NCBI RefSeq assembly: GCF_001598915.1
Contig: NZ_BDAP01000003.1
Span: 558,001 to 622,000, forward strand
Direction of reading: 5' to 3'
DNA length: 64,000 bases
Source: Williamsia muralis NBRC 105860
Lineage (GTDB): Bacteria > Actinomycetota > Actinomycetes > Mycobacteriales > Mycobacteriaceae
Both the position numbers and the translations under genes were made by a program. Below, piece after piece: positions 1 through 64,000 of the stretch (position 1 is the first letter of the stretch; each line of letters starts with the position of its first letter). Below the pieces are notes generated by a model, which did no database searches, was not told the origin of the DNA, and saw only the letters and a list, made by a program, of their open reading frames with translations.

Positions 1-179
1 AGTCGCCACGCCACCTCCGTGGCCTGCCGGTACAGTGCCCCGTAGGTCAGCGTCACCGTCTCGACACCCGAATCATCCAGGAAGACATACGCTTTCCTGT
101 CCGGATCAGAGTCTGCACGTTCACGCAGCAGCTGCGGCAACGTCGGCGATTCGGTAAGGGACCGTTGCGCTACATTCAC
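1..179 (-). CDS. Fatty-acyl-AMP ligase / acyl-CoA synthetase, N-terminus (partial, cut by window edge)
   Basis: Only the first 59 residues are inside the window. They contain the LxxLLRERAxxDPDRxAYxFLDD...TLTYGxL pattern that opens FadD/FAAL-type AMP-binding enzymes, which activate a free fatty acid as acyl-AMP for transfer to CoA or an ACP. The start is a GTG at 177-179 that overlaps the TGA of the thioesterase gene (GTGA), so translation is probably coupled. The stand-alone ACP four genes upstream makes an acyl-AMP ligase that loads this ACP the likely role. The catalytic core lies outside the window, so FAAL versus FACL cannot be decided from sequence here. Confidence 0.8.
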   Translation of the reverse strand, partial: MNVAQRSLTESPTLPQLLRERADSDPDRKAYVFLDDSGVETVTLTYGALYRQATEVAWR

Positions 180-916
180 TTCGCGGGCACCACGTTGTCG
201 AGCGCGCGGACCATGTGGGCAGCGATGGCGTCGCGGTGCTGCTGGTGGAAAAAGTGGTCCCCTGTGAACTCATGCGATCGAAATGCATTGTGTGAGTGTG
301 CTGCCCAAGCTCGAACTTCCTCGGGGTCAACCACCGGATCTCCTGTCCCGTAGAAGGCCGTGATCGGACACGGCAGTGTTGTTGTGCGCCCGAACGTGTA
401 CTTCTCGGACAGTTCCAGGTCGGCTCTGATCAGAGCCAGCACGTACTGGCGGAACTCGGGGCTCGTTGCCTCGATATCACCCATGCCCCCCATCGTGCGC
501 AGCGCTGTGATCAAGTCCGGTTCTGAGGCGTCGTGGATCGGGGTCCTACTCGGCGAACGATGGGGTGCACGCCGTCCCGACACAAACAGGTGGACAGGTG
601 CGGCACCGGCAGCACACAGCTCGTGCGCCAATTCGAACGCCACCAGTGCCCCCATGCTGTGGCCGTACAGCGCAACCCGTGAGTCGAGAAGACAGATGTC
701 GGAGACCAATGCACTGACCGCCTCGCCGACCCGGCGAAAGTGCGGCTCGGACGCTCGATCCTCTCGGCCAGGGAGTTGGGTTCGCACCACTGCGATGGTG
801 GTGGGGAACAGGCCGAGCCATCGATTGAAGGACGCCGCGCCACCGCCGGCGTGCGGGACGCATATCAAATGGACAGGGGAGTCGTCGGCGCCCCTCAACA
901 GCACGGACGTGGTCAT
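176..916 (-). CDS. Type II thioesterase (alpha/beta hydrolase)
   Basis: This 246-residue protein has the usual size and layout of TEII enzymes that clear or release acyl groups from carrier proteins. The VPHAGGG oxyanion-loop motif is at residues 20-26, the nucleophile elbow GHSMG at 85-89 (Ser87), and a GDHFF catalytic-His motif lies near the C-terminus. The start ATG overlaps the P450 stop (ATGA) and the stop overlaps the acyl-AMP ligase start. In this operon it most likely edits or releases the acyl-ACP product. A dedicated chain-terminating or condensing role is also possible because no NRPS or PKS module is visible. Confidence 0.9.
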   Translation of the reverse strand: MTTSVLLRGADDSPVHLICVPHAGGGAASFNRWLGLFPTTIAVVRTQLPGREDRASEPHFRRVGEAVSALVSDICLLDSRVALYGHSMGALVAFELAHELCAAGAAPVHLFVSGRRAPHRSPSRTPIHDASEPDLITALRTMGGMGDIEATSPEFRQYVLALIRADLELSEKYTFGRTTTLPCPITAFYGTGDPVVDPEEVRAWAAHSHNAFRSHEFTGDHFFHQQHRDAIAAHMVRALDNVVPAK

Positions 917-2205
917 GCCGCCTCATCGATCAGTCGAACCGGGAGCTGGGAGAGCCCGCGGACGATCAAACTGTCTGTCTGCCAGTCGAAGTGCTCGGTC
1001 ACCAGTTCCAGGCGCCGTCCGGAATCGCCGAAGAGAACGCCGATCGCAACCTCCGCCTGTAGCCGCGCGAGGAGGCCGCCGAGACAGCCGTGCATGCCGT
1101 GACCGAACGCGAGGTGCCGCTGACCGGTGCGGGTCAAGTCGAACTCATCTGGTTTCTCGAACACAGCGGGGTCTCTGTTCGCAGCCCCGATACAGAGCAG
1201 TATCTGGTCGCCGGCTTCCACCGCGCTCCCGCCGATCTCGACTCCGCGGGTGGCGACTCGTTTGGTCATCTGTAGCGGGCTCTGGAAGCGCAGGGTCTCT
1301 GCCACCGCAGCGCTTGCCAGGGACCGGTCCGACGTCAGCAGGTTTTGTTGCTCGGGGTGCTGCAACAGGGCCAGCACAGCGTTCCCGATCAGTGACTTGG
1401 TGGTCTCGTTGCCGGCGACAAAACACATGATGCACAGAAAGACGATCTCCTCGGATGCGAAGGCGTCGCCCCCTGAGGTCTTCGCGGCCAGTAGATTGCT
1501 GATCAGGTCCGTGCCGGGATGCGCTTTGCGGTGAGCCACCAGGTCGTCGAACGCAGTGGTGAACTCCTCCACCACGTCGCACACGCGACTGAAGACCGCG
1601 GCACTCATCAGGCCTGGTTCCAGCAGGAACCGGATATCCCGAGTCCACGGCCCGACCTGTGCACGAATGCTCTCCGGAACGTCCATCCAGTCACACATCA
1701 CGGTCACGGGCAAAGGTGCGGCATAGTCACCGATGATGTCCATGCCGTCGTGCCGCGTCTGCTCGAACAACTTCTGCGCGACACCGACAATTCGCGGCCG
1801 TAGCGAGGCGACAGCTTTACTGCTGAACGCCTGATTGATCAGGCCGCGTAACCGCGCGTGGTCCGGATTGTCGGTGAACACCAGCGACTTCTCGCCCAGC
1901 CGCTCGATCCGCGCAACGTTGCTCTGCGACAGACGATCTGCTTGCCGATTCACCAATTGTGGTATCACCGCTGAGCTGAACGTCCGGTCCATCAACACCG
2001 ATTCGACATCTGCATGTCGGGTTAGCACCCACATACCCAGGGTCCTGTGCGGTGCCGCTTGCTGTTGAAGGGTGCGGTACTGACGATACGGATCGTCGCG
2101 AAACGCGGCGCTGAACGGATTGAACCGTGGTACGGCCCGAACGGCGCCGGGGGGAGTGACGGAGGTCGGACCTCCGCCAGCTACCGATGATGTGGTGCCG
2201 GTCAT
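913..2205 (-). CDS. Cytochrome P450
   Basis: The 430-residue protein is a complete soluble bacterial class I P450. The I-helix AGNETT is at 264-269, the K-helix ExxR (ETLR) at 303-306, and the heme loop FGHGMHGCLGG at 367-377 with Cys374 as thiolate ligand. No ferredoxin or reductase is encoded nearby, so electrons must come from elsewhere. It overlaps the genes on both sides by 4 nt, which ties it to the ACP-based lipid pathway. Hydroxylation or further oxidation of the ACP-bound or released acyl chain is the natural inference, but the substrate cannot be read from sequence. Confidence 0.93.
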   Translation of the reverse strand: MTGTTSSVAGGGPTSVTPPGAVRAVPRFNPFSAAFRDDPYRQYRTLQQQAAPHRTLGMWVLTRHADVESVLMDRTFSSAVIPQLVNRQADRLSQSNVARIERLGEKSLVFTDNPDHARLRGLINQAFSSKAVASLRPRIVGVAQKLFEQTRHDGMDIIGDYAAPLPVTVMCDWMDVPESIRAQVGPWTRDIRFLLEPGLMSAAVFSRVCDVVEEFTTAFDDLVAHRKAHPGTDLISNLLAAKTSGGDAFASEEIVFLCIMCFVAGNETTKSLIGNAVLALLQHPEQQNLLTSDRSLASAAVAETLRFQSPLQMTKRVATRGVEIGGSAVEAGDQILLCIGAANRDPAVFEKPDEFDLTRTGQRHLAFGHGMHGCLGGLLARLQAEVAIGVLFGDSGRRLELVTEHFDWQTDSLIVRGLSQLPVRLIDEAA

Positions 2206-3107
2206 CTCGACACCCCGCCGAAGTGGCCGTCGGCATACGGCCGTAGAACCAGGCGCAGGAGACAGATCTTGTTCATCCGGAAGCCGATTGCGGACATCTT
2301 CAGGTACCGCTCGTACCGAGCAACCACGTCCTCACCGACGAGGGCGTTGGCTTCCTCGCGACGGGCGCGAAGCCGCTGAGCCCACTGTTCGCAGGTCCAG
2401 GCGTAGTCGCGTCGGCCGTTGGCAACCGACTGCACCTCGAACAATCCGTCGGCGGCGCTGACTATCTCAGTCAACGTCGGAAGGTCGGCGTCGGGAAAGA
2501 TCTCCTGTTGCATGAACGAATTGGCATCGCTCCGGGACATGTTCGCGTATGCGATGGTCTGCAGCGACAGCGTCCCGTCATTGTCGAGCCAGGTGCGGCA
2601 CCGGGAGAAGAACTCGCGGTATATCCCGATCTTCTCCGTCGGGGTGTCGTCTGGCCGGGCGAAATGCTCGAACGCACCGATGGAGATGATTCCGTCGAAA
2701 CGATCATCGGGCGCGAAGTCCATCCAGTTCGTGGTGCGCACATCCACGCCGCGTAGGGCGAGCTCCCGAATGTGTTGAGTTTGAGCCTCACTCAACGTCA
2801 GGCCCACCGCACGCGTCACGCCGTACTCCACCGACGCCTGCTCGAGTATCGCGCCCCATCCGCATCCCACATCGAGGATCGAATGCGCAGTGTCCGCCCG
2901 CACCGCATCGAGGTGGAATTGGAGTTTGCGTTGCTGCGCGACATCGAGTGTGTCCGTTGCGGCAGTGGGCATGGCGCACGAGTACGACAGCGACGAATCC
3001 AGCCAGAGCCCGTAGAAATCGTTGCCGACGTCGTAGTGATGACGAATGGCGCGCGTGGCGGCGGACTTCCGCTCCTCTCCGGCGATCTCGTCGACCCGGG
3101 CGATCAC
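2202..3107 (-). CDS. Cyclopropane-fatty-acyl synthase-like SAM methyltransferase
   Basis: The 301-residue protein has the CFA/CMAS fold: HHYDVGNDFYGLWLD at 23-37 (lipid and SAM cap), LDVGCGWG at 78-85 (SAM loop), and SIGAFEHF at 143-149 containing the Glu-His pair typical of mycolic acid cyclopropane synthases. The length matches CMAS enzymes (about 290-300) rather than E. coli Cfa (about 380). Such enzymes add the SAM methyl carbon to a cis double bond, giving a cyclopropane, methyl branch or exomethylene. Its place between an ACP and a P450, with a desaturase upstream, suggests that it acts on the double bond made by the desaturase. It overlaps the ACP and P450 genes by 4 nt each. Confidence 0.92.
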   Translation of the reverse strand: MIARVDEIAGEERKSAATRAIRHHYDVGNDFYGLWLDSSLSYSCAMPTAATDTLDVAQQRKLQFHLDAVRADTAHSILDVGCGWGAILEQASVEYGVTRAVGLTLSEAQTQHIRELALRGVDVRTTNWMDFAPDDRFDGIISIGAFEHFARPDDTPTEKIGIYREFFSRCRTWLDNDGTLSLQTIAYANMSRSDANSFMQQEIFPDADLPTLTEIVSAADGLFEVQSVANGRRDYAWTCEQWAQRLRARREEANALVGEDVVARYERYLKMSAIGFRMNKICLLRLVLRPYADGHFGGVSR

Positions 3108-3370
3108 AGTCGCACGGACCTCTCGTGGACGTATCCGGCCACTGCCCGGAGTGTCGGATTGTCGAACAGGGCCTCTGGCGTTACCTCGACCCCGAAATGT
3201 CCTTCGACGTCGATGAGTAGAGACACCGCCAGGGCCGAGTCGATGCCAAGCCGGTCGAAGGTCGCGTCGGGATTCACTCTGTCACCCGGCACTCCCAAGA
3301 TGTTGCCGACGTAGTCCTGGCACCAACTGACAATCTCGTCGTTGCGAGGGTTCGAACTCTTGTCACTCAT
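3104..3370 (-). CDS. Stand-alone acyl carrier protein
   Basis: This 88-residue ACP has the phosphopantetheine site GIDSA with Ser45, preceded by the usual DxxFxxLGIDS context. It is acidic and contains no other domain. It is embedded by 4-nt overlaps between the desaturase and the CFA-like methyltransferase. It is therefore probably the dedicated carrier on which the acyl-AMP ligase loads a fatty acid and on which tailoring happens, rather than the primary fatty-acid-synthesis ACP. Confidence 0.95.
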   Translation of the reverse strand: MSDKSSNPRNDEIVSWCQDYVGNILGVPGDRVNPDATFDRLGIDSALAVSLLIDVEGHFGVEVTPEALFDNPTLRAVAGYVHERSVRL

Positions 3371-4344
3371 GCCGGCACTCCACTCGTCGAGGTGTCACAG
3401 GTGTTGTCGGGGATGCGTTTTGCTGCCTTACGTTCGTCGGACGGTAGGCCGACATCCCAGACGAGTCCGCACGCTGCCAGCAACCTGATGAGCCAGTAAC
3501 CCGGGTCCAACCGGTACCAGTCCAATCCGAACGAAGCCGACTCGGGGAAAGCGTGGTGGTTGTTGTGCCAGGATTCGCCCAGAGTCACAAGGGCGAACAC
3601 CCCGCCGTTGCGGCTGTTCTCCCTCGACGCGTAAGGCCGCGTACCGAACATGTGCAGGAAGGAGTTGATGGCCCAGACGATGTGCTCGAGGACGAACATC
3701 CGGACCAACCCACCCCACAGGAGCCCACTGATCACCCCGGTCCAGCTCTGGTACACCAAACCGCCGATCACGGCGGGCAGGACGAGACCCAAGGCAACCC
3801 AGTAGTAGTACTGGCGCGCGACGCGGACAAGGGCACGATTCTTGATGAGGTCCGGTGCGTAGTGGACGACATTCGGATATTCGTGTCGACGCATCCACAG
3901 GAAGTGTGAGTGCATCAGACCTCGGAGACGTCCCTTGACGTCGGAACCATAAAGGTTGGGGGAGTGGGGGTCTCCGTCCCGGTCACTGCATTCATGGTGT
4001 CGGCGATGCAGGGCGACCCACGAGACCACTCCTCCTTGACCCGCCATGGATCCGAGGATCACCAGCGCGGTGATCACCGACTGCTTCGCCTTGAAGGTGC
4101 GATGAGTGAAGAGCCGGTGGTAACCAACGGTGATTCCCAGGCCCGTCAGCAACCAGAGCGAGAAGAACAAGACGAGCTCGGTGAGTCCGAGGGGGTGTAC
4201 GAAGAGGAACGCCAGCGCCGCTAGGGTTCCGACGATCGGGAGGATGTCGAACAGCAGAAAGTGCCGACGTTGCAGCCGGTGCAGATACGCATTGCTCACC
4301 GTCTTGGTTCGCGGGGCCTGCGGTGCGCGGGGACTGTCGGTCAT
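3367..4344 (-). CDS. Membrane-bound acyl desaturase (delta-9 / FADS type)
   Basis: The 325-residue integral membrane protein carries the three histidine boxes of di-iron acyl desaturases: HRLFTH at 76-81, HRRHH at 113-117 and HNNHH at 260-264, with hydrophobic hairpins between. GYHRLFTH and the GESWHNNHH context place it with acyl-CoA/acyl-ACP delta-9-like desaturases. Relatives work on ACP-bound chains in polyyne clusters, where they introduce double or triple bonds. The start codon is ATG at 4344, 12 nt after the GNAT stop, and the stop overlaps the ACP start (ATGA). Here it probably desaturates the acyl-ACP before methyl transfer. Confidence 0.92.
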   Translation of the reverse strand: MTDSPRAPQAPRTKTVSNAYLHRLQRRHFLLFDILPIVGTLAALAFLFVHPLGLTELVLFFSLWLLTGLGITVGYHRLFTHRTFKAKQSVITALVILGSMAGQGGVVSWVALHRRHHECSDRDGDPHSPNLYGSDVKGRLRGLMHSHFLWMRRHEYPNVVHYAPDLIKNRALVRVARQYYYWVALGLVLPAVIGGLVYQSWTGVISGLLWGGLVRMFVLEHIVWAINSFLHMFGTRPYASRENSRNGGVFALVTLGESWHNNHHAFPESASFGLDWYRLDPGYWLIRLLAACGLVWDVGLPSDERKAAKRIPDNTCDTSTSGVPA

Positions 4345-4356
4345 CTGGTTCCCTGC

Positions 4357-4971
4357 CTACGCGGACCGAAAGATGGGATACAGGCTGGGACCGCCGGGAA
4401 GTGCGATCTCGCCGCCGATTCGCTTCGATCCGAGACGTTCCCATAGCCGGAGGCTGCGCAGCGACGAAGCCTCGGCGTACACCCCGAAACCGTGCGTGAC
4501 ACGGAGTTCACGGAAGGCTCCGATCAACATCTCGCGCGCTCCGGTGCCGCGGGTTTCCGGTCGGATCGCCGCGTACAACGCGTGAACGTGCAGCGGCAGA
4601 TCAGAGGGGTGGTGCGCATCGAGAGTCTGCATGAGCGTGCTGACCTTGGGACCGCACGGTCCGCATGCCTGTTCCAACTCGGCCAGGACCGCGATGTCGT
4701 CCTCTTCGCTCGATGCCTCTGTCCCCGACCAGACGAGCACGCCGTCATAGGACGCCGTCGCCGCGACGGCACCCCCGTTGTCGAGCAGCTGCCGTGTGGT
4801 GATGTCGAAGAACGCATCCAGGTAACGCGCCCGCTCCGGGACATCCTCCGGGATGGCCCATTTGATGACCGGGTCGTCGGCGAAGGCGCACGACAGCGTG
4901 GCGACGACTGCCTCGAGGTCGGGGTCCGAGGTGACTATGGGATCAGTTGATGAAGGTTGAGCAATGGTCAT
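4357..4971 (-). CDS. GNAT-family N-acyl/acetyltransferase
   Basis: The 204-residue protein has the GNAT core. The acyl-CoA pyrophosphate loop is seen as RPETRGTGAREMLIGA near residues 137-152, followed by YAEASSLRSLRLWERLG, the usual helix-4 region. I chose the ATG at 4971 because it overlaps the decarboxylase stop (ATGA) and gives a normal GNAT N-terminus; the frame stays open upstream only inside the decarboxylase gene. The neighbour makes an amine, so this enzyme could acylate that amine using acetyl-CoA or the cluster's acyl-ACP. The donor and acceptor are not determined by sequence. Confidence 0.85.
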   Translation of the reverse strand: MTIAQPSSTDPIVTSDPDLEAVVATLSCAFADDPVIKWAIPEDVPERARYLDAFFDITTRQLLDNGGAVAATASYDGVLVWSGTEASSEEDDIAVLAELEQACGPCGPKVSTLMQTLDAHHPSDLPLHVHALYAAIRPETRGTGAREMLIGAFRELRVTHGFGVYAEASSLRSLRLWERLGSKRIGGEIALPGGPSLYPIFRSA

Positions 4972-6395
4972 GGAACCAGAGGCCTTTCGGTGGTGTCGGT
5001 GTATGCCGTGATGATTGCCGCTGCGCAGGCGTCTATGTCCTCGGCAGTGGTCTGCCAGTTGCACACCGACAGCCGCAACGTGGGGGTGCCACGCCAGACG
5101 GTGGGACTTGCCCAGCCCGTGCCACCGCGTTGCAGGGCTTCGACGATGTGGTCGAGACGAATCGAAGGATCATGAGGGTCGTCGGTGTCGAATACGACCA
5201 GCACCTGATTCAGTACCACGTCGTTGACTATCGAGATCCCATCGACGAGTACCAACTGATCGGCCAATCGCGTTGCCAGCGAACAGCATCGATCGATCAA
5301 CTCGGCAACACCACGTGTTCCGAGGTGCCGCAACGTGGACCACAACACCAATCCACGGGCACGGCGAGACAGATCAGGTGTGTAGTCGGCGGGATCGCGG
5401 GCACCATCGGGTGCGACGGTGAGATAGTCGGCAGTCGTGCGCAGCGCGGCGCGATGGGCCTCGGGATCGGCGCAGAAGACCAAACCGCAGTCGTAGGGCA
5501 CGTTGAGCCACTTGTGAGCGTCTGTGGCCCACGAATCGGCCGACGCCAAACCCTCGACATGTTGTCGCGCAGTAGCACTCGCGGCCGCCCACATTCCGAA
5601 GGCGGCATCGAGATGCACCCATCCGTCCCGTGCATGCGCGAGTTCGGTGATGATGTTTAACCGGTCGACCGATCCGGAGTCGACGTTCCCCACCTGACCG
5701 CAGACGATCAAGGGCCCGGTTGTGTTCGCGAGAGTCGCTTCCAGTGCCGGAATCGACATCCGGCCCTGATCGTCCACATCCACGGGGTGAATCTGCCCGG
5801 CCATGCCGAGAAGCCGAAGCGCCCGATAGACGGTCGTGTGGCAGCCGCGGCTGACCAGCACCCGGGGCACCGGAGCGCCGAACAGACCGTGGCGCTCCAC
5901 ATCCCACCCGGCCCTGGCCAGCACGGCGTGGCGGGCGGCGGCCAAGCCGCTGAGGTTGGCCATGGCGCAACCGGAGGTGATACCGGTCGATGTGCCCTCC
6001 GGTAGGCCGAACATGTCGACCAGCCACCGCGCCACCGTCTCCTCGACAACTGACGCTGTCGGACTGGTTGCGTAGAGCGCGCCGCACTGATCCCACACAG
6101 AGGTGACCCATTCGGTGGCTATGGCCACCGGGTATGCGCCTCCCATGACAAAGCCGAGAAATGTCGGAGCACCTGAATGCAGCAGTCCGGGTTCACCCTT
6201 GGTGAACAGCTCGCCGAGCACGGACCACGGGTCCAGACCCTGGTCCGGTAGTGGCCCGGCGAAGGAGGCCTCCAGCTCGGCGCGGGCCGTCACACGCTCG
6301 GAGTTGTCGTCGGCCAGATAGTTGATGCTGTAGTCGCACACTGCGCGCAGCAAGTTGTCGATGTCGGTGGCAGAAGCGCTCTGTAGTGTCCTCAT
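4968..6395 (-). CDS. PLP-dependent (group II) amino-acid decarboxylase
   Basis: The protein has about 475 residues and the fold-type-I decarboxylase hallmarks: HLDAAFGMWAAAS (PLP-contacting His/Asp region) and the Schiff-base motif DAHKWLNVPYDCG. It belongs with the aromatic amino acid / diaminobutyrate / tyrosine-type decarboxylases; substrate identity is not readable. The start is set at ATG 6395 (GGAA-type ribosome site; length matches the paralogue at 18910), but ATG 6455 would add a short Arg-rich extension. It lies 94 nt downstream of the UgpE-like permease gene and overlaps the GNAT gene by 4 nt, so it may be the first gene of the lipid-amine block. Confidence 0.92.
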   Translation of the reverse strand: MRTLQSASATDIDNLLRAVCDYSINYLADDNSERVTARAELEASFAGPLPDQGLDPWSVLGELFTKGEPGLLHSGAPTFLGFVMGGAYPVAIATEWVTSVWDQCGALYATSPTASVVEETVARWLVDMFGLPEGTSTGITSGCAMANLSGLAAARHAVLARAGWDVERHGLFGAPVPRVLVSRGCHTTVYRALRLLGMAGQIHPVDVDDQGRMSIPALEATLANTTGPLIVCGQVGNVDSGSVDRLNIITELAHARDGWVHLDAAFGMWAAASATARQHVEGLASADSWATDAHKWLNVPYDCGLVFCADPEAHRAALRTTADYLTVAPDGARDPADYTPDLSRRARGLVLWSTLRHLGTRGVAELIDRCCSLATRLADQLVLVDGISIVNDVVLNQVLVVFDTDDPHDPSIRLDHIVEALQRGGTGWASPTVWRGTPTLRLSVCNWQTTAEDIDACAAAIITAYTDTTERPLVP

Positions 6396-6489
6396 CTCGC
6401 GTTCCAGTCTTCTGCGGGCCCGCCGCCGGCAGGGGGTGACGGGGCTCTTTGTCATGGACCGATCGGGCAGTGCTATCGCCGGAGCTGAT

Positions 6490-7389
6490 TCACTTGAGAC
6501 CGCTTCGCACGAAGGCGTTGACGATGTGGCGCTGCAGGATGACATAGAGAACGAAGATCGGCAGGCAGGCCAGACCGGCCAGAGCCATCATCGGCCCCCA
6601 CTGATCGCCTTCGGTGCCCATGAAACTCCGCAGGCCGAGTTGTAAGACGTCGTTGCTGGATTGGAGTACCACTGCGGGCCAGAAGTACTCGTTCCAGGAG
6701 TTGATGAACAACAAGATGGCCAGCGCCGCCAACGCCGGGCGCAGGTTCGGAACCACGACTGTCCACAGGATCGACCACGAGGACCGTCCGTCCATCCGTG
6801 CCGCTTCGATCAGTTCCTTCGGGAACCCGGACATGTGCGTGCGCATCATCAGGACGGCGAGCGCTGAACTGAGAGTTGGGACAACCACCCCGGACAGTGT
6901 GTTGAGCAGCCCCAACTGGTTCAGCAGAACGTAATTCGGCAGCATGGTGACCTGGTAAGGCACCAACCACGTGCCGACGAACGCCAGGTACAGCAGGCCC
7001 TGAAACTTGAACCGGTAGACCGCAAACGCGTACGACGCGAGGATCGCGATGAGAAGCTGGCCGCAGGTAGATGCAAGCGCAACACCAAAAGTGTTGAGCA
7101 TCAACCTCGTCACATCGACTTTGTCGGCAGCGTCGAAATAGTTCTCGACCGACAGCGGCCACGGCAATGGCGTCAAAGAGCTGACGTCGCCGGGTCGTCG
7201 GAGCGACGTCGCGACCAGCCAGTAGATCGGGAACATACACGCGAGTGCGATGACCGCCAGTGTGAGGTGTCCCCAGATGCGCGCGAGCACAACACGTCCT
7301 GCGCCCGCGGTCGAGGCGGGCAATGTCGGCAGGGGAGGACGGACAGGCTCCGCCGTGTCCTCTGCCTTCAACATGCTGTCAGTTGTCAT
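6490..7389 (-). CDS. ABC transporter permease, UgpE/MalG type
   Basis: The 299-residue protein has six predicted membrane spans and the cytoplasmic EAA loop (EAARMDGRSSWSILWTVVVP) that docks the ATPase. ATG 7389 is the likely start, giving an 11-nt overlap with the upstream permease gene; ATG 7374 is an alternative. The C-terminal FINSWNEYFWPAVVL segment is typical of carbohydrate/glycerophosphodiester (CUT1) MalG-like subunits. It pairs with the adjacent MalF-like subunit. Confidence 0.92.
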   Translation of the reverse strand: MTTDSMLKAEDTAEPVRPPLPTLPASTAGAGRVVLARIWGHLTLAVIALACMFPIYWLVATSLRRPGDVSSLTPLPWPLSVENYFDAADKVDVTRLMLNTFGVALASTCGQLLIAILASYAFAVYRFKFQGLLYLAFVGTWLVPYQVTMLPNYVLLNQLGLLNTLSGVVVPTLSSALAVLMMRTHMSGFPKELIEAARMDGRSSWSILWTVVVPNLRPALAALAILLFINSWNEYFWPAVVLQSSNDVLQLGLRSFMGTEGDQWGPMMALAGLACLPIFVLYVILQRHIVNAFVRSGLK

Positions 7390-8332
7390 GGAAGGTGATC
7401 CGTTCCGACAGCCAGACCAAGAAGCCGGCGACAACGCCGAATCCGAGGAACAGGACGATGCCTGCCGCCGCGCTCAGGCCGGCATTGAATGAGTGGAATC
7501 CGTAGTCCCAGAGGAGGTAATAGATGTTTGTGGTCGCACCGGCCGGCCCACCCTGGGTCAGGGTGTCGATCAGCGGGAAACTCCACTGGGCGCTGAGCAG
7601 GATGGTCATGAGAGTGAGGAACACGAGAGTCGGCGACAGCAGTGGCAGGGTGATCCGCCGGCCGATCTGGAGCCGGGTTGCTCCGTCGAGCTGTGCGGCC
7701 TCGTCGTAGTCCGAGCTGATGCCGGCGAGACCGGCGGCCACTGCCAGCACCGCGAATCCGATAAGGTGCCATCCGGTGATGACGATGATCGCCAGTTGCG
7801 CCGTGTTCTTGTCGTAGATCCAGTTGTGATCGGTTCCCAAGACCCTGTTGACGATTCCGCCACTGGGATCGAGCAACCAACGCCACACCGCTGCCCCTGC
7901 TACCGGCGCCACCAGGAAGGGCGCGAAGATGAACCCCTGGTAGATCCGCGAGCTTCGTACCGAGACACCCCGCATCGCGAACCCGATCACCACCGGAACC
8001 ACCACGGTGAACGGCAGCAGACCGATGATGAGTACAACCGTCAGCCACACGGCATCACCGAGTGCCGGCAGTTCGAACAACTGCTCGTAGTTGTCGGTGC
8101 CCACCGACTTCATGGGACTTGCCGGAAGAAGGTTCCATGACACGGTGGACAACTGCACCGCTTGGACGAGCGGCCGGTAGGTCCACACCACCAAGAGGAT
8201 CAACGCCGGGGTGAGGTACAGATAGGGCACGACGCCCCGCGTGAGCCGCGACCACCGCCGGGACCGCACAGGCGGTACCGGGGTGGTCGTCGAACTGTGT
8301 ACGGGCGTCGGTGTCTCGACCGGAACGAACAT
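7379..8332 (-). CDS. ABC transporter permease, UgpA/MalF type
   Basis: The 317-residue permease has an N-terminal cytoplasmic Pro/Thr-rich stretch, six membrane spans and an EAA-type loop (YDEAAQLDGATRLQIGRRITLPLL). It is the MalF/UgpA-like partner of the following permease. The start lies 6 nt after the phosphoesterase stop. The whole importer set (solute-binding lipoprotein, two permeases, ATPase) is present in this run, so the transporter should be complete. Confidence 0.92.
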   Translation of the reverse strand: MFVPVETPTPVHSSTTTPVPPVRSRRWSRLTRGVVPYLYLTPALILLVVWTYRPLVQAVQLSTVSWNLLPASPMKSVGTDNYEQLFELPALGDAVWLTVVLIIGLLPFTVVVPVVIGFAMRGVSVRSSRIYQGFIFAPFLVAPVAGAAVWRWLLDPSGGIVNRVLGTDHNWIYDKNTAQLAIIVITGWHLIGFAVLAVAAGLAGISSDYDEAAQLDGATRLQIGRRITLPLLSPTLVFLTLMTILLSAQWSFPLIDTLTQGGPAGATTNIYYLLWDYGFHSFNAGLSAAAGIVLFLGFGVVAGFLVWLSERITFHDN

Positions 8333-8338
8333 CGTGGA

Positions 8339-9202
8339 TCAGTTCGCGTTCGGGGTGAGCGACCACAGTCGTTCGAGTGCCACCGACTGCGGTTCGCTGT
8401 ACACATCCTCCACGCCGACGACGTCGACGGAAGTGGCAACCGCAGATTCACCGAACAGGTCGATTCGGCTGAACCCGAAACCGACACCCGCCCGGTGCCT
8501 TCCCTGTGGCGGTACCGGATCGGTGCGGTACGACAGCGGCGGGCCGATCCAGACTGGGATGCCCGATATCGCCGAGGCGCCCGTGTAGTGCGCGTGGCCG
8601 CAGAGGATCATCCGCACATCCGAGCCGGCGATGACCGACTCGAGCGCGCTCGGATCCGTCAGCCGGAGAAAGTCGACCGTGGCGACCGGCGACCGAACGG
8701 GCGGATGGTGCATCACCAGCAGTGTTCCGCGCGGGGCCCTGTCCTCCAATACCTTTGCCAGCCAGTCCAGCTGGACATCCTCGAGACTGCCGTCATGACG
8801 CCCCGGCGTGGTGCTGTCGAGTACCACAATGCGCAGTCCACCGATGTGATGGACCGCATCGTACGGCGCGCCGAGGTCGGTCGACCCATTGCGACTCAAG
8901 TCCAGGCCGATGCGGAACCCGGCGCGGTCATCGTGATTTCCCATCGCGTAACACAGTGTTGCGCCGAGTCTCGCCGCGGTGGGCTCCAACATCGTTCGCA
9001 GCGTTCGGTAAGCCTCGGGGGACCCTGCGTCAGCGAGATCGCCGGACACGATGATCGCGTCCACCGACCCTTCCCACGCGTCCAGGTGGTCGAGAACCTT
9101 ACGCAGATTCCGAGTTGTGTCCATCATCCCGTGCATCAGATCGCCGCCGCCGCTCAAATGCGTGTCGGTGAGCTGGATGACGGTGTGGTCGGGCCCGGTC
9201 AT
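8339..9202 (-). CDS. Calcineurin-like phosphodiesterase (GpdQ/Icc-like)
   Basis: The 287-residue metallophosphoesterase contains the ordered metal-binding motifs DTH (near residue 14), GDLAD, GNHDD, HHPP and GHAH. It resembles the Icc/GpdQ branch that hydrolyses cyclic nucleotides or glycerophosphodiesters. It sits inside the ABC importer operon: its ATG overlaps the solute-binding-protein stop (ATGA), and the UgpA gene follows after 6 nt. Because Ugp systems import glycerophosphodiesters, cleavage of an imported glycerophosphodiester into glycerol-3-phosphate plus an alcohol is the favoured role; cAMP hydrolysis is the alternative. Confidence 0.88.
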   Translation of the reverse strand: MTGPDHTVIQLTDTHLSGGGDLMHGMMDTTRNLRKVLDHLDAWEGSVDAIIVSGDLADAGSPEAYRTLRTMLEPTAARLGATLCYAMGNHDDRAGFRIGLDLSRNGSTDLGAPYDAVHHIGGLRIVVLDSTTPGRHDGSLEDVQLDWLAKVLEDRAPRGTLLVMHHPPVRSPVATVDFLRLTDPSALESVIAGSDVRMILCGHAHYTGASAISGIPVWIGPPLSYRTDPVPPQGRHRAGVGFGFSRIDLFGESAVATSVDVVGVEDVYSEPQSVALERLWSLTPNAN

Positions 9203-10560
9203 GACACCGGCAGAAGCGTGTTCGCCTGCTCCTGCGCGGCCGTCAAGGCAGTCGCCGGATCGGCACCCTGGAATACCGCGGACTCCACGGCAGACATCAT
9301 GCCGTCGCGAATCTGCAGATATTCATTGCCGGGCATCGAGATCCACGGTTCCATCGACTTCAGCTGCTCCAGGTTCGGCTCGAGGAGCGGGTTCTGGGCC
9401 GCCCACTCCTGCAGTCCGGCCGGGTCGTCCATCAAACCGGTGCGCAGCGGGAGATAGCCGATGCCACTGGAGATCTTGACGTAGGCCTGTTCGCTGGTGA
9501 GGAACTTGATCAGCTCCCACGAAGCACGCTGTTTGGCGGGGTCCTGCGAGAAGATGAACAGCGAGGCACCGGAGTTGGTCGGCACGACGGGCTTGTCGCC
9601 GAAGCTCGGCATCGTCGTGGATCGCAGGTCCCATTTGTCTTTGGCGCCCTTGACGAACTGGTCCTGAATGGCGCTCGTCTCCAAGAGCATTCCCATCTCG
9701 CCGCGAGCGAATGCTTCATAGCCCTGCTTTTGTGTCAGCTTCGGAGTGGCTCCCGAGTTGACCATCTGCTGTGCCATGCTGACCACCTCGACCGCCGCCG
9801 GATCGGCGAACGTCAGCGTGTCCCGGTTCTCGGAGATCACCCGGCCACCATTCGAGCGCACCAGGCTCTGGAAGCACCAGTCCTTGGCGGTCTTGGTCAG
9901 GCAGTCGATGTAGGCGCCGCCCTTGCCCGTCTTGTCGGCAATGGTCTTGGCAGCGACCGCAACTTCGTCCCAGGTACGCGGCGGGTTGTTCGGGTCCAGG
10001 CCGGCTTGCTGGAAAAGTGTTGCGTTGTAGTAGAACACCGGCGTCGAGAAGACGAACGGAACGCCGTATGTCTGGCCGTCCCAGTCGCTCAAGGTCCGGG
10101 CAGTCGGAGCGAACGGATGCGTGGTGCCCTCGAAGTTCTTGTCCACTGCCTCTTCGCCGACCAATTGATCCAGCGACTTTGCCTGGAGTTGATTCACCGT
10201 GAAGTCGAGATCGGAGAATCCCAGCTGTGCAACGTCAGGGGGATTGCCGGCGGTCATCTGATTGCGGATGCTGGAAATGGTGTCGGTGGCCGGGTTGGGA
10301 CTGTTTCCAGCCGGCTTCTGCGGGGTGACGGTGATGTTCGGATGCTCTTTGGAGAAGTCTGCGAGCAAGCTGTTGAACGTGTCCGTCCACGCACCCGCCA
10401 GTCCGTAGTTGTAGCTCTCGAAGACGATCGAGACCTTCTGGTCGTCCGCCAATTCGGGAATGGCTGAGGTTTCTGTTTCGTCCGAGGTACTCGACAAACA
10501 ACCGGTGAGCGTCAACAGTGACGCGATCAACGGCACGGCGATCTTGAGTCTGGCCTTCAC
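9199..10560 (-). CDS. ABC transporter solute-binding lipoprotein, UgpB-like
   Basis: The protein has about 453 residues. GTG at 10560 is chosen because it follows an AGGAG ribosome site and gives a proper lipoprotein signal: positive start, hydrophobic core, then LTLTGC lipobox. The mature part is a cluster-B extracellular solute-binding protein with ITVTPQKPAGN, DVAQLG and repeated hinge motifs found in glycerol-3-phosphate/sugar binding proteins. It lies between the ATPase gene (10 nt upstream) and the phosphodiesterase (4-nt overlap). Glycerophosphodiesters such as glycerophosphocholine are the most likely cargo by analogy with mycobacterial UgpB; a sugar cannot be excluded. Confidence 0.9.
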   Translation of the reverse strand: MKARLKIAVPLIASLLTLTGCLSSTSDETETSAIPELADDQKVSIVFESYNYGLAGAWTDTFNSLLADFSKEHPNITVTPQKPAGNSPNPATDTISSIRNQMTAGNPPDVAQLGFSDLDFTVNQLQAKSLDQLVGEEAVDKNFEGTTHPFAPTARTLSDWDGQTYGVPFVFSTPVFYYNATLFQQAGLDPNNPPRTWDEVAVAAKTIADKTGKGGAYIDCLTKTAKDWCFQSLVRSNGGRVISENRDTLTFADPAAVEVVSMAQQMVNSGATPKLTQKQGYEAFARGEMGMLLETSAIQDQFVKGAKDKWDLRSTTMPSFGDKPVVPTNSGASLFIFSQDPAKQRASWELIKFLTSEQAYVKISSGIGYLPLRTGLMDDPAGLQEWAAQNPLLEPNLEQLKSMEPWISMPGNEYLQIRDGMMSAVESAVFQGADPATALTAAQEQANTLLPVS

Positions 10561-10570
10561 GGCAGTGCTC

Positions 10571-11737
10571 CTACGTAAAAGAGAGTTGAGGATGGACGGG
10601 TCGTGCCGCCGGGTGCTGCCACTGCAGCCGCCGGCCGTTTTCGGGATCGAAGAGATGAAGATCGGAGCTGTCCGCGACGAGAGTGATCTCCGATCCGATG
10701 GTGATGTCGCGGACGCCGCCGACCCGGGACACCCGGGCGCACAACGCGACCGAGTTGACCGAGCAGTGCAGCAGGACATCGCCACCGAGGTTTTCGGTGA
10801 GCGTCACCACGGCAGGAAGTCGCACCACGTTGCTGGTGGGGTCCTGGACGCGTTCCTCGAAGCGGTCGTCCAGTCGGAGACGCTCGGGCCGGACACCGAG
10901 GGTCAAACGCGCGGTGTCCACCTCTGCCTGCGTGGCCTCGATGCCGAGGGGTACAACCGACTTTCCGACGTGTGCGACCAGTCGCCCGGCTTGGACCACG
11001 ATGTCGACGTCTATGAGGTTCATCGGCGGGGCGCCGAGAAAGGCCGCGACGAACACCGACTGGGGGGTGTCGTACAGCTCCTCCGGAGTACCGACCTGCT
11101 CGACGCGCCCCTTGTTCAGCAGCGCAATTCGGTCAGCCATCGTCATTGCCTCGACCTGGTCATGGGTGACGTACAGGAAGGTCTTGTTGACGCGCTTGTG
11201 CAGTTCGATCAGTTCGGTGCGGGTGACCGCACGCAGTCGTGCGTCCAGATTCGACAGTGGTTCATCCATCAGGAACGCGCCGGGATCGCGAACCATGGCC
11301 CGTGCCAGTGCGACACGCTGTCGCTGACCGCCCGACAACTGTCCCGGTCGCCGGTCGAGTAGTTCCGTCAGGCCCAGCGATGCGGCCACACGTTCGACCG
11401 TCTGTTTTGCCTCTTGCTTGGCCACTTTTGCGGTACGCAAGGGGAAAGCAATGTTCTTTGCCACCGTCAGATGTGGGTACAGCGCGTAACTCTGGAACAC
11501 CATCGCCAGATTGCGCTCTCGGGGTGGTACTTCCGTGACATCGGTGCCATCGATCACCACGCTTCCCTCGGTCGGTGTCTCCAGACCGGCGATGATGCGC
11601 AGCAGAGTCGATTTGCCGCATCCACTCGGTCCCAGGAGCACCATGAACTCGCCGCTCGGTACGGTCAGATCAATCGACTCGAGTACCGTCGTCCCGTCGA
11701 ATCGCTTGGTCACCCCATCGAGGAACAGTTCGCTCAT
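10571..11737 (-). CDS. ABC transporter ATPase, UgpC/MalK type
   Basis: The 388-residue ATPase has Walker A GPSGCGKST, signature LSGGQRQR and Walker B FLMDEPLSNLDARLR, followed by a C-terminal TOBE/OB regulatory region of the MalK family. The start is ATG 11737, which overlaps the stop of the alpha/beta hydrolase (ATGA). It energises the two permeases downstream. The coupling to a hydrolase gene suggests the importer serves breakdown products made by that enzyme. Confidence 0.94.
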   Translation of the reverse strand: MSELFLDGVTKRFDGTTVLESIDLTVPSGEFMVLLGPSGCGKSTLLRIIAGLETPTEGSVVIDGTDVTEVPPRERNLAMVFQSYALYPHLTVAKNIAFPLRTAKVAKQEAKQTVERVAASLGLTELLDRRPGQLSGGQRQRVALARAMVRDPGAFLMDEPLSNLDARLRAVTRTELIELHKRVNKTFLYVTHDQVEAMTMADRIALLNKGRVEQVGTPEELYDTPQSVFVAAFLGAPPMNLIDVDIVVQAGRLVAHVGKSVVPLGIEATQAEVDTARLTLGVRPERLRLDDRFEERVQDPTSNVVRLPAVVTLTENLGGDVLLHCSVNSVALCARVSRVGGVRDITIGSEITLVADSSDLHLFDPENGRRLQWQHPAARPVHPQLSFT

Positions 11738-12645
11738 TCGACGGGCCCGGGTGTGGCGAGCTCGCCGGTCTCGATCCACTGTCGCACCACGGGCGCCAGC
11801 AGTCGCGAATCGGCCAGCCAATCGACGTGACCGCGATGGGTGATCGAAGAGTCGCCTTCGATGTGCCAGCGAGTTACTTTGGCAGAAGACAGCTTCCGCA
11901 CCAGGAAGTCGACATTCGATTTCGGCCCGAGGGTGTCGTCGTCCAGCGAGATGGCCAGCACCGGGAGGTCGAGCTTGCTGATGAGCTCGTCATAGTTCAG
12001 CTTGGTGCCCTTCGGCCTGTAACGGGCGGTCAACGAATGCCGCGACCAGTCGATCATCACTCCGCCGGCCATCGGACCAGGTATCAGGATCCCGCCCGGC
12101 CAGGATCCCTTGACTCGAGCCACCAGCCCGATCCACTGGATGGTCGACAGCGCCTCGATCCAGCGTCGAGGCCCGAATGCGCGCCAGAAGACGGTGCCGG
12201 TCCCGATGATCGTGACAGAGGCGACCGGGCCCTGAATGCCTTGTGCAGCGGTTCGCAGCAGAGCCAGCTGGCCACCGAGGCTGTGTCCGAAGAGGTGTAT
12301 CCGGGTCGCCTCAAATCGTTGACAGATAGCGTCGATGATCGCGGGGAGATCTTCTTCGAGCATCTCTCGGTAACCGAAGTCGGGACAGTCCGCGAGTGCC
12401 GGCCGCGCTTCACCTTGCGCACGGAGATCACAGGTGGCCACCTGCACGCCAGATTTGTTGAGTGCTTTGATCAAGGGCGCATAGTGCTTGGCCTTCATCG
12501 CCATCGCGGGGAGGATCAGGACAACGGGTGCCTGGGCGTCGGTCGTGGGCCAGACACGCACGGTGATCGTGATGCCCGGTGCCGACTCGACGACGATCGA
12601 CTCTTGCTGTTTGAACGCGTCCGGACGCCCGGTTGTCTGCGTCAT
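11734..12645 (-). CDS. Alpha/beta hydrolase (lysophospholipase-like)
   Basis: The 303-residue protein has the nucleophile elbow GHSLGG, a VVLILPAMAMKAKHY N-terminal strand-loop, and a C-terminal catalytic His region (DSSITHRGHVDW). ATG 12645 abuts the hotdog-protein stop as TGATG, and the stop overlaps the ATPase start. The serine-aminopeptidase/monoglyceride-lipase-like subfamily is most similar by eye. Because a Ugp-like importer follows immediately, removal of acyl chains from a (lyso)phospholipid or related ester is a reasonable but unproven role. Confidence 0.82.
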   Translation of the reverse strand: MTQTTGRPDAFKQQESIVVESAPGITITVRVWPTTDAQAPVVLILPAMAMKAKHYAPLIKALNKSGVQVATCDLRAQGEARPALADCPDFGYREMLEEDLPAIIDAICQRFEATRIHLFGHSLGGQLALLRTAAQGIQGPVASVTIIGTGTVFWRAFGPRRWIEALSTIQWIGLVARVKGSWPGGILIPGPMAGGVMIDWSRHSLTARYRPKGTKLNYDELISKLDLPVLAISLDDDTLGPKSNVDFLVRKLSSAKVTRWHIEGDSSITHRGHVDWLADSRLLAPVVRQWIETGELATPGPVE

Positions 12646-13175
12646 CAGACGACCTCTCCGTGCACCACATCGCACACGTATTCGAACGTGAACTTCGCAA
12701 CGGTGACGTCGTCGGCGTTCAAGACCACCGCTTTGGCCGAGATCTCGTGACGGCCGGTGCTGACCGACGACGTGATGACCCTGAGTTCGCGCTCGTCGAC
12801 CGTCGCGACGGTTCGCAGGACACCCATCGCAGGCTTGCGGTACGACGCCGTGGCGGACTTGAGCACGAGACGTTCGATTGTGTTCAGCTTGGTCGCCGCG
12901 GCGCCGACAAATGCGGCCGCGCCTGCGATATCCGCCGCCGTGTAGATCGCGCCCGCATGCACGGTACCCATGTGGTTCAAACCCGATGCCTCGCCACCTA
13001 TTTCGACGATGGCGTGTTCTGGGGTCAGTACGGTGATCGTGGTGCCCACATGCTTGCCGAAGGGCACGATCTCGTCAGAGCGTGATCGGAGCGCTTCGAA
13101 GTCGGGATCGGCGTAGTCGATGTTGCCGAAAGCCGCGCCGAAGCTGCCGACAGGAACTGTGGTGCTGGTTGACAT
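12645..13175 (-). CDS. Hotdog-fold thioesterase-like protein (DUF4442/PaaI-like)
   Basis: The 176-residue protein begins at ATG 13175 behind a clear AGGAG site. It contains NHMGTVHAGAIYTAADIAG, the hotdog central-helix motif of PaaI/DUF4442 acyl-CoA thioesterases, and a long C-terminal strand set. It is 23 nt downstream of the acyl-CoA dehydrogenase stop and directly joined to the hydrolase, so it probably belongs to the same transcript. It would hydrolyse an acyl-CoA thioester. Confidence 0.85.
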   Translation of the reverse strand: MSTSTTVPVGSFGAAFGNIDYADPDFEALRSRSDEIVPFGKHVGTTITVLTPEHAIVEIGGEASGLNHMGTVHAGAIYTAADIAGAAAFVGAAATKLNTIERLVLKSATASYRKPAMGVLRTVATVDERELRVITSSVSTGRHEISAKAVVLNADDVTVAKFTFEYVCDVVHGEVV

Positions 13176-13198
13176 GATTCTCCTGGAGTTGATGTTGG

Positions 13199-14380
13199 TC
13201 AGTTGGGTAGCCGGCGTAGTGCACGCCGGGCAATCGACCAGCGCAGCACCTCCGTCGGTCCCTCGTAGATCCGAAATGCCCTGGCCTCCACCAGAAACCT
13301 GGCCACAAGATGGTCCTCGCAGACGCCGAGCCCGCCGTGCAGCTGGACAGCACGATCGAGGATCCGCCACACAGCCTCTGCCACAAACGCTTTGGCCAGC
13401 GACGCGGCATGGCGTGCGTCAGAGGCAGCGGGCCCCTGAGCATCGATCACTTCCGCCGCCCGCCGGATCAGCCCCTGGCTCGCCGCAATGTCGATTTCGG
13501 TGTCCGCGATCATTGCCTGTGCAAAGCCGCTCTCCGCAATCGGTGATCCGAATGAGGTCCTTGTGGTCACATGCCGGCAGGCCAGGTGATGGGCCCGGAT
13601 CGCGACGCCCAGCCAATTGACGCAGAAGATGACACGGGAGGGAGCAAGTCGGGCCTGCGCGTAGACCATCGCGCTGCCGACCTCACCGAGGCGCGCATCA
13701 TCACCGACCTCGCAGTCGGCGAACCGAACAATGCAGTGTCCGCCGGGTACACATCGGTCGAGCGTGGTCATCCGTTCCACGACCTCGACACCGGGGTTGT
13801 CGGCATCGACGATGAACATCGTGGCGCCGTGCGCAGTGTCGGCAATACAGATGAAAAACGCCGCACCATCGGCTCCGGTGGTGAAGTGCTTGTCTCCGTT
13901 GATGATCCATCCGGTCGGCGTCTGTAGCGCAGAAGTCATGAGCATCGACGGATCAGAGCCCGCGCCGGGCGCAGGTTCTGTCATCGCAATCGAAGATCGA
14001 ACCGTGCCGGACGCCAGGGGAGCGAGGTACCGCTCCTTCTGCTCCGGTGTTCCGGCGTGCTCCAAGAGATGAATGTTGCCGTCGTCCGGTGCCGAGCAGT
14101 TCACCGAGATCGGACCGAGGAGGCTGGTGCCCGCCACCTCCATCACGTCGATCAGTTCAGTCAAACTCAGATCCAACCCACCATGTTCACGCGAGGACAG
14201 CGGGCCGAAAACTCCTGCAGCTCGCGCTTTTTCCTGGAGGTCGAGACGCATGTCGTCGGTTACCCGCAGGTTGTTGCGGATGACGTCGATCTCGACCGGG
14301 ATCACTTCGTCCGTGATGAACGTCTGCATCCGCGCCTTCAGTGACGCTGGTGCCTGTGGTGGCGTCGTGGTGGCGGTCAT
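13199..14380 (-). CDS. Acyl-CoA dehydrogenase
   Basis: The 393-residue flavoprotein has the usual layout: an N-terminal helical domain, a central beta domain with MTEPAPGAGSDPS (FAD contact) and GDKHFTTGA, and a C-terminal helical domain with QLHGGLGV. The motif IYEGPTEVLRWSIARR follows at the C-terminus; the active-site Glu of this family is in or near that segment. It is the 5'-most gene of the 14-kb minus-strand run, so its upstream region should hold a main promoter. Its substrate is unknown. Confidence 0.93.
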   Translation of the reverse strand: MTATTTPPQAPASLKARMQTFITDEVIPVEIDVIRNNLRVTDDMRLDLQEKARAAGVFGPLSSREHGGLDLSLTELIDVMEVAGTSLLGPISVNCSAPDDGNIHLLEHAGTPEQKERYLAPLASGTVRSSIAMTEPAPGAGSDPSMLMTSALQTPTGWIINGDKHFTTGADGAAFFICIADTAHGATMFIVDADNPGVEVVERMTTLDRCVPGGHCIVRFADCEVGDDARLGEVGSAMVYAQARLAPSRVIFCVNWLGVAIRAHHLACRHVTTRTSFGSPIAESGFAQAMIADTEIDIAASQGLIRRAAEVIDAQGPAASDARHAASLAKAFVAEAVWRILDRAVQLHGGLGVCEDHLVARFLVEARAFRIYEGPTEVLRWSIARRALRRLPN

Positions 14381-14758
14381 CGAAGCACTCCGTCCTTCGG
14401 AACGGGCCAGAACTGTCAGGACCCGCTCGTGGCTGCCTCGTACCGAGGCGGTCTGGAGTCAGTTTCTCCGAGCAGACGAGCCGGAGCGATGGCGATAGGG
14501 AGCGTCGATTGCGCGAGTGAGACGTACCGGCCGCGAGTACACCGGCCCGGGACGTGCCGCGCTTTTAGAAGCGGTGAGGGCGCGCCTCACGTTCAGCTCG
14601 AAGAACGGCAGTGTCTACCACCGTGCCGCCGCATAGTCGGCGGTCAGCCGGCTCGCCGCCGGCATCGGTGGACGTTCCGCGGGCTCGTCTGCCCGCCTGC
14701 GAAAACTCTGGCTATCTGCTGTCTCGAGGAGCAGTGACTGGGAGTCTGGAGGTCTAAG
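14381..14758. other. Intergenic region upstream of the acyl-CoA dehydrogenase
   Basis: This roughly 380-base stretch lies between the acyl-CoA dehydrogenase gene (reading left) and the stop of the VOC gene. Reading frames through it have poor composition (Arg/Cys-rich, no ribosome site), so I call no gene. It should contain the promoter for the long minus-strand operon. I see no convincing terminator or conserved operator in it. Confidence 0.5.
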
Positions 14759-15145
14759 TCACGCAGGCTGGAACAGCTCGACCAGATTGCCTGAGGGGTC
14801 AGAGACAAGAATTTGCTGGCCTCCTGGGCCGCTCACGATGTCACTGCGAAATGGGACGTCGGCAGCTCGAAGTCTGTCGATTTCCGCGGCCAGATCTTCG
14901 ACGATCAGATGGATCCGGTTCCAGCCGCCCGCGGTAGGCACTGCACCGTCCGGCTGGGTGCGTGCGCCAGAGCTCGTCGGTCCGGAGAGCAACAGACGCA
15001 GTGGACCTCGAACCACATCGGCGAAAGCAGGAGCTGCGCTGTAACGCAGAGTGAAGCCGAAGTGTTCTGTATAGAAGGCGATCGCAGCATCCACGTCAGT
15101 GACGATGTATCGCACATTTGCGAGACTCGGATCGATAGATGTCAT
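14759..15145 (-). CDS. VOC (glyoxalase/bleomycin-resistance/dioxygenase) family protein
   Basis: This 128-residue protein has two beta-alpha-beta-beta-beta units: VRYIVTDVDAAIAFYTEHFGF at the start, and a second half ending in ILVSDPSGNLVELFQPA. The second motif supplies the conserved metal-site Glu. The start is ATG 15145 behind GGAGAGG. Family members are metal-dependent lyases, isomerases, dioxygenases or binding proteins; the reaction here is not identifiable. It stands alone. Confidence 0.87.
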   Translation of the reverse strand: MTSIDPSLANVRYIVTDVDAAIAFYTEHFGFTLRYSAAPAFADVVRGPLRLLLSGPTSSGARTQPDGAVPTAGGWNRIHLIVEDLAAEIDRLRAADVPFRSDIVSGPGGQQILVSDPSGNLVELFQPA

Positions 15146-15360
15146 CACAACGCCTCTCCGGTAGAACGGGTCTTCCGCCATCGGGATTTTAGCGGACGTG
15201 CACCGTCGATTTGCCGGCCCATCGGTCATGTCGCCTTAGGACCACCGGCCGATGACCTGAAAACCTGACGTTGACCCCACTGCCATCCCCGGTGCCGCGG
15301 TTATGCGTGGGGTTTGCGCAGACCGACCGCACAGTCAGCACTGACCGTTACTGTGGCCGA

Positions 15361-16734
15361 ATGCACTGTGTGGTGGTGGGCGGGGGACTGGCGGGGCTGG
15401 CTTCGACGGTGTGGCTCGTCGAGGCGGGTCACCAAGTCACGTTGCTGGAGCGGCGCGGATCTCTTGGTGGACGGACTATCGCGATTCCGGTCGCCGCCGT
15501 CGACGATGTGCCCGACAACGGGCAACACGTGTTCGCCAGTGGCTACCAGCATCTGATGCGTTACCTCGACAGTGTGGGGACGCGAGACCACGTCGAGTTC
15601 CCGGGCCACATGACGATACGGATGCCAGGCGGCGGGAGCCGCGTGTCTGCGTTCGGCGGGTTGCCCGGACTTCGCGCTGCGCTGGGCGACCTGCCGGGCG
15701 TCACCGGGTTGGATCGGCTTCGCACCGCACGGGCTCAGGTGACACTGATTCGCCAAGCCCTGCGGCAGCCGACCTGGCTGGACGACATCACAGCAGACGA
15801 GTGGTTTCGTCGGATCGGTATGCCACAGAAGGCCCGTGACGCCCTCTGGGATGGCATCGTGATCGGTCTGACCGGCGACAAGCCCGAGATCTCGTCGGCG
15901 AAGGTGCCCGCTGATCTACTCGTGACCGGCTTCAGGCGTGCGCGTGAATCGAAGACACCGATCTCCATCGGCTATCCCACAGTCGATCTCGACACATTGT
16001 TCGTTTACGGAGCGGAGAAGATCTTCGCCGACAAAGGGGTGCAGGTCCGGCATCGAGCCGTGGTGGCTGCCGTTGATGTGTCCGACGGTGTTGTCGCCGG
16101 TGTGACGCTCGCCGATGGCGAGCGAATCGCTGCGGACGCAGTCATCTGCGCGGTACCTGTGTGGAGTGTGAAGGGGTTGCTCGATCAGGTTCCCGGTCAC
16201 GAGAAGATCTACGAAGCAATCGAACAGTTGACGCCCGTACCGATCGTCAGCGTCAATCTCTACTTGGACCGATCCATCGGCATGACCGACTGGGGCGAGA
16301 TCCTTTACGGCGGAACAGGTGTGCTCGAGCAAGTCTGGGATCGACAGCGGATGCATGAGCGCGACCCATCACGTCATCACCTGTACTCGACAACCGTCTC
16401 GGCGTCTTACGAGCTCATCAAGAAATCGAACGCCGAGATCACCCGGATACAGATGGACATGCTCCGTAGGTTTTACCCCGAGGCCAGGGAGGCTCAGGTG
16501 GTCCACAGTCACGTGGTGCGCATGCCGCGGTCGACGTTCGCCCAGCGGCCAGGCACGGCCGGCATCCGGCCCGACCAGCGAACCAGTGTTCGTGGGTTGG
16601 CACTCGCGGGGGACTGGACTCGGACGGACTGGACAACCACCATGGAGGGCGCCTGCCAGAGCGCAGCCCGTGCAGTTCGCGTCATCTTGGACGACGCGGG
16701 GCAAGGGTTCGCTACCGAGCTGCCGGCCCGTTGA
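15361..16734 (+). CDS. FAD-dependent amine-oxidase-fold dehydrogenase (HpnE / phytoene-desaturase-like)
   Basis: The 457-residue flavoprotein starts at ATG 15361 directly with HCVVVGGGLAGLAS, the FAD Rossmann motif, followed by LLERRGSLGGRT. The C-terminus carries ALAGDWTRTDWTTTMEGACQSA, the second FAD-binding motif. This pattern matches hydroxysqualene dehydroxylase HpnE and carotenoid-desaturase-like proteins. No squalene or hopanoid genes are nearby, so the assignment to HpnE rather than another amine-oxidase-fold enzyme is tentative. Confidence 0.8.
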   Translation: MHCVVVGGGLAGLASTVWLVEAGHQVTLLERRGSLGGRTIAIPVAAVDDVPDNGQHVFASGYQHLMRYLDSVGTRDHVEFPGHMTIRMPGGGSRVSAFGGLPGLRAALGDLPGVTGLDRLRTARAQVTLIRQALRQPTWLDDITADEWFRRIGMPQKARDALWDGIVIGLTGDKPEISSAKVPADLLVTGFRRARESKTPISIGYPTVDLDTLFVYGAEKIFADKGVQVRHRAVVAAVDVSDGVVAGVTLADGERIAADAVICAVPVWSVKGLLDQVPGHEKIYEAIEQLTPVPIVSVNLYLDRSIGMTDWGEILYGGTGVLEQVWDRQRMHERDPSRHHLYSTTVSASYELIKKSNAEITRIQMDMLRRFYPEAREAQVVHSHVVRMPRSTFAQRPGTAGIRPDQRTSVRGLALAGDWTRTDWTTTMEGACQSAARAVRVILDDAGQGFATELPAR

Positions 16735-16794
16735 GGAACACCGCACTCGTGACGTTTTCCGGAGCGGGACCCCGCTCGATCACCATGGTCGCGT

Positions 16795-16816
16795 TATTCG
16801 CACACATGTGCGAATA
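16795..16816. promoter_or_regulatory. 22-bp perfect inverted repeat at the start codon of the DUF6319-like gene
   Basis: Arms TATTCGCACA and TGTGCGAATA are perfectly complementary and separated by CA. The last base is the A of the ATG at 16816. The position suggests an operator that would block transcription or a leaderless start. The inner 18 bp (TTCG...CGAA) resemble the palindrome at 17560 downstream of the same gene. Confidence 0.6.
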
Positions 16817-17538
16817 TGGTCACGATGAACGCACGCGGAAAGACCGGACTGAGTACCGATGACCTGGCATCGCTGACCACGGCGCTGGATGCCGGCAAGC
16901 GGGCCACCGTTTATCTCCGTGATCCGATGCCGTCGCTCGATCTGCCCGCGGGAGCATCAGCGCGTGTGATATCCGTCGATGGGTCAACGGTGACAGTGCG
17001 GCCGAAAGGTGTCGACGACCAATTGCCATTCGAGGCCGACGAACTGCTGAAGACCCGGACGGCAGCAACACCAACACCAGCGCGCCAGCGGCCGGTCAAG
17101 GCGACGCCCGCACCATCAGCACCACCAGGCGCTTCGTCCGCACCGAAACCCATTGCGCCGGAGACAAAGCCGACATCTGAATCTGCGAAACCAACATCGG
17201 TGCAACCGAACCCCGCGCCGCCAAAACCGGTGCGACGCCCCAAACCTGCCACCGCAGTAAGCGTCACCATCACGTCGGTTGGCGACACCGCGTGGACGGT
17301 GTCGTTGTCACACGGAACCAAGAAGCAGGGCAAGGCCGCCGAGGTCACCTCAGACCGGGTGGCGCGAGCGATGCAGATGCTCGGTGACGACGCCGCAATC
17401 CAAGCCGTCAATGCAGTGATCGAGTCGGCACGGGCGGCGGCCCAGAAAAGGATCGATGAGTTGAGCCAGGAGCTCGAAGCCGCGAAGGCCATGCTCGCAC
17501 ATCTTGAGGTACAGGCCGAGGGCTCTGACGACGAGTAG
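16816..17538 (+). CDS. DUF6319-like conserved actinobacterial protein
   Basis: The 240-residue protein has three parts. A folded N-terminal domain (about 1-85) contains KRATVYLRDPMPSLDLPAGASARVI. A Pro/Ala/Thr/Lys-rich linker (about 85-145) is followed by a C-terminal segment (about 150-240) that ends in a heptad-like helix rich in Glu/Ala. I recall similar domains being filed as DUF6319, but I cannot verify this. ATG 16816 lies on a palindrome; ATG 16825 is an alternative start. The function is unknown. It is not in an obvious operon. Confidence 0.75.
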   Translation: MVTMNARGKTGLSTDDLASLTTALDAGKRATVYLRDPMPSLDLPAGASARVISVDGSTVTVRPKGVDDQLPFEADELLKTRTAATPTPARQRPVKATPAPSAPPGASSAPKPIAPETKPTSESAKPTSVQPNPAPPKPVRRPKPATAVSVTITSVGDTAWTVSLSHGTKKQGKAAEVTSDRVARAMQMLGDDAAIQAVNAVIESARAAAQKRIDELSQELEAAKAMLAHLEVQAEGSDDE

Positions 17539-17559
17539 CACGCCCGTCGCCCCCTAGTG

Positions 17560-17579
17560 TTTCGTCACATGTGACGAAA
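17560..17579. promoter_or_regulatory. 20-bp perfect palindrome downstream of the DUF6319-like gene
   Basis: TTTCGTCACATGTGACGAAA is its own reverse complement. It starts 22 nt after the stop of the DUF6319-like gene. It is not followed by a T-run, so it reads as a protein-binding site rather than an intrinsic terminator. It shares the TTCG...CGAA frame and 18-bp spacing with the palindrome at 16795. Confidence 0.55.
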
Positions 17580-17985
17580 TGAGTAAGGGCGGTGTCAGCC
17601 CGCCATGCCGCCGGACTGTGCCTTCGAGGCGAGCACGCGCGCGTTGTCGGGACACGCAGCCTTGGGCCTGCGTCGGCTCAGAATATTGGGCAGTTCGCGC
17701 GGCCAACAAGATCCCAGGAACTCGGACAAACGAATTCAGCACGCCGCGGCGGTTCGTATCGAGCCTGGGCTGTAAACCGTGAGCGCGAGTTCGAAGGCGA
17801 AGTCAGGTCGTAGGCGCGCCGTGGCGCACAGGTTCGTGCGTGCAGCAAACCGACGTCACGATCGGTCTGAAGTGGTCTTACGCCAACGCCGATAAGAAAC
17901 ATTATGTCAAGTAAACTCGACACGGCGCAGTTAGAGCCGACAGGCCGGCCACTCTACCCGCGGCCAGTTATGTAGCATTCGGTGA
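17580..17985. other. Intergenic region upstream of the LysE-type exporter
   Basis: About 400 bases without a credible gene. A reading frame that opens at 17579 has no ribosome site and an Arg/Cys/Ser-rich composition. The stretch contains the first copy of the operator-like repeat (17904-17923), about 60 nt before the exporter start. Confidence 0.5.
17904..17923. repeat. Operator-like repeat, copy 1 (imperfect palindrome)
   Basis: ATGTCAAGTAAACTCGACAC matches the perfect palindrome at 18714 at 18 of 20 positions. The similarity extends on both sides (gccga-aaga to the left and gccg/cag to the right, over about 45 bp). It lies 62 nt before the start of the LysE-type gene, where a regulator would control that promoter. 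Confidence 0.65.
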
Positions 17986-18609
17986 GTGGAAGCGAACGTG
18001 TGGGCGTTCCTCGCGCTGGACGTGGCACTCATCGTCATGCCTGGACCTGATTTCGCGCTTGTGAGCCGAAACACTCTGCGTGGGGGTCGCCGCGCCGGGA
18101 TGGGGACCGCTGTCGGCGCCAATGCCGGGCTGGTGATATGGGGCCTGGCGGCTGTCACAGGCCTGGCAGCGTTACTCTCAGCCTCGGCAACGGTCTACTC
18201 CGTCGTCAAATATGCGGGTGCCGCATACCTTGTAGCCCTCGGTCTTCACACGCTGTGGCACTCGATGACGGGCACACCTTTGAGCCCGTCATCGGGCAGC
18301 GCCCCGGGCGGCGCGCTGTCAATGGCGAGTGCTCTGCGACAGGGGCTTCTGGGTAGCCTTCTCAATCCCAAATCCGCTGTCTTGTACACAGCGCTCCTGC
18401 CCCAGTTTATCCCTGACGGTGCGCCTTTGCTGCCGAATCTGCTGGTTCTCGCCGCGATCAACACAGCCTTGGCCTTGACCTGGTTTTGCCTCTGCGTTTT
18501 CGCACTGGACTGGCTGCAACGCCGCCTCGGTGCGGCGATGCAATGGATCGAGCGAGCATCAGGCGTCTTACTCGTCGCACTCGGTATGCGAGTGGCCGCC
18601 ACGAAATAA
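17986..18609 (+). CDS. LysE/RhtB-family amino-acid exporter
   Basis: The 207-residue membrane protein has about six hydrophobic spans. It contains the family's N-terminal MPGPDFALVSRNTLRGGRRAG motif (PGP-x-n-GxxxG) and a second motif, GLLGSLLNPKSAVLYTALLPQF (NPK). The start is GTG 17986; little ribosome site is visible, so leaderless or weak initiation is possible. It probably exports an amino acid or amine. An operator-like repeat is shared with the decarboxylase gene 300 nt downstream, suggesting joint control. Confidence 0.92.
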   Translation: MEANVWAFLALDVALIVMPGPDFALVSRNTLRGGRRAGMGTAVGANAGLVIWGLAAVTGLAALLSASATVYSVVKYAGAAYLVALGLHTLWHSMTGTPLSPSSGSAPGGALSMASALRQGLLGSLLNPKSAVLYTALLPQFIPDGAPLLPNLLVLAAINTALALTWFCLCVFALDWLQRRLGAAMQWIERASGVLLVALGMRVAATK

Positions 18610-18713
18610 CACCGGAACTAAGACAGCCAGCCTCTAGCCTGAGGTCCAACAGTTTTCCGTCATTGGATACGAAAAGTATTGCACCGCAACAGGCTAAGCC
18701 GACAAGATACCTT

Positions 18714-18733
18714 ATGTCAAGTAAACTTGACAT
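18714..18733. repeat. Operator-like repeat, copy 2 (perfect palindrome)
   Basis: ATGTCAAGTAAACTTGACAT has perfect 9-bp arms around AA. It lies about 105 nt after the exporter stop and about 175 nt before the decarboxylase start. Homology to copy 1 extends beyond the palindrome, so the two arose by duplication or are maintained by one regulator. No regulator gene is adjacent. The rest of this 300-base intergenic region shows nothing recognisable. Confidence 0.7.
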
Positions 18734-18909
18734 GCCGCAGGTAGGGACACATCGCGGACTGCGGCCGCGTCTGGCAGGCTTGACCCATTGCCAATTTTGG
18801 GTTGGCTTGACGGCCACTGGAGTCGCTTCGATTAGTGAATCCGCTGCCAGGTCGGCATCGGTGAGGTCGACGCTCGCACGACACGAACTCGAGAGCGAGG
18901 ATAGTTTCA

Positions 18910-20328
18910 ATGGATCAGCATTCCGCCCCGGTTGGAACCGACGACGTGTACGCGGCTCTGCCAAGGGCGTTGGAACTGGCGACCGAATACCTGCAGGGAC
19001 TGCCACACCGGCCGGTTGATGCGAGTACGAGCTATGACGAGGTCGTCGACGCACTGAGCGGGCCGTTGCCCGACCAAGGTACGAATGCGGTCGCGGTAGT
19101 CGAGCGATTGGCCGCCACTCTCGGTCCGGCAACCATTGCGTGCGCCGGCCCTCGCTACTTCGGCCTCGTCGTCGGAGGAACGCTACCCGCGGCCCTGGCT
19201 GCCGACTGGCTGGTATCGACCTGGGACCAGACCGCGTACAGCCGGATGTCGTCGCCGGCCGGCGCTGCGATCGATGCCGTCACCGAACGCTGGGTTCTCG
19301 ACGCTCTTGGGTTGCCCACGCGCGCGGCGGTCGGGTTCGTCACCGGAGCCACGGCGGGAAACGTCGTTGGGTTGCTTTCCGCACGGCACGTTCTCTTGGC
19401 GCGGCAAGGTTGGGACGTTGAGGCCGATGGGCTCGCCCAGGCGCCCCGTGTTCGCGTACTCGTGGGCGACGAGGTCCATCCCTCCGTACTGCAGGCGTTG
19501 CAGATGATCGGTCTTGGATCGCGCCGCGTCGAGCGCGTGGCGGTCGACGCACAAGGAGCGATGAGAGCCGACGCGCTCGCCGCCGCGCTCGCCGCCGACT
19601 CCGACCCCGCCATCGTGTGCGCGCAGGTCGGCAACGTGAACTCCGGAGCGTGCGACCCAATGTCAGAGATCGTCGCGGCGACCCACAAGCACGGCGGCTG
19701 GGTTCACGTCGACGGCGCATTCGGACTTTGGGCTAGCGCATCGCCGCGACTGTCGGCACTCGTCCGAGGTGTCGAGTTGGCCGATTCGTGGTCGACCGAC
19801 GCACACAAGTGGCTCAACGTCCCCTACGACTGCGGCCTGGCCATTGTCGCCGACCCCCAAGCTGCTCGCTCCGCACTAGGTGCCAACACCAGCTACCTGC
19901 CCACGAGTAGCGAGCGCGAGCCCGGCGTCCTGGTGCCCGAGATGTCCCGGCGTGCACGCGCGGTACCTGTCTACGCAGCGCTCGCCTCGCTAGGCAGGCT
20001 GGGGTTGCGACAACTGATCGAACGCTGCTGCGAGCATGCCCGCCGCCTGGCCGAGACGATGCAAGCCACCGACGGCTTCTCCGTATGCAACGACGTGGTG
20101 CTCAACCAGGTCCTGATCCGTGCTGACGACAGCGACGAGCGCACTTGGCGTGTGGCAGAACTCGTGCGCCGCAGCGGAGAGGCGTGGGTCGCGGGAACCG
20201 AATGGCACGGTCGAGCGGCGATACGCGTGTCCTTCTCCAATTGGACGACAGCGGATAACGACCTCGACCGTCTCGCTGAAGCGCTGCGGCAATCGCTGGC
20301 GGCGGCGCGTAAGGCTCAACAGGCGTAA
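18910..20328 (+). CDS. PLP-dependent (group II) amino-acid decarboxylase, second copy
   Basis: The 472-residue enzyme is a paralogue of the decarboxylase at 4968-6395. It carries HVDGAFGLWASAS at about 266-278 and the Schiff-base motif STDAHKWLNVPYDCG with Lys300. The start is ATG 18910 preceded by GAGCGAGGA. The enzyme should release CO2 from an amino acid to give an amine. A LysE-type exporter with the same operator repeat lies upstream, which suggests a decarboxylate-and-export function. Substrate preference is unknown. It is followed directly by gene fragments. Confidence 0.93.
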   Translation: MDQHSAPVGTDDVYAALPRALELATEYLQGLPHRPVDASTSYDEVVDALSGPLPDQGTNAVAVVERLAATLGPATIACAGPRYFGLVVGGTLPAALAADWLVSTWDQTAYSRMSSPAGAAIDAVTERWVLDALGLPTRAAVGFVTGATAGNVVGLLSARHVLLARQGWDVEADGLAQAPRVRVLVGDEVHPSVLQALQMIGLGSRRVERVAVDAQGAMRADALAAALAADSDPAIVCAQVGNVNSGACDPMSEIVAATHKHGGWVHVDGAFGLWASASPRLSALVRGVELADSWSTDAHKWLNVPYDCGLAIVADPQAARSALGANTSYLPTSSEREPGVLVPEMSRRARAVPVYAALASLGRLGLRQLIERCCEHARRLAETMQATDGFSVCNDVVLNQVLIRADDSDERTWRVAELVRRSGEAWVAGTEWHGRAAIRVSFSNWTTADNDLDRLAEALRQSLAAARKAQQA

Positions 20329-20382
20329 GGCCAAGGCTGCGGCTCAGCGGCGCCGCCAGCAGGGGACGGCATTCCTGGACGT

Positions 20383-20660
20383 TTGCGCAGAGAAGCGCCA
20401 AGTCTGAACTTGATCGTGTTTTCTCCGGCGGTCTCGGGTTCGTCGTCGTCGATGTTCCCCGGTGCGGATTTCGCGTGGCTCCCGCTGTCGAGTCCCGGTC
20501 TCGTGTCGATCCCCCTGGCCTTTGTCCTGGGCGTCGTCGGCACGTTCGTCGGCCGAGGCAACCCAGAGGACCCGTGTATGCAGGCCGAGATAGAGGTCCG
20601 GTCACTCACCGTTGTCGGCGTCGAGACGGCCGTGACGCAAAGAACGCGCCGACGCGCGGC
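20383..20660 (+). pseudogene. 3' fragment of a cation:acetate symporter (ActP/SSS family)
   Basis: In one frame the translation contains FPGADFAWLPLSSPGLVSIPLAFVLGVVGTFVG, then a C-terminal tail with EIEVRSLTVVGVETAV. This is the last membrane span and the tail of ActP-type sodium:solute symporters (FPLSNPGIVSIPLGF...VRALTGxGAE). The other roughly 450 residues are missing and no good start exists. I read it as a decayed remnant. The frame runs on into the next fragment. Confidence 0.6.
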
Positions 20661-20696
20661 AGAATCGCGAAACAATTTTCGCCGCGGCGGATCGCC

Positions 20697-20904
20697 TTTT
20701 TGCATCCGCTCGTCGAGTCCGAGGACATCCGCACGCTGCGGGTCCCCGCCGACATGCGCGACGGTGTCCTGATCGCGAACTGGCGGCGGCCACAGGCCTA
20801 CCTCGACCCCGCTGTTCGCGCCTGCTGCTCAGGCCTGGCCCAAATCGACCAGCACGCGGTCGACGCCGGGATCCGACGACTGAGAACTGACATCGATGGC
20901 GGGA
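20697..20904 (+). pseudogene. Possible 3' fragment of a SAM-dependent methyltransferase
   Basis: A different frame from the symporter fragment gives WRRPQAYLDPAVRACCSGLAQIDQ and then DAGIRRLRTDI. This resembles the C-terminal segment of class I methyltransferases (DPxVRAxISxLALLDxxxVxAGLARLRADL). The SAM-binding part is absent. The identification rests on this short stretch alone and is tentative. Confidence 0.35.
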
Positions 20905-21268
20905 TCGCAAGATCCCCCGTCGTGGCTACATCTGCGTCCCACATCAGGGCGACGTCATCACCTTGCTGTTGACGCAGGCTGAAGCCGTCCCCAAGCGACG
21001 TGCCATGTGTACATGGTGTCGCGACGTCAATCTGACGAGTGCAGCGGTCATGTTCTCCACGCGCCGGATGGGTTCTGCTGGGCGCCGCGGCGACACGATC
21101 GGTGTCCTTGCCTGCGAGGACTTCAGCTGTTCACGCAACGTCCGCCGGCTCCCACCCGCCTTCCACCGGCAGACCGATCTCGACGCGTTACGGGCCGAGG
21201 CGGTGGCAGGGCTGCGCGTTCGCGTCGAGGCCTTCGTGGCCAACGTGCTGTCGTCAGCAGACGGCTGA
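20891..21268 (+). pseudogene. 5'-truncated FBP-domain (treble-clef zinc finger) protein gene
   Basis: The frame after a stop at 20888 reads WRDRKIPRRGYICV, then MCTWCRDV and ACEDFSCSRNVRR. This matches the FBP (EF-G-binding/fibronectin-binding-like) C-terminal zinc-finger domain, with its CxxC...CxxxxC pattern intact. The N-terminal roughly 50 residues of a normal protein (about 160) are missing and no start codon with a ribosome site is seen. A short translated product from 20963 cannot be excluded, but a remnant is more likely. Confidence 0.6.
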
Positions 21269-21364
21269 CGTCGCGCCGCGGCGCCGGCGAGCGATGCCGG
21301 CGCCGCGGCGTTCGCCGTCCGCCACCTCACGTTTGGCTCCGTCGATGGCGGGCACTCGAGTGAG

Positions 21365-22183
21365 ATGAACACACCTCATCCCAACTCCGAGTTCACACCT
21401 CGCAATGCGATCGTCACCGGTGGTGATTCAGGTATCGGCCGCGCGGTGGCGGTGGCTCTTGCACACAGTGGTCTTGATGTCGCGGTCACGTACAACTCCG
21501 ACCGCGACGGCGCCGAAGCCACGGTCGCGGAGATCGAGGCAACGGGGCGCCGAGGCGCTTCGGCGCACCTGGACCTCACCGACCTACCCGACGCGGCTGC
21601 TGCCATCGACGCCCTGGCGGCCGACCTCGGAAGCCTCGACGTACTGGTCAACAGTTCGGGAACCGGTACCGCCACAGCGTTCCTCGATCTGGACTTCGAC
21701 GACTGGCGAACCGTGCTGTCGGTCGACGTCGACGGCGCATTTCTGTGCAGCCAACGCGCAGCGCGACTCATGGTCGCGCAGAAGACGGGAGGGCGCATCA
21801 TCAACATCACCAGCGTCCACGAACACCTACCCAAAGTGGGTGCGGCGCCTTACTGCGCCGCAAAGGCCGGGCTCGGCGCACTCACCAAGGTCATGGCGAT
21901 CGAGCTTGCCGAGCACGGAATCACCGTCAATTCGGTTGCACCCGGCGAGATCTCGACGCCCATGACGGGCCAGACGGACGAAGACCCACGAGACAATCCA
22001 CGACCGGGGGTTCCACTGGGCCGCACCGGCGACGCCCGCGAAATCGCCTCTGTGGTCGACTTTCTGGCCGGGCCCTCGTCGTCGTACATGACCGGCGCAT
22101 CGCTGGTGGTCGACGGGGGCATGGCGCTGATGGGTCCACAGGCCGTCCAATTCGTACCCGACGTGTCGTGGCGCCGACCGTAG
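21365..22183 (+). CDS. Short-chain dehydrogenase/reductase (glucose-1-dehydrogenase/FabG-like)
   Basis: The 272-residue SDR has TGGDSGIGRAVA (cofactor glycine motif near residue 18), NSSG (variant of NNAG), the catalytic Ser in NITSV, and YCAAK (Tyr and Lys). A conserved C-terminal SSYMTGASLVVDGGM follows. It is an NAD(P)-dependent oxidoreductase of unknown substrate. The start is ATG 21365. It lies just after the fragment region and shows no operon partner. Confidence 0.92.
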   Translation: MNTPHPNSEFTPRNAIVTGGDSGIGRAVAVALAHSGLDVAVTYNSDRDGAEATVAEIEATGRRGASAHLDLTDLPDAAAAIDALAADLGSLDVLVNSSGTGTATAFLDLDFDDWRTVLSVDVDGAFLCSQRAARLMVAQKTGGRIINITSVHEHLPKVGAAPYCAAKAGLGALTKVMAIELAEHGITVNSVAPGEISTPMTGQTDEDPRDNPRPGVPLGRTGDAREIASVVDFLAGPSSSYMTGASLVVDGGMALMGPQAVQFVPDVSWRRP

Positions 22184-22208
22184 GCCGGCGCTCGTTCTCG
22201 AACGCCGA

Positions 22209-22337
22209 CTAAGACGTTTCGTCCGGGTCGTCCTCGCCTTCAGCCTGGTCGGGCTGTTCGGTTGTGGATTCCACCATGTCCGGATCTCCGTCGGGATCGT
22301 AGGTGTCGTCGCCTTTGTCGTCTTGCGGTGCAGTCAT
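22209..22337 (-). CDS. Small acidic protein (42 residues)
   Basis: An ATG at 22337 follows a near-perfect ribosome site, AAAGGAGG, with 5-nt spacing, and opens a 42-codon frame. The product is extremely acidic and polar: about 17 Asp/Glu against one Lys and no Arg. It has repeated D-P-D/G-D-P stretches, no hydrophobic segment and no cysteine. It is likely an intrinsically disordered cytoplasmic peptide. The strong ribosome site is the main reason to call it. I do not recognise a family. Confidence 0.65.
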   Translation of the reverse strand: MTAPQDDKGDDTYDPDGDPDMVESTTEQPDQAEGEDDPDETS

Positions 22338-22450
22338 GCGGCCTCCTTTGTCCTGAAGCCGGCATACCCCTGGTCGATCGGACGAAAACAGAAATTCTCA
22401 ACCGGATTTCTGCGCACCGCCCCGGGCGCGTGCGATGAGCGTCCACCAGC

Positions 22451-24829
22451 TCACGAGCGGTCGAGACGGGTGACGACCCCTCGGTCTCCATCCACACGGA
22501 CACGATCACCGGTCTTCAACGTCTGCGTGGCCACCAAGGTGTTGACGACGCACGGCAGCCCGTATTCGCGCGCCACCACGGCCCCGTGGGACACCGAGCT
22601 GCCGATGTCGGTGACAAGCGCACCGATGACGGTGAAGTACGGCGTCCAACCGACGTCGGTGACCGGTGCGACCAAGATTTCGCCGCGTTGCACGTCGCGC
22701 GCCTCGATGATCGATTTAGCGACGCGCACAACGCCTTCGACAGTCCCCCGGCTCGCCGGGCGGCCGATGATCTCGTTGTCGGTGACACCTCGCTGAGGCC
22801 GGACGATGAGCGGTGTCGGCCGTCCGACAGACACGTCGTCGAACTCCAGTGAGTCCTGGAATGCCAGCGCCTCTCGGCGCTTGACCGCCCGATGCACCAG
22901 ACCGTCGATATCGCCGGAACCGACGACCCGGTTCAGTTCTGCCCGGTCGAAGAAGAACACAAGATCCGAATCAGGCAGTCGGCCGGCCCTGGCCAGCACC
23001 TCGCCCAGATGCCGGTAGCCCCGCTTGAGCGAATGCGCCATCAGCGCCATCTTCGACTTGGTCTCTTCGCGCCCTCGTGCGCCTCCTTGTGCCAACCTGG
23101 CGAGAAGTCTGATGGACGCTGCGCTGGGCACTTCGGGCCGGCTCTTGGCCGACCCGCGGTCGGACGGATCGACCGCGGAACGCACCATCACCTGCATCAT
23201 CGCGCCCAGCCCTTCCGGGTCCTCGGCCCACGACGCATCGCGCATGCACAGCTCGCGATATCCACGGTGGCCGTGGCGCTCCAGGAACTTCTCCAGCGCT
23301 ACCCCGGCTGCGCTGCCGGTGGCACGCAACTCCCCGACCGCGGCACCCGGCTCCCCCGTCAAGAACTTTGTGGCAGCCACGTCGTCGGCCGCGATGGTGT
23401 GTACCACCGAGTCGAGCTCTTCCAGCATGAGCGCGCTCTCGACATCGGACGCGCCGGCCATGAGCCTGGTCGCCTCGGCGCGACCCTCGTCTTCGCAACG
23501 TCCTTCTTTGACTGCTTGTCTCATCAAGACGCTCTCGAGGACGTTCGCGGCGACCGCCGCGCGCGACGAGGATCGCACGTGGGTCAAGGTGATGTCGCAG
23601 TACTGGTCCACCCCGGATTCGAGCTGCCGCAACACCTGCCGAGGGTCATCACCGGTCGGCACCTCGAACTCGGCGATCTCATCCTTCAATCGCCGGATCG
23701 CGGGCCCGGCAGACAACGCGTACGTGGTGAGCCGCACGGTGTTGACCAGTCTGCGCAAGAACGGCTTTGGTGGTTTCGGTTTCAACTCGTCAACCACCCG
23801 ACCGCAGATCGAGGTGGAGAATTGTTCCAGCGAATTGCCCAGGATCCCCGAGCTCAAACCGGTGCCCTCGGTCAGGTTCAAGAACATGTGCCCCTGAAAA
23901 TAGCCGACCTGCAGCCACGGCTTCTCGTACTTCGGCTGCGCTCGCGCCACCACCTGCGTCATCTGCATCGCGTAGTCGATGGCAAAACCGGAGACCGAAG
24001 CAGTCAACGGGCAGAACGCCCCGGGCATCATCTCGCCGATGTTGCAGCGGGTGTACACATGGTCTGCACCCGCGAGCGGCGAATCCATCTCGCCCAGATC
24101 GCCGGGCAGAGTGGTGATAGGACGAGCCTGCAGCCACCAGAGCTTCCCCGATTGGTCGATGGCCCACTCGAGATCCATCGGTTTGGCCCAATGTCGGACA
24201 GCACGCAAGGCGCCCGCCCGGATGTCCGAGATTTCATCGGACGACAGGACCGGCGTCTCACCAACCTCACGAACGGCGGGGTTGCCCTCGGAATCCAGAA
24301 CGATGTGGTCAGGGGACGCCGACCCGTCGACAAGCGCCTCGCCGAGCCCGGCAATCGCATCGATCACCATGAGGTCGCGTCGGCCGGTGGCCGGATCTGC
24401 GGTGAACACGACGCCTGCGGCTCGCGCATCGACCATGTGCTGCACCACCAGATGCATTGTGGCCGTATCCTGTCCACTGTAGGAAGACGCGCGTCCGGAA
24501 TGAACCGACGCCGCACACGTGTGAACAGCCGCAGCAAAATCATCGACGGAGTCGACACCCAGCACGGTGTCGTATTGTCCTGCAAAGGACTGGTCGTCGC
24601 CGTCTTCGCCGACTGCCGAGGACCTCACGGCCACCGGAGTCGCACCTGCCGATGCCATCTGCGAAAAGCGTTCAGCCACATCATCGACGGCGATCTGCTC
24701 GGAAGCGTCAGCGATGACAAATCCCACCGGCACAGCAAGTCCCAACCGGCGCAACTGCGCGAGGCCGGCCGCTTTTCCGCCGTAACGACCATCAAAAACC
24801 TCGTCGAACTCGACCGCGGTCAACGTCAT
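22451..24829 (-). CDS. PEP-synthase / rifampin-phosphotransferase-like enzyme
   Basis: The 792-residue protein has an N-terminal PPDK/PEP-synthase ATP-grasp region (GGKAAGLAQLRRLGLAVPVGF; VAVRSSAVGEDG; SFAGQYDTVLG; WLQARPITT near residue 245). A long helical middle follows, then a C-terminal phospho-His swivelling domain with SSVSHGAVVAREYGLPCVV (His748). This is the rifampin phosphotransferase arrangement; there is no PEP-binding TIM barrel of true PEP synthase. It should transfer a phosphate from ATP through His to a small molecule. ATG 24829 overlaps the stop of the monooxygenase gene (ATGA), so the two are coupled. Confidence 0.85.
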   Translation of the reverse strand: MTLTAVEFDEVFDGRYGGKAAGLAQLRRLGLAVPVGFVIADASEQIAVDDVAERFSQMASAGATPVAVRSSAVGEDGDDQSFAGQYDTVLGVDSVDDFAAAVHTCAASVHSGRASSYSGQDTATMHLVVQHMVDARAAGVVFTADPATGRRDLMVIDAIAGLGEALVDGSASPDHIVLDSEGNPAVREVGETPVLSSDEISDIRAGALRAVRHWAKPMDLEWAIDQSGKLWWLQARPITTLPGDLGEMDSPLAGADHVYTRCNIGEMMPGAFCPLTASVSGFAIDYAMQMTQVVARAQPKYEKPWLQVGYFQGHMFLNLTEGTGLSSGILGNSLEQFSTSICGRVVDELKPKPPKPFLRRLVNTVRLTTYALSAGPAIRRLKDEIAEFEVPTGDDPRQVLRQLESGVDQYCDITLTHVRSSSRAAVAANVLESVLMRQAVKEGRCEDEGRAEATRLMAGASDVESALMLEELDSVVHTIAADDVAATKFLTGEPGAAVGELRATGSAAGVALEKFLERHGHRGYRELCMRDASWAEDPEGLGAMMQVMVRSAVDPSDRGSAKSRPEVPSAASIRLLARLAQGGARGREETKSKMALMAHSLKRGYRHLGEVLARAGRLPDSDLVFFFDRAELNRVVGSGDIDGLVHRAVKRREALAFQDSLEFDDVSVGRPTPLIVRPQRGVTDNEIIGRPASRGTVEGVVRVAKSIIEARDVQRGEILVAPVTDVGWTPYFTVIGALVTDIGSSVSHGAVVAREYGLPCVVNTLVATQTLKTGDRVRVDGDRGVVTRLDRS

Positions 24830-25824
24830 GACGATCCTCCCAGTTCGTCCACGATCTCCGCGAGCGCGTCGACCTCGATGGGGCCCGGTTGATAGAGGCA
24901 GATCCGGTCGGAGACACCGTCGACCCGGTCGCGGATGTGCGCAGCCACCTCGGATGGGGTGCCACACGCGGCAATGGTGTGCAGTATCTCGTCGTCGATC
25001 AGCGTGGCCATCTCTTGCCAGCGGCCCTGCTTGGACATCGCATTCAGTTCGGGCTGCAGATCGCCCCATCCGTGGGCGTCGAGAACCGGCCGGTACGCCG
25101 GTGTGGAACCGTAGAACGCCAGCAACATTCGAGTCGAGGCGTGATTGTCATCGCGGTCGGTTTCCACCGACACGATGATCTCGGGCACCACCTCGAAGTC
25201 GCTTTCGCTACGACCTGCAGCAGTCAATCCCTCGCGCACCGCGGGCAGTGTCGACTCGTGGAGGAACCGCTTCGACCCGAAAGGCATCACCAACAAACCA
25301 TCGGCCACTTCTGCAGTGGCCCTGGTCAACCGGGGTCCGAGCGCGCCGAGATAGATCGGCGGCGGACCGTATGGGTTCGGCCCGGGTACAAAGGTCGGCG
25401 TCATCAAGGTGTGCCGGTAGTACTCGCCGCGGAAGTCGAGTCGTTCACCCTCGTTCCACGTGGCAAAAATGGCTCGCAGCGCCCCCACCAATTCCTTCAT
25501 CCGCGCGACCGGGTGATCGAACTCGACTCCATAACGCTTCTCGATCTGCGCTCGAATCTGCGTGCCCAGACCCAAGATGAAGCGCCCTTCGCTGATCAGC
25601 TGTAGGTCATTGGCCTGATGGGCGAGCTGAATCGGATTGCGAGGGAATGCAATCGCAACATTCGACATGACGTCGAGATTCTTCACCGACGATGCCAGCA
25701 CCAGCGGGGTGAAGACGTCGAACGGTCCTTCGAAGGTGAACACGCCTGACGCGCCGGCTTCCTTGAGCACTTGTGCCCGTTCGAGTGCATCGGTCGGGCC
25801 GAACAGCGCTGTCATGATCTTCAT
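24826..25824 (-). CDS. LLM-class F420-dependent oxidoreductase (TIGR03617-like)
   Basis: The 332-residue TIM-barrel protein is of the bacterial-luciferase-like superfamily: an N-terminal strand, then NVAIAFPRNPIQLAHQANDL, SEGRFILGLGTQ and a C-terminal GPxxYLGALGPR segment. These contact the flavin/F420 pocket in mycobacterial F420-dependent oxidoreductases. It is co-transcribed with the PEP-enzyme gene (4-nt overlap) and 9 nt downstream of the AttH-like gene. The substrate is unknown. Confidence 0.88.
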   Translation of the reverse strand: MKIMTALFGPTDALERAQVLKEAGASGVFTFEGPFDVFTPLVLASSVKNLDVMSNVAIAFPRNPIQLAHQANDLQLISEGRFILGLGTQIRAQIEKRYGVEFDHPVARMKELVGALRAIFATWNEGERLDFRGEYYRHTLMTPTFVPGPNPYGPPPIYLGALGPRLTRATAEVADGLLVMPFGSKRFLHESTLPAVREGLTAAGRSESDFEVVPEIIVSVETDRDDNHASTRMLLAFYGSTPAYRPVLDAHGWGDLQPELNAMSKQGRWQEMATLIDDEILHTIAACGTPSEVAAHIRDRVDGVSDRICLYQPGPIEVDALAEIVDELGGSS

Positions 25825-25833
25825 ACCTGGCGC

Positions 25834-26949
25834 CTAGCTCGCCGCGTCGGTCCAGTCGGAGAATCCCGACGGATGGTGCGGCCCGATCACGCCGTGCTCG
25901 AACAGACCCGCGCCCTCGCGCACCGATCCGTCAGCTTCGGTACACACGGCCTTGCCGACATGGTCGATGAGACTGAACGGCGCCCGGGCCATCACCTCTG
26001 GATCCGTCAGATCGAAGTCGACGCGTTCAGCGAATGGTGCACCCTTCCAGCTGCCGTGGGCCCACGAGGAGTCGCCACCGTAGCCCGACCCGAAAGCGAT
26101 GGGAGCAAACAGCTTTGACTCGACGTCCAACTCGATCTTGTCTCCGGCGCGGTTCATGAACTCCACATGGGCGCTCCGAGGAATTCTTGTGCCGGGCTGG
26201 TAGTCGACGCTCACCCGAACTCCGTCGAGCTGCTCGACGCGGCCGTCTCGCCACCTGCGTGTGCAGTCGTACAGGCTGCGGTGGCCATCGGGATCTTCCT
26301 GCAGGATCAGGAACAGTTGGTAGTCGTCGAACGCCAACGGCAGGTACAGCCACCACATTCCACGGAACGAAGCGTCTGGCCGACCGGCCGGCTCGGCCTC
26401 GCCGACAGGTCGGATGCCCCACGAGCGGTCACGGCTCGCCACGCTGCTGTCGTGACTGACTTCCAGTCGTTCGCCATCGACATCGATCCAGCCCTGCCAC
26501 GAACCGACCTGCGCAAAGCGAGACGCCTGCAAGGTCACCCGCCTATCGGTGAGCATCTGGTGCGGCTCCTCCAACGCGGCGGGAAACAGCCCGCGCCAGG
26601 TGAGGTCGGCGGAAATACCCTCGGTCTGCGCCAATGTCAGATGCACCTGCTGTAGCGGCTCGATGACATCGAGGCGGTAACCGTTGACGTTCTGGTGAAG
26701 GCGATCGTCGTCGATGGCGTCGCTGAGGTGCACCGCGGTCTGGGTGTCGCCGCGACGAACGACGAAGTAGGCGTCCTTGACGCCGAGGCGTGGGTAATAG
26801 CCGATACCGGTCAGGGCCATGAAACGGCCCTCCCGGTCGAGCACGTTGAAGTACGACCGGTCGTAGAAGTTTCGATCGGACGTAGCCGGCCAGGTCAGAG
26901 GCGCGGGCGTTTGGTGAATGGGAAACTCGTCGAGCGGGCTCAGATGCAC
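25834..26949 (-). CDS. AttH-like / carotenoid-1,2-hydratase-like two-domain protein, copy A
   Basis: The 371-residue protein is a close paralogue of the one at 56658-57773, with equal length. Conserved anchors are PLDEFPIHQ at the N-terminus, SDRNFYDRSY near residue 24, SRDRSWGIRPVGEAEPAG near residue 171, and a C-terminal LFEHGVIG...GFSDW. The RDRSWGxRP motif occurs in lipocalin-like AttH/CrtC-type folds. No catalytic role is established. It diverges from a TetR gene, and both promoters share a 51-nt gap containing an inverted repeat. Confidence 0.75.
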   Translation of the reverse strand: MHLSPLDEFPIHQTPAPLTWPATSDRNFYDRSYFNVLDREGRFMALTGIGYYPRLGVKDAYFVVRRGDTQTAVHLSDAIDDDRLHQNVNGYRLDVIEPLQQVHLTLAQTEGISADLTWRGLFPAALEEPHQMLTDRRVTLQASRFAQVGSWQGWIDVDGERLEVSHDSSVASRDRSWGIRPVGEAEPAGRPDASFRGMWWLYLPLAFDDYQLFLILQEDPDGHRSLYDCTRRWRDGRVEQLDGVRVSVDYQPGTRIPRSAHVEFMNRAGDKIELDVESKLFAPIAFGSGYGGDSSWAHGSWKGAPFAERVDFDLTDPEVMARAPFSLIDHVGKAVCTEADGSVREGAGLFEHGVIGPHHPSGFSDWTDAAS

Positions 26950-26959
26950 TAGCTCTCCT

Positions 26960-26983
26960 CAAATACGATGCGTACCGTATTGG
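26960..26983. promoter_or_regulatory. Inverted repeat in the AttH-like / TetR divergent promoter
   Basis: The gap holds ATACGATGCGTACCGTAT, an imperfect 18-bp palindrome (ATACG and CGTAT outer arms). It is a plausible operator for the adjacent TetR. A related core, TACGGTACG on the opposite strand, occurs in the equivalent gap of the second module near 58960. Confidence 0.5.
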
Positions 26984-27000
26984 AACTATGGTGAAGCCAT

Positions 27001-27616
27001 GACAGCAGAAAGCCGCAGTGAAAACAAGAGCGCTGTGCAGTCCACACCTGGGCGGCCGCGTGACGGCAGGATCGATGCCGCGATCATCGCTGCCACACGC
27101 GAGCTGATCCTCCAGACCGGCTACTCCGCGTTGTCACTCTCGGCGATCGCTGCGCGTGCCGGAACCACCACTGCTGCCATCTACCGCCGGTGGTCGGGCA
27201 AGGCGCAGCTGGTTCACGAAGCCGTGTTGTACGCCGAATCGATACCCGTGCCAGATGGTTCCGGCGACATCCGCGCGGAGATCCGGGGTCTGGTCGAGAC
27301 GGTCCGGGTCATCTTCGACAGACCGGAGGTGCGGTTGGCGCTGCCGGGCCTGATCGCGGACACCGTTGCCGATCCTCAGCTGCACGCCATGATGATCGCG
27401 CGATTGGGTGGCAATCTCACGGCATTCGAATCTCGGTTCGGACAAGAGCGCCGCGACGACGACCATCTGCCCATGCTCGCCGAGGTGGTCGCGGGCACTG
27501 CGATCTTTCGCATTCTCATCCGAAGCGACGCAGCTCTCGACGACACCTGGGTGGACGAGATGACCAAGATGATCACCGACCGTTGGCCCCCAGAGAAGTC
27601 GCTGGATCACTCCTGA
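27001..27616 (+). CDS. TetR-family transcriptional regulator, copy A
   Basis: The 204-residue protein begins after a short polar leader with GRPRDGRIDAAIIAATRELI and the HTH segment [27 protein letters not shown]. The C-terminal ligand domain is of the TetR_C type with an RDDDHLPM motif. It is homologous to the regulator at 58985-59635. Divergent placement suggests that it represses the AttH-like/monooxygenase/PEP-enzyme transcript and itself. Confidence 0.93.
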
Positions 27617-27672
27617 AATCACTTTCCTGCCCACCCAACCGGCTTTGACGGCGGGGAACTATCGTTCGCCGT

Positions 27673-29166
27673 ATGCGCTTTGATGAGTACCAGAACTTCG
27701 ATGCACTCGGACTCGCTCAACTCGTCAAAGACGGTGACGTGACGGCCGGCCAGCTCCTCGATCTCGCGCAGCAGCGGGCGCATGAGGTGAACCCTCAGAT
27801 CAACGCAATCGTTCGCTTCATGAACTCGCAGGCAGACGAGCACGTTGCCGGTGGACAAGTGGGCCCGTTCAGCGGCGTCCCATTCCTGATCAAAGACCTG
27901 GCTCAGGACTATCGTGGCCTCCCGAGCAGCAGCGGTTCGCGATCACTCGTCAATGTCCTCGCAGGTGAGCATTCCACTGTGGTTCAGCGATGGCTCGATG
28001 CAGGACTGGTGATATTCGGCAAGACGAACACCCCCGAGTTCGGCGCCAAGGGGATCACCGAGCCCGAGCTGTTCGGGCCCGCGCGCAATCCGTGGGATCT
28101 GACTCGGACACCTGGAGGTTCGTCGGGCGGATCCGCCGCGGCTGTTGCCGCCGGCATTGTTCCGGTCGCCGGCGCCAACGACGGCGGTGGCTCTATCCGG
28201 ATCCCGGCCGCCTGCTGCGGACTCGTCGGTCTCAAGCCGGGCCGCGGGCTCCTCCCCATGGGTCCAGCCATCGGTGAGGCGATGCACGGCGCCGCCGCGC
28301 AAGGGGTTGTCTCTCGCTCGGTACGGGATACCGCGGCGATGCTCGACGTGCTCGCCGGGGGCGAGCCGAGCGGCCCGTTCCTGCCTTCCGTCCCGCCTGA
28401 CACCTACCTCTCACAGGTGGGTGCCGATCCCGGACGGCTACGTATCGGCGTCTGCTCCACATCGGGCATCAATCCCGATCCCCATACAGAAGCGGTGGCG
28501 GCAGTCGACGGCACCGCGAAGGCTCTTGCCGACCTCGGACACGACGTGGAGATCCTGGACCAGCAGCCGTTCGACGACCTGGCGTTGGCCCGCGACTTCT
28601 TGCTGACCTGGTTCGTGTACCTGGCGTGGGAAATGGACGACGCCAAACGCCGATCAGGTTGCGACGACTCTGATTTCGAGATCGACACGCGGGTGATGGC
28701 CGCACTGGGGCGAGCCCATGGCGGTGTCGAGTACGTCGATGCGGTCATGCGCCGACACGAACATGTACGACAACTGTCAGCGTATTTCGAGAAGTATGAC
28801 CTGCTGATGACGCCAACTCTGGCCGAGCCTCCGCCACGCATCGGCGCGTTCGACACTCCCCGCCCTGCCCGCATGGCGGCGTCCGCTCTTCTGAGAACTC
28901 GTACAGCCGGCCTTCTGCGGCATGCCCCGTTGGTGGACAACATGATCCAGAGCAACCTCAGTTGGGTGCCCTACACACAATTGGCGAACCTGACCGGGCG
29001 TCCCGCGCTGTCGTTGCCACTTCACTGGACCCCGGAAGGCATTCCGATGGGTGTGCAGTTCACCGCTCAGCTCGGTGGTGAAGCCATGCTCCTGCGTCTC
29101 GCAGGACAACTCGAACAAGCGATGCCCTGGGGACAGCGCTGGGCCGACCTCTCCCCCAACAGCTAG
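27673..29166 (+). CDS. Amidase (amidase signature family)
   Basis: The 497-residue enzyme has the complete Ser-cisSer-Lys triad: Lys74 in FLIKDL, cis-Ser150 in [15 protein letters not shown], and Ser174 in [12 protein letters not shown]. It hydrolyses an amide bond; the substrate is not predictable. It follows the TetR gene by 56 nt on the same strand, so co-transcription is possible but not shown. Confidence 0.94.
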
Positions 29167-29225
29167 CCTCCGTGTGAGAGATTAAGTGTAGCAACGCTTT
29201 CCGACATCGCCTGACCACTGCCACG

Positions 29226-30218
29226 TCAGCCGCCACCAGATGTCCGCCGGAACTCGTCCGGCGGTGAAATGGATCTGAGGGCGCCTGCCTCGATCGCTCG
29301 TGCAAACGTGGCGATCGCTCTGCCCGTGACATCAGGCTGGATGAGCGGGAACAAATGACTGGCGCGAGGTATCACGGTCAGATGAGCCCGGGGCGAAATC
29401 GCTTCGAAGCGGCGTTCATTGACGCGAAACTGGTCCCAGCCGCCATTGATGAATTCGATCGGACCTGGATACCGCGCGAGTTCGCCGAGGGCATCGAAAC
29501 GGGAGACCTCGGCGACAACATCTTTGATCGATGCCAATGCGAGGCCACCGACTTCCATATCGTCAGCGACTCGGCGCCCGACCGATGCTCGGGTGAGCCA
29601 CCTGCTGATGGCCGCTGCCTGCTCGGGTAGGTACGCGGTCGTCGCCCCGAACGCCCGAAACGGGGCTGCATAGAACGGGCTGGGTTGTGCGGTCGCGCAC
29701 ATCGCCACCAACCCACTGACCAGGTCTGGACGCCTGCCCGCGACGGCCATCGAGACGTAACCGCCCATCGACATGCCTGCAACGATGGCGGGTGACCCGA
29801 GCTCCTCGATGGCCTTGACCACCGTGTCAACGGCACCTGCAAGCGTGAACGTCTCCCCCACCCGTCTGCCATGACCGGGCAGATCCGGGAACACCACTTC
29901 GCGGTCGGGGATCGCGGCAGCGATTCGGTGCAACGATGCCCCGCTGACACGAATCCCGTGGACGAGAACAACCGGTGCGGGAACGGGCGCAGACACGGGA
30001 GCCAGTATGCCCTCAATCCTCGATGGGCCCACAGGTCCAGCTGCCCCCCTGCGCCAAACCGTCACACGAAATTCTCGAAAGAGTTGCGCAGCAACACTCG
30101 AGTTGAACGGCCGGGAAACGGTCCGGTCTCTGACGCAGTCCGATCCTGCGTCCACTTCGGCGGGCGACTTCCCCGACGGCTCATCCCAGGCGACGTAACC
30201 TGCTCCAGACAGGTCCAT
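29226..30218 (-). CDS. Alpha/beta hydrolase, third gene of the AlkB operon
   Basis: The protein has VVLVHGIRVSGASLHR (oxyanion loop), VFPDLPGHGRR, the nucleophile elbow GMSMGG, and a C-terminal ASHLFPLIQP with the catalytic His. The start is uncertain. ATG 30218 would overlap the FemAB-like gene by 38 nt, while GTG 30065 would give a tighter N-terminus without overlap. The core from about residue 70 is unaffected. It acts on an ester or similar bond, possibly of the product made by the two upstream enzymes. Confidence 0.82.
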   Translation of the reverse strand: MDLSGAGYVAWDEPSGKSPAEVDAGSDCVRDRTVSRPFNSSVAAQLFREFRVTVWRRGAAGPVGPSRIEGILAPVSAPVPAPVVLVHGIRVSGASLHRIAAAIPDREVVFPDLPGHGRRVGETFTLAGAVDTVVKAIEELGSPAIVAGMSMGGYVSMAVAGRRPDLVSGLVAMCATAQPSPFYAAPFRAFGATTAYLPEQAAAISRWLTRASVGRRVADDMEVGGLALASIKDVVAEVSRFDALGELARYPGPIEFINGGWDQFRVNERRFEAISPRAHLTVIPRASHLFPLIQPDVTGRAIATFARAIEAGALRSISPPDEFRRTSGGG

Positions 30219-31410
30219 GCTCGAGCCACACGTAGTCCGGATTCGGACGCACCGGACGACCGCGTAGCCGATTCAGCCGTGGCGATTCGTCGATCAGTGA
30301 CGTGAGTATCTCGAGTTGCCGCAGCGTCCATGCCCGCCGGGGACGAACAGCTATCTGGTAGGCGCCGAGGTAGTCGGTGATTTCTTCACTGAACGCGGTC
30401 TTGAACTGGCCTACCCCGTGGCGGGGATGAGATGGATCGGAAATGGTCGACGTCGAGGGTGTCCCATCGAGGTCGTATCGCTCGCATCCCTGCTCCCGCG
30501 CCCACTGCATGATCTCCCACTGCAGCGCGTACGCCGCGCGGCTACCTCCCAGTCCACACAGGAACGGGTCGCCAGGGCGCTTGCGAATCGAGCCCGCCCC
30601 CAGGTAGAGCGCATTCTTGCCCAATTTCGAGACGAACGCGCCGACCACCACCTCGCCCTGGTGCCGAGCCAGGAACAGCTGACCGTCGCCGGACGCTTCG
30701 TACTGCTGGAACAGCGCAGTCGACGTCTCGAGGCCGGGGATCCTGAACCGGCCACCGCTGGTGGCGTCGAGCATCTCGTACAGGATGCGGCAGTTCTCGT
30801 CGGTGGCCGGGACCCGTTCGACCGTCACACCCTCCTGCGCTGCACGACGGATCGACTTTCGCGCTCGCTTCTTGAAGCGAGCCTGCACGTCGAGTTCGCT
30901 GCCGCGCAGATCCACGATGACCGTGCTGTCGTCCAACCACGTCGGCACCCGCGTAAAACCCTGGGCACGAAGGAGTTTGGCGTCGTCTGCATTCGCCTTC
31001 AGTTGGGAACGCACTCGAACCGCGGTGATCCCGTTCTCCGCCCCGAACGCAGCCACTGCGCGGCCGGACCGGATCAGATCGTGAACGTCGAGGACAGGCG
31101 GTCCGAAAAGCACCCAGAGCGCTCCCACAAGCGGCACGTCCACCTGGAACGCCGTCACTGCGTAACCGCCCACGATGAGATAGACGGGCCTGGCACCTTG
31201 TAAGGCCATGCCATCGATGTTGGCGCGACCGCGATAGACGGTGCCCTCGTCTGGGCTCAGCAGGATCAGTTCGTCCCACCGCGCGATTTCGTCCTCGCCC
31301 GCGAATCGTACGTGCGTTGCTTCAGCCGCAGGCTGATGACGTGCATCCCGACGTTGTCCGAATCGCCGACCTGAGCGGACAGTTCTGCCCACCGCCTTTA
31401 CTGCGCTCAT
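30181..31410 (-). CDS. FemAB/GNAT-fold peptidyl- or aminoacyl-transferase-like protein
   Basis: The 409-residue protein starts at ATG 31410, overlapping the AlkB stop (ATGA). It shows two GNAT-like halves. SELDVQARFKKRARKSIRRA and the following VxxxPATDE are typical of FemABX (tRNA-dependent peptide-bridge) proteins. Then come LFLARHQGEVVVGAFV, YALQWEIMQWAREQGCERYDLDG and HPRHGVGQFKTAFSEEITDYLGAYQI, matching the FemAB/lipid-linked-peptide family C-terminal pattern YDLxG...GlxxFKxxFg. The family adds amino acids from aminoacyl-tRNA, but some members do other acyl transfers. Its pairing with an alkane hydroxylase is unusual. Confidence 0.82.
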   Translation of the reverse strand: MSAVKAVGRTVRSGRRFGQRRDARHQPAAEATHVRFAGEDEIARWDELILLSPDEGTVYRGRANIDGMALQGARPVYLIVGGYAVTAFQVDVPLVGALWVLFGPPVLDVHDLIRSGRAVAAFGAENGITAVRVRSQLKANADDAKLLRAQGFTRVPTWLDDSTVIVDLRGSELDVQARFKKRARKSIRRAAQEGVTVERVPATDENCRILYEMLDATSGGRFRIPGLETSTALFQQYEASGDGQLFLARHQGEVVVGAFVSKLGKNALYLGAGSIRKRPGDPFLCGLGGSRAAYALQWEIMQWAREQGCERYDLDGTPSTSTISDPSHPRHGVGQFKTAFSEEITDYLGAYQIAVRPRRAWTLRQLEILTSLIDESPRLNRLRGRPVRPNPDYVWLEHGPVWSRLRRLG

Positions 31411-32570
31411 CTGGCAGAGCTCCCGGCTAACGCGGCGCCGTAGCGCTGCTCGATTTTGTCGGCCTTCGGCGGGTGAACGTTCACCCTGGAGAGGTCGCCG
31501 TTGTAGTGGCCGAGCACGCGGGGATCCATCACCTTGCGCCACAGCGGCGGGATGAACGCCAGGACCACCATCATGGCGTAGCCCGCAGGAAATTGTGGGG
31601 CCTCGCTGCAACTACGAAGGGCCTGGTACCGCCGTCCGGCGCGCGCGTGGTGATCGGAGTGCCGTTGCAGGTTGAGCAAGACGACGTTGCTGACGAGGTG
31701 GTCACCATTCCAACTGTGCTCAGGACGCACCTTTCCCAATCTTCCGTCCGGAGTGGGCATTCGCAGCAAACCGTAGTGCTCGATGTAGTTCACCGCTTCG
31801 AGTACAAGCATGCCGATGACCGCCTGCAGCGCGAAATATGGCAGCATCGCCCACCCGAAGGCAGCGACGATGACGACGACAATCGCGACACTCACCGACC
31901 AGGACTGCAGAATTGTGTTGCGCCAGTTCCAGAATCGGTGGCCCTGACGATGTAGACGAGCGGTTTCGAGCTCGATACCCGAGACAAGTCCTCCATAGAG
32001 CGCGCGGGGATAGAACGCGAACAAGGACTCGCCGAATCGCGCGCTCGCCGGATCTGCAGGGGTTGCGACCTTCACGTGGTGGCCGACGTTGTGTTCGACG
32101 TAGAAGTGCCCGTACACCGACTGCGCCAACGCGATCTTGGCCAGGCCCTGTTCCAATTTCTCGCGCTTGTGGCCCAATTCGTGAGCGGCGTTGATACCGA
32201 TCGCGGCACTCATGCCCAGAGTGATCGAAAGACCTACCCGCTCACCCCTGGTCATGTCCGCGAAGGCAAGGCACCAGAAGCCGAAGAACAGGCCCGCGTA
32301 CTGGAGCGGGACGAAGATGTAGGTGCACCACCGGTAGTACCGGTCCGCCGACAACGTCCGCACCGCATCATCCGGCGGTCCGGCGCGGTCGGGCCCTCGG
32401 ATCAGGTCGAGGAGAGGGACGACCACGAGGAGCAGGTAACCACCGAAACCCCACAGCAACCCCGACACACTGTTCGCCAGCAGGCACGCGATGAACGGCC
32501 CGGCAGGCACGAGTAGACAAAGCGGCCACAGGTGACGTTTGGGGTCCTTCCAAGTGCGAGTATCCGACAT
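31407..32570 (-). CDS. alkB: Alkane 1-monooxygenase (AlkB)
   Basis: The 387-residue integral membrane di-iron enzyme has all AlkB His motifs: HELGHK (130-135), EHNVGHHVKVATPADPASAR (159-178), NYIEHYGLLR (261-270) and LQRHSDHHA (301-309). The C-terminal PPLWRKVMDPRVLGHY segment is also present. It inserts oxygen at the terminal carbon of alkanes or fatty acids. The start is ATG 32570 behind a GAGGA-type site; a longer frame lacks support. Rubredoxin, rubredoxin reductase and the AlkU-type TetR that normally follow actinobacterial alkB are absent here. FemAB-like and hydrolase genes follow instead. Confidence 0.92.
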   Translation of the reverse strand: MSDTRTWKDPKRHLWPLCLLVPAGPFIACLLANSVSGLLWGFGGYLLLVVVPLLDLIRGPDRAGPPDDAVRTLSADRYYRWCTYIFVPLQYAGLFFGFWCLAFADMTRGERVGLSITLGMSAAIGINAAHELGHKREKLEQGLAKIALAQSVYGHFYVEHNVGHHVKVATPADPASARFGESLFAFYPRALYGGLVSGIELETARLHRQGHRFWNWRNTILQSWSVSVAIVVVIVAAFGWAMLPYFALQAVIGMLVLEAVNYIEHYGLLRMPTPDGRLGKVRPEHSWNGDHLVSNVVLLNLQRHSDHHARAGRRYQALRSCSEAPQFPAGYAMMVVLAFIPPLWRKVMDPRVLGHYNGDLSRVNVHPPKADKIEQRYGAALAGSSAR

Positions 32571-33646
32571 ACCCCGGTCCTCGACTTCAGCTCTGAGCTG
32601 GGTGTGGTGCATCAGCACAGCCACCTCGCCCGCAATCTTCACGCGTCTTCATACTCACGGATCCCTTCCGTGGCACTGCATACCCCAAAACCCGGTTGTT
32701 CGACGTCAGGACTGGTTCGCCCGCAATGGCCGCTTTCAGTCCGTCTCGCCGTTCACCAAATGCAATTCCCCACTAATCGTCTGATGCGCAATTTAAACAC
32801 AGAAAGTCCGTTACCAGATCGCCAATTCGGTCATGCTGGTCGAACTGTGATTTACCGAACCTCTTCGCGCGTGTTCGCTGGCTCGGAAACATGGTTCTGG
32901 TAATGAGCTGTGCTAGCAACTTGGTCGGGGAACCAGCTCGTCTAGCTCGTGACTCCGCCGCAGGAATACAGCGATGAGCCAGGGTTCAACACAACGACGC
33001 GGACGGCTTCTCGACCACTGGGATGACAGTTGAGTCGAGCATGTCCACGAGAGTCCCTGTGAGCCACCGAAGCTCACGTTTAATCGTCTCGCCGATCGAC
33101 CAGCAACGGTGGTACCCGTCCACGAATCAAGTTTCGCGATCATTGATCTGCATTCGCAATGCCTCGGCGATTGCCGGGAATGCAGGCTGCGGCGAATCAA
33201 GCAGCTGGGGTCACGGCTTCGGGGGTTACCGGCTCGGCGTCCGGGGAGCGTTTCCTGCACTGAGTAGGTGTCTTCGCCGCGCGTTCGCGGCGTGAATACA
33301 AAAAGGCAGCCCGGTTCACTCGCGCTGGAAATCGCGTGACAAAGCAGGCGGTTCAACGCCGCCCGACTGCACGCAGCCGTCCGGAGAAGCGACGGATACG
33401 CCGCCGCGAGCACCCGGCCTCCTGGTGTCTCATCCAAGTCATCGAACAATCCAGCGCGGGAATTTGCAGATCGGCGACCTGCGTCGCGTGCGGGGCCCTA
33501 TAGTGGGCCAATCTCCAGTGTCGAGCGACGGCACTGGCGGCACCAGAAGAGATTTTCGTTCGACGGGTAACGCGGCACCGCCCGAAGACGACATCTCCTA
33601 CAGTGCCTTAGTCGTCGGGGACCGAGATCAAGGAGCCAGTCCCCGC
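32571..33646. other. 1-kb region without a clear gene, with an AT-richer patch
   Basis: No long frame has convincing composition or a ribosome site. The patch around 32700-32900 is distinctly AT-richer than the surroundings and includes AATTTAAACA, so it likely contains alkB promoter DNA. On the minus strand at 32986-33123 a 45-codon stretch beginning GTG has high GC at third positions and could be a decayed gene end. A frame at 32913-33413 starts behind AGGAGG but has an Arg/Ser/Cys-rich product and is rejected. Confidence 0.4.
33616..33645 (+). promoter_or_regulatory. Hairpin holding the ribosome site of the first mycolyltransferase
   Basis: CGGGGAC (33616-33622) pairs perfectly with GTCCCCG (33639-33645), leaving a 16-nt loop that contains AAGGAG. 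The ATG is one base after the stem. Such a structure could expose or hide the ribosome site. It is a prediction only. Confidence 0.4.
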
Positions 33647-35131
33647 ATGCCCTCACCTGCAATCCCCAGCGGCAATCTCGTTCCAGCTTGGAGAATCGAC
33701 TCGACCGACAAGCAGCCCCGCAGGTCCAGTGGTCGGCGCAGGCCCCGGATCCTGGTCATGAGTGCTGTTGTGGCCGTGCTCAGTATCGGGTTGACGGCCG
33801 CGAGTTCGTTCCTGTTCACATTCACGTCCGCATCCGCGCTGACCGGCCATCCGGAGGTGCTGCGAGATGGTTGTTCGTGGGACTCATCCGGCAGCTACGT
33901 ACAGAACTGCCAGGTCTGGTCCCCGTCGCAGAACAAGTGGGTCACGGTCCAGATCCGCGCGTCGCAGGGTAGTGACCAAGGCGTGTATCTCCTCGACGGC
34001 ATGCGAGCCCGCGAGGATCGTTCGGCGTGGACAACCGATGTGAGGGCCGCGGACGTCTACGACCACACCACCGACACCACGCTGGTGATGCCCGTGGGCG
34101 GCGCATCCTCCTTCTACACCGACTGGAACGGCGGCGCGGGCGACCAGAACAGCACCATCAAGCAGGAGACGTTCCTGACCGACGAATTGCCCGCATATCT
34201 CGCACAGAACTTCGGCGTGAGCCCGTCCAACAACGCCATCATCGGCTTGTCGATGTCGGCCGGCCCCGCGGTCACCCTGGCCGAACGTCACCCCGAGCAG
34301 TTCAAAGTCGTGCAGGCGATGTCGGGGTACTACCAAACCGACAACCCGCTGGGCGCGCTCGGCGTGTTCGCGTCTCAGACGTTGGTCTCCAACTACACAA
34401 ACGGCATCCTCAACATGTGGGGTCCCCCCGGCAGCACGCAGTGGACCGAGAACGATCCCTCGAAGAACGTCAGCAAGTTGAAGGACAACGGGCAGGTCCT
34501 GATCATCTCCTCGGGTAACGGCTTGCTGACACCCGGTGAACTCGCCCATCTGGCCCCGCAGGATCAGATCAGCGCCATCGCCTTGGAGATGTTGTCGGCA
34601 GTATCGACCATCTTGATGCAGATGCAGGCCAGACAAAGCGGCGCCAACGTGGTCGTCCTTCCCAATTACGGCGGGCACACCTGGGAGAACTGGGGCCGCG
34701 GACTCCGCGATGGGCGAGAAGAAGTGACGCAGGCGCTACGCAGCACCCCGCCTGTCACCGCCAAGACCCAGGTGGTCACCGCCTCGGGATCACCGGTGCC
34801 GGACGGATCGGCGAAGGTCACCGACGCCGCATTGCTGGCGGCGCAAACCCCCTCGGTGCTCCCGTCCGACATCCCGGAGACGGGAACCGCGCCCGAAAGC
34901 GTTGATCCGAGCGCCGACCCATCGGCGACGGAGTCCGCGCCCAGCGGGCCGACGTCCGCAACGGAACCGGCAGCGACCGGCACCGTCACGCCCACCGACA
35001 CCCCCGCCACCACCACCCCCACTGCAGAACAGTCACAGGTGAACACCGAGGTACCTGCGTTGGACACTCCTTCGGCGACGACCGCACCCCCGGTTACGAG
35101 TGGAGCGTCTTCGGCACCGTCAGCTCCATAA
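33647..35131 (+). CDS. Antigen-85-type mycolyltransferase with Ser/Thr/Pro-rich tail
   Basis: The 494-residue protein has an N-terminal membrane anchor/signal (about 35-63: RILVMSAVVAVLSIGL and on). A catalytic esterase-fold domain follows, with a GLSMS nucleophile elbow (Ser202) and a GGHTWENWG catalytic His. The last roughly 110 residues are low-complexity Ser/Thr/Pro/Ala-rich, as in surface-exposed tails. The family transfers mycolic acids to trehalose or arabinogalactan outside the membrane. ATG 33647 is chosen because it directly precedes the positively charged signal region and has AAGGAG upstream; a longer frame from 33425 is unsupported. Confidence 0.88.
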   Translation: MPSPAIPSGNLVPAWRIDSTDKQPRRSSGRRRPRILVMSAVVAVLSIGLTAASSFLFTFTSASALTGHPEVLRDGCSWDSSGSYVQNCQVWSPSQNKWVTVQIRASQGSDQGVYLLDGMRAREDRSAWTTDVRAADVYDHTTDTTLVMPVGGASSFYTDWNGGAGDQNSTIKQETFLTDELPAYLAQNFGVSPSNNAIIGLSMSAGPAVTLAERHPEQFKVVQAMSGYYQTDNPLGALGVFASQTLVSNYTNGILNMWGPPGSTQWTENDPSKNVSKLKDNGQVLIISSGNGLLTPGELAHLAPQDQISAIALEMLSAVSTILMQMQARQSGANVVVLPNYGGHTWENWGRGLRDGREEVTQALRSTPPVTAKTQVVTASGSPVPDGSAKVTDAALLAAQTPSVLPSDIPETGTAPESVDPSADPSATESAPSGPTSATEPAATGTVTPTDTPATTTPTAEQSQVNTEVPALDTPSATTAPPVTSGASSAPSAP

Positions 35132-35199
35132 CCGGGCTTCAGCGGGCGGGTGACAGCGATCGCTGGCGGATCGACAGTCCACCGTCGGACGTGGGCGAG

Positions 35200-35670
35200 C
35201 TACGAGGGGTGACCCGCCCGCTGCCTGCGAAGCGCCGACCACGCCCCGGTCGACCAGAGCGCCCATGCGATCAACACCGGCTGGAAGAGCAATCGGGTGG
35301 CACGGGCCTGGTCGGTGTTGAGTCCGAACGCATCACGGTGGTTGATCAGCTGCGCCAGGTTGCCCGGAAACACCGCGACGAAGAACGCGGCCAACACCAG
35401 ACCGATAGCGGCTCGGCGGCGTTTGAGGAAGACGGTCGAAGTCCCCAGCGCGATCTCGACCACACCTGAAGCGAGAACGGTCACGTCCGGGCCGAATGGC
35501 ACGAAGTCCGGAACCTGTGCCTGGAAGTCCTGTCGCGCAAACGTCAGGTGTCCGATACCCGCGAACACCAAGGCCGATCCGAGCGCAATGCGTGCGACAG
35601 CGCGCGCCGGCTCCTCAGCTGAAGGAGAGTCGGCGAGAAACACCGTCAGAGGGTTTGGCCGATTCGTCAT
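35200..35670 (-). CDS. DoxX-family membrane protein
   Basis: The 156-residue protein has four predicted membrane spans. The N-terminal RIALGSALVFAGIGHLTF is typical of DoxX (thiosulfate:quinone oxidoreductase-like) proteins. ATG 35670 is preceded by AAGGTG; GTG 35679 is possible. It is convergent with the first mycolyltransferase and divergent from the second. Its role is unknown, and DoxX members are often linked to redox stress. Confidence 0.85.
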   Translation of the reverse strand: MTNRPNPLTVFLADSPSAEEPARAVARIALGSALVFAGIGHLTFARQDFQAQVPDFVPFGPDVTVLASGVVEIALGTSTVFLKRRRAAIGLVLAAFFVAVFPGNLAQLINHRDAFGLNTDQARATRLLFQPVLIAWALWSTGAWSALRRQRAGHPS

Positions 35671-35889
35671 TGGTTTCACCTTGGAGTCGAGGTAGCCGAA
35701 GTGGCGTGCTCAACCAGCGTAGGCAACCGCTCTGCACCATGCAGCTCATGTGAACACATCCGTTGTCCGACGCTTGTCGCTGCGCCGTGCAGTTGATCGG
35801 TTGTCGCGACCATAGGCAGTCGACCTGGGGTCGTGGTTTACTGTCGCGGGGTCGGGAGCCCAGAATCGACGGCGCGGGGGAATCAGTAA

Positions 35890-36885
35890 GTGAGACGGCG
35901 GTTTTCGGCCATTGTGGCCATTGTGATCTTCTGTGTCATAAGTGAGCTTGCGGCAGCCCCTGTGGCGATGGCCGAGCCCATCACCGACGGCCTTGCGGCG
36001 TCCACGCGCATCGAGACGTTGGTGATGGTGACGCCTCAGCGAGCAAAGCTCACCGTCTACTCGCCGACGATGCGCCGGACCGTTCGTGTTGATGTGCTGT
36101 TGCCGGCGCGGCCAAGAGCCGCTACCCCACGCCCATCGCTCTACATGCTCGACGGCATCGACGCCGGTGTCTATTCGGGCTACAGCCAGAGCGGATGGAC
36201 CCAGTACACGGACATCGTCGAATTCATGGCAGACAAGAATGTCAACGTCGTGCTTCCCATCGGCGGCACAGGCAGTTACTACACCGATTGGAAACAGGAC
36301 GATCCCGCGCTGGGCAGGAACAAGTGGGAAACGTTCCTCACCCGCGAACTCCCCCCGCTCATCGACTCGACGTTCGAGGGCAACGGCCGCAATGCCATCG
36401 AAGGATTGTCGATGGGTGCCACCGGCGCATTGATGCTGGCCGTGCGGAACCCTGATCTCTACAGCGGCGCTGCGCTTTTCAGCGGCTGCCTCGACCTCGG
36501 AGACCAGACCGCCCAGAATGCCACCACCGCAAGCGTGATGACTCGCGGCGGGGATCCGGCCAACATGTGGGGTCCGGCCTACAACGAGGCGTGGCTCGCC
36601 CACGATCCAGGCGCGAATATCGGTGCCCTGCGCGGCAAACCGCTGTACGTCGCGGTCGGAAGCGGTGTGCCGGACTGGTCGATGGGCGTGGCGGGGCTTG
36701 CCTCACCCGTCGGCGGAGCGCTCGAGGCCGCAGCGTTGGCCTGCACCCGGACCTTCGACGCCAAGGCCGAGGCGGCGGGCGTAGACATCACGTTCGACTA
36801 CCGAGAAGGCCTGCATTCCTGGGGCTATTGGAACGACGATCTGCATCGTTCGTGGCCGACGATCCAAAAGGCACTCGGCCTGTGA
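35890..36885 (+). CDS. Antigen-85-type mycolyltransferase
   Basis: The 331-residue exported protein begins at GTG 35890 with a classical signal peptide ending near VAMAEP (about residue 29). It has SLYMLDGIDAG, the nucleophile elbow GLSMGATGA (Ser174), and GLHSWGYWNDDL with the catalytic His. It is of standard Ag85 length and lacks the C-terminal tail of the neighbour. It transfers mycolates in the envelope, which shows that the host makes mycolic acids. Confidence 0.93.
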   Translation: MRRRFSAIVAIVIFCVISELAAAPVAMAEPITDGLAASTRIETLVMVTPQRAKLTVYSPTMRRTVRVDVLLPARPRAATPRPSLYMLDGIDAGVYSGYSQSGWTQYTDIVEFMADKNVNVVLPIGGTGSYYTDWKQDDPALGRNKWETFLTRELPPLIDSTFEGNGRNAIEGLSMGATGALMLAVRNPDLYSGAALFSGCLDLGDQTAQNATTASVMTRGGDPANMWGPAYNEAWLAHDPGANIGALRGKPLYVAVGSGVPDWSMGVAGLASPVGGALEAAALACTRTFDAKAEAAGVDITFDYREGLHSWGYWNDDLHRSWPTIQKALGL

Positions 36886-36970
36886 CTCCCCTGTCGCCAA
36901 ACCTGTCTGTGCAGTGTGCACGCACGCCGTGATCGCTGACCGTCTCGACAGCGATGCGGGTAGCCGCGAG

Positions 36971-38239
36971 TCAGGCCGTCGCCACTGCAAGCCTGGCAAG
37001 TGCCACCACGGTCACGTCGTCGGGATTGTTCGTCCGGGATGCCATGCCAGAGATCGCGTCCACGATCTCGCTGGCGGATGATGCTGCCACGGCGATGGCT
37101 GCGACGTGGTCGACAGCGGCCATCGATCCGTCGTACAGGTCCAGAACACCGTCGCTGAAGCACACCACCATGTCCCCCGGCTGGAGGAACAGTTCTTGCA
37201 TCGTCCAGTCGTCGTCGAGTCCGAGCCCCAGCGGTAGGTCTTTCGATCCGAGTCGCTCCCACGATCCGTCGGCGCGAGCGACCACTGTCAGTCCGTGCCC
37301 GGCGTCGGCGTAGAGCATCCGGCCGTCCTCGGCGCGAATCCTGGCGTGGAAAAGCGTCGCGAACGATTCTGTGTCTCCCAAATCGGTTGCGAGGCAGTCT
37401 GCGGTCCGCGTGAAAGCGACAACCGGGTCCTCATCGTTGCGGGCGCTTCGCACCACAGCGCGAGCTGTCGCCGCGATGATGCCCGCACCGACACCCTTGC
37501 CCATCACGTCTCCGAGGGTGAAACCCAGACCGCCGCGGATGGGATACCAGTCGAAGAAATCGCCTCCGATTGCGGTTGACGGAATGCATGCGCCCGCAAC
37601 CTGATAGCTCGGCAGCGGTGTTCCACTCTTCGGCAACAATGCCCGCTGAACCCGCGAAGCCTGGTCGAGCTCACTGGTCGTCGCACGCTCGCGCCGTTGG
37701 ATGACAGACAGTTTCTTTCTCGACAACCGCGACAATTCGTTCACCACGGTCGCTGCGAATGTGAATGCGCACGCACTGAACAATCCGCGCCACAACTCGT
37801 TGGGATTGTCGGACACACTCGTGCCCAGAGCGAATGGCACGAGGAGGGCCGCACACACGCCGAGGAACGAATAGAAGATGAATCGACGGCCCTCTGAACT
37901 GGCGAACCAGATCACCGGCAGGATCACCAGAGACGCGAAGATCGACTTGCTCTCTCCCGTCGCGAAACGAAGCGCGCCACACGCGAACAGATCGAGCGTG
38001 GGAACGATGAAGCCATACCGATACAACGACTCGTCACGGGAGAAAGCAACGGCGAGAACGGTTGCGATCACGGTGACCAGCACCGCGCTCACCAGCACCC
38101 GCGCATCGCTGACGACCAGCGTCGGGATGGTCCCACTGAGGACCACCGCCACCGAGAAGAGCGCAACGAACGGAAGTTGTTTGAGCAGAGGCGAAGGTCG
38201 ATCCACACCCAATCGGTGACGAAGAGAGCCTTGCGGCAT
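36971..38239 (-). CDS. Membrane-anchored SpoIIE/PP2C-type serine phosphatase
   Basis: The 422-residue protein has about five N-terminal membrane spans (residues 20-165), a short coiled-coil linker, then a PPM/SpoIIE domain. The domain motifs are IGGDFFDWYPI, FTLGDVMGKGVGAG, YADAGH and FSDGVLDLYDG, with the acidic metal ligands present. Start ATG 38239 has an AAAGGGAG site. Such proteins usually dephosphorylate anti-sigma-factor antagonists. No anti-sigma partner gene is adjacent. Confidence 0.92.
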   Translation of the reverse strand: MPQGSLRHRLGVDRPSPLLKQLPFVALFSVAVVLSGTIPTLVVSDARVLVSAVLVTVIATVLAVAFSRDESLYRYGFIVPTLDLFACGALRFATGESKSIFASLVILPVIWFASSEGRRFIFYSFLGVCAALLVPFALGTSVSDNPNELWRGLFSACAFTFAATVVNELSRLSRKKLSVIQRRERATTSELDQASRVQRALLPKSGTPLPSYQVAGACIPSTAIGGDFFDWYPIRGGLGFTLGDVMGKGVGAGIIAATARAVVRSARNDEDPVVAFTRTADCLATDLGDTESFATLFHARIRAEDGRMLYADAGHGLTVVARADGSWERLGSKDLPLGLGLDDDWTMQELFLQPGDMVVCFSDGVLDLYDGSMAAVDHVAAIAVAASSASEIVDAISGMASRTNNPDDVTVVALARLAVATA

Positions 38240-38443
38240 GAACTCCCTTTCCCGAAATAACGAATGTCTGATTCGACACTAGTGGACTGATCGACGATGA
38301 GCTCGGGGGCATTCGGCGTCGTGGTGATGTCAGTTCCCGAAAAACAGTGGCTGCGAAGCCATCAGCCCGCTCCATGACCTTTGGACAACCGGGCTGCTGC
38401 AAAGCGGAGAATCCGTTCCCGAGTTCGACGGCGTTCCGCCACA

Positions 38444-39073
38444 TCAGGTGCGATCGAATGCGGCGAGCAGCATTCGCGCGCCGGTCGAGATCAGATTCTG
38501 TCGGTCAGAATGTTCAGGTCGTAGTAGAGCAATGCGCAGACAAAGGCTTGCGGTCGCGCCCATCGTGAGGAAGACGAGGTCGTCGAGCGCCGCGCCCTCC
38601 AGGTCGGGTCGCAGACGGGCGGGGAGAACGCGGGCCAGCGGTACCAAAGGGCCCTCCACCTCGCGCCAGGCGTCACCGAACTCCGCCTCATCCGAGGCAA
38701 AAGAAGCGCGGAGCACAGGGGCGTGTTTCTCGAACGCAGAAGTGAGGGTTTCCACCACGATCACCATGGCGTCCATCGGATCCTTGTCCATGGCGCTGCC
38801 GACGCCGGTTGCCAGTTCGGTGGTGATCTCGTGAACCGCGGTGGTCCGCAGGTCGTCGATGATGGCGTCCATATCCGCGAAGTAGCGATACACCGTACCG
38901 ATGCTGACGTGTGCAAACTGCGCCAGCTGCTGGGTTGTCGGGCGGCGGGAGGGCTCGCGCCGGAGAAGCTCCACGGTTCCCTCCAACAGCGCCTCACGCA
39001 TCTCGACTCCGCGTTTCTGTCGCGGTGTCACGCGTCGATGTGGTGGGGTTCCACGGGCCCTCTGGGTGGTCAC
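38444..39073 (-). CDS. TetR-family regulator next to the Lcp/MpaB-like oxygenase
   Basis: The 209-residue protein has a basic leader, then an HTH (TTQQLAQFAHVSIGTVYRYFADMDAII) and a TetR C-terminal domain with a Glu/Asp-rich dimer region. The start is GTG 39073. It is divergent from the oxygenase gene with about 40 nt between. LcpR, the TetR regulator of rubber oxygenase in Gordonia, has the same arrangement; that is the only basis for suggesting a similar role. Confidence 0.92.
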   Translation of the reverse strand: MTTQRARGTPPHRRVTPRQKRGVEMREALLEGTVELLRREPSRRPTTQQLAQFAHVSIGTVYRYFADMDAIIDDLRTTAVHEITTELATGVGSAMDKDPMDAMVIVVETLTSAFEKHAPVLRASFASDEAEFGDAWREVEGPLVPLARVLPARLRPDLEGAALDDLVFLTMGATASLCLRIALLRPEHSDRQNLISTGARMLLAAFDRT

Positions 39074-39090
39074 AAAAGTGAATAGTAAGT

Positions 39091-39101
39091 GAGGAATCCT
39101 C
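39091..39101. promoter_or_regulatory. Palindrome at the TetR/oxygenase divergent promoter
   Basis: GAGGAATCCTC is an 11-bp palindrome with an A/T centre. It sits between the TetR and the oxygenase starts and may be an operator core. If the oxygenase starts at TTG 39106, its GAGGA half would double as the ribosome site, letting repressor binding cover it. Confidence 0.4.
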
Positions 39102-39117
39102 GTGTTTGACTGAGATC

Positions 39118-40332
39118 ATGACTACCGTGCCACCGAATGACCTGGTGAACACCGATGTTGCGGTCGCCCGATTCGGCGACGCCGGTCGGGTATGGCTCGA
39201 GGCCATGTGGCTGGGCGACGACCTGGCGGATGCCGTCGTGAACGACGACTTCTCCGAGACGTCGGCCTCCTCGGCAACCGAAGCCGTGTGGACTGCGCTC
39301 GCCGACGGTGTTCAGGCGGTGTCAGACGCTCCGCAGTCTCTGCAGGATCTCTTCACATTTCTGGACACCGAACCCGACTGGGTGGACCATGAGCGGCTCG
39401 ACCGCGCCGCCGATGCACTGATACGCCACACCGCCGCGCTGGGAATCGTACTGGGGGCGGCGTCGCTGGTGCGGGGTGCATGCAACACCATCGCCGGGAA
39501 GCCGCTGGCACTGACAGGCCGGTACGTATCCCAGCCGGCCATTCGATCGGTTGAGGTCGGCGAGTGGCTGCGCAATGTGATCACACCCGGGGGGATGCGT
39601 CGTGGCGGCGACGGCTTCGCTTACACCGTGCGGGTTCGGATGATCCATGCGCATGTGCGCCGCGCCCTTCGGGATCTACAGGTGTGGGACGAGGCCGCGT
39701 GGGGAGTACCCATCCCCCAGCCCTACATGGCGTTCACGCTGGCCGAGTTCGGCCACATCGCCATCGACGCGATGCACAAGTTGGGCGTTCGGTTCACAGA
39801 CCGCGAACTCGCAGACATCTACCATCTGTGGAGATACGTCGGACATGTCGTTGGCATGGACGAGCGGCTCAACCCGGTCAGCGAATCCGATCAGATCCGG
39901 ATCGAGGAACTGTACCGGTTGACCTCGCCGGGGCCCGGTGAAGACGACCGCGACTTCGTCGTGGCACTCACCGACGACTATCTGATCCCCGAACTCGCCA
40001 ATGCGTTGCCTGGACCGCAACGGATCCGCCACGCGGCCGCCTCCACGCTGATGCGATCGCTGCAGAGGGTGTTCATCGGCGACGACGCGGCCGACGAGTT
40101 GCACATTCCCGACGGTCGACTCAAGCACATCGTGGGTCGCGTCGGTCCGCTCCTGGCTGTCGCGGCGCGTGTCCGGCTGGCCGTGGCCGTGGACCCTGAC
40201 AGGCTGACCCGCAGTGCCTATCTCGCGCGCGACGAGGACATGGATCGGATGCGGGCCGCATATCGGGTCACACATGATCTCGTGGACAACGCCCCGCCCA
40301 CCCCGCTGCGGGCTGCAGCCGGACGGGGCTGA
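39118..40332 (+). CDS. MpaB/Lcp-family (DUF2236) heme oxygenase-like protein
   Basis: The 404-residue protein contains the family core RVRMIHAHVRRALRD, where the His corresponds to the axial heme ligand of latex-clearing proteins. This is followed by WGVPIPQPYMAFTLAEFGHIAIDAMHKLGVRFT, a hallmark stretch of the DUF2236/MpaB'/Lcp group. Lcp enzymes cleave polyisoprene, while other members act on different lipids or are uncharacterised. No Tat signal is present, so it is probably intracellular. The start is ATG 39118, or TTG 39106 with GAGGA in front. Confidence 0.78.
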   Translation: MTTVPPNDLVNTDVAVARFGDAGRVWLEAMWLGDDLADAVVNDDFSETSASSATEAVWTALADGVQAVSDAPQSLQDLFTFLDTEPDWVDHERLDRAADALIRHTAALGIVLGAASLVRGACNTIAGKPLALTGRYVSQPAIRSVEVGEWLRNVITPGGMRRGGDGFAYTVRVRMIHAHVRRALRDLQVWDEAAWGVPIPQPYMAFTLAEFGHIAIDAMHKLGVRFTDRELADIYHLWRYVGHVVGMDERLNPVSESDQIRIEELYRLTSPGPGEDDRDFVVALTDDYLIPELANALPGPQRIRHAAASTLMRSLQRVFIGDDAADELHIPDGRLKHIVGRVGPLLAVAARVRLAVAVDPDRLTRSAYLARDEDMDRMRAAYRVTHDLVDNAPPTPLRAAAGRG

Positions 40333-40431
40333 CCGCCTCGGGCGTCCCGGATGCAGTCAGCCGTCTGCGACAATTCGAACGATGACGTCACCGATCACCG
40401 CCTCCCGCTCTGATTGTCTCGCCGAGCATTC

Positions 40432-41583
40432 ATGACGCGGTTTCTTGTTTTTGCACTACTGCTCGCGCTGGTGTCCTACTGGCTCCACCGGCGACTTGTC
40501 CGAGCCACCGGCGTTGCCCGCCCGTGGTCGATCATCGTCGACATCCTCCTCGGCTTGCTGTGGGTACTGGCGATCATCGGTGTCGGCAGCGGGGAGCTGC
40601 TCGACCCGTCGTGGGCTCGCACCCCCGGATTCGCCGGATGGGTGTGGCTGGGAACAGTCTTCTACCTCGTACTCGGACTTGCGGTCATCGCCTTGGCATC
40701 CCTTCTCGCGCGGATGGTTCGGCGTCTTCGGGGCTCGCGGAGCGAGTCGTTCGATTCGGCCCGTCGCCGCGCGATCCGAATTGCCACCGTGGGGGTGGTG
40801 ATAGCTGCCGTTGCTACGACGAGCTACGGAGTGGTCGAAGCGGCACGACCTGAGGTCGTCCGTGTCACCGTGCCGCTCGCGGCGCTTCCCGACGAGTTCG
40901 ACGGATTGCGGGTGGCTCTGATCTCCGATCTCCACGTGGGACCCTCTCGCGGCGGCAAGTTCACCGCACGCGTGGTGGAAACAGTGAATGCCGAACGCCC
41001 AGACCTCGTTGCCATCGCGGGCGATCTCGTCGACGGAACGGTCGAGAAGGTGGCCGGCGACCTGCAACCACTCGAACGGCTGTCGGCGCCACTCGGGGTG
41101 TACGGCGTCAGCGGCAACCACGAGTTCTATGCCGACGACGGAGGCCGGTGGCTCGACGTGTGGGACAGGCTCGGCATCCGGACGCTTCGCAACGAGCACG
41201 CCGTGGTCGAACGAGGGGGCGCAAGCATCGACATCATCGGCATCCACGATTACTCATCTCCGAAGCCCTACGAGCCCGACCTCAGCCGAGCACTCGACGG
41301 GCTGGACCGCGAACGCTTCGGTTTGCTCCTGGCCCACGAACCGCGCCAGGCGTTCGAGGCCTCCGACATGGGTGTCGATCTCCAGCTCTCCGGTCACACC
41401 CACGGAGGTCAGATGTGGCCGATCCGCTACCTCGTGCCGCTGCAGCAGCCATCCGTGGAAGGCCTGGACCGAGTGGGCGAGACCACGTTGTACACAACAC
41501 GGGGTGCCGGAGCGTGGGGTCCTCCGACCCGTGTCGGCGCGGCGCCAGAGATCACCATCTTGGAGCTGGTGCGTTCTCGGTGA
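40432..41583 (+). CDS. Membrane-anchored metallophosphoesterase (YkuE-like)
   Basis: The 383-residue protein has about four N-terminal membrane spans (to about residue 145). A calcineurin-like domain follows with DLHVG, GDLVDG, GNHEFY, LLLAHEP and GHTHGGQMWP. This is the YkuE/Rv-type membrane phosphoesterase arrangement, which probably faces outside. Its substrate is unknown. It runs downstream of the oxygenase gene but with a 99-nt gap. Confidence 0.9.
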   Translation: MTRFLVFALLLALVSYWLHRRLVRATGVARPWSIIVDILLGLLWVLAIIGVGSGELLDPSWARTPGFAGWVWLGTVFYLVLGLAVIALASLLARMVRRLRGSRSESFDSARRRAIRIATVGVVIAAVATTSYGVVEAARPEVVRVTVPLAALPDEFDGLRVALISDLHVGPSRGGKFTARVVETVNAERPDLVAIAGDLVDGTVEKVAGDLQPLERLSAPLGVYGVSGNHEFYADDGGRWLDVWDRLGIRTLRNEHAVVERGGASIDIIGIHDYSSPKPYEPDLSRALDGLDRERFGLLLAHEPRQAFEASDMGVDLQLSGHTHGGQMWPIRYLVPLQQPSVEGLDRVGETTLYTTRGAGAWGPPTRVGAAPEITILELVRSR

Positions 41584-41693
41584 ATGGTTTTCGCCCGTGA
41601 CACGCGGGAAACATGCGAACGCCGCGCCGACCCACCGGCGTGTCGACGGGGCAGCGGTCGCGCGTCTCGGAGACTCTTGCTTAGATGTGTCCT

Positions 41694-41795
41694 ATGAGTA
41701 CCTACACGTCGATCGACGCTGCCATCGATACATTCCTCAACACCAACCCCTGGGCCGTTGACGTCCTCCAGTTCTTCTTGAACGGCCTGCCCTGA
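41694..41795 (+). CDS. Possible 33-residue peptide gene
   Basis: An ATG at 41694 opens a 33-codon frame. The sequence is mostly uncharged, with three Asp, no Lys or Arg, and an amphipathic or hydrophobic C-terminal half (NPWAVDVLQFFLNGLP). There is no Shine-Dalgarno, but TTAGAT lies 7 nt before the ATG, as in leaderless transcripts. Two strong hairpins follow within 80 nt. It resembles small secreted or membrane-inserting peptides of mycolata by size and character only. I do not recognise a family, and it could be a chance frame. Confidence 0.45.
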   Translation: MSTYTSIDAAIDTFLNTNPWAVDVLQFFLNGLP

Positions 41796-41800
41796 TCAGT

Positions 41801-41827
41801 CGCTGAACGGGCTTCGTGCCCGCAGCG
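41801..41827 (+). terminator. Hairpin after the 33-residue frame
   Basis: CGCTG-aa-CGGGC pairs with GCCCG-CAGCG around a TTCGT loop. The stem has ten pairs and a 2-nt bulge. The following sequence is not a T-run, as is common in high-GC actinobacteria. Confidence 0.55.
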
Positions 41828-41841
41828 CAATTGTTCGACCG

Positions 41842-41875
41842 AATCGGTCCGTCGCCTCACGGCGACGGGCCGATT
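41842..41875. terminator. Bidirectional hairpin terminator between convergent genes
   Basis: AATCGG-t-CCGTCGCC pairs with GGCGACGG-g-CCGATT around a TCAC loop. There are 14 pairs with one mismatch, followed by TGCTAT. It separates the plus-strand phosphoesterase/peptide side from the minus-strand flavoprotein operon. Confidence 0.7.
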
Positions 41876-41896
41876 TGCTATATGCAACATGGCCAT

Positions 41897-43036
41897 TCAT
41901 GAGTTGACTCCGGAACTCTCCGAGTCTCGATTCCTCACTCCCCCGTAAATTCCCCGCCTGACAATCCACGGTTGCAGCACCCGGTCGATCGACCAGGCCG
42001 GAAAGCGAAACGGGCGGCCCGAGGGTGTGAACACCTCGAGCCCGTCCGGTTGAACGCCGAGGACTGACCCCCACCTCCTCTGGCGCGGACGGTAACCCCG
42101 TAATGAACGCCCGGCCAATTCCGCACGAACGTTGCGAGCGACGAGACGGTCGGCCCTGTTCCGAGCCGACCCACGCAACGGATCGCTCGCAGCCACATCC
42201 CCCAGAGCGAAAACACCCGGGTGCCCCGGTACTTGCAGCTGATCGTTCACGCGAACGAATCCCTCTGCGTCGAGCACGCTTTCGGGCAGCCAACCGGTGT
42301 TCGGACGTACGCGGCCGACCGCCCACAACACTGCGTCGGCAGACGCTGGAGCCTGCCCGGTGGTCCACGTGACGGATCCTGTTGTGATCTCATCGCCGAC
42401 GAACCCGTCGTCCAAGGCGGCACGATGGCCAGGGTGGAGCTGAACTCCGAGGTCCATCAAACGGCCTCGAACACGGCGCCAGGTTCGGATGTGGTGTTGG
42501 GGAAGAGCTCTCTCGCCGGGGTACCACAGGCTGACCTTCTTCTCCGACCACGTGCCTGCCACGTTGGCCGCGCTGCTTACAGCCGCGGCGCCACCCCCAA
42601 TCACCATCACAGATGGTGCCGCAGCGAGCCGTTCATGCGCTGCGAGTAGACCGGCTTTGACCTCGTCGGGCGACTGCATCGTGGGTGTGCGCCAGAATCC
42701 GTTGCTGACTCCTGTCGAGATGACCAGAGCGTCATAGGATTCGACCGACGTCGAGTCGTCCGCACTCCTCACGGCCAGGGTTCGTGCCGCCAGGTCGACG
42801 TCGGTGATCGTGCCGTGGACCGTGCGAACGCCATCGAGGCCCCGAAAGCGGTCGAAGGAGACCCAGTAGTCACGAGACCAGTCGTCCGGTCGGCTCAACC
42901 GCGTTCCCAGTTCCTGCCCGCTGACCAGACCAGGTTTGACCGAGATACCCACGACATCGACGTGGCCCGCCAGGTGAATCGCTGTCAGCACCCCACTGTC
43001 GCCGAGGCCGGCCACGACAACTCGCTTGCGTGTCAC
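41897..43036 (-). CDS. FAD/NAD(P)-dependent oxidoreductase
   Basis: The protein of about 379 residues has an N-terminal FAD motif (VVVAGLGDSGVLTAIHLAG), a second nucleotide-binding motif (VMVIGGGAAAVSSAANVAG), and the C-terminal ALGDVAASDPLRG that contacts FAD. This is the type II NADH dehydrogenase/pyridine-nucleotide-disulfide oxidoreductase-like layout, but no redox Cys pair is seen. GTG 43036 overlaps the DUF1295 stop (GTGA); ATG 43060 is the alternative. It is the last gene of a UbiA/DUF1295 operon. Confidence 0.83.
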   Translation of the reverse strand: MTRKRVVVAGLGDSGVLTAIHLAGHVDVVGISVKPGLVSGQELGTRLSRPDDWSRDYWVSFDRFRGLDGVRTVHGTITDVDLAARTLAVRSADDSTSVESYDALVISTGVSNGFWRTPTMQSPDEVKAGLLAAHERLAAAPSVMVIGGGAAAVSSAANVAGTWSEKKVSLWYPGERALPQHHIRTWRRVRGRLMDLGVQLHPGHRAALDDGFVGDEITTGSVTWTTGQAPASADAVLWAVGRVRPNTGWLPESVLDAEGFVRVNDQLQVPGHPGVFALGDVAASDPLRGSARNRADRLVARNVRAELAGRSLRGYRPRQRRWGSVLGVQPDGLEVFTPSGRPFRFPAWSIDRVLQPWIVRRGIYGGVRNRDSESSGVNS

Positions 43037-43944
43037 ACGGTCACCCGTCGCGGACGCCATGGGACAAATCTCGGTACGCGGTCGATCACGTCCTGGTATC
43101 CCGCGCGGCGTTCCAGGCTGCGCTTCTCCATCATCGGAATACTGGCCCCCAAGAACATCCCGAGCATTGCGGCTGCGCCCAGGAACAACCACCACGCGTC
43201 AGAAGGCGACACAGCAACCCCGAACAGCGCCAAGGCAAACCAGAACCCGAACTCCCCGAAGTAGTTCGGGTGTCTCGACCAGCCCCACAGACCCCGGTCC
43301 ATCACCTCTCCGGGTCTTCCGTCCCGAACGAATCGATGTAGCTGAGCGTCGGCGACGAGCTCGAGCCCTACGGCGGCCAGTCCCGCGACGAACGCGATCG
43401 CGGTGAGCCAGATGATGTCGTCACCCGGACGGGTGACGGCGATGTAGACCGGCAGCATTCCCGCGAAGACCTGCAAGGTGGGGATCAGGTGGATGGCAAG
43501 AAGATCGGTGACGAACTCGAATCGGCCGGCCTGACCGCGCAGCATCCCGTACCGCCAGTCCTCGTGGTGCAGGCCGGGAAAACCGCGGATCCAGTTCGCC
43601 GTCAGCCGTACTGCCCAGAGCATCACCACGATCGCGATCAACCAGCAATGCACCTCATCGATGCCGAGGTCGCCGCCGGCCCACCAATAGATCATCAGGA
43701 GCGGCGGAACGACACTCCAGTAGGCGTCGTAAAAACTGGAGTTGCGATAGAACCGGCTGAACCCGAAGATGACCACGGTCGCCAGAACGTCGGCAATCAA
43801 CGTGTCCAGCCACAGCCACGCCGTCTTCGGGCCCCATCCCAACCAGAGGAAGGCCACCAGGATGGCGCTGGAGTATGCCACTGCGATGCGTACGAGTGAT
43901 GCTGTCTTCGTCACGAGGTCTGATGATGCCAGTACCGATCCCAC
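43033..43944 (-). CDS. DUF1295 integral membrane protein (steroid 5-alpha-reductase-like)
   Basis: The 303-residue membrane protein has multiple spans. The C-terminal motif GLWGWSRHPNYFGEFGFWF is typical of DUF1295/ICMT-like and steroid-reductase-like proteins (RHPNYxGE...W). A preceding GLHHEDWRYGMLRG is also conserved. Members may reduce or methylate lipids at the membrane. It lies between UbiA and the flavoprotein in one operon. Confidence 0.88.
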   Translation of the reverse strand: MGSVLASSDLVTKTASLVRIAVAYSSAILVAFLWLGWGPKTAWLWLDTLIADVLATVVIFGFSRFYRNSSFYDAYWSVVPPLLMIYWWAGGDLGIDEVHCWLIAIVVMLWAVRLTANWIRGFPGLHHEDWRYGMLRGQAGRFEFVTDLLAIHLIPTLQVFAGMLPVYIAVTRPGDDIIWLTAIAFVAGLAAVGLELVADAQLHRFVRDGRPGEVMDRGLWGWSRHPNYFGEFGFWFALALFGVAVSPSDAWWLFLGAAAMLGMFLGASIPMMEKRSLERRAGYQDVIDRVPRFVPWRPRRVTV

Positions 43945-43996
43945 CGGTGCCGTAAATCGACCATCATGGCCTCCCGCCGATCCCGCCGAAGCGGGC

Positions 43997-44935
43997 TCAG
44001 GCCAGGACGATCACCGCGCACATCGTGAGCGCCACGTGGACGAGGCTGTACAACTTGTAGGCCAAACGATTCCGTGCCCGAGTGTTGCGGATCGCGGTGA
44101 GTACGGCCGTCGGCCAACACAACAACGCCATCAACCCTGAGGCGATCGCGACTGCGACATCGGATCCACCGCTGGTGCGGAACAGCACCAGATAACCGAC
44201 CGCCGGCCAGATCACCATCATCACCACGAACCAGGTGCGCACAGCGGTGGCGCCGAAGAGCAGCGGCTGGGTCACCCGTCCGATGATCCGGTCACCGCCC
44301 ATGTCCCGGACATCTTCGATCGAGAGAGGGATGATGAACATCGTGGCCAGCGCGACTATCCAGAACCAGGCTGTGGCGTCCAGTGAATGCGCTATCGCCC
44401 ACGAACCCCCGAGCTGTGCGATCACACCTACCCACGTCGTGACCGGCTTCCACAAGATGTAGAACCTGGGCTTGAGGAAACGGTGCGTGATCTGCACCGT
44501 CGCGATCCAGACGAGGGCGGCAACAAAGGTGGTGAGACCGAGCGTTGCCGACAGGCCGACAAAGATGGCCGAGCCGACGTAGTTCCTGCGCCACATCCCG
44601 GACGGCGTGACCAGGCCTGACGGAATCGGGCGGTAGGGCTTGTTCGCATGGTCTTCTTCAGAGCCACCCGCTTGATTGGCGGTGTCGAAGACATAGATGA
44701 AGAGCATCGACCACAGCACACTCGCGACCATCGCGACGGCCAGTTCGATCGCATCGAGGTCGAATCGCAGTGCCGCGGTCAACGTGAAGAGCACCGGCGG
44801 CAGACTTGCGACCCAGACGTTGTCGGCGTTGAGCCTGGCGGTGACGACAAGCTCACGGCGCACACTCCACCGCGGTGTCACCGCTCGTGGAGACTTCTCC
44901 TCGACGTGCACGACTTCCCCGTCTTCCTCAACCAT
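43997..44935 (-). CDS. UbiA-family prenyltransferase-like membrane enzyme
   Basis: The 312-residue protein has about eight or nine membrane spans and two aspartate-rich sites. The first is VFDTANQAGGSEEDHANKPYRP, a D/EED variant of the usual NDxxDxxxD followed by the NKPxRP signature. The second is EDVRDMGGDR. ATG 44935 is preferred to a short extension. UbiA enzymes transfer prenyl or polyprenyl groups to aromatic or other acceptors, and some relatives are terpene cyclases. The variant first motif leaves the acceptor open. It heads the operon with DUF1295 and the flavoprotein. Confidence 0.87.
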   Translation of the reverse strand: MVEEDGEVVHVEEKSPRAVTPRWSVRRELVVTARLNADNVWVASLPPVLFTLTAALRFDLDAIELAVAMVASVLWSMLFIYVFDTANQAGGSEEDHANKPYRPIPSGLVTPSGMWRRNYVGSAIFVGLSATLGLTTFVAALVWIATVQITHRFLKPRFYILWKPVTTWVGVIAQLGGSWAIAHSLDATAWFWIVALATMFIIPLSIEDVRDMGGDRIIGRVTQPLLFGATAVRTWFVVMMVIWPAVGYLVLFRTSGGSDVAVAIASGLMALLCWPTAVLTAIRNTRARNRLAYKLYSLVHVALTMCAVIVLA

Positions 44936-45095
44936 CGGTCGGCACAATTGCCGAATGCCAATACGCTACTGAACACGCGTTCACAGTTCGAACCGAACCT
45001 CGGTCAACTGCTCATCGTCAGAATCCGCCTCGCGGCGGAACCACCGTTTGTACCGGCCGGCCGGCGTCGGCGATGACTTGAAAGGAGCCCACCAA

Positions 45096-45770
45096 TTGAA
45101 TCAGCTCCTGCTCGATGAGGGATTCCCCCACCGGCCTCGCCGGGAGCTCGCACCCGGCGCGGTCCACATCCCGGCCTGGTTGACGCTCGAGCAGCAGCGG
45201 TGGCTCGTGGCGCAGTTCAACGAGTGGGCGACCGGACCGGTACCCATCCGCGCGGCGCGGGTGCGCGGTCGTGAGATGTCGGTGCAAATGGTGTGTCTCG
45301 GGTGGCATTGGCAGCCGTATCGGTACAGCCGGACGGCCACCGATGTCAACGGTGCGCGAGTCCTCGACTTCCCGGACTGGATGGCCCGACTCGGCCGCAA
45401 GGCAGTCGCAGACGCTGTCGAGCACACGCCGTCCGGGGAGGCCTATGAGCCGGACGTCGCCCTCGTCAATTACTACGACGACTCTGCTCGCATGGGGATG
45501 CACCAGGACAAGGACGAGCTCTCCAGAGCGCCTGTTGTCTCCCTGTCGATCGGTGACACATGCCGATTCCGATTCGGGAACACCGAGAGCCGCAATCGCC
45601 CGTACACCGACATCGACCTCGAATCCGGCGATCTGTTCGTCTTCGGCGGGCCTTCGCGGCTGGCCTACCACGGGGTCACGAAGATATACCCGGAGACCGC
45701 ACCATCCGGTTGTGGTCTGGCTCAGGGCCGGATCAACATCACCATTCGGATGACAGGGATGGACGGGTGA
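45096..45770 (+). CDS. AlkB-type 2OG-Fe(II) DNA repair dioxygenase
   Basis: The 224-residue protein has NYYDDSARMGMHQDKDE, where HxD supplies two iron ligands. A distal His (AYHGVTKI) and Arg residues (GRINITIR) bind 2-oxoglutarate. It reverses alkyl damage on DNA. It is unrelated to the membrane AlkB at 31407. The start is TTG 45096, because AAAGGAG lies 8 nt before it; the frame is open upstream. Confidence 0.9.
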   Translation: MNQLLLDEGFPHRPRRELAPGAVHIPAWLTLEQQRWLVAQFNEWATGPVPIRAARVRGREMSVQMVCLGWHWQPYRYSRTATDVNGARVLDFPDWMARLGRKAVADAVEHTPSGEAYEPDVALVNYYDDSARMGMHQDKDELSRAPVVSLSIGDTCRFRFGNTESRNRPYTDIDLESGDLFVFGGPSRLAYHGVTKIYPETAPSGCGLAQGRINITIRMTGMDG

Positions 45771-45774
45771 CCGG

Positions 45775-47784
45775 TCACCAGTAGATTCCGGGGACGAGGC
45801 GGGCAATCCGCTTCGCGGACTTGGGGATCGGCGGGGTGGCCGGCAGGCTCGACCGCGTCTGACGATCCGCCGACGGCTCGGGCGAAGTGGCTCCGTCGTC
45901 CGCCGGAGCACCCTTGGCTGCGGCGGAGTCCGGGAACAGGCGGTAGGCCTGATGCAACAAAAGGTGTTTGAAGCGGGGCGCGAACAACCCGGTGAACTCG
46001 GCTGCGGTACCGACTGGGGTGTCGATCCTGTCGGGACGTTTCTCGAGCGCGCGGACCACCATCTTCGCCGCGTCGTCGGGCGAGGCCACAGGAAGCGATT
46101 GATAGATCGTCGTGGGCGCGATCATCGGAGTCCGCACCAACGGCATCCGGATCGAGGTAAAGGTGATCCCGTCGTCCAGGGTTTCCGACGCGATCACGTC
46201 GCTGAACGCATCGAGCGCGGCTTTGCTCGCGACGTAGGCCGAGAACCGCGGCACCTTGCTCTGCACCCCGATGGAGGAGATGTTCACGATGTGGCCGAAA
46301 CGACGCTCGCGCATCGATGGCAGCAGCGCGAGGACCAACCGAACGGCCCCGAAGTAGTTGACCGCCATGGTTCTTTCGAAATCATGCATCCGGTCCGTCG
46401 ACTGCGCGATACTCCGCCGGATGGAACGACCGGCATTGTTGACGAGGTAGTCGACGTGGTCGTGCTCGTCGAGGGCCGTCTTGACCATGGTCTCCACCGA
46501 TTCGTGATCGGTGATGTCGCACGGGTAGCCGAACGCCGAACCCCCCTCTGCCCGAATGTCTACCACGGCCGCCTGTAGGTCCTCTGCGCCGCGAGCGATG
46601 AGCAGGACCGTCGCTCCGCGTTGGGCTATCTTGTGCGCGGAGGCCAGACCGATGCCCGACGATGCACCCGTGATCATCACGACCCGATCTGCGAGTTCTC
46701 CTGCAGGACTGGGCCTTCGGGCCAGATCCGGATCCAGGTGGTCGTACCAGTACCGCCAGAGCTTGTCGGCATACGATCCGAACTTCGGCACTGTCAGACC
46801 ACTGTCGGCCAGTGCAGCTCTTGTGGTCGCCGAGGCGAACAGGGAGGGGAACGTGAGATGTTCGATGACCACGGGCGGTATCCCGATCTGGTCGAGCACG
46901 AGATCGCGCGCGATCTTCACGCCCGGTAGGTCGCCGAGCCCGAGAAGCGGACGTGCGATCGGCGCCGGAACCGAGCCCACTGCCATCGGCGCACCTGCGG
47001 CACGCGCCAGCGCTCCGTAGACCTCGCGGACCGACTGGGGCTTCGGGTTGACCAGATGAAAGGCCCGCCCGTCGAGGCCGGGCTGCAACATGAGCTCCAC
47101 GAGCGCCGCGGCCACGTAGTCGACAGGCACCATGTTGGTGGTACCGATGTCAGGTACCGCGGTGGGCAGAAACGACGGCAGTCGGCTGAGCATTCTCAGT
47201 GCGGTGAAGAAGTAGTACGGACCGTCGATCTTGTCCATCTCGCCGGTCTCCGAGTTACCGACGACGATTGCAGGCCGATACACCCGCCACTTCAGTCCCG
47301 GTGATTGACGAACCAACTGCTCGGCGATGAACTTCGTCTCGTGGTACGGCGAGGGAAGGCCTTGCCCCAGATCGAAATCGTCCTCGGTGAAGACGCCGGC
47401 ATGGTCGCCGGCCACCGCCACCGAGGACACGTGGTGGAACGTGGCGTCGAGTTCGTGAGCCAGGTCGATCATGGATCGGGTGCCGTCGACGTTGGCCGCC
47501 TTCGACTCCTCGGCGCTTGCGGTCATGTCGTACACCGCACCGAGATGCAGGACGTGATCTGCTGCCGGCGGCGGCTTCTCGAGGCCCAGTCCCGGCGCGG
47601 TGAGGTCACCGACGATCGGAACCACCCGATCGCCGCCCACCCAGGTGGCTGCCAGCCGCTCCATCCGCTCGACGGAAGCCTTGCGCACCAGCACATAGAC
47701 CTGAGAGTCGGGATCTCGTTCGAGAAGCTTCGGCAATACGTTCCGACCAAGGAAGCCGGTTCCACCGCTCACCATGTATGCCAT
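45775..47784 (-). CDS. Two-domain acyl reductase/SDR (AcrA1-like)
   Basis: The 669-residue protein starts at ATG 47784 with MVSGGTGFLGRNVLPKLLER, an NAD-binding-4 (male-sterility/fatty-acyl-CoA reductase) domain. After about residue 380, a second SDR domain has VMITGASSGIGLASA, NNAGRS and YVASKAA. This two-domain form matches mycobacterial AcrA1-type fatty acyl-CoA reductases that yield fatty alcohols or act in lipid metabolism. It is 145 nt downstream of the GGDEF gene, and joint transcription is uncertain. Confidence 0.85.
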   Translation of the reverse strand: MAYMVSGGTGFLGRNVLPKLLERDPDSQVYVLVRKASVERMERLAATWVGGDRVVPIVGDLTAPGLGLEKPPPAADHVLHLGAVYDMTASAEESKAANVDGTRSMIDLAHELDATFHHVSSVAVAGDHAGVFTEDDFDLGQGLPSPYHETKFIAEQLVRQSPGLKWRVYRPAIVVGNSETGEMDKIDGPYYFFTALRMLSRLPSFLPTAVPDIGTTNMVPVDYVAAALVELMLQPGLDGRAFHLVNPKPQSVREVYGALARAAGAPMAVGSVPAPIARPLLGLGDLPGVKIARDLVLDQIGIPPVVIEHLTFPSLFASATTRAALADSGLTVPKFGSYADKLWRYWYDHLDPDLARRPSPAGELADRVVMITGASSGIGLASAHKIAQRGATVLLIARGAEDLQAAVVDIRAEGGSAFGYPCDITDHESVETMVKTALDEHDHVDYLVNNAGRSIRRSIAQSTDRMHDFERTMAVNYFGAVRLVLALLPSMRERRFGHIVNISSIGVQSKVPRFSAYVASKAALDAFSDVIASETLDDGITFTSIRMPLVRTPMIAPTTIYQSLPVASPDDAAKMVVRALEKRPDRIDTPVGTAAEFTGLFAPRFKHLLLHQAYRLFPDSAAAKGAPADDGATSPEPSADRQTRSSLPATPPIPKSAKRIARLVPGIYW

Positions 47785-47929
47785 CAGACCTCGACCTCCA
47801 CGCTCATCGTTCGCACTCGGCTGTCGGCGCGCGTTACTCGTCGGTAATGAGGGTAGGTCAACAGATCGCCCAGCAACTCCCGGTTCTGTATATTCCGGGC
47901 TACCTATCCGCCGGGCGATCACCAGCGAG

Positions 47930-49081
47930 TCACATGCTCGTACCGACGATCCGGCCGCCGCCTGCGTTCTTGGCCCGGTACATCGCCGCGTCGGCGTTAC
48001 CGACCATCACATCGACGATGTCGCCGTCCTCCGGGGGCCACGAGGGGACAAACGTCGTGACCGTCCCGATGCTGACGGAGACGAAATCGGTGCCCTCTCC
48101 CCCCGCCAGACTCTGCCTGATGCGTTCGGCGAAGGCCTGGGCCTGCTTGGCATCGAGGTGCGCGAAGATCGCGAACTCGTCGCCTCCGATTCTCGCGAGA
48201 GCGTCCGCTCCCCGGCACAAATCGGCAAGGCAGTTCGCTGTGCGGGTCAGAACGGCATCCCCGGTGATGTGGCCGTGCGCGTCGTTGATCGATTTGAACT
48301 TGTCGATGTCGACGACAAACGCAGTGAGTGGCGACCACGGCGGATAGACAGCATGCGACTGCTGCAACGCCTCGGCCAGACCACGCCTGTTCAACACGCC
48401 GGTGAGTGCGTCCGTGAACGACTCCTTCGCATCGCGACGCAGGAATGTGAGCGCGATCTGCGCGAGGATGTTCGTCGAGAGTCCGGCGCACATTGCGGTG
48501 AGTGCGAGCGCAGAGGCCACCAGGACGGACGTGCCAGGCGACATCACCGAGTACGTGTACGTGGCAACTATGACGACAAACAGGTAGGCCAGCTGTGCGG
48601 ACATCAATCGGGGCCCGTGAACGAAGGTCACGTACATCCCTGGGACAACAAACAGATTCAGCAGGGCAAGGGCCACGACCGGCTCCCCGACGAACAAATA
48701 GGTGGTGATGGCCGCGTCGACGAAAGCGACGAACCATGCCGAGGTCTTCTCGCGGGGCCACGGACGAAACCACCACGCGGCCGAACAGACCGCGAAGCCC
48801 ATCGCTGCCGCCAGCACAAGACCGTTGGGCAGCAAGCACCTGCAGGGGTTTATCAAGATGACGAGTAACCCGAACAACGCATACACGAGGCAGCAGATCA
48901 TCGCGCAGACACGCGTGACCAACAGCCACGTGCGCGACTCACCGTAGGTGTGGGCCCATTCGTAGTCGTAGGGCTGGGTGTACCACCAGCGCAACAGGCG
49001 AAAAACAACAGCCCAACGGTGTTTGCGAGATGGCTGTGGCAGACGAGACTGTCCACGCTCGGTCCCGCGGAGAAGCCTCAT
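47930..49081 (-). CDS. Diguanylate cyclase with N-terminal membrane domain
   Basis: The 383-residue protein has about five membrane spans in its first 215 residues. A GGDEF domain follows, with DALTGVLNRRGL, DIDKFKSINDAHGH and an intact RIGGDEFAIF active site (around residue 300). It should make cyclic di-GMP. No EAL domain is fused. I see no obvious partner in the operon. Confidence 0.93.
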   Translation of the reverse strand: MRLLRGTERGQSRLPQPSRKHRWAVVFRLLRWWYTQPYDYEWAHTYGESRTWLLVTRVCAMICCLVYALFGLLVILINPCRCLLPNGLVLAAAMGFAVCSAAWWFRPWPREKTSAWFVAFVDAAITTYLFVGEPVVALALLNLFVVPGMYVTFVHGPRLMSAQLAYLFVVIVATYTYSVMSPGTSVLVASALALTAMCAGLSTNILAQIALTFLRRDAKESFTDALTGVLNRRGLAEALQQSHAVYPPWSPLTAFVVDIDKFKSINDAHGHITGDAVLTRTANCLADLCRGADALARIGGDEFAIFAHLDAKQAQAFAERIRQSLAGGEGTDFVSVSIGTVTTFVPSWPPEDGDIVDVMVGNADAAMYRAKNAGGGRIVGTSM

Positions 49082-49351
49082 TCACCTTCTATCGTGACGG
49101 ATGGTCAAAGCGTTAGATCCTGTTCGCAATCGAGCACGGCCTGGCATGGGTGTCGACACTGGACACCTACCTCAGACGACAGAACCCCGGCCGCGGTTTC
49201 ACCTCGAAGAGATGGCGCAACACAGCGATTCCGTCAAAATTGCCTTTCGGACAGATGATTGACGCTCGCAAATCTGGGTACATCGATCCTTAGGTTGGAG
49301 CCGACCGGCCTATCTCTGCATCTACTTACTAGAGAGAACGCGAGACACACA
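49082..49351. other. Promoter region of the envelope operon
   Basis: About 270 bases lie between the GGDEF start and the start of the Gln/Pro-rich protein. No gene is visible. GAGAG near 49333 may help translation of the latter. No firm sigma-factor motif is seen. Confidence 0.5.
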
Positions 49352-50167
49352 ATGACATCTTCAAGTGGTATTCCCATCCACGATCAGATGACGCCGAGTT
49401 CTGGGCCATCGCCGACTTCTGGTGAGACGTCAACCGCAGACGTCGCCAAGCAGCAAGCAGGCGATGTTGCCAGCGGCGCTACAGATGCCGGTAAGCACGT
49501 TGCTTCGGTTGCAGGCGATCAGGCGTCGCAGGTTGCCGGCGAGGCCAAGACCCAGGCGAAAGATCTGCTGCACCAGACCAAGGGCGAACTGACAACGCAG
49601 GCCTCCGAGCAGCAGAAGCGTGTTGCCGGTGGGTTGCGGGCACTCTCCGACGAGTTCGGATCGATGGCCGACAAATCCGAGAATCAGGGTATGGCAACCG
49701 ATCTCACGCGTCAGGCCGCCCAGCACGCGCAGACGGTCGCATCGTGGCTCGACGACCGGGAGCCCGGACAGATCCTGGACGAGGTGACCCGATTTGCCCG
49801 GCGCAAGCCCGGCATGTTCCTGGCTTTGGCTGCAGGTGCCGGCCTGGTGGCCGGAAGGCTCGGCCGAGGACTGACCGCAGCCAACAGCAGTGACAGCGGC
49901 TCGAGTTCGGGTGGAACGCCCAGTGCGGCGAATCTCCCCGACAACACGCAAACCGCGCCCATCCCGCCGATCCAGGCTGCTCCCCCGGTCGCCGGGTACG
50001 GCAGCGGACAGCATGCGGCTCCGCCTGCGCAGCCCGGTTACGTACCCGAGCCTCCCCCGTACACCGTCGCGCCGGGGTATCAATCGCAGCCCGGTTACCA
50101 GGCACAGCCGGGTTACCAACAGCAGCCCGGCTACCAGCAGCCGCCGGCCCCGGGCGTGAACCCATGA
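49352..50167 (+). CDS. Membrane-associated protein with Pro/Gln/Tyr-rich tail
   Basis: The 271-residue protein starts at ATG 49352. Residues 35-120 form an Ala/Gln-rich amphipathic helical region of the type seen in stress/LEA-like or membrane-scaffold proteins. A hydrophobic stretch follows (GMFLALAAGAGLVAGRLG, about 155-172), then a low-complexity tail with repeats of PGYQxQ (about 225-265). Its stop overlaps the holin-like gene start (ATGA). It likely forms part of an envelope/stress complex with the two proteins downstream. Confidence 0.78.
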   Translation: MTSSSGIPIHDQMTPSSGPSPTSGETSTADVAKQQAGDVASGATDAGKHVASVAGDQASQVAGEAKTQAKDLLHQTKGELTTQASEQQKRVAGGLRALSDEFGSMADKSENQGMATDLTRQAAQHAQTVASWLDDREPGQILDEVTRFARRKPGMFLALAAGAGLVAGRLGRGLTAANSSDSGSSSGGTPSAANLPDNTQTAPIPPIQAAPPVAGYGSGQHAAPPAQPGYVPEPPPYTVAPGYQSQPGYQAQPGYQQQPGYQQPPAPGVNP

Positions 50168-50592
50168 GCGCCCCGTACGGCGCACACGCCGGAGAGGGAG
50201 CCGAGACCAACCCGCCGTCGATAGGCGAGCTGCTCTCGAATGTGAGCGAAGACCTGTCCATTCTCGTCCGACAGGAACTCGCACTCGCGAAAGCCGAAGC
50301 CACTCAGACCGCCAGCCGGGTGGGCAAGGGTTCAGGAATGCTGGCAGGCGCTGCGGTGGCCGGCTACTTCGTACTCCTGTTCCTGTCCATCGCCCTGTGG
50401 TGGGGGCTCGGCAACGCGATCGGGCACGCATGGTCGGCTCTTGTCGTCATGTTGATCTGGGCCATCATCGCCGGCGTTCTGGCCGTCCTCGGTCGGACAG
50501 CACTGCGCAAGGCCAAAGGACTCCCCCAAACCACCGACACAGTCAAGAACATTCCCGGCGCACTGACGCCCCATCCCCAGGAGAGATCATGA
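50164..50592 (+). CDS. Holin-superfamily-like membrane protein (phage_holin_3_6 type)
   Basis: The 142-residue protein contains SIGELLSNVSEDLSILVRQELALAKAE, the amphipathic helix of this actinobacterial family, and then two membrane spans. Despite the family name, there are no phage genes nearby and it is most likely a cell-envelope protein. It overlaps the preceding and following genes by 4 nt each. Confidence 0.88.
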   Translation: MSAPYGAHAGEGAETNPPSIGELLSNVSEDLSILVRQELALAKAEATQTASRVGKGSGMLAGAAVAGYFVLLFLSIALWWGLGNAIGHAWSALVVMLIWAIIAGVLAVLGRTALRKAKGLPQTTDTVKNIPGALTPHPQERS

Positions 50593-51221
50593 CCAGCAGC
50601 TCAGACCCCGATCAGATTCGTGCCGAGATCGAGCGCACCCGCGCGGCGCTCAGCTCAGACGTGGATACCCTTGCGTACGAGGCCAATCCGGCCACCATGG
50701 CCAAGCGAAAGGTCGGTCGCGTGACCGGTCGGCTCAGTGGCGTCCGTGAGCGCGTGATGGGTTCGGCTCAGGACACCGCCCAGAATGCCTCGGCCACAAC
50801 CAGTTCGGCAACATCCTCGGTCACGGGTGCGGTTCAGTCCGCGTCCGGCACCGTTCAGGATGCCGTGCAGTCCGCACCCGGTGCGGCAAAGGCACAGACC
50901 CAGGGCAACCCGTTGGCCGCCGGCTTGATCGCCTTTGGCGCGGGCCTGCTGGTGTCTGCGCTCATCCCCGCCAGCGAGAAGGAGCAGCAGGCGGCAGTGG
51001 CCCTACAGGAGAAGGCTCAGCCCCTCAAAGACGAGGTCACCGAGGTGGCCAAGCAGGCTGCGCAGAATCTGCAGGGCCCGGCGCAAGACGCGGCCGCAGC
51101 GGTCAAGGAGACAGCCACCGACGCTGCTGACACCGTCAAGCAGGAGGGCACCTCTGCGGCCCAGGGCGTGCAGGAGCACGCAAAGGACGCGACAAACAAG
51201 GTTGCCGACCAACAGAAGTGA
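50589..51221 (+). CDS. DUF3618 family protein
   Basis: The 210-residue protein starts with SDPDQIRAEIERTRAALSSDVDTLAYE, the DUF3618 signature, followed by a long Ala/Gln/Thr-rich helical region. A short hydrophobic span (GLIAFGAGLLVSALI) is near residue 120. Genes of this type regularly follow the holin-like gene in Actinobacteria. It probably faces the cytoplasm or membrane and is structural. It forms a three-gene operon with the two preceding genes. Confidence 0.88.
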   Translation: MTSSSDPDQIRAEIERTRAALSSDVDTLAYEANPATMAKRKVGRVTGRLSGVRERVMGSAQDTAQNASATTSSATSSVTGAVQSASGTVQDAVQSAPGAAKAQTQGNPLAAGLIAFGAGLLVSALIPASEKEQQAAVALQEKAQPLKDEVTEVAKQAAQNLQGPAQDAAAAVKETATDAADTVKQEGTSAAQGVQEHAKDATNKVADQQK

Positions 51222-51349
51222 CGTGGGGTGCCGCGCGGTGGGTCTCCCATCGCGCGGCCACGCGTGCGTCCGCGAGCCGTTCGGGACTGGCCCCTCCCCC
51301 CGATCCTCTATCGTTCTTGCACCACCCACAACGGAAAAATGAGGCAGAC

Positions 51350-51739
51350 ATGAAGAAGTTCGCAGCACTGGTGGCATTCATCGGTTGCATGTTGTTCGCC
51401 GGCGCATGCAGCAGCGACGATGTGCAGGAAGCCACCGATCGAGCTACGGACAGTGCGAAGCAGGTGGCCGGTGACGTCTCGGACGCCACGGGGGATCTAC
51501 GGGACAACGGCTACATCGAAGCTCTGAAGACTCAGGACGTGACGTTCGGTGATCGCACCAAACAGATCGAGACCGGCAAACTGGCCTGCACGGAACTGTC
51601 CAACGGGTCGAGCATCGCCGACACCACAAAGAAGGTGGCCGAGGATGCCGGCATCAGCGAAGACAAGGCTCGAACATTGATCAACATCGCCGTTCCCGCG
51701 TACTGCACGCAGAACTCCGCGAAACTCGCCGGCAACTGA
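51350..51739 (+). CDS. DUF732-type secreted lipoprotein
   Basis: The 129-residue protein begins at ATG 51350 behind GAGG with a signal ending in the lipobox LFAGAC. A long helix (EATDRATDSAKQVAGDVSDATGD) is followed by a DUF732-like domain with KLACTELSNG and PAYCTQN. The paired Cys residues may form a disulfide. A strong hairpin follows its stop, so it ends the transcript. Confidence 0.85.
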   Translation: MKKFAALVAFIGCMLFAGACSSDDVQEATDRATDSAKQVAGDVSDATGDLRDNGYIEALKTQDVTFGDRTKQIETGKLACTELSNGSSIADTTKKVAEDAGISEDKARTLINIAVPAYCTQNSAKLAGN

Positions 51740-51758
51740 GCGTCTTCCATACCCCGCT

Positions 51759-51785
51759 TCCGGCCCTGACCGAGTCAGGGCCGGA
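51759..51785 (+). terminator. Hairpin terminator after the DUF732 lipoprotein
   Basis: TCCGGCCCTGAC pairs perfectly with GTCAGGGCCGGA across a CGA loop, giving a 12-bp GC-rich stem. It lies 20 nt downstream of the stop and before the HxlR operator. Confidence 0.8.
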
Positions 51786-51801
51786 GGTTCGTCCCAAGCT
51801 G

Positions 51802-51825
51802 GGTTCATAGTCTAGACTCTGAACC
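51802..51825. promoter_or_regulatory. 24-bp inverted repeat just before the HxlR start codon
   Basis: Arms GGTTCA and TGAACC flank the perfect 10-bp centre AGTCTAGACT, with one unpaired position on each side. The repeat ends directly before ATG 51826. The location and symmetry fit an autoregulatory HxlR operator. Confidence 0.65.
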
Positions 51826-52254
51826 ATGATCGACAGCGTGGCAGCCGTCCTCGGAACCGTAGGTGATCGCTGGGCTCTGCTCATCGTCCGGGAGGTCTCC
51901 CTCGGGCTGCGACGTTTTGACGAGATCCAGCGCGCCACCACCGCACCCCGGCAGGTCGTCTCCGATCGACTTCGCCGGTTGACCGAAGCCGGCATCCTCG
52001 CAACTCGGCCCTACTCGGTTCCGCGGCGGCGATCTCGCGATGAGTACGTGCTGACGGACGCAGGGCTCGATCTGCTGCCCGTCCTGTCCGCACTGTCCGA
52101 TTGGGGCGAGCGTCACCTCGGGTCCGGCGCGCTTCCTGACGTCGTCTACCGGCACAGCGCCTGCGGTGGCCGGATCACCGCAGTCCTGCGATGCGAATGT
52201 GGCGACCACGCCGATCCGCGCCACCGCCTCGTAGCCGAGGTCAACCGACTGTGA
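51826..52254 (+). CDS. HxlR-family winged-helix regulator
   Basis: The 142-residue protein has the family core WALLIVREVSLGLRRFDEIQRA, ISxRVLSxRL-like QVVSDRLRRLTEAGIL, and a winged segment ending in YVLTDAGLDLLPVL. The C-terminal CGGRITAVLRCECGDH contains three Cys/His-rich elements that could sense redox state or bind a metal. A thioredoxin gene follows after 43 nt. Confidence 0.93.
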   Translation: MIDSVAAVLGTVGDRWALLIVREVSLGLRRFDEIQRATTAPRQVVSDRLRRLTEAGILATRPYSVPRRRSRDEYVLTDAGLDLLPVLSALSDWGERHLGSGALPDVVYRHSACGGRITAVLRCECGDHADPRHRLVAEVNRL

Positions 52255-52297
52255 CCACAGCCCTGCGTCAACCGTCTGCACCTTTGGAGGACTGATC

Positions 52298-52642
52298 ATG
52301 CCCCTCGTCCACGTATCGGATTCTTCGTTCGACAGCCACGTCTTGAGTGGTGACCGCCCTGTGCTCGTCGAGTTCACCGCCCACTGGTGCCCACCCTGTC
52401 GGATGATCGCGCCGGTACTCGACCAGATCGCCGTCGACGAAGCGGACGTCGTGGATGTGGTGGCGATCGATGTCGACGAAAACCCCGTCACGACAGCGCG
52501 TTGCCGGGTCATGAGTATGCCAACGCTCGTGTTGTTCCACAGCGGCCACGAGCGGGCGCGCATCGTGGGTGCGAAGTCGCGGCAGGCGATCATGCGTGAG
52601 CTCCGGCCACACCTGCCGCAAGCTGCACCTGCACATCAATAA
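52298..52642 (+). CDS. Thioredoxin
   Basis: The 114-residue protein has the thioredoxin fold with WCPPC active-site motif (Cys31, Cys34; Trp30) and the cis-Pro strand SMPTLVLFH. WCPPC instead of WCGPC indicates a somewhat different redox potential. The start is ATG 52298, with a purine-rich GGAGG sequence upstream. It is in an operon with the HxlR regulator and a small membrane protein. Confidence 0.93.
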   Translation: MPLVHVSDSSFDSHVLSGDRPVLVEFTAHWCPPCRMIAPVLDQIAVDEADVVDVVAIDVDENPVTTARCRVMSMPTLVLFHSGHERARIVGAKSRQAIMRELRPHLPQAAPAHQ

Positions 52643-52645
52643 GTT

Positions 52646-52807
52646 GTGACCCACCCATCCCGATGGGAACGCCTGACGACGCCGTCGATTCTCATCGCGA
52701 TGGTGGTCATCATCGGCAGCCTGGTCGTCCACGGTCTGAGGACGTCGCTGATCGCTCTGCGAATGGCTTCAGATGCACGTCCAGCGACCGGAAAGACGGT
52801 GCGCTGA
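52646..52807 (+). CDS. Small single-span membrane protein (53 residues)
   Basis: GTG 52646 starts 3 nt after the thioredoxin stop. The 53-residue product has a basic/aromatic N-terminus (THPSRWERL), a single membrane span (SILIAMVVIIGSLVVHGL, residues 14-31) and a basic C-terminus. Short gap, direction and composition support translation with the thioredoxin. Its function is unknown; it could anchor or regulate redox at the membrane. Confidence 0.6.
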   Translation: MTHPSRWERLTTPSILIAMVVIIGSLVVHGLRTSLIALRMASDARPATGKTVR

Positions 52808-52814
52808 CAACCGA

Positions 52815-53645
52815 TCAAATGTCGGCGAGTTTCTTGCGGACGGCCTCGAGTCGCGCTTGTGCGTGTTCGGCCTTGTGTTCTGCCGCAGTCACATTCGACG
52901 CAGCAGTACGTTCGGACTTGTGCGCGAACTGCCTTTCCTGCTCCGCTTGTGACAGCTGGCTGCGCAGGTCCTCGATTCGCGAATCCAATTCGGCAACCCG
53001 GTCGGCGGCTTCTTGCGCGTCGGCCTGGGCGGTGTCGACGGCTTCTCGAGCTTCGAGCTCAGCACGTTCGGCTGCATCCACTTCGGCTTGTGCGTCGGCT
53101 TTTAGCTTCGTGGTGTCCGGCTTCTTCCCCGACGTCGTCGGCTTCGATCTACCGCCCACCACCGTCATGCCCGCAGGACCCATACCGCTGTAGCTCGCTG
53201 CGGTGACAAGGCGCCCGGCCCGTACCAGATCGGCGATCTCCGGGTCGGCCAGTGCGGCGTGCAGCGACTGCCCGACCTCACGGGCCGCCGTCTCACTCAC
53301 CTGCTGCCCACGTGTTGCCGCCAACTCACCCGCGCGGCGCGCCATCGCCCGGATCACGCGCTGTCGTTGAGTGGTCAGTGCGCGTAGGTCGTCGCCAGAC
53401 AGGTGACGTTGTGCGTCACGGAGAGCCTCGCCCAGTTCGAGTAGTTCTTCCACTTGCTCGGGTTCTTCTCGAGCGAAGTTGTTCACCACCCAGGCGACCA
53501 GAGTCGGCTTGCGCATCTTGCCTATCGCGGTCGCGAGTTCGCGATCACCCTCTTTGCGCGCCTGTGTGACACGAGCCTTGCGCACTTCCACGAACTCAGC
53601 CGGGTCGAGCCCGTACAGCTCGTCGGCGACCTCGTCGATGTCCAC
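52815..53645 (-). CDS. Coiled-coil protein of unknown function
   Basis: The 276-residue protein has a folded N-terminal half (LYGLDPAEFVEVRKARVTQARKEG, then KMRKPTLVAWVVNNFA), which recurs in actinobacterial proteins of unknown function. The C-terminal Ala/Glu/Lys-rich coiled coil covers about residues 180-275. It has no signal peptide or membrane span. I do not recognise its function. Confidence 0.75.
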   Translation of the reverse strand: MDIDEVADELYGLDPAEFVEVRKARVTQARKEGDRELATAIGKMRKPTLVAWVVNNFAREEPEQVEELLELGEALRDAQRHLSGDDLRALTTQRQRVIRAMARRAGELAATRGQQVSETAAREVGQSLHAALADPEIADLVRAGRLVTAASYSGMGPAGMTVVGGRSKPTTSGKKPDTTKLKADAQAEVDAAERAELEAREAVDTAQADAQEAADRVAELDSRIEDLRSQLSQAEQERQFAHKSERTAASNVTAAEHKAEHAQARLEAVRKKLADI

Positions 53646-53669
53646 CGGTCGACTTCCTGTGCCCCGCCC

Positions 53670-54167
53670 CTACGAGCCGGAGGCGATCGGCGAGAGGAAG
53701 AAGACGGGAATCGTCCGCTCTGTGCGCTTCTCGTAGACGGCGAAGTTCGGCCACACCGCGAGCATCCTCTGCCAGGCCTGCTCGCGTTCGGCTCCGGTCA
53801 CCTCACGCCACGAAACCTCGATGGTCTTGCGCCGGTAGATGATCTCTGCCTTCTCACAGGCACGGAGATTCAGAACCCAGACCGGCATTCGTTTGGCGCC
53901 GAAGTACGAGCCGGCGATCAGCCAGCCGCCATCCTGGGGCACGCACAGAAGCGGCGTGGATCGTGGGACTCCAGACTTCCGGCCCGGCACGGTCAACGTG
54001 ATGTTGGGTAGGCCGGCGATGTCGAGCGCACTGAGCCGCCCATTGCTGACCCGCTGCAACCGGGTGTCCCACTTCTCGATCTGCGGCAGCAATTTCGGCA
54101 TCCACGAGACCGCACCTATTTTAATCGCCACCGGCGTCAGAATCCCCACCGGAACAAGGCTACTCAC
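53670..54167 (-). CDS. Deazaflavin (F420)-dependent nitroreductase-family protein (Ddn-like)
   Basis: The 165-residue protein has LTVPGRKSGVPRSTPLLCVPQDGGWLIAGSYFGAKRMPVWVLNL, the split-barrel Ddn/FDOR-A family signature for F420 binding. The start is ATG 54167. Members reduce nitro-imidazoles, quinones or lipids using F420H2. It supports an F420-using host. Confidence 0.9.
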   Translation of the reverse strand: MSSLVPVGILTPVAIKIGAVSWMPKLLPQIEKWDTRLQRVSNGRLSALDIAGLPNITLTVPGRKSGVPRSTPLLCVPQDGGWLIAGSYFGAKRMPVWVLNLRACEKAEIIYRRKTIEVSWREVTGAEREQAWQRMLAVWPNFAVYEKRTERTIPVFFLSPIASGS

Positions 54168-54205
54168 AACAGCATCACCTCACGGGAGAAGCGGCATCGC
54201 AGCCG

Positions 54206-55447
54206 TCATGTCTCGGTTGTGTCCATGTTGCTCCTGCGCCGCCGGACGATCCCGGTGACCACCGCGACGATCGCGCCGACGGCCAGGACGATGGCCGACG
54301 CGAAGGGAAGGGCGTTGTCGACGAACCCGACGATGATGACGGCAGGGATGGCCAGTGCCGGCCACGGGAAGATGGTTTTCCAGTTGCTCGAACTCCAGCC
54401 GACGATGCAGCAGACACCGCTGATGAACAGCGCCAGACCACCACACAGCACCCACCGCCCGGTTGCAGTCAGTTCGCCTACCGGGTGCAGGACGTACTGT
54501 TCGATGCCGACCCCGAGAAGAGCAGCACCGAGGGTGAGCGGCAGATGCCCGTAGATGTACCCGTCGGCGCGGCCGCTGCCGACCGCACTCTCGTCGTCCT
54601 GCAGCAGCGTCTTCGCCTCTGCGCCACCGATGTCGAAGTACATCCACCACACGGCAGCCGCGATGGTGAAGCCGAGAGCAGCAACACTGAGCGACGACCA
54701 CGCCCAATGGGTCTCGTGCATTCCGAGCACGATGGCCGAGATCGATTCACCGAGAACCAGGATCACGAACAAACCGAAGCGTTCCGGCAGATGTTCGAGG
54801 TGCAGTGGGACATCAGGACCCCACCGGGTGGCTGCGAACGGCGCCATCGCTTCGATCGCTATCCCCAACGCCCAGAGCCAGTACGTGATCGGCGACGGGG
54901 TCAGCAGCGAGACCGTCCAGATCAGTGCGCTGACCACCGTCGCGGCGAAATACAGGTTGATCGTGACGCGGACTTCGCTGATGTGTCGCCACGCCCGGAG
55001 GTAGAGGCCGGCGAGGATCACGCGGGTGGCGATGTACCCGACCGCGAAGGCCACTGTGCCGTCGCCACCGACGGCCGCGGACGCGCTCGCCGCCATGACC
55101 GCGACCGCGAACGTGGCAGCCAGCTTCAGCACCCGGTAGAGGACGTCGTTCGTGTCGAATCTGTTCGCATACAAGGTGGTGGTGACCCACGACCACCATG
55201 TGACCGCGAACAGGCCGGCGAAGACACCGACACCGTGCCAGCCGAGATCGTCTTTCAGCGCCAGCGCGAGCTGGTGGATGACCAAGACGTACGCAAGGTC
55301 GAAGAACAGCTCGAGTCTTGTCGCGGCTCGATCATCTTCGGTGCGCAGACGAGGCGGCGCCATGAGCGGGGTGCGTTGGTCTCCCCCGCTGTCCGCACTG
55401 TCACCGTCGGATCGATCGCCCCCGAGCTCAGATGTGCGGTCAGCCAT
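54206..55447 (-). CDS. Low-temperature-requirement A (LtrA) family membrane protein
   Basis: The protein of about 413 residues begins with a polar, acidic leader, then LELFFDLAYVLVIHQLALAL, the LtrA hallmark. It has about a dozen membrane spans and VLGESISAIVLG. The start is ATG 55447; the frame is open further upstream inside the DoxX gene. Its function is not established for the family. Confidence 0.9.
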   Translation of the reverse strand: MADRTSELGGDRSDGDSADSGGDQRTPLMAPPRLRTEDDRAATRLELFFDLAYVLVIHQLALALKDDLGWHGVGVFAGLFAVTWWSWVTTTLYANRFDTNDVLYRVLKLAATFAVAVMAASASAAVGGDGTVAFAVGYIATRVILAGLYLRAWRHISEVRVTINLYFAATVVSALIWTVSLLTPSPITYWLWALGIAIEAMAPFAATRWGPDVPLHLEHLPERFGLFVILVLGESISAIVLGMHETHWAWSSLSVAALGFTIAAAVWWMYFDIGGAEAKTLLQDDESAVGSGRADGYIYGHLPLTLGAALLGVGIEQYVLHPVGELTATGRWVLCGGLALFISGVCCIVGWSSSNWKTIFPWPALAIPAVIIVGFVDNALPFASAIVLAVGAIVAVVTGIVRRRRSNMDTTET

Positions 55448-55583
55448 TACGTGGAAGGTCCTAACTGTTGGCCCCGACGAGGGGACGCGCGGCCTGAGCC
55501 GGCACGACGCATCCTCCGTCAGTACCCCGCGCCACGTAAACGCAAACCGGACATCCCACCACCCGTCTGGGTGGGTGCCGCGA

Positions 55584-56048
55584 TCAGTTCGACGCGGCCA
55601 CGGGGTTGCGTGGCTGTGACGAACCTGCCGCCAGCCATCGAACACGCGGCGCCAGCAGGGCATCCACGCTGAGACCACCCGCGCCGACCACTGCCAGGAG
55701 CAGCGATCCCATCCCCAGCGACAGCACCAGTTCGTATCCGCCGTCCGCCACCCAGAGGCCCATGTCGATGTGCGCGAAGAAGTAGGCGCCGAGCATGTCG
55801 AGCGCGAACAGGGCACCGACGATCGGGGTGAGCACACCGACGATGAGGGCGATTCCGCCGAGGATCTCGAGCCACGTGACCACAAATGCGGACACCGACG
55901 CCATGGGCACATCCATACCCTGGAAGCTGGCCTTGGTGCCGGCATACCCATAGGTGTTCAGTTTCTGGAGTCCGTGCGCCAGGAACACCGACCCAATACC
56001 GATGCGTGCCAGCAGAATTCCGACACTCCGCACGATGGAATAGTTCAT
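55584..56048 (-). CDS. DoxX-family membrane protein, second copy
   Basis: The 154-residue protein starts at ATG 56048 behind GAGGGTG. It has four membrane spans, including RIGIGSVFLAHGLQKL and ALFALDMLGAYFFAHIDMG. It is divergent from a MarR regulator and the gap contains a perfect inverted repeat, so it is probably controlled by that MarR. A thiol/quinone stress role is inferred from similar gene pairs. Confidence 0.9.
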   Translation of the reverse strand: MNYSIVRSVGILLARIGIGSVFLAHGLQKLNTYGYAGTKASFQGMDVPMASVSAFVVTWLEILGGIALIVGVLTPIVGALFALDMLGAYFFAHIDMGLWVADGGYELVLSLGMGSLLLAVVGAGGLSVDALLAPRVRWLAAGSSQPRNPVAASN

Positions 56049-56071
56049 ATCACCCTCGATCGACTTGTGAA

Positions 56072-56091
56072 TCACTTGATGTTTCAAGTGA
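56072..56091. promoter_or_regulatory. 20-bp inverted repeat in the DoxX/MarR gap
   Basis: TCACTTGATGTTTCAAGTGA has perfect 8-bp arms separated by TGTT. It overlaps the DoxX 5' side (24 nt from the ATG). A looser cluster of TTGA/TCAA half-sites follows at about 56110-56135, nearer MarR. It is a probable MarR operator. Confidence 0.7.
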
Positions 56092-56161
56092 ACCTTAGAG
56101 GGGTGATAATTGAAGCGTCAACTGAAGCATCAAGTACGCAACGCGGGTTTACACTCTTTCC

Positions 56162-56632
56162 ATGACTGGCAGACCGCCGACACGATGGCTCGATGAGCAG
56201 GAGATGGAGGCCTGGCTGCAGGTGGCGGTTCTGCTGTCCAGACTTCCGCATGCACTCGACGCCCAGCTCTTACGTGATGCCCAGTTGACCCACTTCGAGT
56301 ACGAGGTCCTGGCTGCGCTGTCAGAAGCACCCGAACGAACACTCCGGATGAGTGCCCTGGCCGAGTTGGCAAACGGATCCCTTTCTCGCCTGTCCCATGT
56401 CGTCAAACGGCTTGAACAACGCGAGTGGGTGTACCGCTCCGCCTGCCCCGAAGACGGTCGGTTCACCAACGCCGTCCTAACCGACGCCGGGTGGGAAAAA
56501 GTGGTGCAGACAGCACCGGGCTACGCCGAGAACGTCCGCAGACTGGTCATCGACCCGCTCACTCGCGCCCAGCTACGACAACTCGCCGCCATCGGCCGGC
56601 GGATCAACGACGGCGGCCCACCCTCGCGGTGA
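56162..56632 (+). CDS. MarR-family transcriptional regulator
   Basis: The 156-residue protein has the winged-helix core LTHFEYEVLAALSEAP, RMSALAELANGSLSRLSHVVKRLEQREWVYR and a wing (SACPEDGRFTNAVLTDAGW). It is divergent from the DoxX gene, with an operator-like repeat in the gap. The only Cys is near the wing (SACPEDGR), which may sense oxidants. Confidence 0.93.
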   Translation: MTGRPPTRWLDEQEMEAWLQVAVLLSRLPHALDAQLLRDAQLTHFEYEVLAALSEAPERTLRMSALAELANGSLSRLSHVVKRLEQREWVYRSACPEDGRFTNAVLTDAGWEKVVQTAPGYAENVRRLVIDPLTRAQLRQLAAIGRRINDGGPPSR

Positions 56633-56657
56633 GGCCGACAAACGCCACGGCGAACGG

Positions 56658-59635
<2,978 letters not shown>

Positions 59636-59654
59636 GGGCGAACCACTCCACAAG

Positions 59655-60647
59655 ATGGGTTTTCTGACCATCGGGCGGTTCGATCCGGCCGATCCCGGAA
59701 CCGGCCACGAGGAATTGCTGCGAACCATCGAACTCGCAGAACAACTCGGCTTCGACAGCGTGTGGCTTCGACACCGACACCTGCAGTTCGGTATCTCCTC
59801 CCCTGTCGCGGTACTGGCTGCGGCAAGCCAGCGCACGAGCCGGATCGAACTCGGTACGGCGGTGATCCCACTCGGACTCGAGAATCCCTTGCGACTCGCC
59901 GAAGACCTGGCGACGGTGGATCTGCTGTCCGGGGGGCGGTTGAATCCTGGGGTGTCGGTGGGACCCCCGATGCGGTACGAGGACTTCAAACACAAGCTCT
60001 ATCCCGAAACCCACGCGCAGGAGAACTTCAGCAAAGACCGGGTGATCCGGCTGATGGACAACATCCGCGGAGTACCGGTGAGTGACTTCGAGGGCACAGT
60101 CGGCATCGAGCAGTACTCGAGAATCGTCCAGCCACATTCCCCGGGGCTGATCGACCGCCTGTGGTACGGCGGAATGATGTCCTCGGCGATCTGGGCCGGA
60201 CAGCAAGGATTGAATTACCTGACCAGCTCGGTGGTGACCACCGAGGGCACGTCCTCCACCGACTTCGCCTCGATTCAGGGTGAGCACATCGATGCCTACC
60301 GCGCGCATCACCCGAACCCCGAAAAAGCCCGGGTGTCACAGGGATTGGTTGTCATTCCGACCGATTCGGCGACCCCGGAGCAGCGACGCAGATACCGCGA
60401 CTACGCCGATGCCCGGTTCGACCGGACTCTCTCGCCTCAGGGCCCGCGCCGAATGCTCTTCGCCCCTGACATCGTCGGAACCTCGGACGAGATAGCGGAA
60501 CGGTTGTTCGCCCACGCCGGCTTCCAGAGAGCCGGCGAGGTGGCGTTCGCGTTGCCCTTCTCGTTCGACGCGACCGACTATCTACAGATCATCACCGACA
60601 TGGCCACGCACCTGGGCCCGAAGATCGGCTGGTCACCCAGAGTCTGA
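59655..60647 (+). CDS. LLM-class flavin/F420-dependent oxidoreductase
   Basis: The 330-residue TIM-barrel protein begins MGFLTIGRFDPADPGTGHEELLRTIELAEQLGFDSVWL, typical of luciferase-like monooxygenases with a HLQFGISSPV motif. LENPLRLAEDLATVDLLSGGRL and the NYLTSSVVT region line the flavin pocket. It follows the TetR gene by 19 nt (ATG 59655; GTG 59625 is possible) and may be co-regulated. The substrate is unknown. Confidence 0.88.
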   Translation: MGFLTIGRFDPADPGTGHEELLRTIELAEQLGFDSVWLRHRHLQFGISSPVAVLAAASQRTSRIELGTAVIPLGLENPLRLAEDLATVDLLSGGRLNPGVSVGPPMRYEDFKHKLYPETHAQENFSKDRVIRLMDNIRGVPVSDFEGTVGIEQYSRIVQPHSPGLIDRLWYGGMMSSAIWAGQQGLNYLTSSVVTTEGTSSTDFASIQGEHIDAYRAHHPNPEKARVSQGLVVIPTDSATPEQRRRYRDYADARFDRTLSPQGPRRMLFAPDIVGTSDEIAERLFAHAGFQRAGEVAFALPFSFDATDYLQIITDMATHLGPKIGWSPRV

Positions 60648-60666
60648 ACGGCAGAGTCTGAACGGC
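60639..60666. repeat. 14-bp tandem duplication at the monooxygenase stop
   Basis: AGAGTCTGAACGGC is present twice in direct tandem. The first copy carries the TGA stop of the LLM gene. It looks like a replication slip. The following roughly 140 bases before phoD contain no gene. Confidence 0.7.
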
Positions 60667-60809
60667 CACCTGAGAACGTCGGCAGGCCTTGCATCCAGAC
60701 GAACCCGACAACGAGAGCCCTCGGCTCCCCACCACAACGTCAAGTGCCCTTCGTGTCGGCGTCACCTCGGGGACCTCGGACAGACAGCTGATGCTGGTCG
60801 AGTACTCCT

Positions 60810-62423
60810 GTGGCGTCACCCGAGCTGTCGATCGACCGAGACAAAATTCTGCGGGCTGGTACCACCCGTCGCAGGTTCTTGACCTGGGCAGGCGTGGCCG
60901 GCGCCCTGGCCTTCACTCCCGGTTTGGTCAGTTCCCCCACCGCATTCCCCTCGCCCGCTGCTCGCGGCGATCACGTGTTCACCCTCGGCGTCGCTTCTGG
61001 TGATCCACTCGCCGACGCGGTGATCCTGTGGACCCGGTTGGCTCCAGAACCCTTGGCCCCGCGGGGCGGGATGTCCGAGTCCGATGTGCCGGTCGACTGG
61101 GAGATGGCCCTGGACAACAAGTTCACAAACGTGGTTCGACGCGGCACCGTGAACGCAACCGCACGCGACGCGCACAGTGTGCACGTGGATGTTCGTGGCC
61201 TCGAGCCATCCACCGAGTACTACTACCGTTTCCGGTCCGGCGGCCACATCTCCGACGTGGGAAGGACACGGACCGCACCGGCGGCGAGTGCCGATGTGGC
61301 CGGCATGACGTTTGCCTGGGCATCGTGCCAGGCCTGGTCAGATGGATTCTTCAACGCCTATGGGGACATGGCCTCGGCTGCACCAGATGTCGTCTTTCAC
61401 CTCGGGGATTACATCTACGAGAAGCCGATACCGGCGGACGGTGGGCGACGCGGATCGTCTGCCATGCCGAGCTCGTGCCACTCCGAGGCACACAGCCTCG
61501 ATGACTATCGCGATCGATACGCTCTGTACAAACTCGACCCTCATCTGCAAGCGGCACACCGCACGTCCCCGTTCATCATCACGCCCGACGACCACGAGAT
61601 CGAGAACAACTGGGCCGCAGGTATTTCCGAGGACAGCGCACCTCTGCCGGAGTTCTTGACACGGCGGGCGGGCGCACTCAAGGCGTGGTGGGAGAACACA
61701 CCCGTCCGGGCGACCATTCATCCCACGCGCGGTGACATCCGTATCTATCGCCGATTCACGTTCGGCAACCTCGCCGAGTTCAGCGTGCTCGACACCCGCC
61801 AATACCGAAGCGATCAGGTCAACGGAGACACCGACGGCCCGCTGAACAGACTGACCGCAGACCCCGCTCGCACCATCACCGGAGATGTCCAGGAGCGGTG
61901 GATACTCGACGGCCTCGGCTCCAGCACAGCGCGATGGAACGTACTGGCCCACCAGACGCCCATGGCAGACCTCGCCCGCTCGCGGCGGGGATCCCGTGCT
62001 GTGAGCATGGACGCCTGGAGCGGATACGAGGCATCGCGCAAGCGCGTCCTCGACGGCGTGAGAGCCCGGGGCGTCGAGAACCTCGTGTCGATCGTCGGCG
62101 ACATCCATCGGTCCGTGGTGTCCGAACTCAAGACCACCTATACAAGGCCCGCGCCCACGGTCGGCGTCGAGATCGCAGGCACGTCAATCGCATCCGGAGC
62201 CGACGGCTCTGATAGTGACGAGGGAGATCGCGAGTTGAAGGCGGCATCCCCGCACGTCAAGTTCGGCAACTCTCAACGCGGATATGTTCTGAACACACTC
62301 TCGAGGTCGAGCTGGGAAGCCACGTTCCGGGTGGCCGAATCGATCGCCGATCCCGGCAACACCCTGCATACGCGGGCCACGATCACCATTCCGTCCGCCA
62401 GGCCAGAGGTCTTGGTGACCTGA
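60810..62423 (+). CDS. phoD: Alkaline phosphatase D (PhoD-family, Tat-exported)
   Basis: The 537-residue protein has a twin-arginine signal (TTRRRFLTWAGVAGALAF, about residues 18-35), a PhoD_N Fn3-like domain (GVASGDPLADAVILWTRL; TEYYYRFR) and a phosphatase domain (LGDYIYE; PDDHEIENNW; DTRQYR; VGDIHRS). This gives the Ca/Fe metal ligands of the family. It hydrolyses phosphate mono- or diesters outside the cell. The start is GTG 60810. It is convergent with the next lipoprotein gene, with stops abutting. Confidence 0.92.
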   Translation: MASPELSIDRDKILRAGTTRRRFLTWAGVAGALAFTPGLVSSPTAFPSPAARGDHVFTLGVASGDPLADAVILWTRLAPEPLAPRGGMSESDVPVDWEMALDNKFTNVVRRGTVNATARDAHSVHVDVRGLEPSTEYYYRFRSGGHISDVGRTRTAPAASADVAGMTFAWASCQAWSDGFFNAYGDMASAAPDVVFHLGDYIYEKPIPADGGRRGSSAMPSSCHSEAHSLDDYRDRYALYKLDPHLQAAHRTSPFIITPDDHEIENNWAAGISEDSAPLPEFLTRRAGALKAWWENTPVRATIHPTRGDIRIYRRFTFGNLAEFSVLDTRQYRSDQVNGDTDGPLNRLTADPARTITGDVQERWILDGLGSSTARWNVLAHQTPMADLARSRRGSRAVSMDAWSGYEASRKRVLDGVRARGVENLVSIVGDIHRSVVSELKTTYTRPAPTVGVEIAGTSIASGADGSDSDEGDRELKAASPHVKFGNSQRGYVLNTLSRSSWEATFRVAESIADPGNTLHTRATITIPSARPEVLVT

Positions 62424-63014
62424 TCACATCGGGGTGATGGATTCAGCCAGCTCGCAGGCCTCATCCACGTCCACAGCACTCTTGTTGCTCAACCAGGTCA
62501 TCCACCATCGCTCGCCCGCCTTTTCGACGACAGCTGAGAACACTTCGGCATCTGATCGAGACCGGTCATCGAACTCGACGCGGTAGAACTCGAAGGCCCC
62601 GGTGGTCTGGGCACCGCTCAGCGTTCCGCCCTCGCGGTCCACACGGGTACCCGAATCAGGGAAGAAGAACTCCCCCATGCCCGAACCGAGTTCTTGTGCG
62701 GCAACGCGATTGTCGGCCCGCGCGGACGCAAAGATGGACCCGTCGAGCACTCCGATGAGAATCATCGACGCATCGTCGCCGTTCTTCGTGAGCGCGACAT
62801 CCCCATAGATGAGTTCGTCGGAATCTTCTCGGACCGTCCAGCCCGGAGGCGCGGTGATGCCGAACCCGGCGTCCGCGAACTCGATGAAACCGACCGGTCT
62901 GGGATCAGCGACCGGCACCGCTTGACCATCAACCCCCCTGGCACATCCGCCGACCATCATCATGCATATCCACGCCGCGACAACAGTTGCGGTCACCATC
63001 CCCCGAGTGGTCAC
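62424..63014 (-). CDS. Secreted lipoprotein of unknown function
   Basis: The 196-residue protein from GTG 63014 has a signal with lipobox MMMVGGC (about residue 24). The mature part contains GFGITAPPGWTVREDSDELIYGDVALTKNGDD and a segment ending GERWWMTWLSNKSAVDVDEACELA. It resembles mycobacterial Lpp-type proteins. No catalytic motif is visible. Confidence 0.75.
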   Translation of the reverse strand: MTTRGMVTATVVAAWICMMMVGGCARGVDGQAVPVADPRPVGFIEFADAGFGITAPPGWTVREDSDELIYGDVALTKNGDDASMILIGVLDGSIFASARADNRVAAQELGSGMGEFFFPDSGTRVDREGGTLSGAQTTGAFEFYRVEFDDRSRSDAEVFSAVVEKAGERWWMTWLSNKSAVDVDEACELAESITPM

Positions 63015-63067
63015 GCCCGCGACTCTAGTACATCCTCGGCCCGGGCCGATCCGCCCCGGAAGTCCGT

Positions 63068-64000
63068 TCAGGTCCGGGCAGGCCATTCTGGACGACTCGA
63101 CCCACGGGGCACCAGAACAGTTTTGTACCGGCCCGGGGTGTGCGACATCGAGACCTGTTCGGTCACTCCTTGATAGAAGCCGAGTGGGGTGTCCGCGGTG
63201 AAAGTCTCCGGATCCCGGTACATGTGCTCGTCACAGGATCCGGGCGCCGTTGTCGCATATACCTTGTCGAAGACCCCCATGGACAGGATCCACAGTGCGG
63301 CCCGCGTCAGGGAAACATGCACCTTGTAGCTGCCACCGTGGACAGCTCTGCGATGCAACGCCTCGACGATGCCCGCGGTCATCAGCCAGGACACGATGTA
63401 GTCGTTGACCACCAAGATCGGCGGCAGCCGCGGCGGGCCGTCGCCACCCTCCAGCGTCATCATGCCCACAAGGGACCCGGCCGTCTGGTCGAACCCCACG
63501 CGGTCGGCCCATGGCCCTGATCCGCCGTTGAGAGAGGCTGTGGCATAGATGATTCCGGGTCTTCGCCGCGCAGCCTCGCGTGGACTGACGCCGATGCTTT
63601 CCAGATAACCGGGCCGTCGATTGGCGTAGAAGACGTCTGCGCTGCTCAGCAGTTCGCCGATCCTGGCGGCCCCCTCGGGCCGATATGGATCGATCGTCGC
63701 CGACCGACAGCCCACGTTCGCCGTGATGTAGGTGACGTCGTGTTCGAGTTCGTCCGGTCGCCACAGATTCAGGATGTCCGCACCGTGCAGAGCCAACGTC
63801 CGCCCCACGCCTGCGCCGGCGATGACATGGCCCATACCGAGAGCCCTGACTCCGGATAGAGGCTGATCGTCAGACCCGCCCCTCCCGTTGACGGAAGACA
63901 GCGGTTCCGGAGCGCTGTCGCCGAACTTGGTGATCTCGACCAGGGGCATATCCGCCAGGACGTCGCGATAGTGCGGCTCGTCGAGCAACTCCTCGGTGGT
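63068..64000 (-). CDS. CoA-transferase family III (CaiB/BaiF), C-terminal part (cut by window edge)
   Basis: The reading frame is open through base 64000, so the gene starts outside the window; about 310 residues are visible. It has LSGVRALGMGHVIAGAGVGRTLALHGADILNL, SADVFYANRRPGYLESIGVS, IIYATASLNGGSGPWADRVGFDQTAGSLVGMM and TPLGFYQGVTEQVSMSHTPGRY, typical of formyl-CoA/carnitine CoA-transferase-like proteins. Its substrate is unknown. Confidence 0.88.
   Translation of the reverse strand, partial: TTEELLDEPHYRDVLADMPLVEITKFGDSAPEPLSSVNGRGGSDDQPLSGVRALGMGHVIAGAGVGRTLALHGADILNLWRPDELEHDVTYITANVGCRSATIDPYRPEGAARIGELLSSADVFYANRRPGYLESIGVSPREAARRRPGIIYATASLNGGSGPWADRVGFDQTAGSLVGMMTLEGGDGPPRLPPILVVNDYIVSWLMTAGIVEALHRRAVHGGSYKVHVSLTRAALWILSMGVFDKVYATTAPGSCDEHMYRDPETFTADTPLGFYQGVTEQVSMSHTPGRYKTVLVPRGSSRPEWPART

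What the first reader, a model, noticed from the sequence alone, without database searches (positions are those of the whole stretch)
1..6395. Eight-gene lipid-amine biosynthetic block with no PKS or NRPS
Seen: decarboxylase, GNAT, membrane desaturase, free ACP, CMAS-like methyltransferase, P450, TEII and an acyl-AMP ligase start are in one minus-strand run. Six of the seven junctions are 4-nt ATGA/GTGA overlaps (the GNAT-desaturase junction is 12 nt). Known: FAAL+ACP+desaturase sets occur in polyyne-type pathways, and CFA/CMAS enzymes modify cis double bonds. Inference: a fatty acid is loaded on the ACP, desaturated, cyclopropanated or methylated, oxidised, then released or joined by the GNAT to the amine made by the decarboxylase. 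I know of no described cluster with this exact gene content.
Basis: partly seen in the sequence, partly recalled or inferred. Interest (0 to 1): 0.87.

Follow-up and report, generated by a model that had tools for sequence, protein, structure and literature searches.

The report
PUFA-type lipid cluster with tailoring cassette
The eight genes are real, but they are one half of a larger gene cluster that also holds a PUFA-synthase-like polyketide machine just outside the window, and together they probably make an unusual modified lipid, perhaps capped with an amine.

Summary
The genes and junctions are as described. Left of the window the ligase is a full FAAL, followed by a ninth gene, a hotdog thioesterase. 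'No PKS' holds only inside the given coordinates: a convergent PUFA-synthase-like operon lies beyond the edge. DES-ACP-CMAS-P450-(TEII)-FAAL recurs in order in other genera and, on plasmids, in two phyla. Of 401 family genomes, 21 of 22 with this desaturase hold the Williamsia-type PfaD, against 10 of 379 without (kinship not corrected). Decarboxylase-GNAT lies directly behind PfaD in six other loci and heads the cassette in Williamsia and G740. A close relative lacks, as one 23.3-kb piece, both halves. Best reading: one cluster of three shuffled modules: FAAL/ACP acyl tailoring, a PUFA-type iterative PKS, and an amine-making, N-acylating pair. Substrates and product are inferred. The CMAS-like enzyme has Gln in 28 of 28 homologues where the five reference structures shown have His, so cyclopropanation should not be assumed. 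First reading partly supported; new variant of a known kind.

The parts
4968..6395 (-). PLP-dependent amino acid decarboxylase (DEC), substrate unknown
   Evidence: Pfam PF00282 E 1.9e-38; His, Asp and Lys positions kept in alignments with solved decarboxylases (their catalytic role is recalled)
4357..4971 (-). GNAT-type N-acyltransferase, coupled to DEC by a 4-nt overlap
   Evidence: no Pfam hit; phmmer to HPA2-like 2qec and puromycin N-acetyltransferase 7k09 at about 1e-6
3367..4344 (-). membrane fatty acyl desaturase (DES)
   Evidence: PF00487 E 1.4e-24; acyl-CoA desaturase 4ymk E 5.9e-28, histidine boxes aligned
3104..3370 (-). free acyl carrier protein
   Evidence: PF00550 E 1.2e-17
2202..3107 (-). 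CMAS-like SAM methyltransferase with Gln (SLQTI) where the LLHTI motif has His
   Evidence: PF02353 E 3.9e-65; Gln in 28 of 28 homologues, His in the 5 solved relatives shown of 21
913..2205 (-). cytochrome P450; second-best solved match is BioI (3ejb)
   Evidence: PF00067
176..916 (-). type II alpha/beta thioesterase (TEII)
   Evidence: PF00975 E 9.6e-36
1..179 (-). 5' part of FAAL; whole gene is C3:556338-558179 (613 aa); next on the same strand outside the window: hotdog thioesterase C3:555845-556357
6490..11821 (-). companion ABC importer (two permeases, metallophosphoesterase, solute-binding protein, MalK-type ATPase) upstream on the same strand; lies near PfaD in relatives
   Evidence: Pfam; linkage; 94 nt between the last permease stop and the DEC start
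11734..14380 (-). alpha/beta hydrolase (11734-12675) and acyl-CoA dehydrogenase (13199-14380), companions in several relatives
   Evidence: Pfam

Best explanation
The block is one arm of a larger lipid biosynthetic cluster (C3:540241-564395) made of three modules. (1) Acyl-ACP tailoring cassette: FAAL loads a fatty acid on the free ACP, the desaturase inserts a double bond, the CMAS-like enzyme adds a one-carbon unit at it, the P450 oxidises the chain, and the thioesterases edit or release it. (2) PUFA-synthase-like iterative PKS (PfaA KS-AT-ACP-KR-DH, PfaC-like DH, PfaD ER) that builds or extends a polyunsaturated chain, most likely using the tailored acyl group as starter. (3) Decarboxylase plus GNAT: an amino acid is decarboxylated and the amine is N-acylated, most likely with the PKS-derived chain. 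Shown: gene content, family assignments, conserved order, co-occurrence, relocation of genes between the two operons, absence as one piece in a relative. Inferred: every substrate, the order of steps, use of the cassette product as starter, the amide product.
For: 21 of 22 cassette-bearing family genomes hold a Williamsia-type PfaD (at least 60% identity), against 10 of 379 others (Fisher 1.8e-26, not corrected for kinship; cassette in 7 genera). 13 of the 22 have the two within 20 kb and 15 within 45 kb. DEC-GNAT lies directly behind PfaD in R. opacus pRho-G13, G724, G922, G961, G774 and G888, but heads the cassette in 3 Williamsia and G740. A hydrolase gene (ABH) sits behind PfaD here and behind the cassette in five relatives. 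G302, 94.5-97.9% identical in the flanks, lacks C3:541157-564486 as one piece. The cassette also lies beside PKS or KS genes in Pseudonocardia alni and Polaromonas. The P450 resembles BioI; the ligase is FAAL-type.
Against: On Thalassospira, Tistrella and Sphingobium plasmids the cassette or its core occurs with no PfaD on the same plasmid (their chromosomes were not searched), and 10 of 31 PfaD genomes lack it, so the modules can work apart. G953 has the cassette without this PfaD. In G214 and G904 the two lie more than 400 kb apart. G971 has no FAAL within the 20 kb fetched on either side. The GNAT is in only 9 of the 32 PfaD- or cassette-bearing genomes searched for it. Its nearest solved relatives are acetyltransferases, so it may only acetylate the amine. 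Williamsia PfaA has a single ACP motif and no KS-CLF was seen in the operon's proteins. G302 lacks a further 2.4 kb to the right (hydrolase and acyl-CoA dehydrogenase), so its losses are not confined to the cluster.
Confidence: 0.6

Rival explanations
1. Two independent pathways share a lipid-metabolism island: the cassette makes one modified fatty acid or lipid, and the PUFA-type PKS (with or without DEC-GNAT) makes another.
For: Each half occurs without the other: PfaD without the cassette desaturase in 10 genomes; cassette on Thalassospira and Sphingobium plasmids that show no PfaD. Distances over 400 kb in G214 and G904.
Against: 21 of 22 co-occurrence, repeated close linkage with different gene orders, relocation of DEC-GNAT and ABH between the operons, absence as one piece in G302.
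Confidence: 0.25
2. One reading: the eight-gene operon alone makes an N-acyl amine from a cyclopropanated or methylated fatty acid, with no PKS.
For: The genes overlap or nearly touch in Williamsia and G740; no PfaA-like hit lies within the fetched 40 kb around the G740 cassette. In Sphingobium an ACP-CMAS-FAAL set sits beside a gene annotated in B90A as acyl-homoserine-lactone synthase (that such enzymes are N-acyltransferases of GNAT-like fold is recalled).
Against: DEC-GNAT sits behind PfaD in six other loci, including G774 with no cassette desaturase at 1e-70; G740 does hold the PfaD operon on another contig. His to Gln in the CMAS-like enzyme.
Confidence: 0.12
3. Alkyne or polyyne pathway of the JamABC kind: the desaturase makes an alkyne on the ACP.
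For: FAAL + membrane desaturase + ACP is the JamABC core (passages of PMC8406139); a desaturase of a polyyne-like gene set on a Streptomyces goshikiensis plasmid is 39% identical.
Against: One desaturase only and no rubredoxin found among the nine genes; the polyyne core is described with two further desaturases, thioesterase and rubredoxin. A CMAS follows the ACP in all 19 loci, which fits an alkene better than an alkyne (inference).
Confidence: 0.05

Closest known systems
PUFA-synthase-like 'secondary lipid synthase' clusters (Shulse and Allen 2011, PMC3098273; section 7 and passages read)
   Same: PfaA-type PKS (TIGR02813, 1451 bits against a cut-off of 1010), DH protein, PfaD-type enoyl reductase in one operon
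   Different: no KS-CLF seen in the PfaC-like protein, one ACP motif in Williamsia (three in R. opacus); carries LysR, acyl-CoA ligase, FAD oxidoreductase, GDSL and the tailoring cassette; not assigned to any of the paper's types here
RerA iterative PKS of Rhodococcus erythropolis PR4 (PMC11563203, first of two parts read)
   Same: KS-AT-ACP-KR-DH order in a PUFA-type PKS of a related genus
   Different: two ACPs and a PPTase-Y-TE partner protein; sequence not compared here
JamABC alkyne cassette and polyyne clusters (PMC8406139, passages)
   Same: FAAL, membrane desaturase and ACP genes together
   Different: here a CMAS-like enzyme and a P450 are regular members; no extra desaturases or rubredoxin
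Mycolic acid CMAS / CFA synthases
   Same: CMAS family, up to 132 bits to CmaA2 (1kpi)
   Different: Gln instead of His in the LLHTI motif in all 28 homologues examined; partner is a dedicated ACP gene
P450 BioI (3ejb)
   Same: second-best solved relative, 224 bits
   Different: BioI is recalled as cleaving acyl-ACP for biotin; cleavage here is untested

Membership tests
PUFA synthase (Pfa) type secondary lipid synthase | PfaA with KS, acyltransferase, ACP and KR | tested here: met
   TIGR02813 1451 bits, above its cut-off; KS, AT, PP-binding, KR and PS-DH in Pfam
PUFA synthase (Pfa) type secondary lipid synthase | tandem ACPs in PfaA | tested here: not met
   one ACP in Williamsia (Pfam; motif); three motifs in R. 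opacus. The paper says not all such clusters have multiple ACPs
PUFA synthase (Pfa) type secondary lipid synthase | PfaC with KS-CLF and two DH domains | tested here: not met
   the 693-aa PfaC-like protein shows only one FabA-like domain in Pfam; hence called PUFA-synthase-like, not a member of the canonical type
PUFA synthase (Pfa) type secondary lipid synthase | PfaD enoyl reductase | tested here: met
   PF03060 and PF21607 above cut-off, PfaD_N below its cut-off; 52-55% identity to plasmid genes annotated PfaD family (H42, H46)
JamABC-type acyl-ACP cassette | FAAL, membrane desaturase and free ACP together | tested here: met
JamABC-type acyl-ACP cassette | formation of a terminal alkyne | not testable with these tools
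   needs an enzyme assay; JamB itself was not compared
Polyyne cluster | two further desaturases and rubredoxin | tested here: not met
   one desaturase and no rubredoxin among the nine genes
FAAL | sequence closer to FAALs than to CoA ligases | tested here: met
   372 bits to FadD23, 302 to FadD32, 259 to FadD28 and 267 to a fatty acyl-adenylate ligase, against 100 or less for 4-coumarate-CoA ligases; the top two, 7r7e and 3kxw, are FAALs by recall only
FAAL | no CoA product; loads ACP | not testable with these tools
   needs an enzyme assay
Cyclopropane synthase (CMAS/CFA) | conserved active-site His of the LLHTI motif (role in bicarbonate binding recalled) | tested here: not met
   Gln in 28 of 28 homologues; His in the 5 of 21 solved relatives whose alignments were shown
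GNAT superfamily | similarity to solved GNATs and acyl-CoA loop | tested here: inconclusive
   about 1e-6 to two solved GNATs; loop reads RG[TS]G[AVS]R in the 6 aligned proteins, with Arg where Gly or Ala is usual (recalled rule); structure model unusable, pLDDT 37.8

The most novel reading that the evidence does not exclude
A transferable 'acyl-ACP tailoring cassette' (FAAL, ACP, desaturase, a His-to-Gln CMAS-like C1-adding enzyme, BioI-like P450), found in two phyla, supplies branched, oxidised starters to a PUFA-type iterative synthase. The finished polyunsaturated chain is released by a dedicated GNAT onto an amine made by its own decarboxylase, giving an undescribed class of N-acyl-amine PUFA-type lipids in Williamsia, Rhodococcus and their kin.
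Probability: 0.33. Interest if true: 0.74.

Novelty: new variant of a known kind. Interest (0 to 1): 0.58.

Why it matters
If true, it joins three lipid chemistries that I did not find described together (FAAL/ACP tailoring, PUFA-type iterative synthesis, amine capping), and gives a recurrent, natural mix-and-match set (with, without or with relocated decarboxylase-GNAT) plus a natural null in a close relative (G302) that make the product directly testable. The Gln seen in all 28 homologues asks what a CMAS-fold enzyme makes when that His is replaced.

Tried and rejected
Stand-alone eight-gene pathway: weakened by the PUFA-type operon next door and by DEC-GNAT behind PfaD in six other loci. 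Polyyne: missing genes. The GNAT as search marker in 298 genomes of the order gave, in the rows listed, only hits of 36% or less besides the window's own; the desaturase proved the better marker. DEC in 396 genomes of the phylum gave up to 51%; the 29 small loci fetched from other genomes (L085-L113) held no GNAT or DES hit in their flanks. GNAT structure prediction from a single sequence failed, so no fold search was made. Promoter scan of window 1-15000 found none where 2.5 were expected by chance, uninformative. RerA of PR4 was not compared at sequence level. Of 27 other PfaD-bearing genomes of the order searched for the desaturase (27 of the 40 besides the window's own), 17 had hits at 1e-40, all 46% or less, read as paralogues. 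The companion ABC importer was considered as part of the pathway: its binding protein lies within about 22 kb of PfaD in 7 of 7 genomes that have it (8 genomes picked by me), but its solute is unknown, and Williamsia G302 and G303 hold it without PfaD. The PfaD threshold (60% identity) was chosen after seeing the hits; with all 53 PfaD genomes at 1e-100 the table is 21 of 22 against 32 of 379. That searches used the same 401 genomes rests on equal counts and the same listed handles.
Full report
Where it is. The window is contig C3:558001-622000 of a 5.54-Mb genome. The one named locus found in genome contigs is Williamsia muralis BULT 1.1, whose GNAT is 98% identical (records of the window's own genome may be left out there). 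Nine genomes of the genus, the window's own included, were searched. I read on to the left of the window with stretches L003, L004 and L063.

Observation. The eight genes are there with the stated junctions. The ligase is complete outside the window (C3:556338-558179, 613 aa) and a ninth gene, a hotdog thioesterase (C3:555845-556357), overlaps it by 20 nt. Its 3' end faces a plus-strand operon: LysR 540241-541296, acyl-CoA ligase (FACS) 541380-543062, FAD oxidoreductase 543231-544466, GDSL esterase 544463-545068, PfaA 545098-551412 (KS, AT, ACP, KR, DH; TIGR02813 at 1451 bits against a cut-off of 1010), PfaC-like 551403-553484 (FabA-like DH), PfaD 553393-555042 and an alpha/beta hydrolase (ABH) ending at 555892. 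So the locus does hold a PKS, of the PUFA-synthase-like iterative kind.

Ligase type. The 15 best solved-structure matches (255-455 bits) include FadD23, FadD32, FadD28 and a fatty acyl-adenylate ligase; the top two, 7r7e and 3kxw, are named polyketide synthase and saframycin synthetase and are FAALs by recall. 4-Coumarate-CoA ligases in the list score 100 bits or less. In the 25 NCBIfam models shown, fatty-acid-AMP ligases come first after one PKS/NRPS model, all below their cut-offs. This is a FAAL by sequence; the loading itself is untested.

A recurring cassette. Plasmid searches with the desaturase and the CMAS-like protein gave the order DES-ACP-CMAS-P450-TEII-FAAL in Rhodococcus opacus pRho-G13, Pseudonocardia alni pPaSha1 and Thalassospira marina pCSC3H3, and shorter versions in Tistrella, in Polaromonas (with KS/PKS genes) and on two Sphingobium plasmids (ACP-CMAS-FAAL, in B90A beside an annotated acyl-homoserine-lactone synthase). 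In 401 genomes of the window's family the desaturase is found in 22 at 1e-70 or better. The weakest of these is 6.8e-152, so there is a clean gap. Of the 19 loci outside Williamsia, 19 keep DES-ACP-CMAS-P450 in order and 17 keep FAAL (one of the two misses is at a contig end). TEII was detected in 12 and the hotdog thioesterase in 15 of the 28 locus sets, so these look optional.

Link with the PUFA-type operon. In 401 genomes drawn the same way, PfaD hits of at least 60% identity occur in 31 (29 full, 2 partial). 21 of the 22 cassette genomes have one; of the 379 others, 10 do. Fisher's exact p is 1.8e-26; it ignores kinship, though the cassette genomes fall in 7 genera. Distances, for G810 (PfaA on the cassette contig): within 20 kb in 13 of 22, within 45 kb in 15, more than 400 kb in 2 (G214, G904), different contigs in 4 (two of them on cassette contigs under 11 kb), no such PfaD in 1 (G953).

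Decarboxylase and GNAT. The GNAT was found in 3 of 9 genus genomes and in 6 of the 29 other cassette- or PfaD-bearing genomes searched. In R. opacus, G724, G922, G961, G774 and G888 the order is PfaD-DEC-GNAT. In the 3 Williamsia and in G740 the pair heads the cassette, and G740's PfaD operon lies on another contig. G774 has no cassette desaturase at the threshold used. The ABH hydrolase likewise sits behind PfaD in Williamsia, but behind the cassette on the same strand in G214, G1011, G904, G909 and G929. Such movement between two operons is what one expects of parts of one pathway.

A natural null. Genome G302 of the same genus matches the window's contig at 94.5% over 19 kb left of C3:541156 and at 97.9% over 5.3 kb right of C3:564487, with 180 bases between. 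The 23.3 kb holding the PUFA-type operon, cassette and DEC-GNAT, and the last 140 bases of LysR, are missing as one piece. Most of LysR and the ABC importer remain; these accompany PfaD in relatives, so a loss in G302 is the simpler reading (inference). Against over-reading: it is one event in one genome, adjacency alone makes joint loss easy, and G302 also lacks about 2.4 kb further right (window 11782-14204, hydrolase and acyl-CoA dehydrogenase). Its binding-protein match is flagged with one TAG.

Details that bear on chemistry. The CMAS-like protein has Gln in place of the His of the LLHTI motif in 28 of 28 homologues from both phyla, two of them near-copies from Williamsia. The five solved relatives shown out of 21 have His: CmaA2, two bacterial CFA synthases, CmaA1 and UmaA. 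That the His helps hold a bicarbonate in CMAS enzymes is recalled; my paper search for it found nothing. I therefore prefer 'adds a one-carbon unit' to 'cyclopropanates'. Since it is conserved in cassettes without DEC-GNAT, its substrate is more likely the acyl chain than the amine. The P450's second-best solved match is BioI, 3ejb; that this is an acyl-ACP complex is recalled. The decarboxylase resembles tryptophan, DOPA, desferrioxamine-type and diaminobutyrate decarboxylases at about the same weak level, so its amino acid cannot be named.

Companions. Two permeases, a metallophosphoesterase, a binding protein and a MalK-type ATPase (window 6490-11821) lie upstream on the same strand, 94 nt from DEC. 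The binding protein lies within about 22 kb of PfaD in the 7 of 8 genomes that have it; in four of these (G214, G904, G929, G740) the cassette is elsewhere, so it goes with PfaD rather than with the cassette. Its solute is unknown; a glycerophosphodiester-like importer is only a guess.

Literature. In the listings of searches and in the passages I opened I saw no description of the cassette or of its joining with a PUFA-type synthase; the library lacks most subscription journals, so this is weak. Shulse and Allen 2011 (PMC3098273; section 7 and passages) list PUFA-like clusters in actinobacteria with unknown products. PMC11563203 (part 1 of 2) shows an iterative PKS of R. erythropolis with the same domain order making polyenes. 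PMC8406139 (passages) defines JamABC and polyyne cores. PMC11837247 (passages) reviews FAALs; 'cyclopropan' occurs 0 times in it. PMC13291983 (outline, abstract, one passage) and PMC12964715 (two passages) treat PUFA-synthase hybrids; 'desaturase' and 'decarboxylase' occur in neither main text. PMC7413640 and PMC5550956 (passages for the terms tried) had nothing on it.

Verdict. A real cluster, mis-bounded by the window edge. It looks like a PUFA-type secondary lipid system with a JamABC-like acyl-ACP tailoring arm and an amine cap; it is not a canonical Pfa or polyyne cluster. New variant of a known kind, interest 0.58.

Noticed in passing
window 18910-20328 +: A second PLP decarboxylase, 43% identical to the one in the block.
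   Followed up: partly
L207, L208, L209 (G302 C1): A close relative lacks 23.3 kb holding the whole biosynthetic part but keeps most of LysR and the ABC importer; its binding-protein match is flagged with one TAG.
   Followed up: yes
L125, L126 (Sphingobium plasmids): ACP-CMAS-FAAL next to a gene annotated in B90A as acyl-homoserine-lactone synthase: the cassette core may feed an N-acyltransferase there.
   Followed up: no
L120 (Streptomyces goshikiensis plasmid): Polyyne-like set of FAAL, three desaturases, ACP, hydrolase, rubredoxin and P450, with aminodeoxychorismate synthase and AMP-binding genes upstream.
   Followed up: no
G837, G810 and G975 loci (L163, L165/L182, L173): A second CMAS-like gene (about 29% identity) near a second FAAL, within 20 kb of the cassette, reading VSES where the cassette enzyme reads LQTI.
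   Followed up: no
L116, L123 (Thalassospira marina plasmid): The cassette is followed by a TauD-like dioxygenase, an aldolase, a Pnap_2097-family protein and an AMP-binding protein of about 1000 residues: a different downstream partner set.
   Followed up: no
L023 1501-3356 (G014): A distant GNAT (32%) lies beside a distant decarboxylase match (28%) on the same strand: perhaps a remote version of the pair.
   Followed up: no
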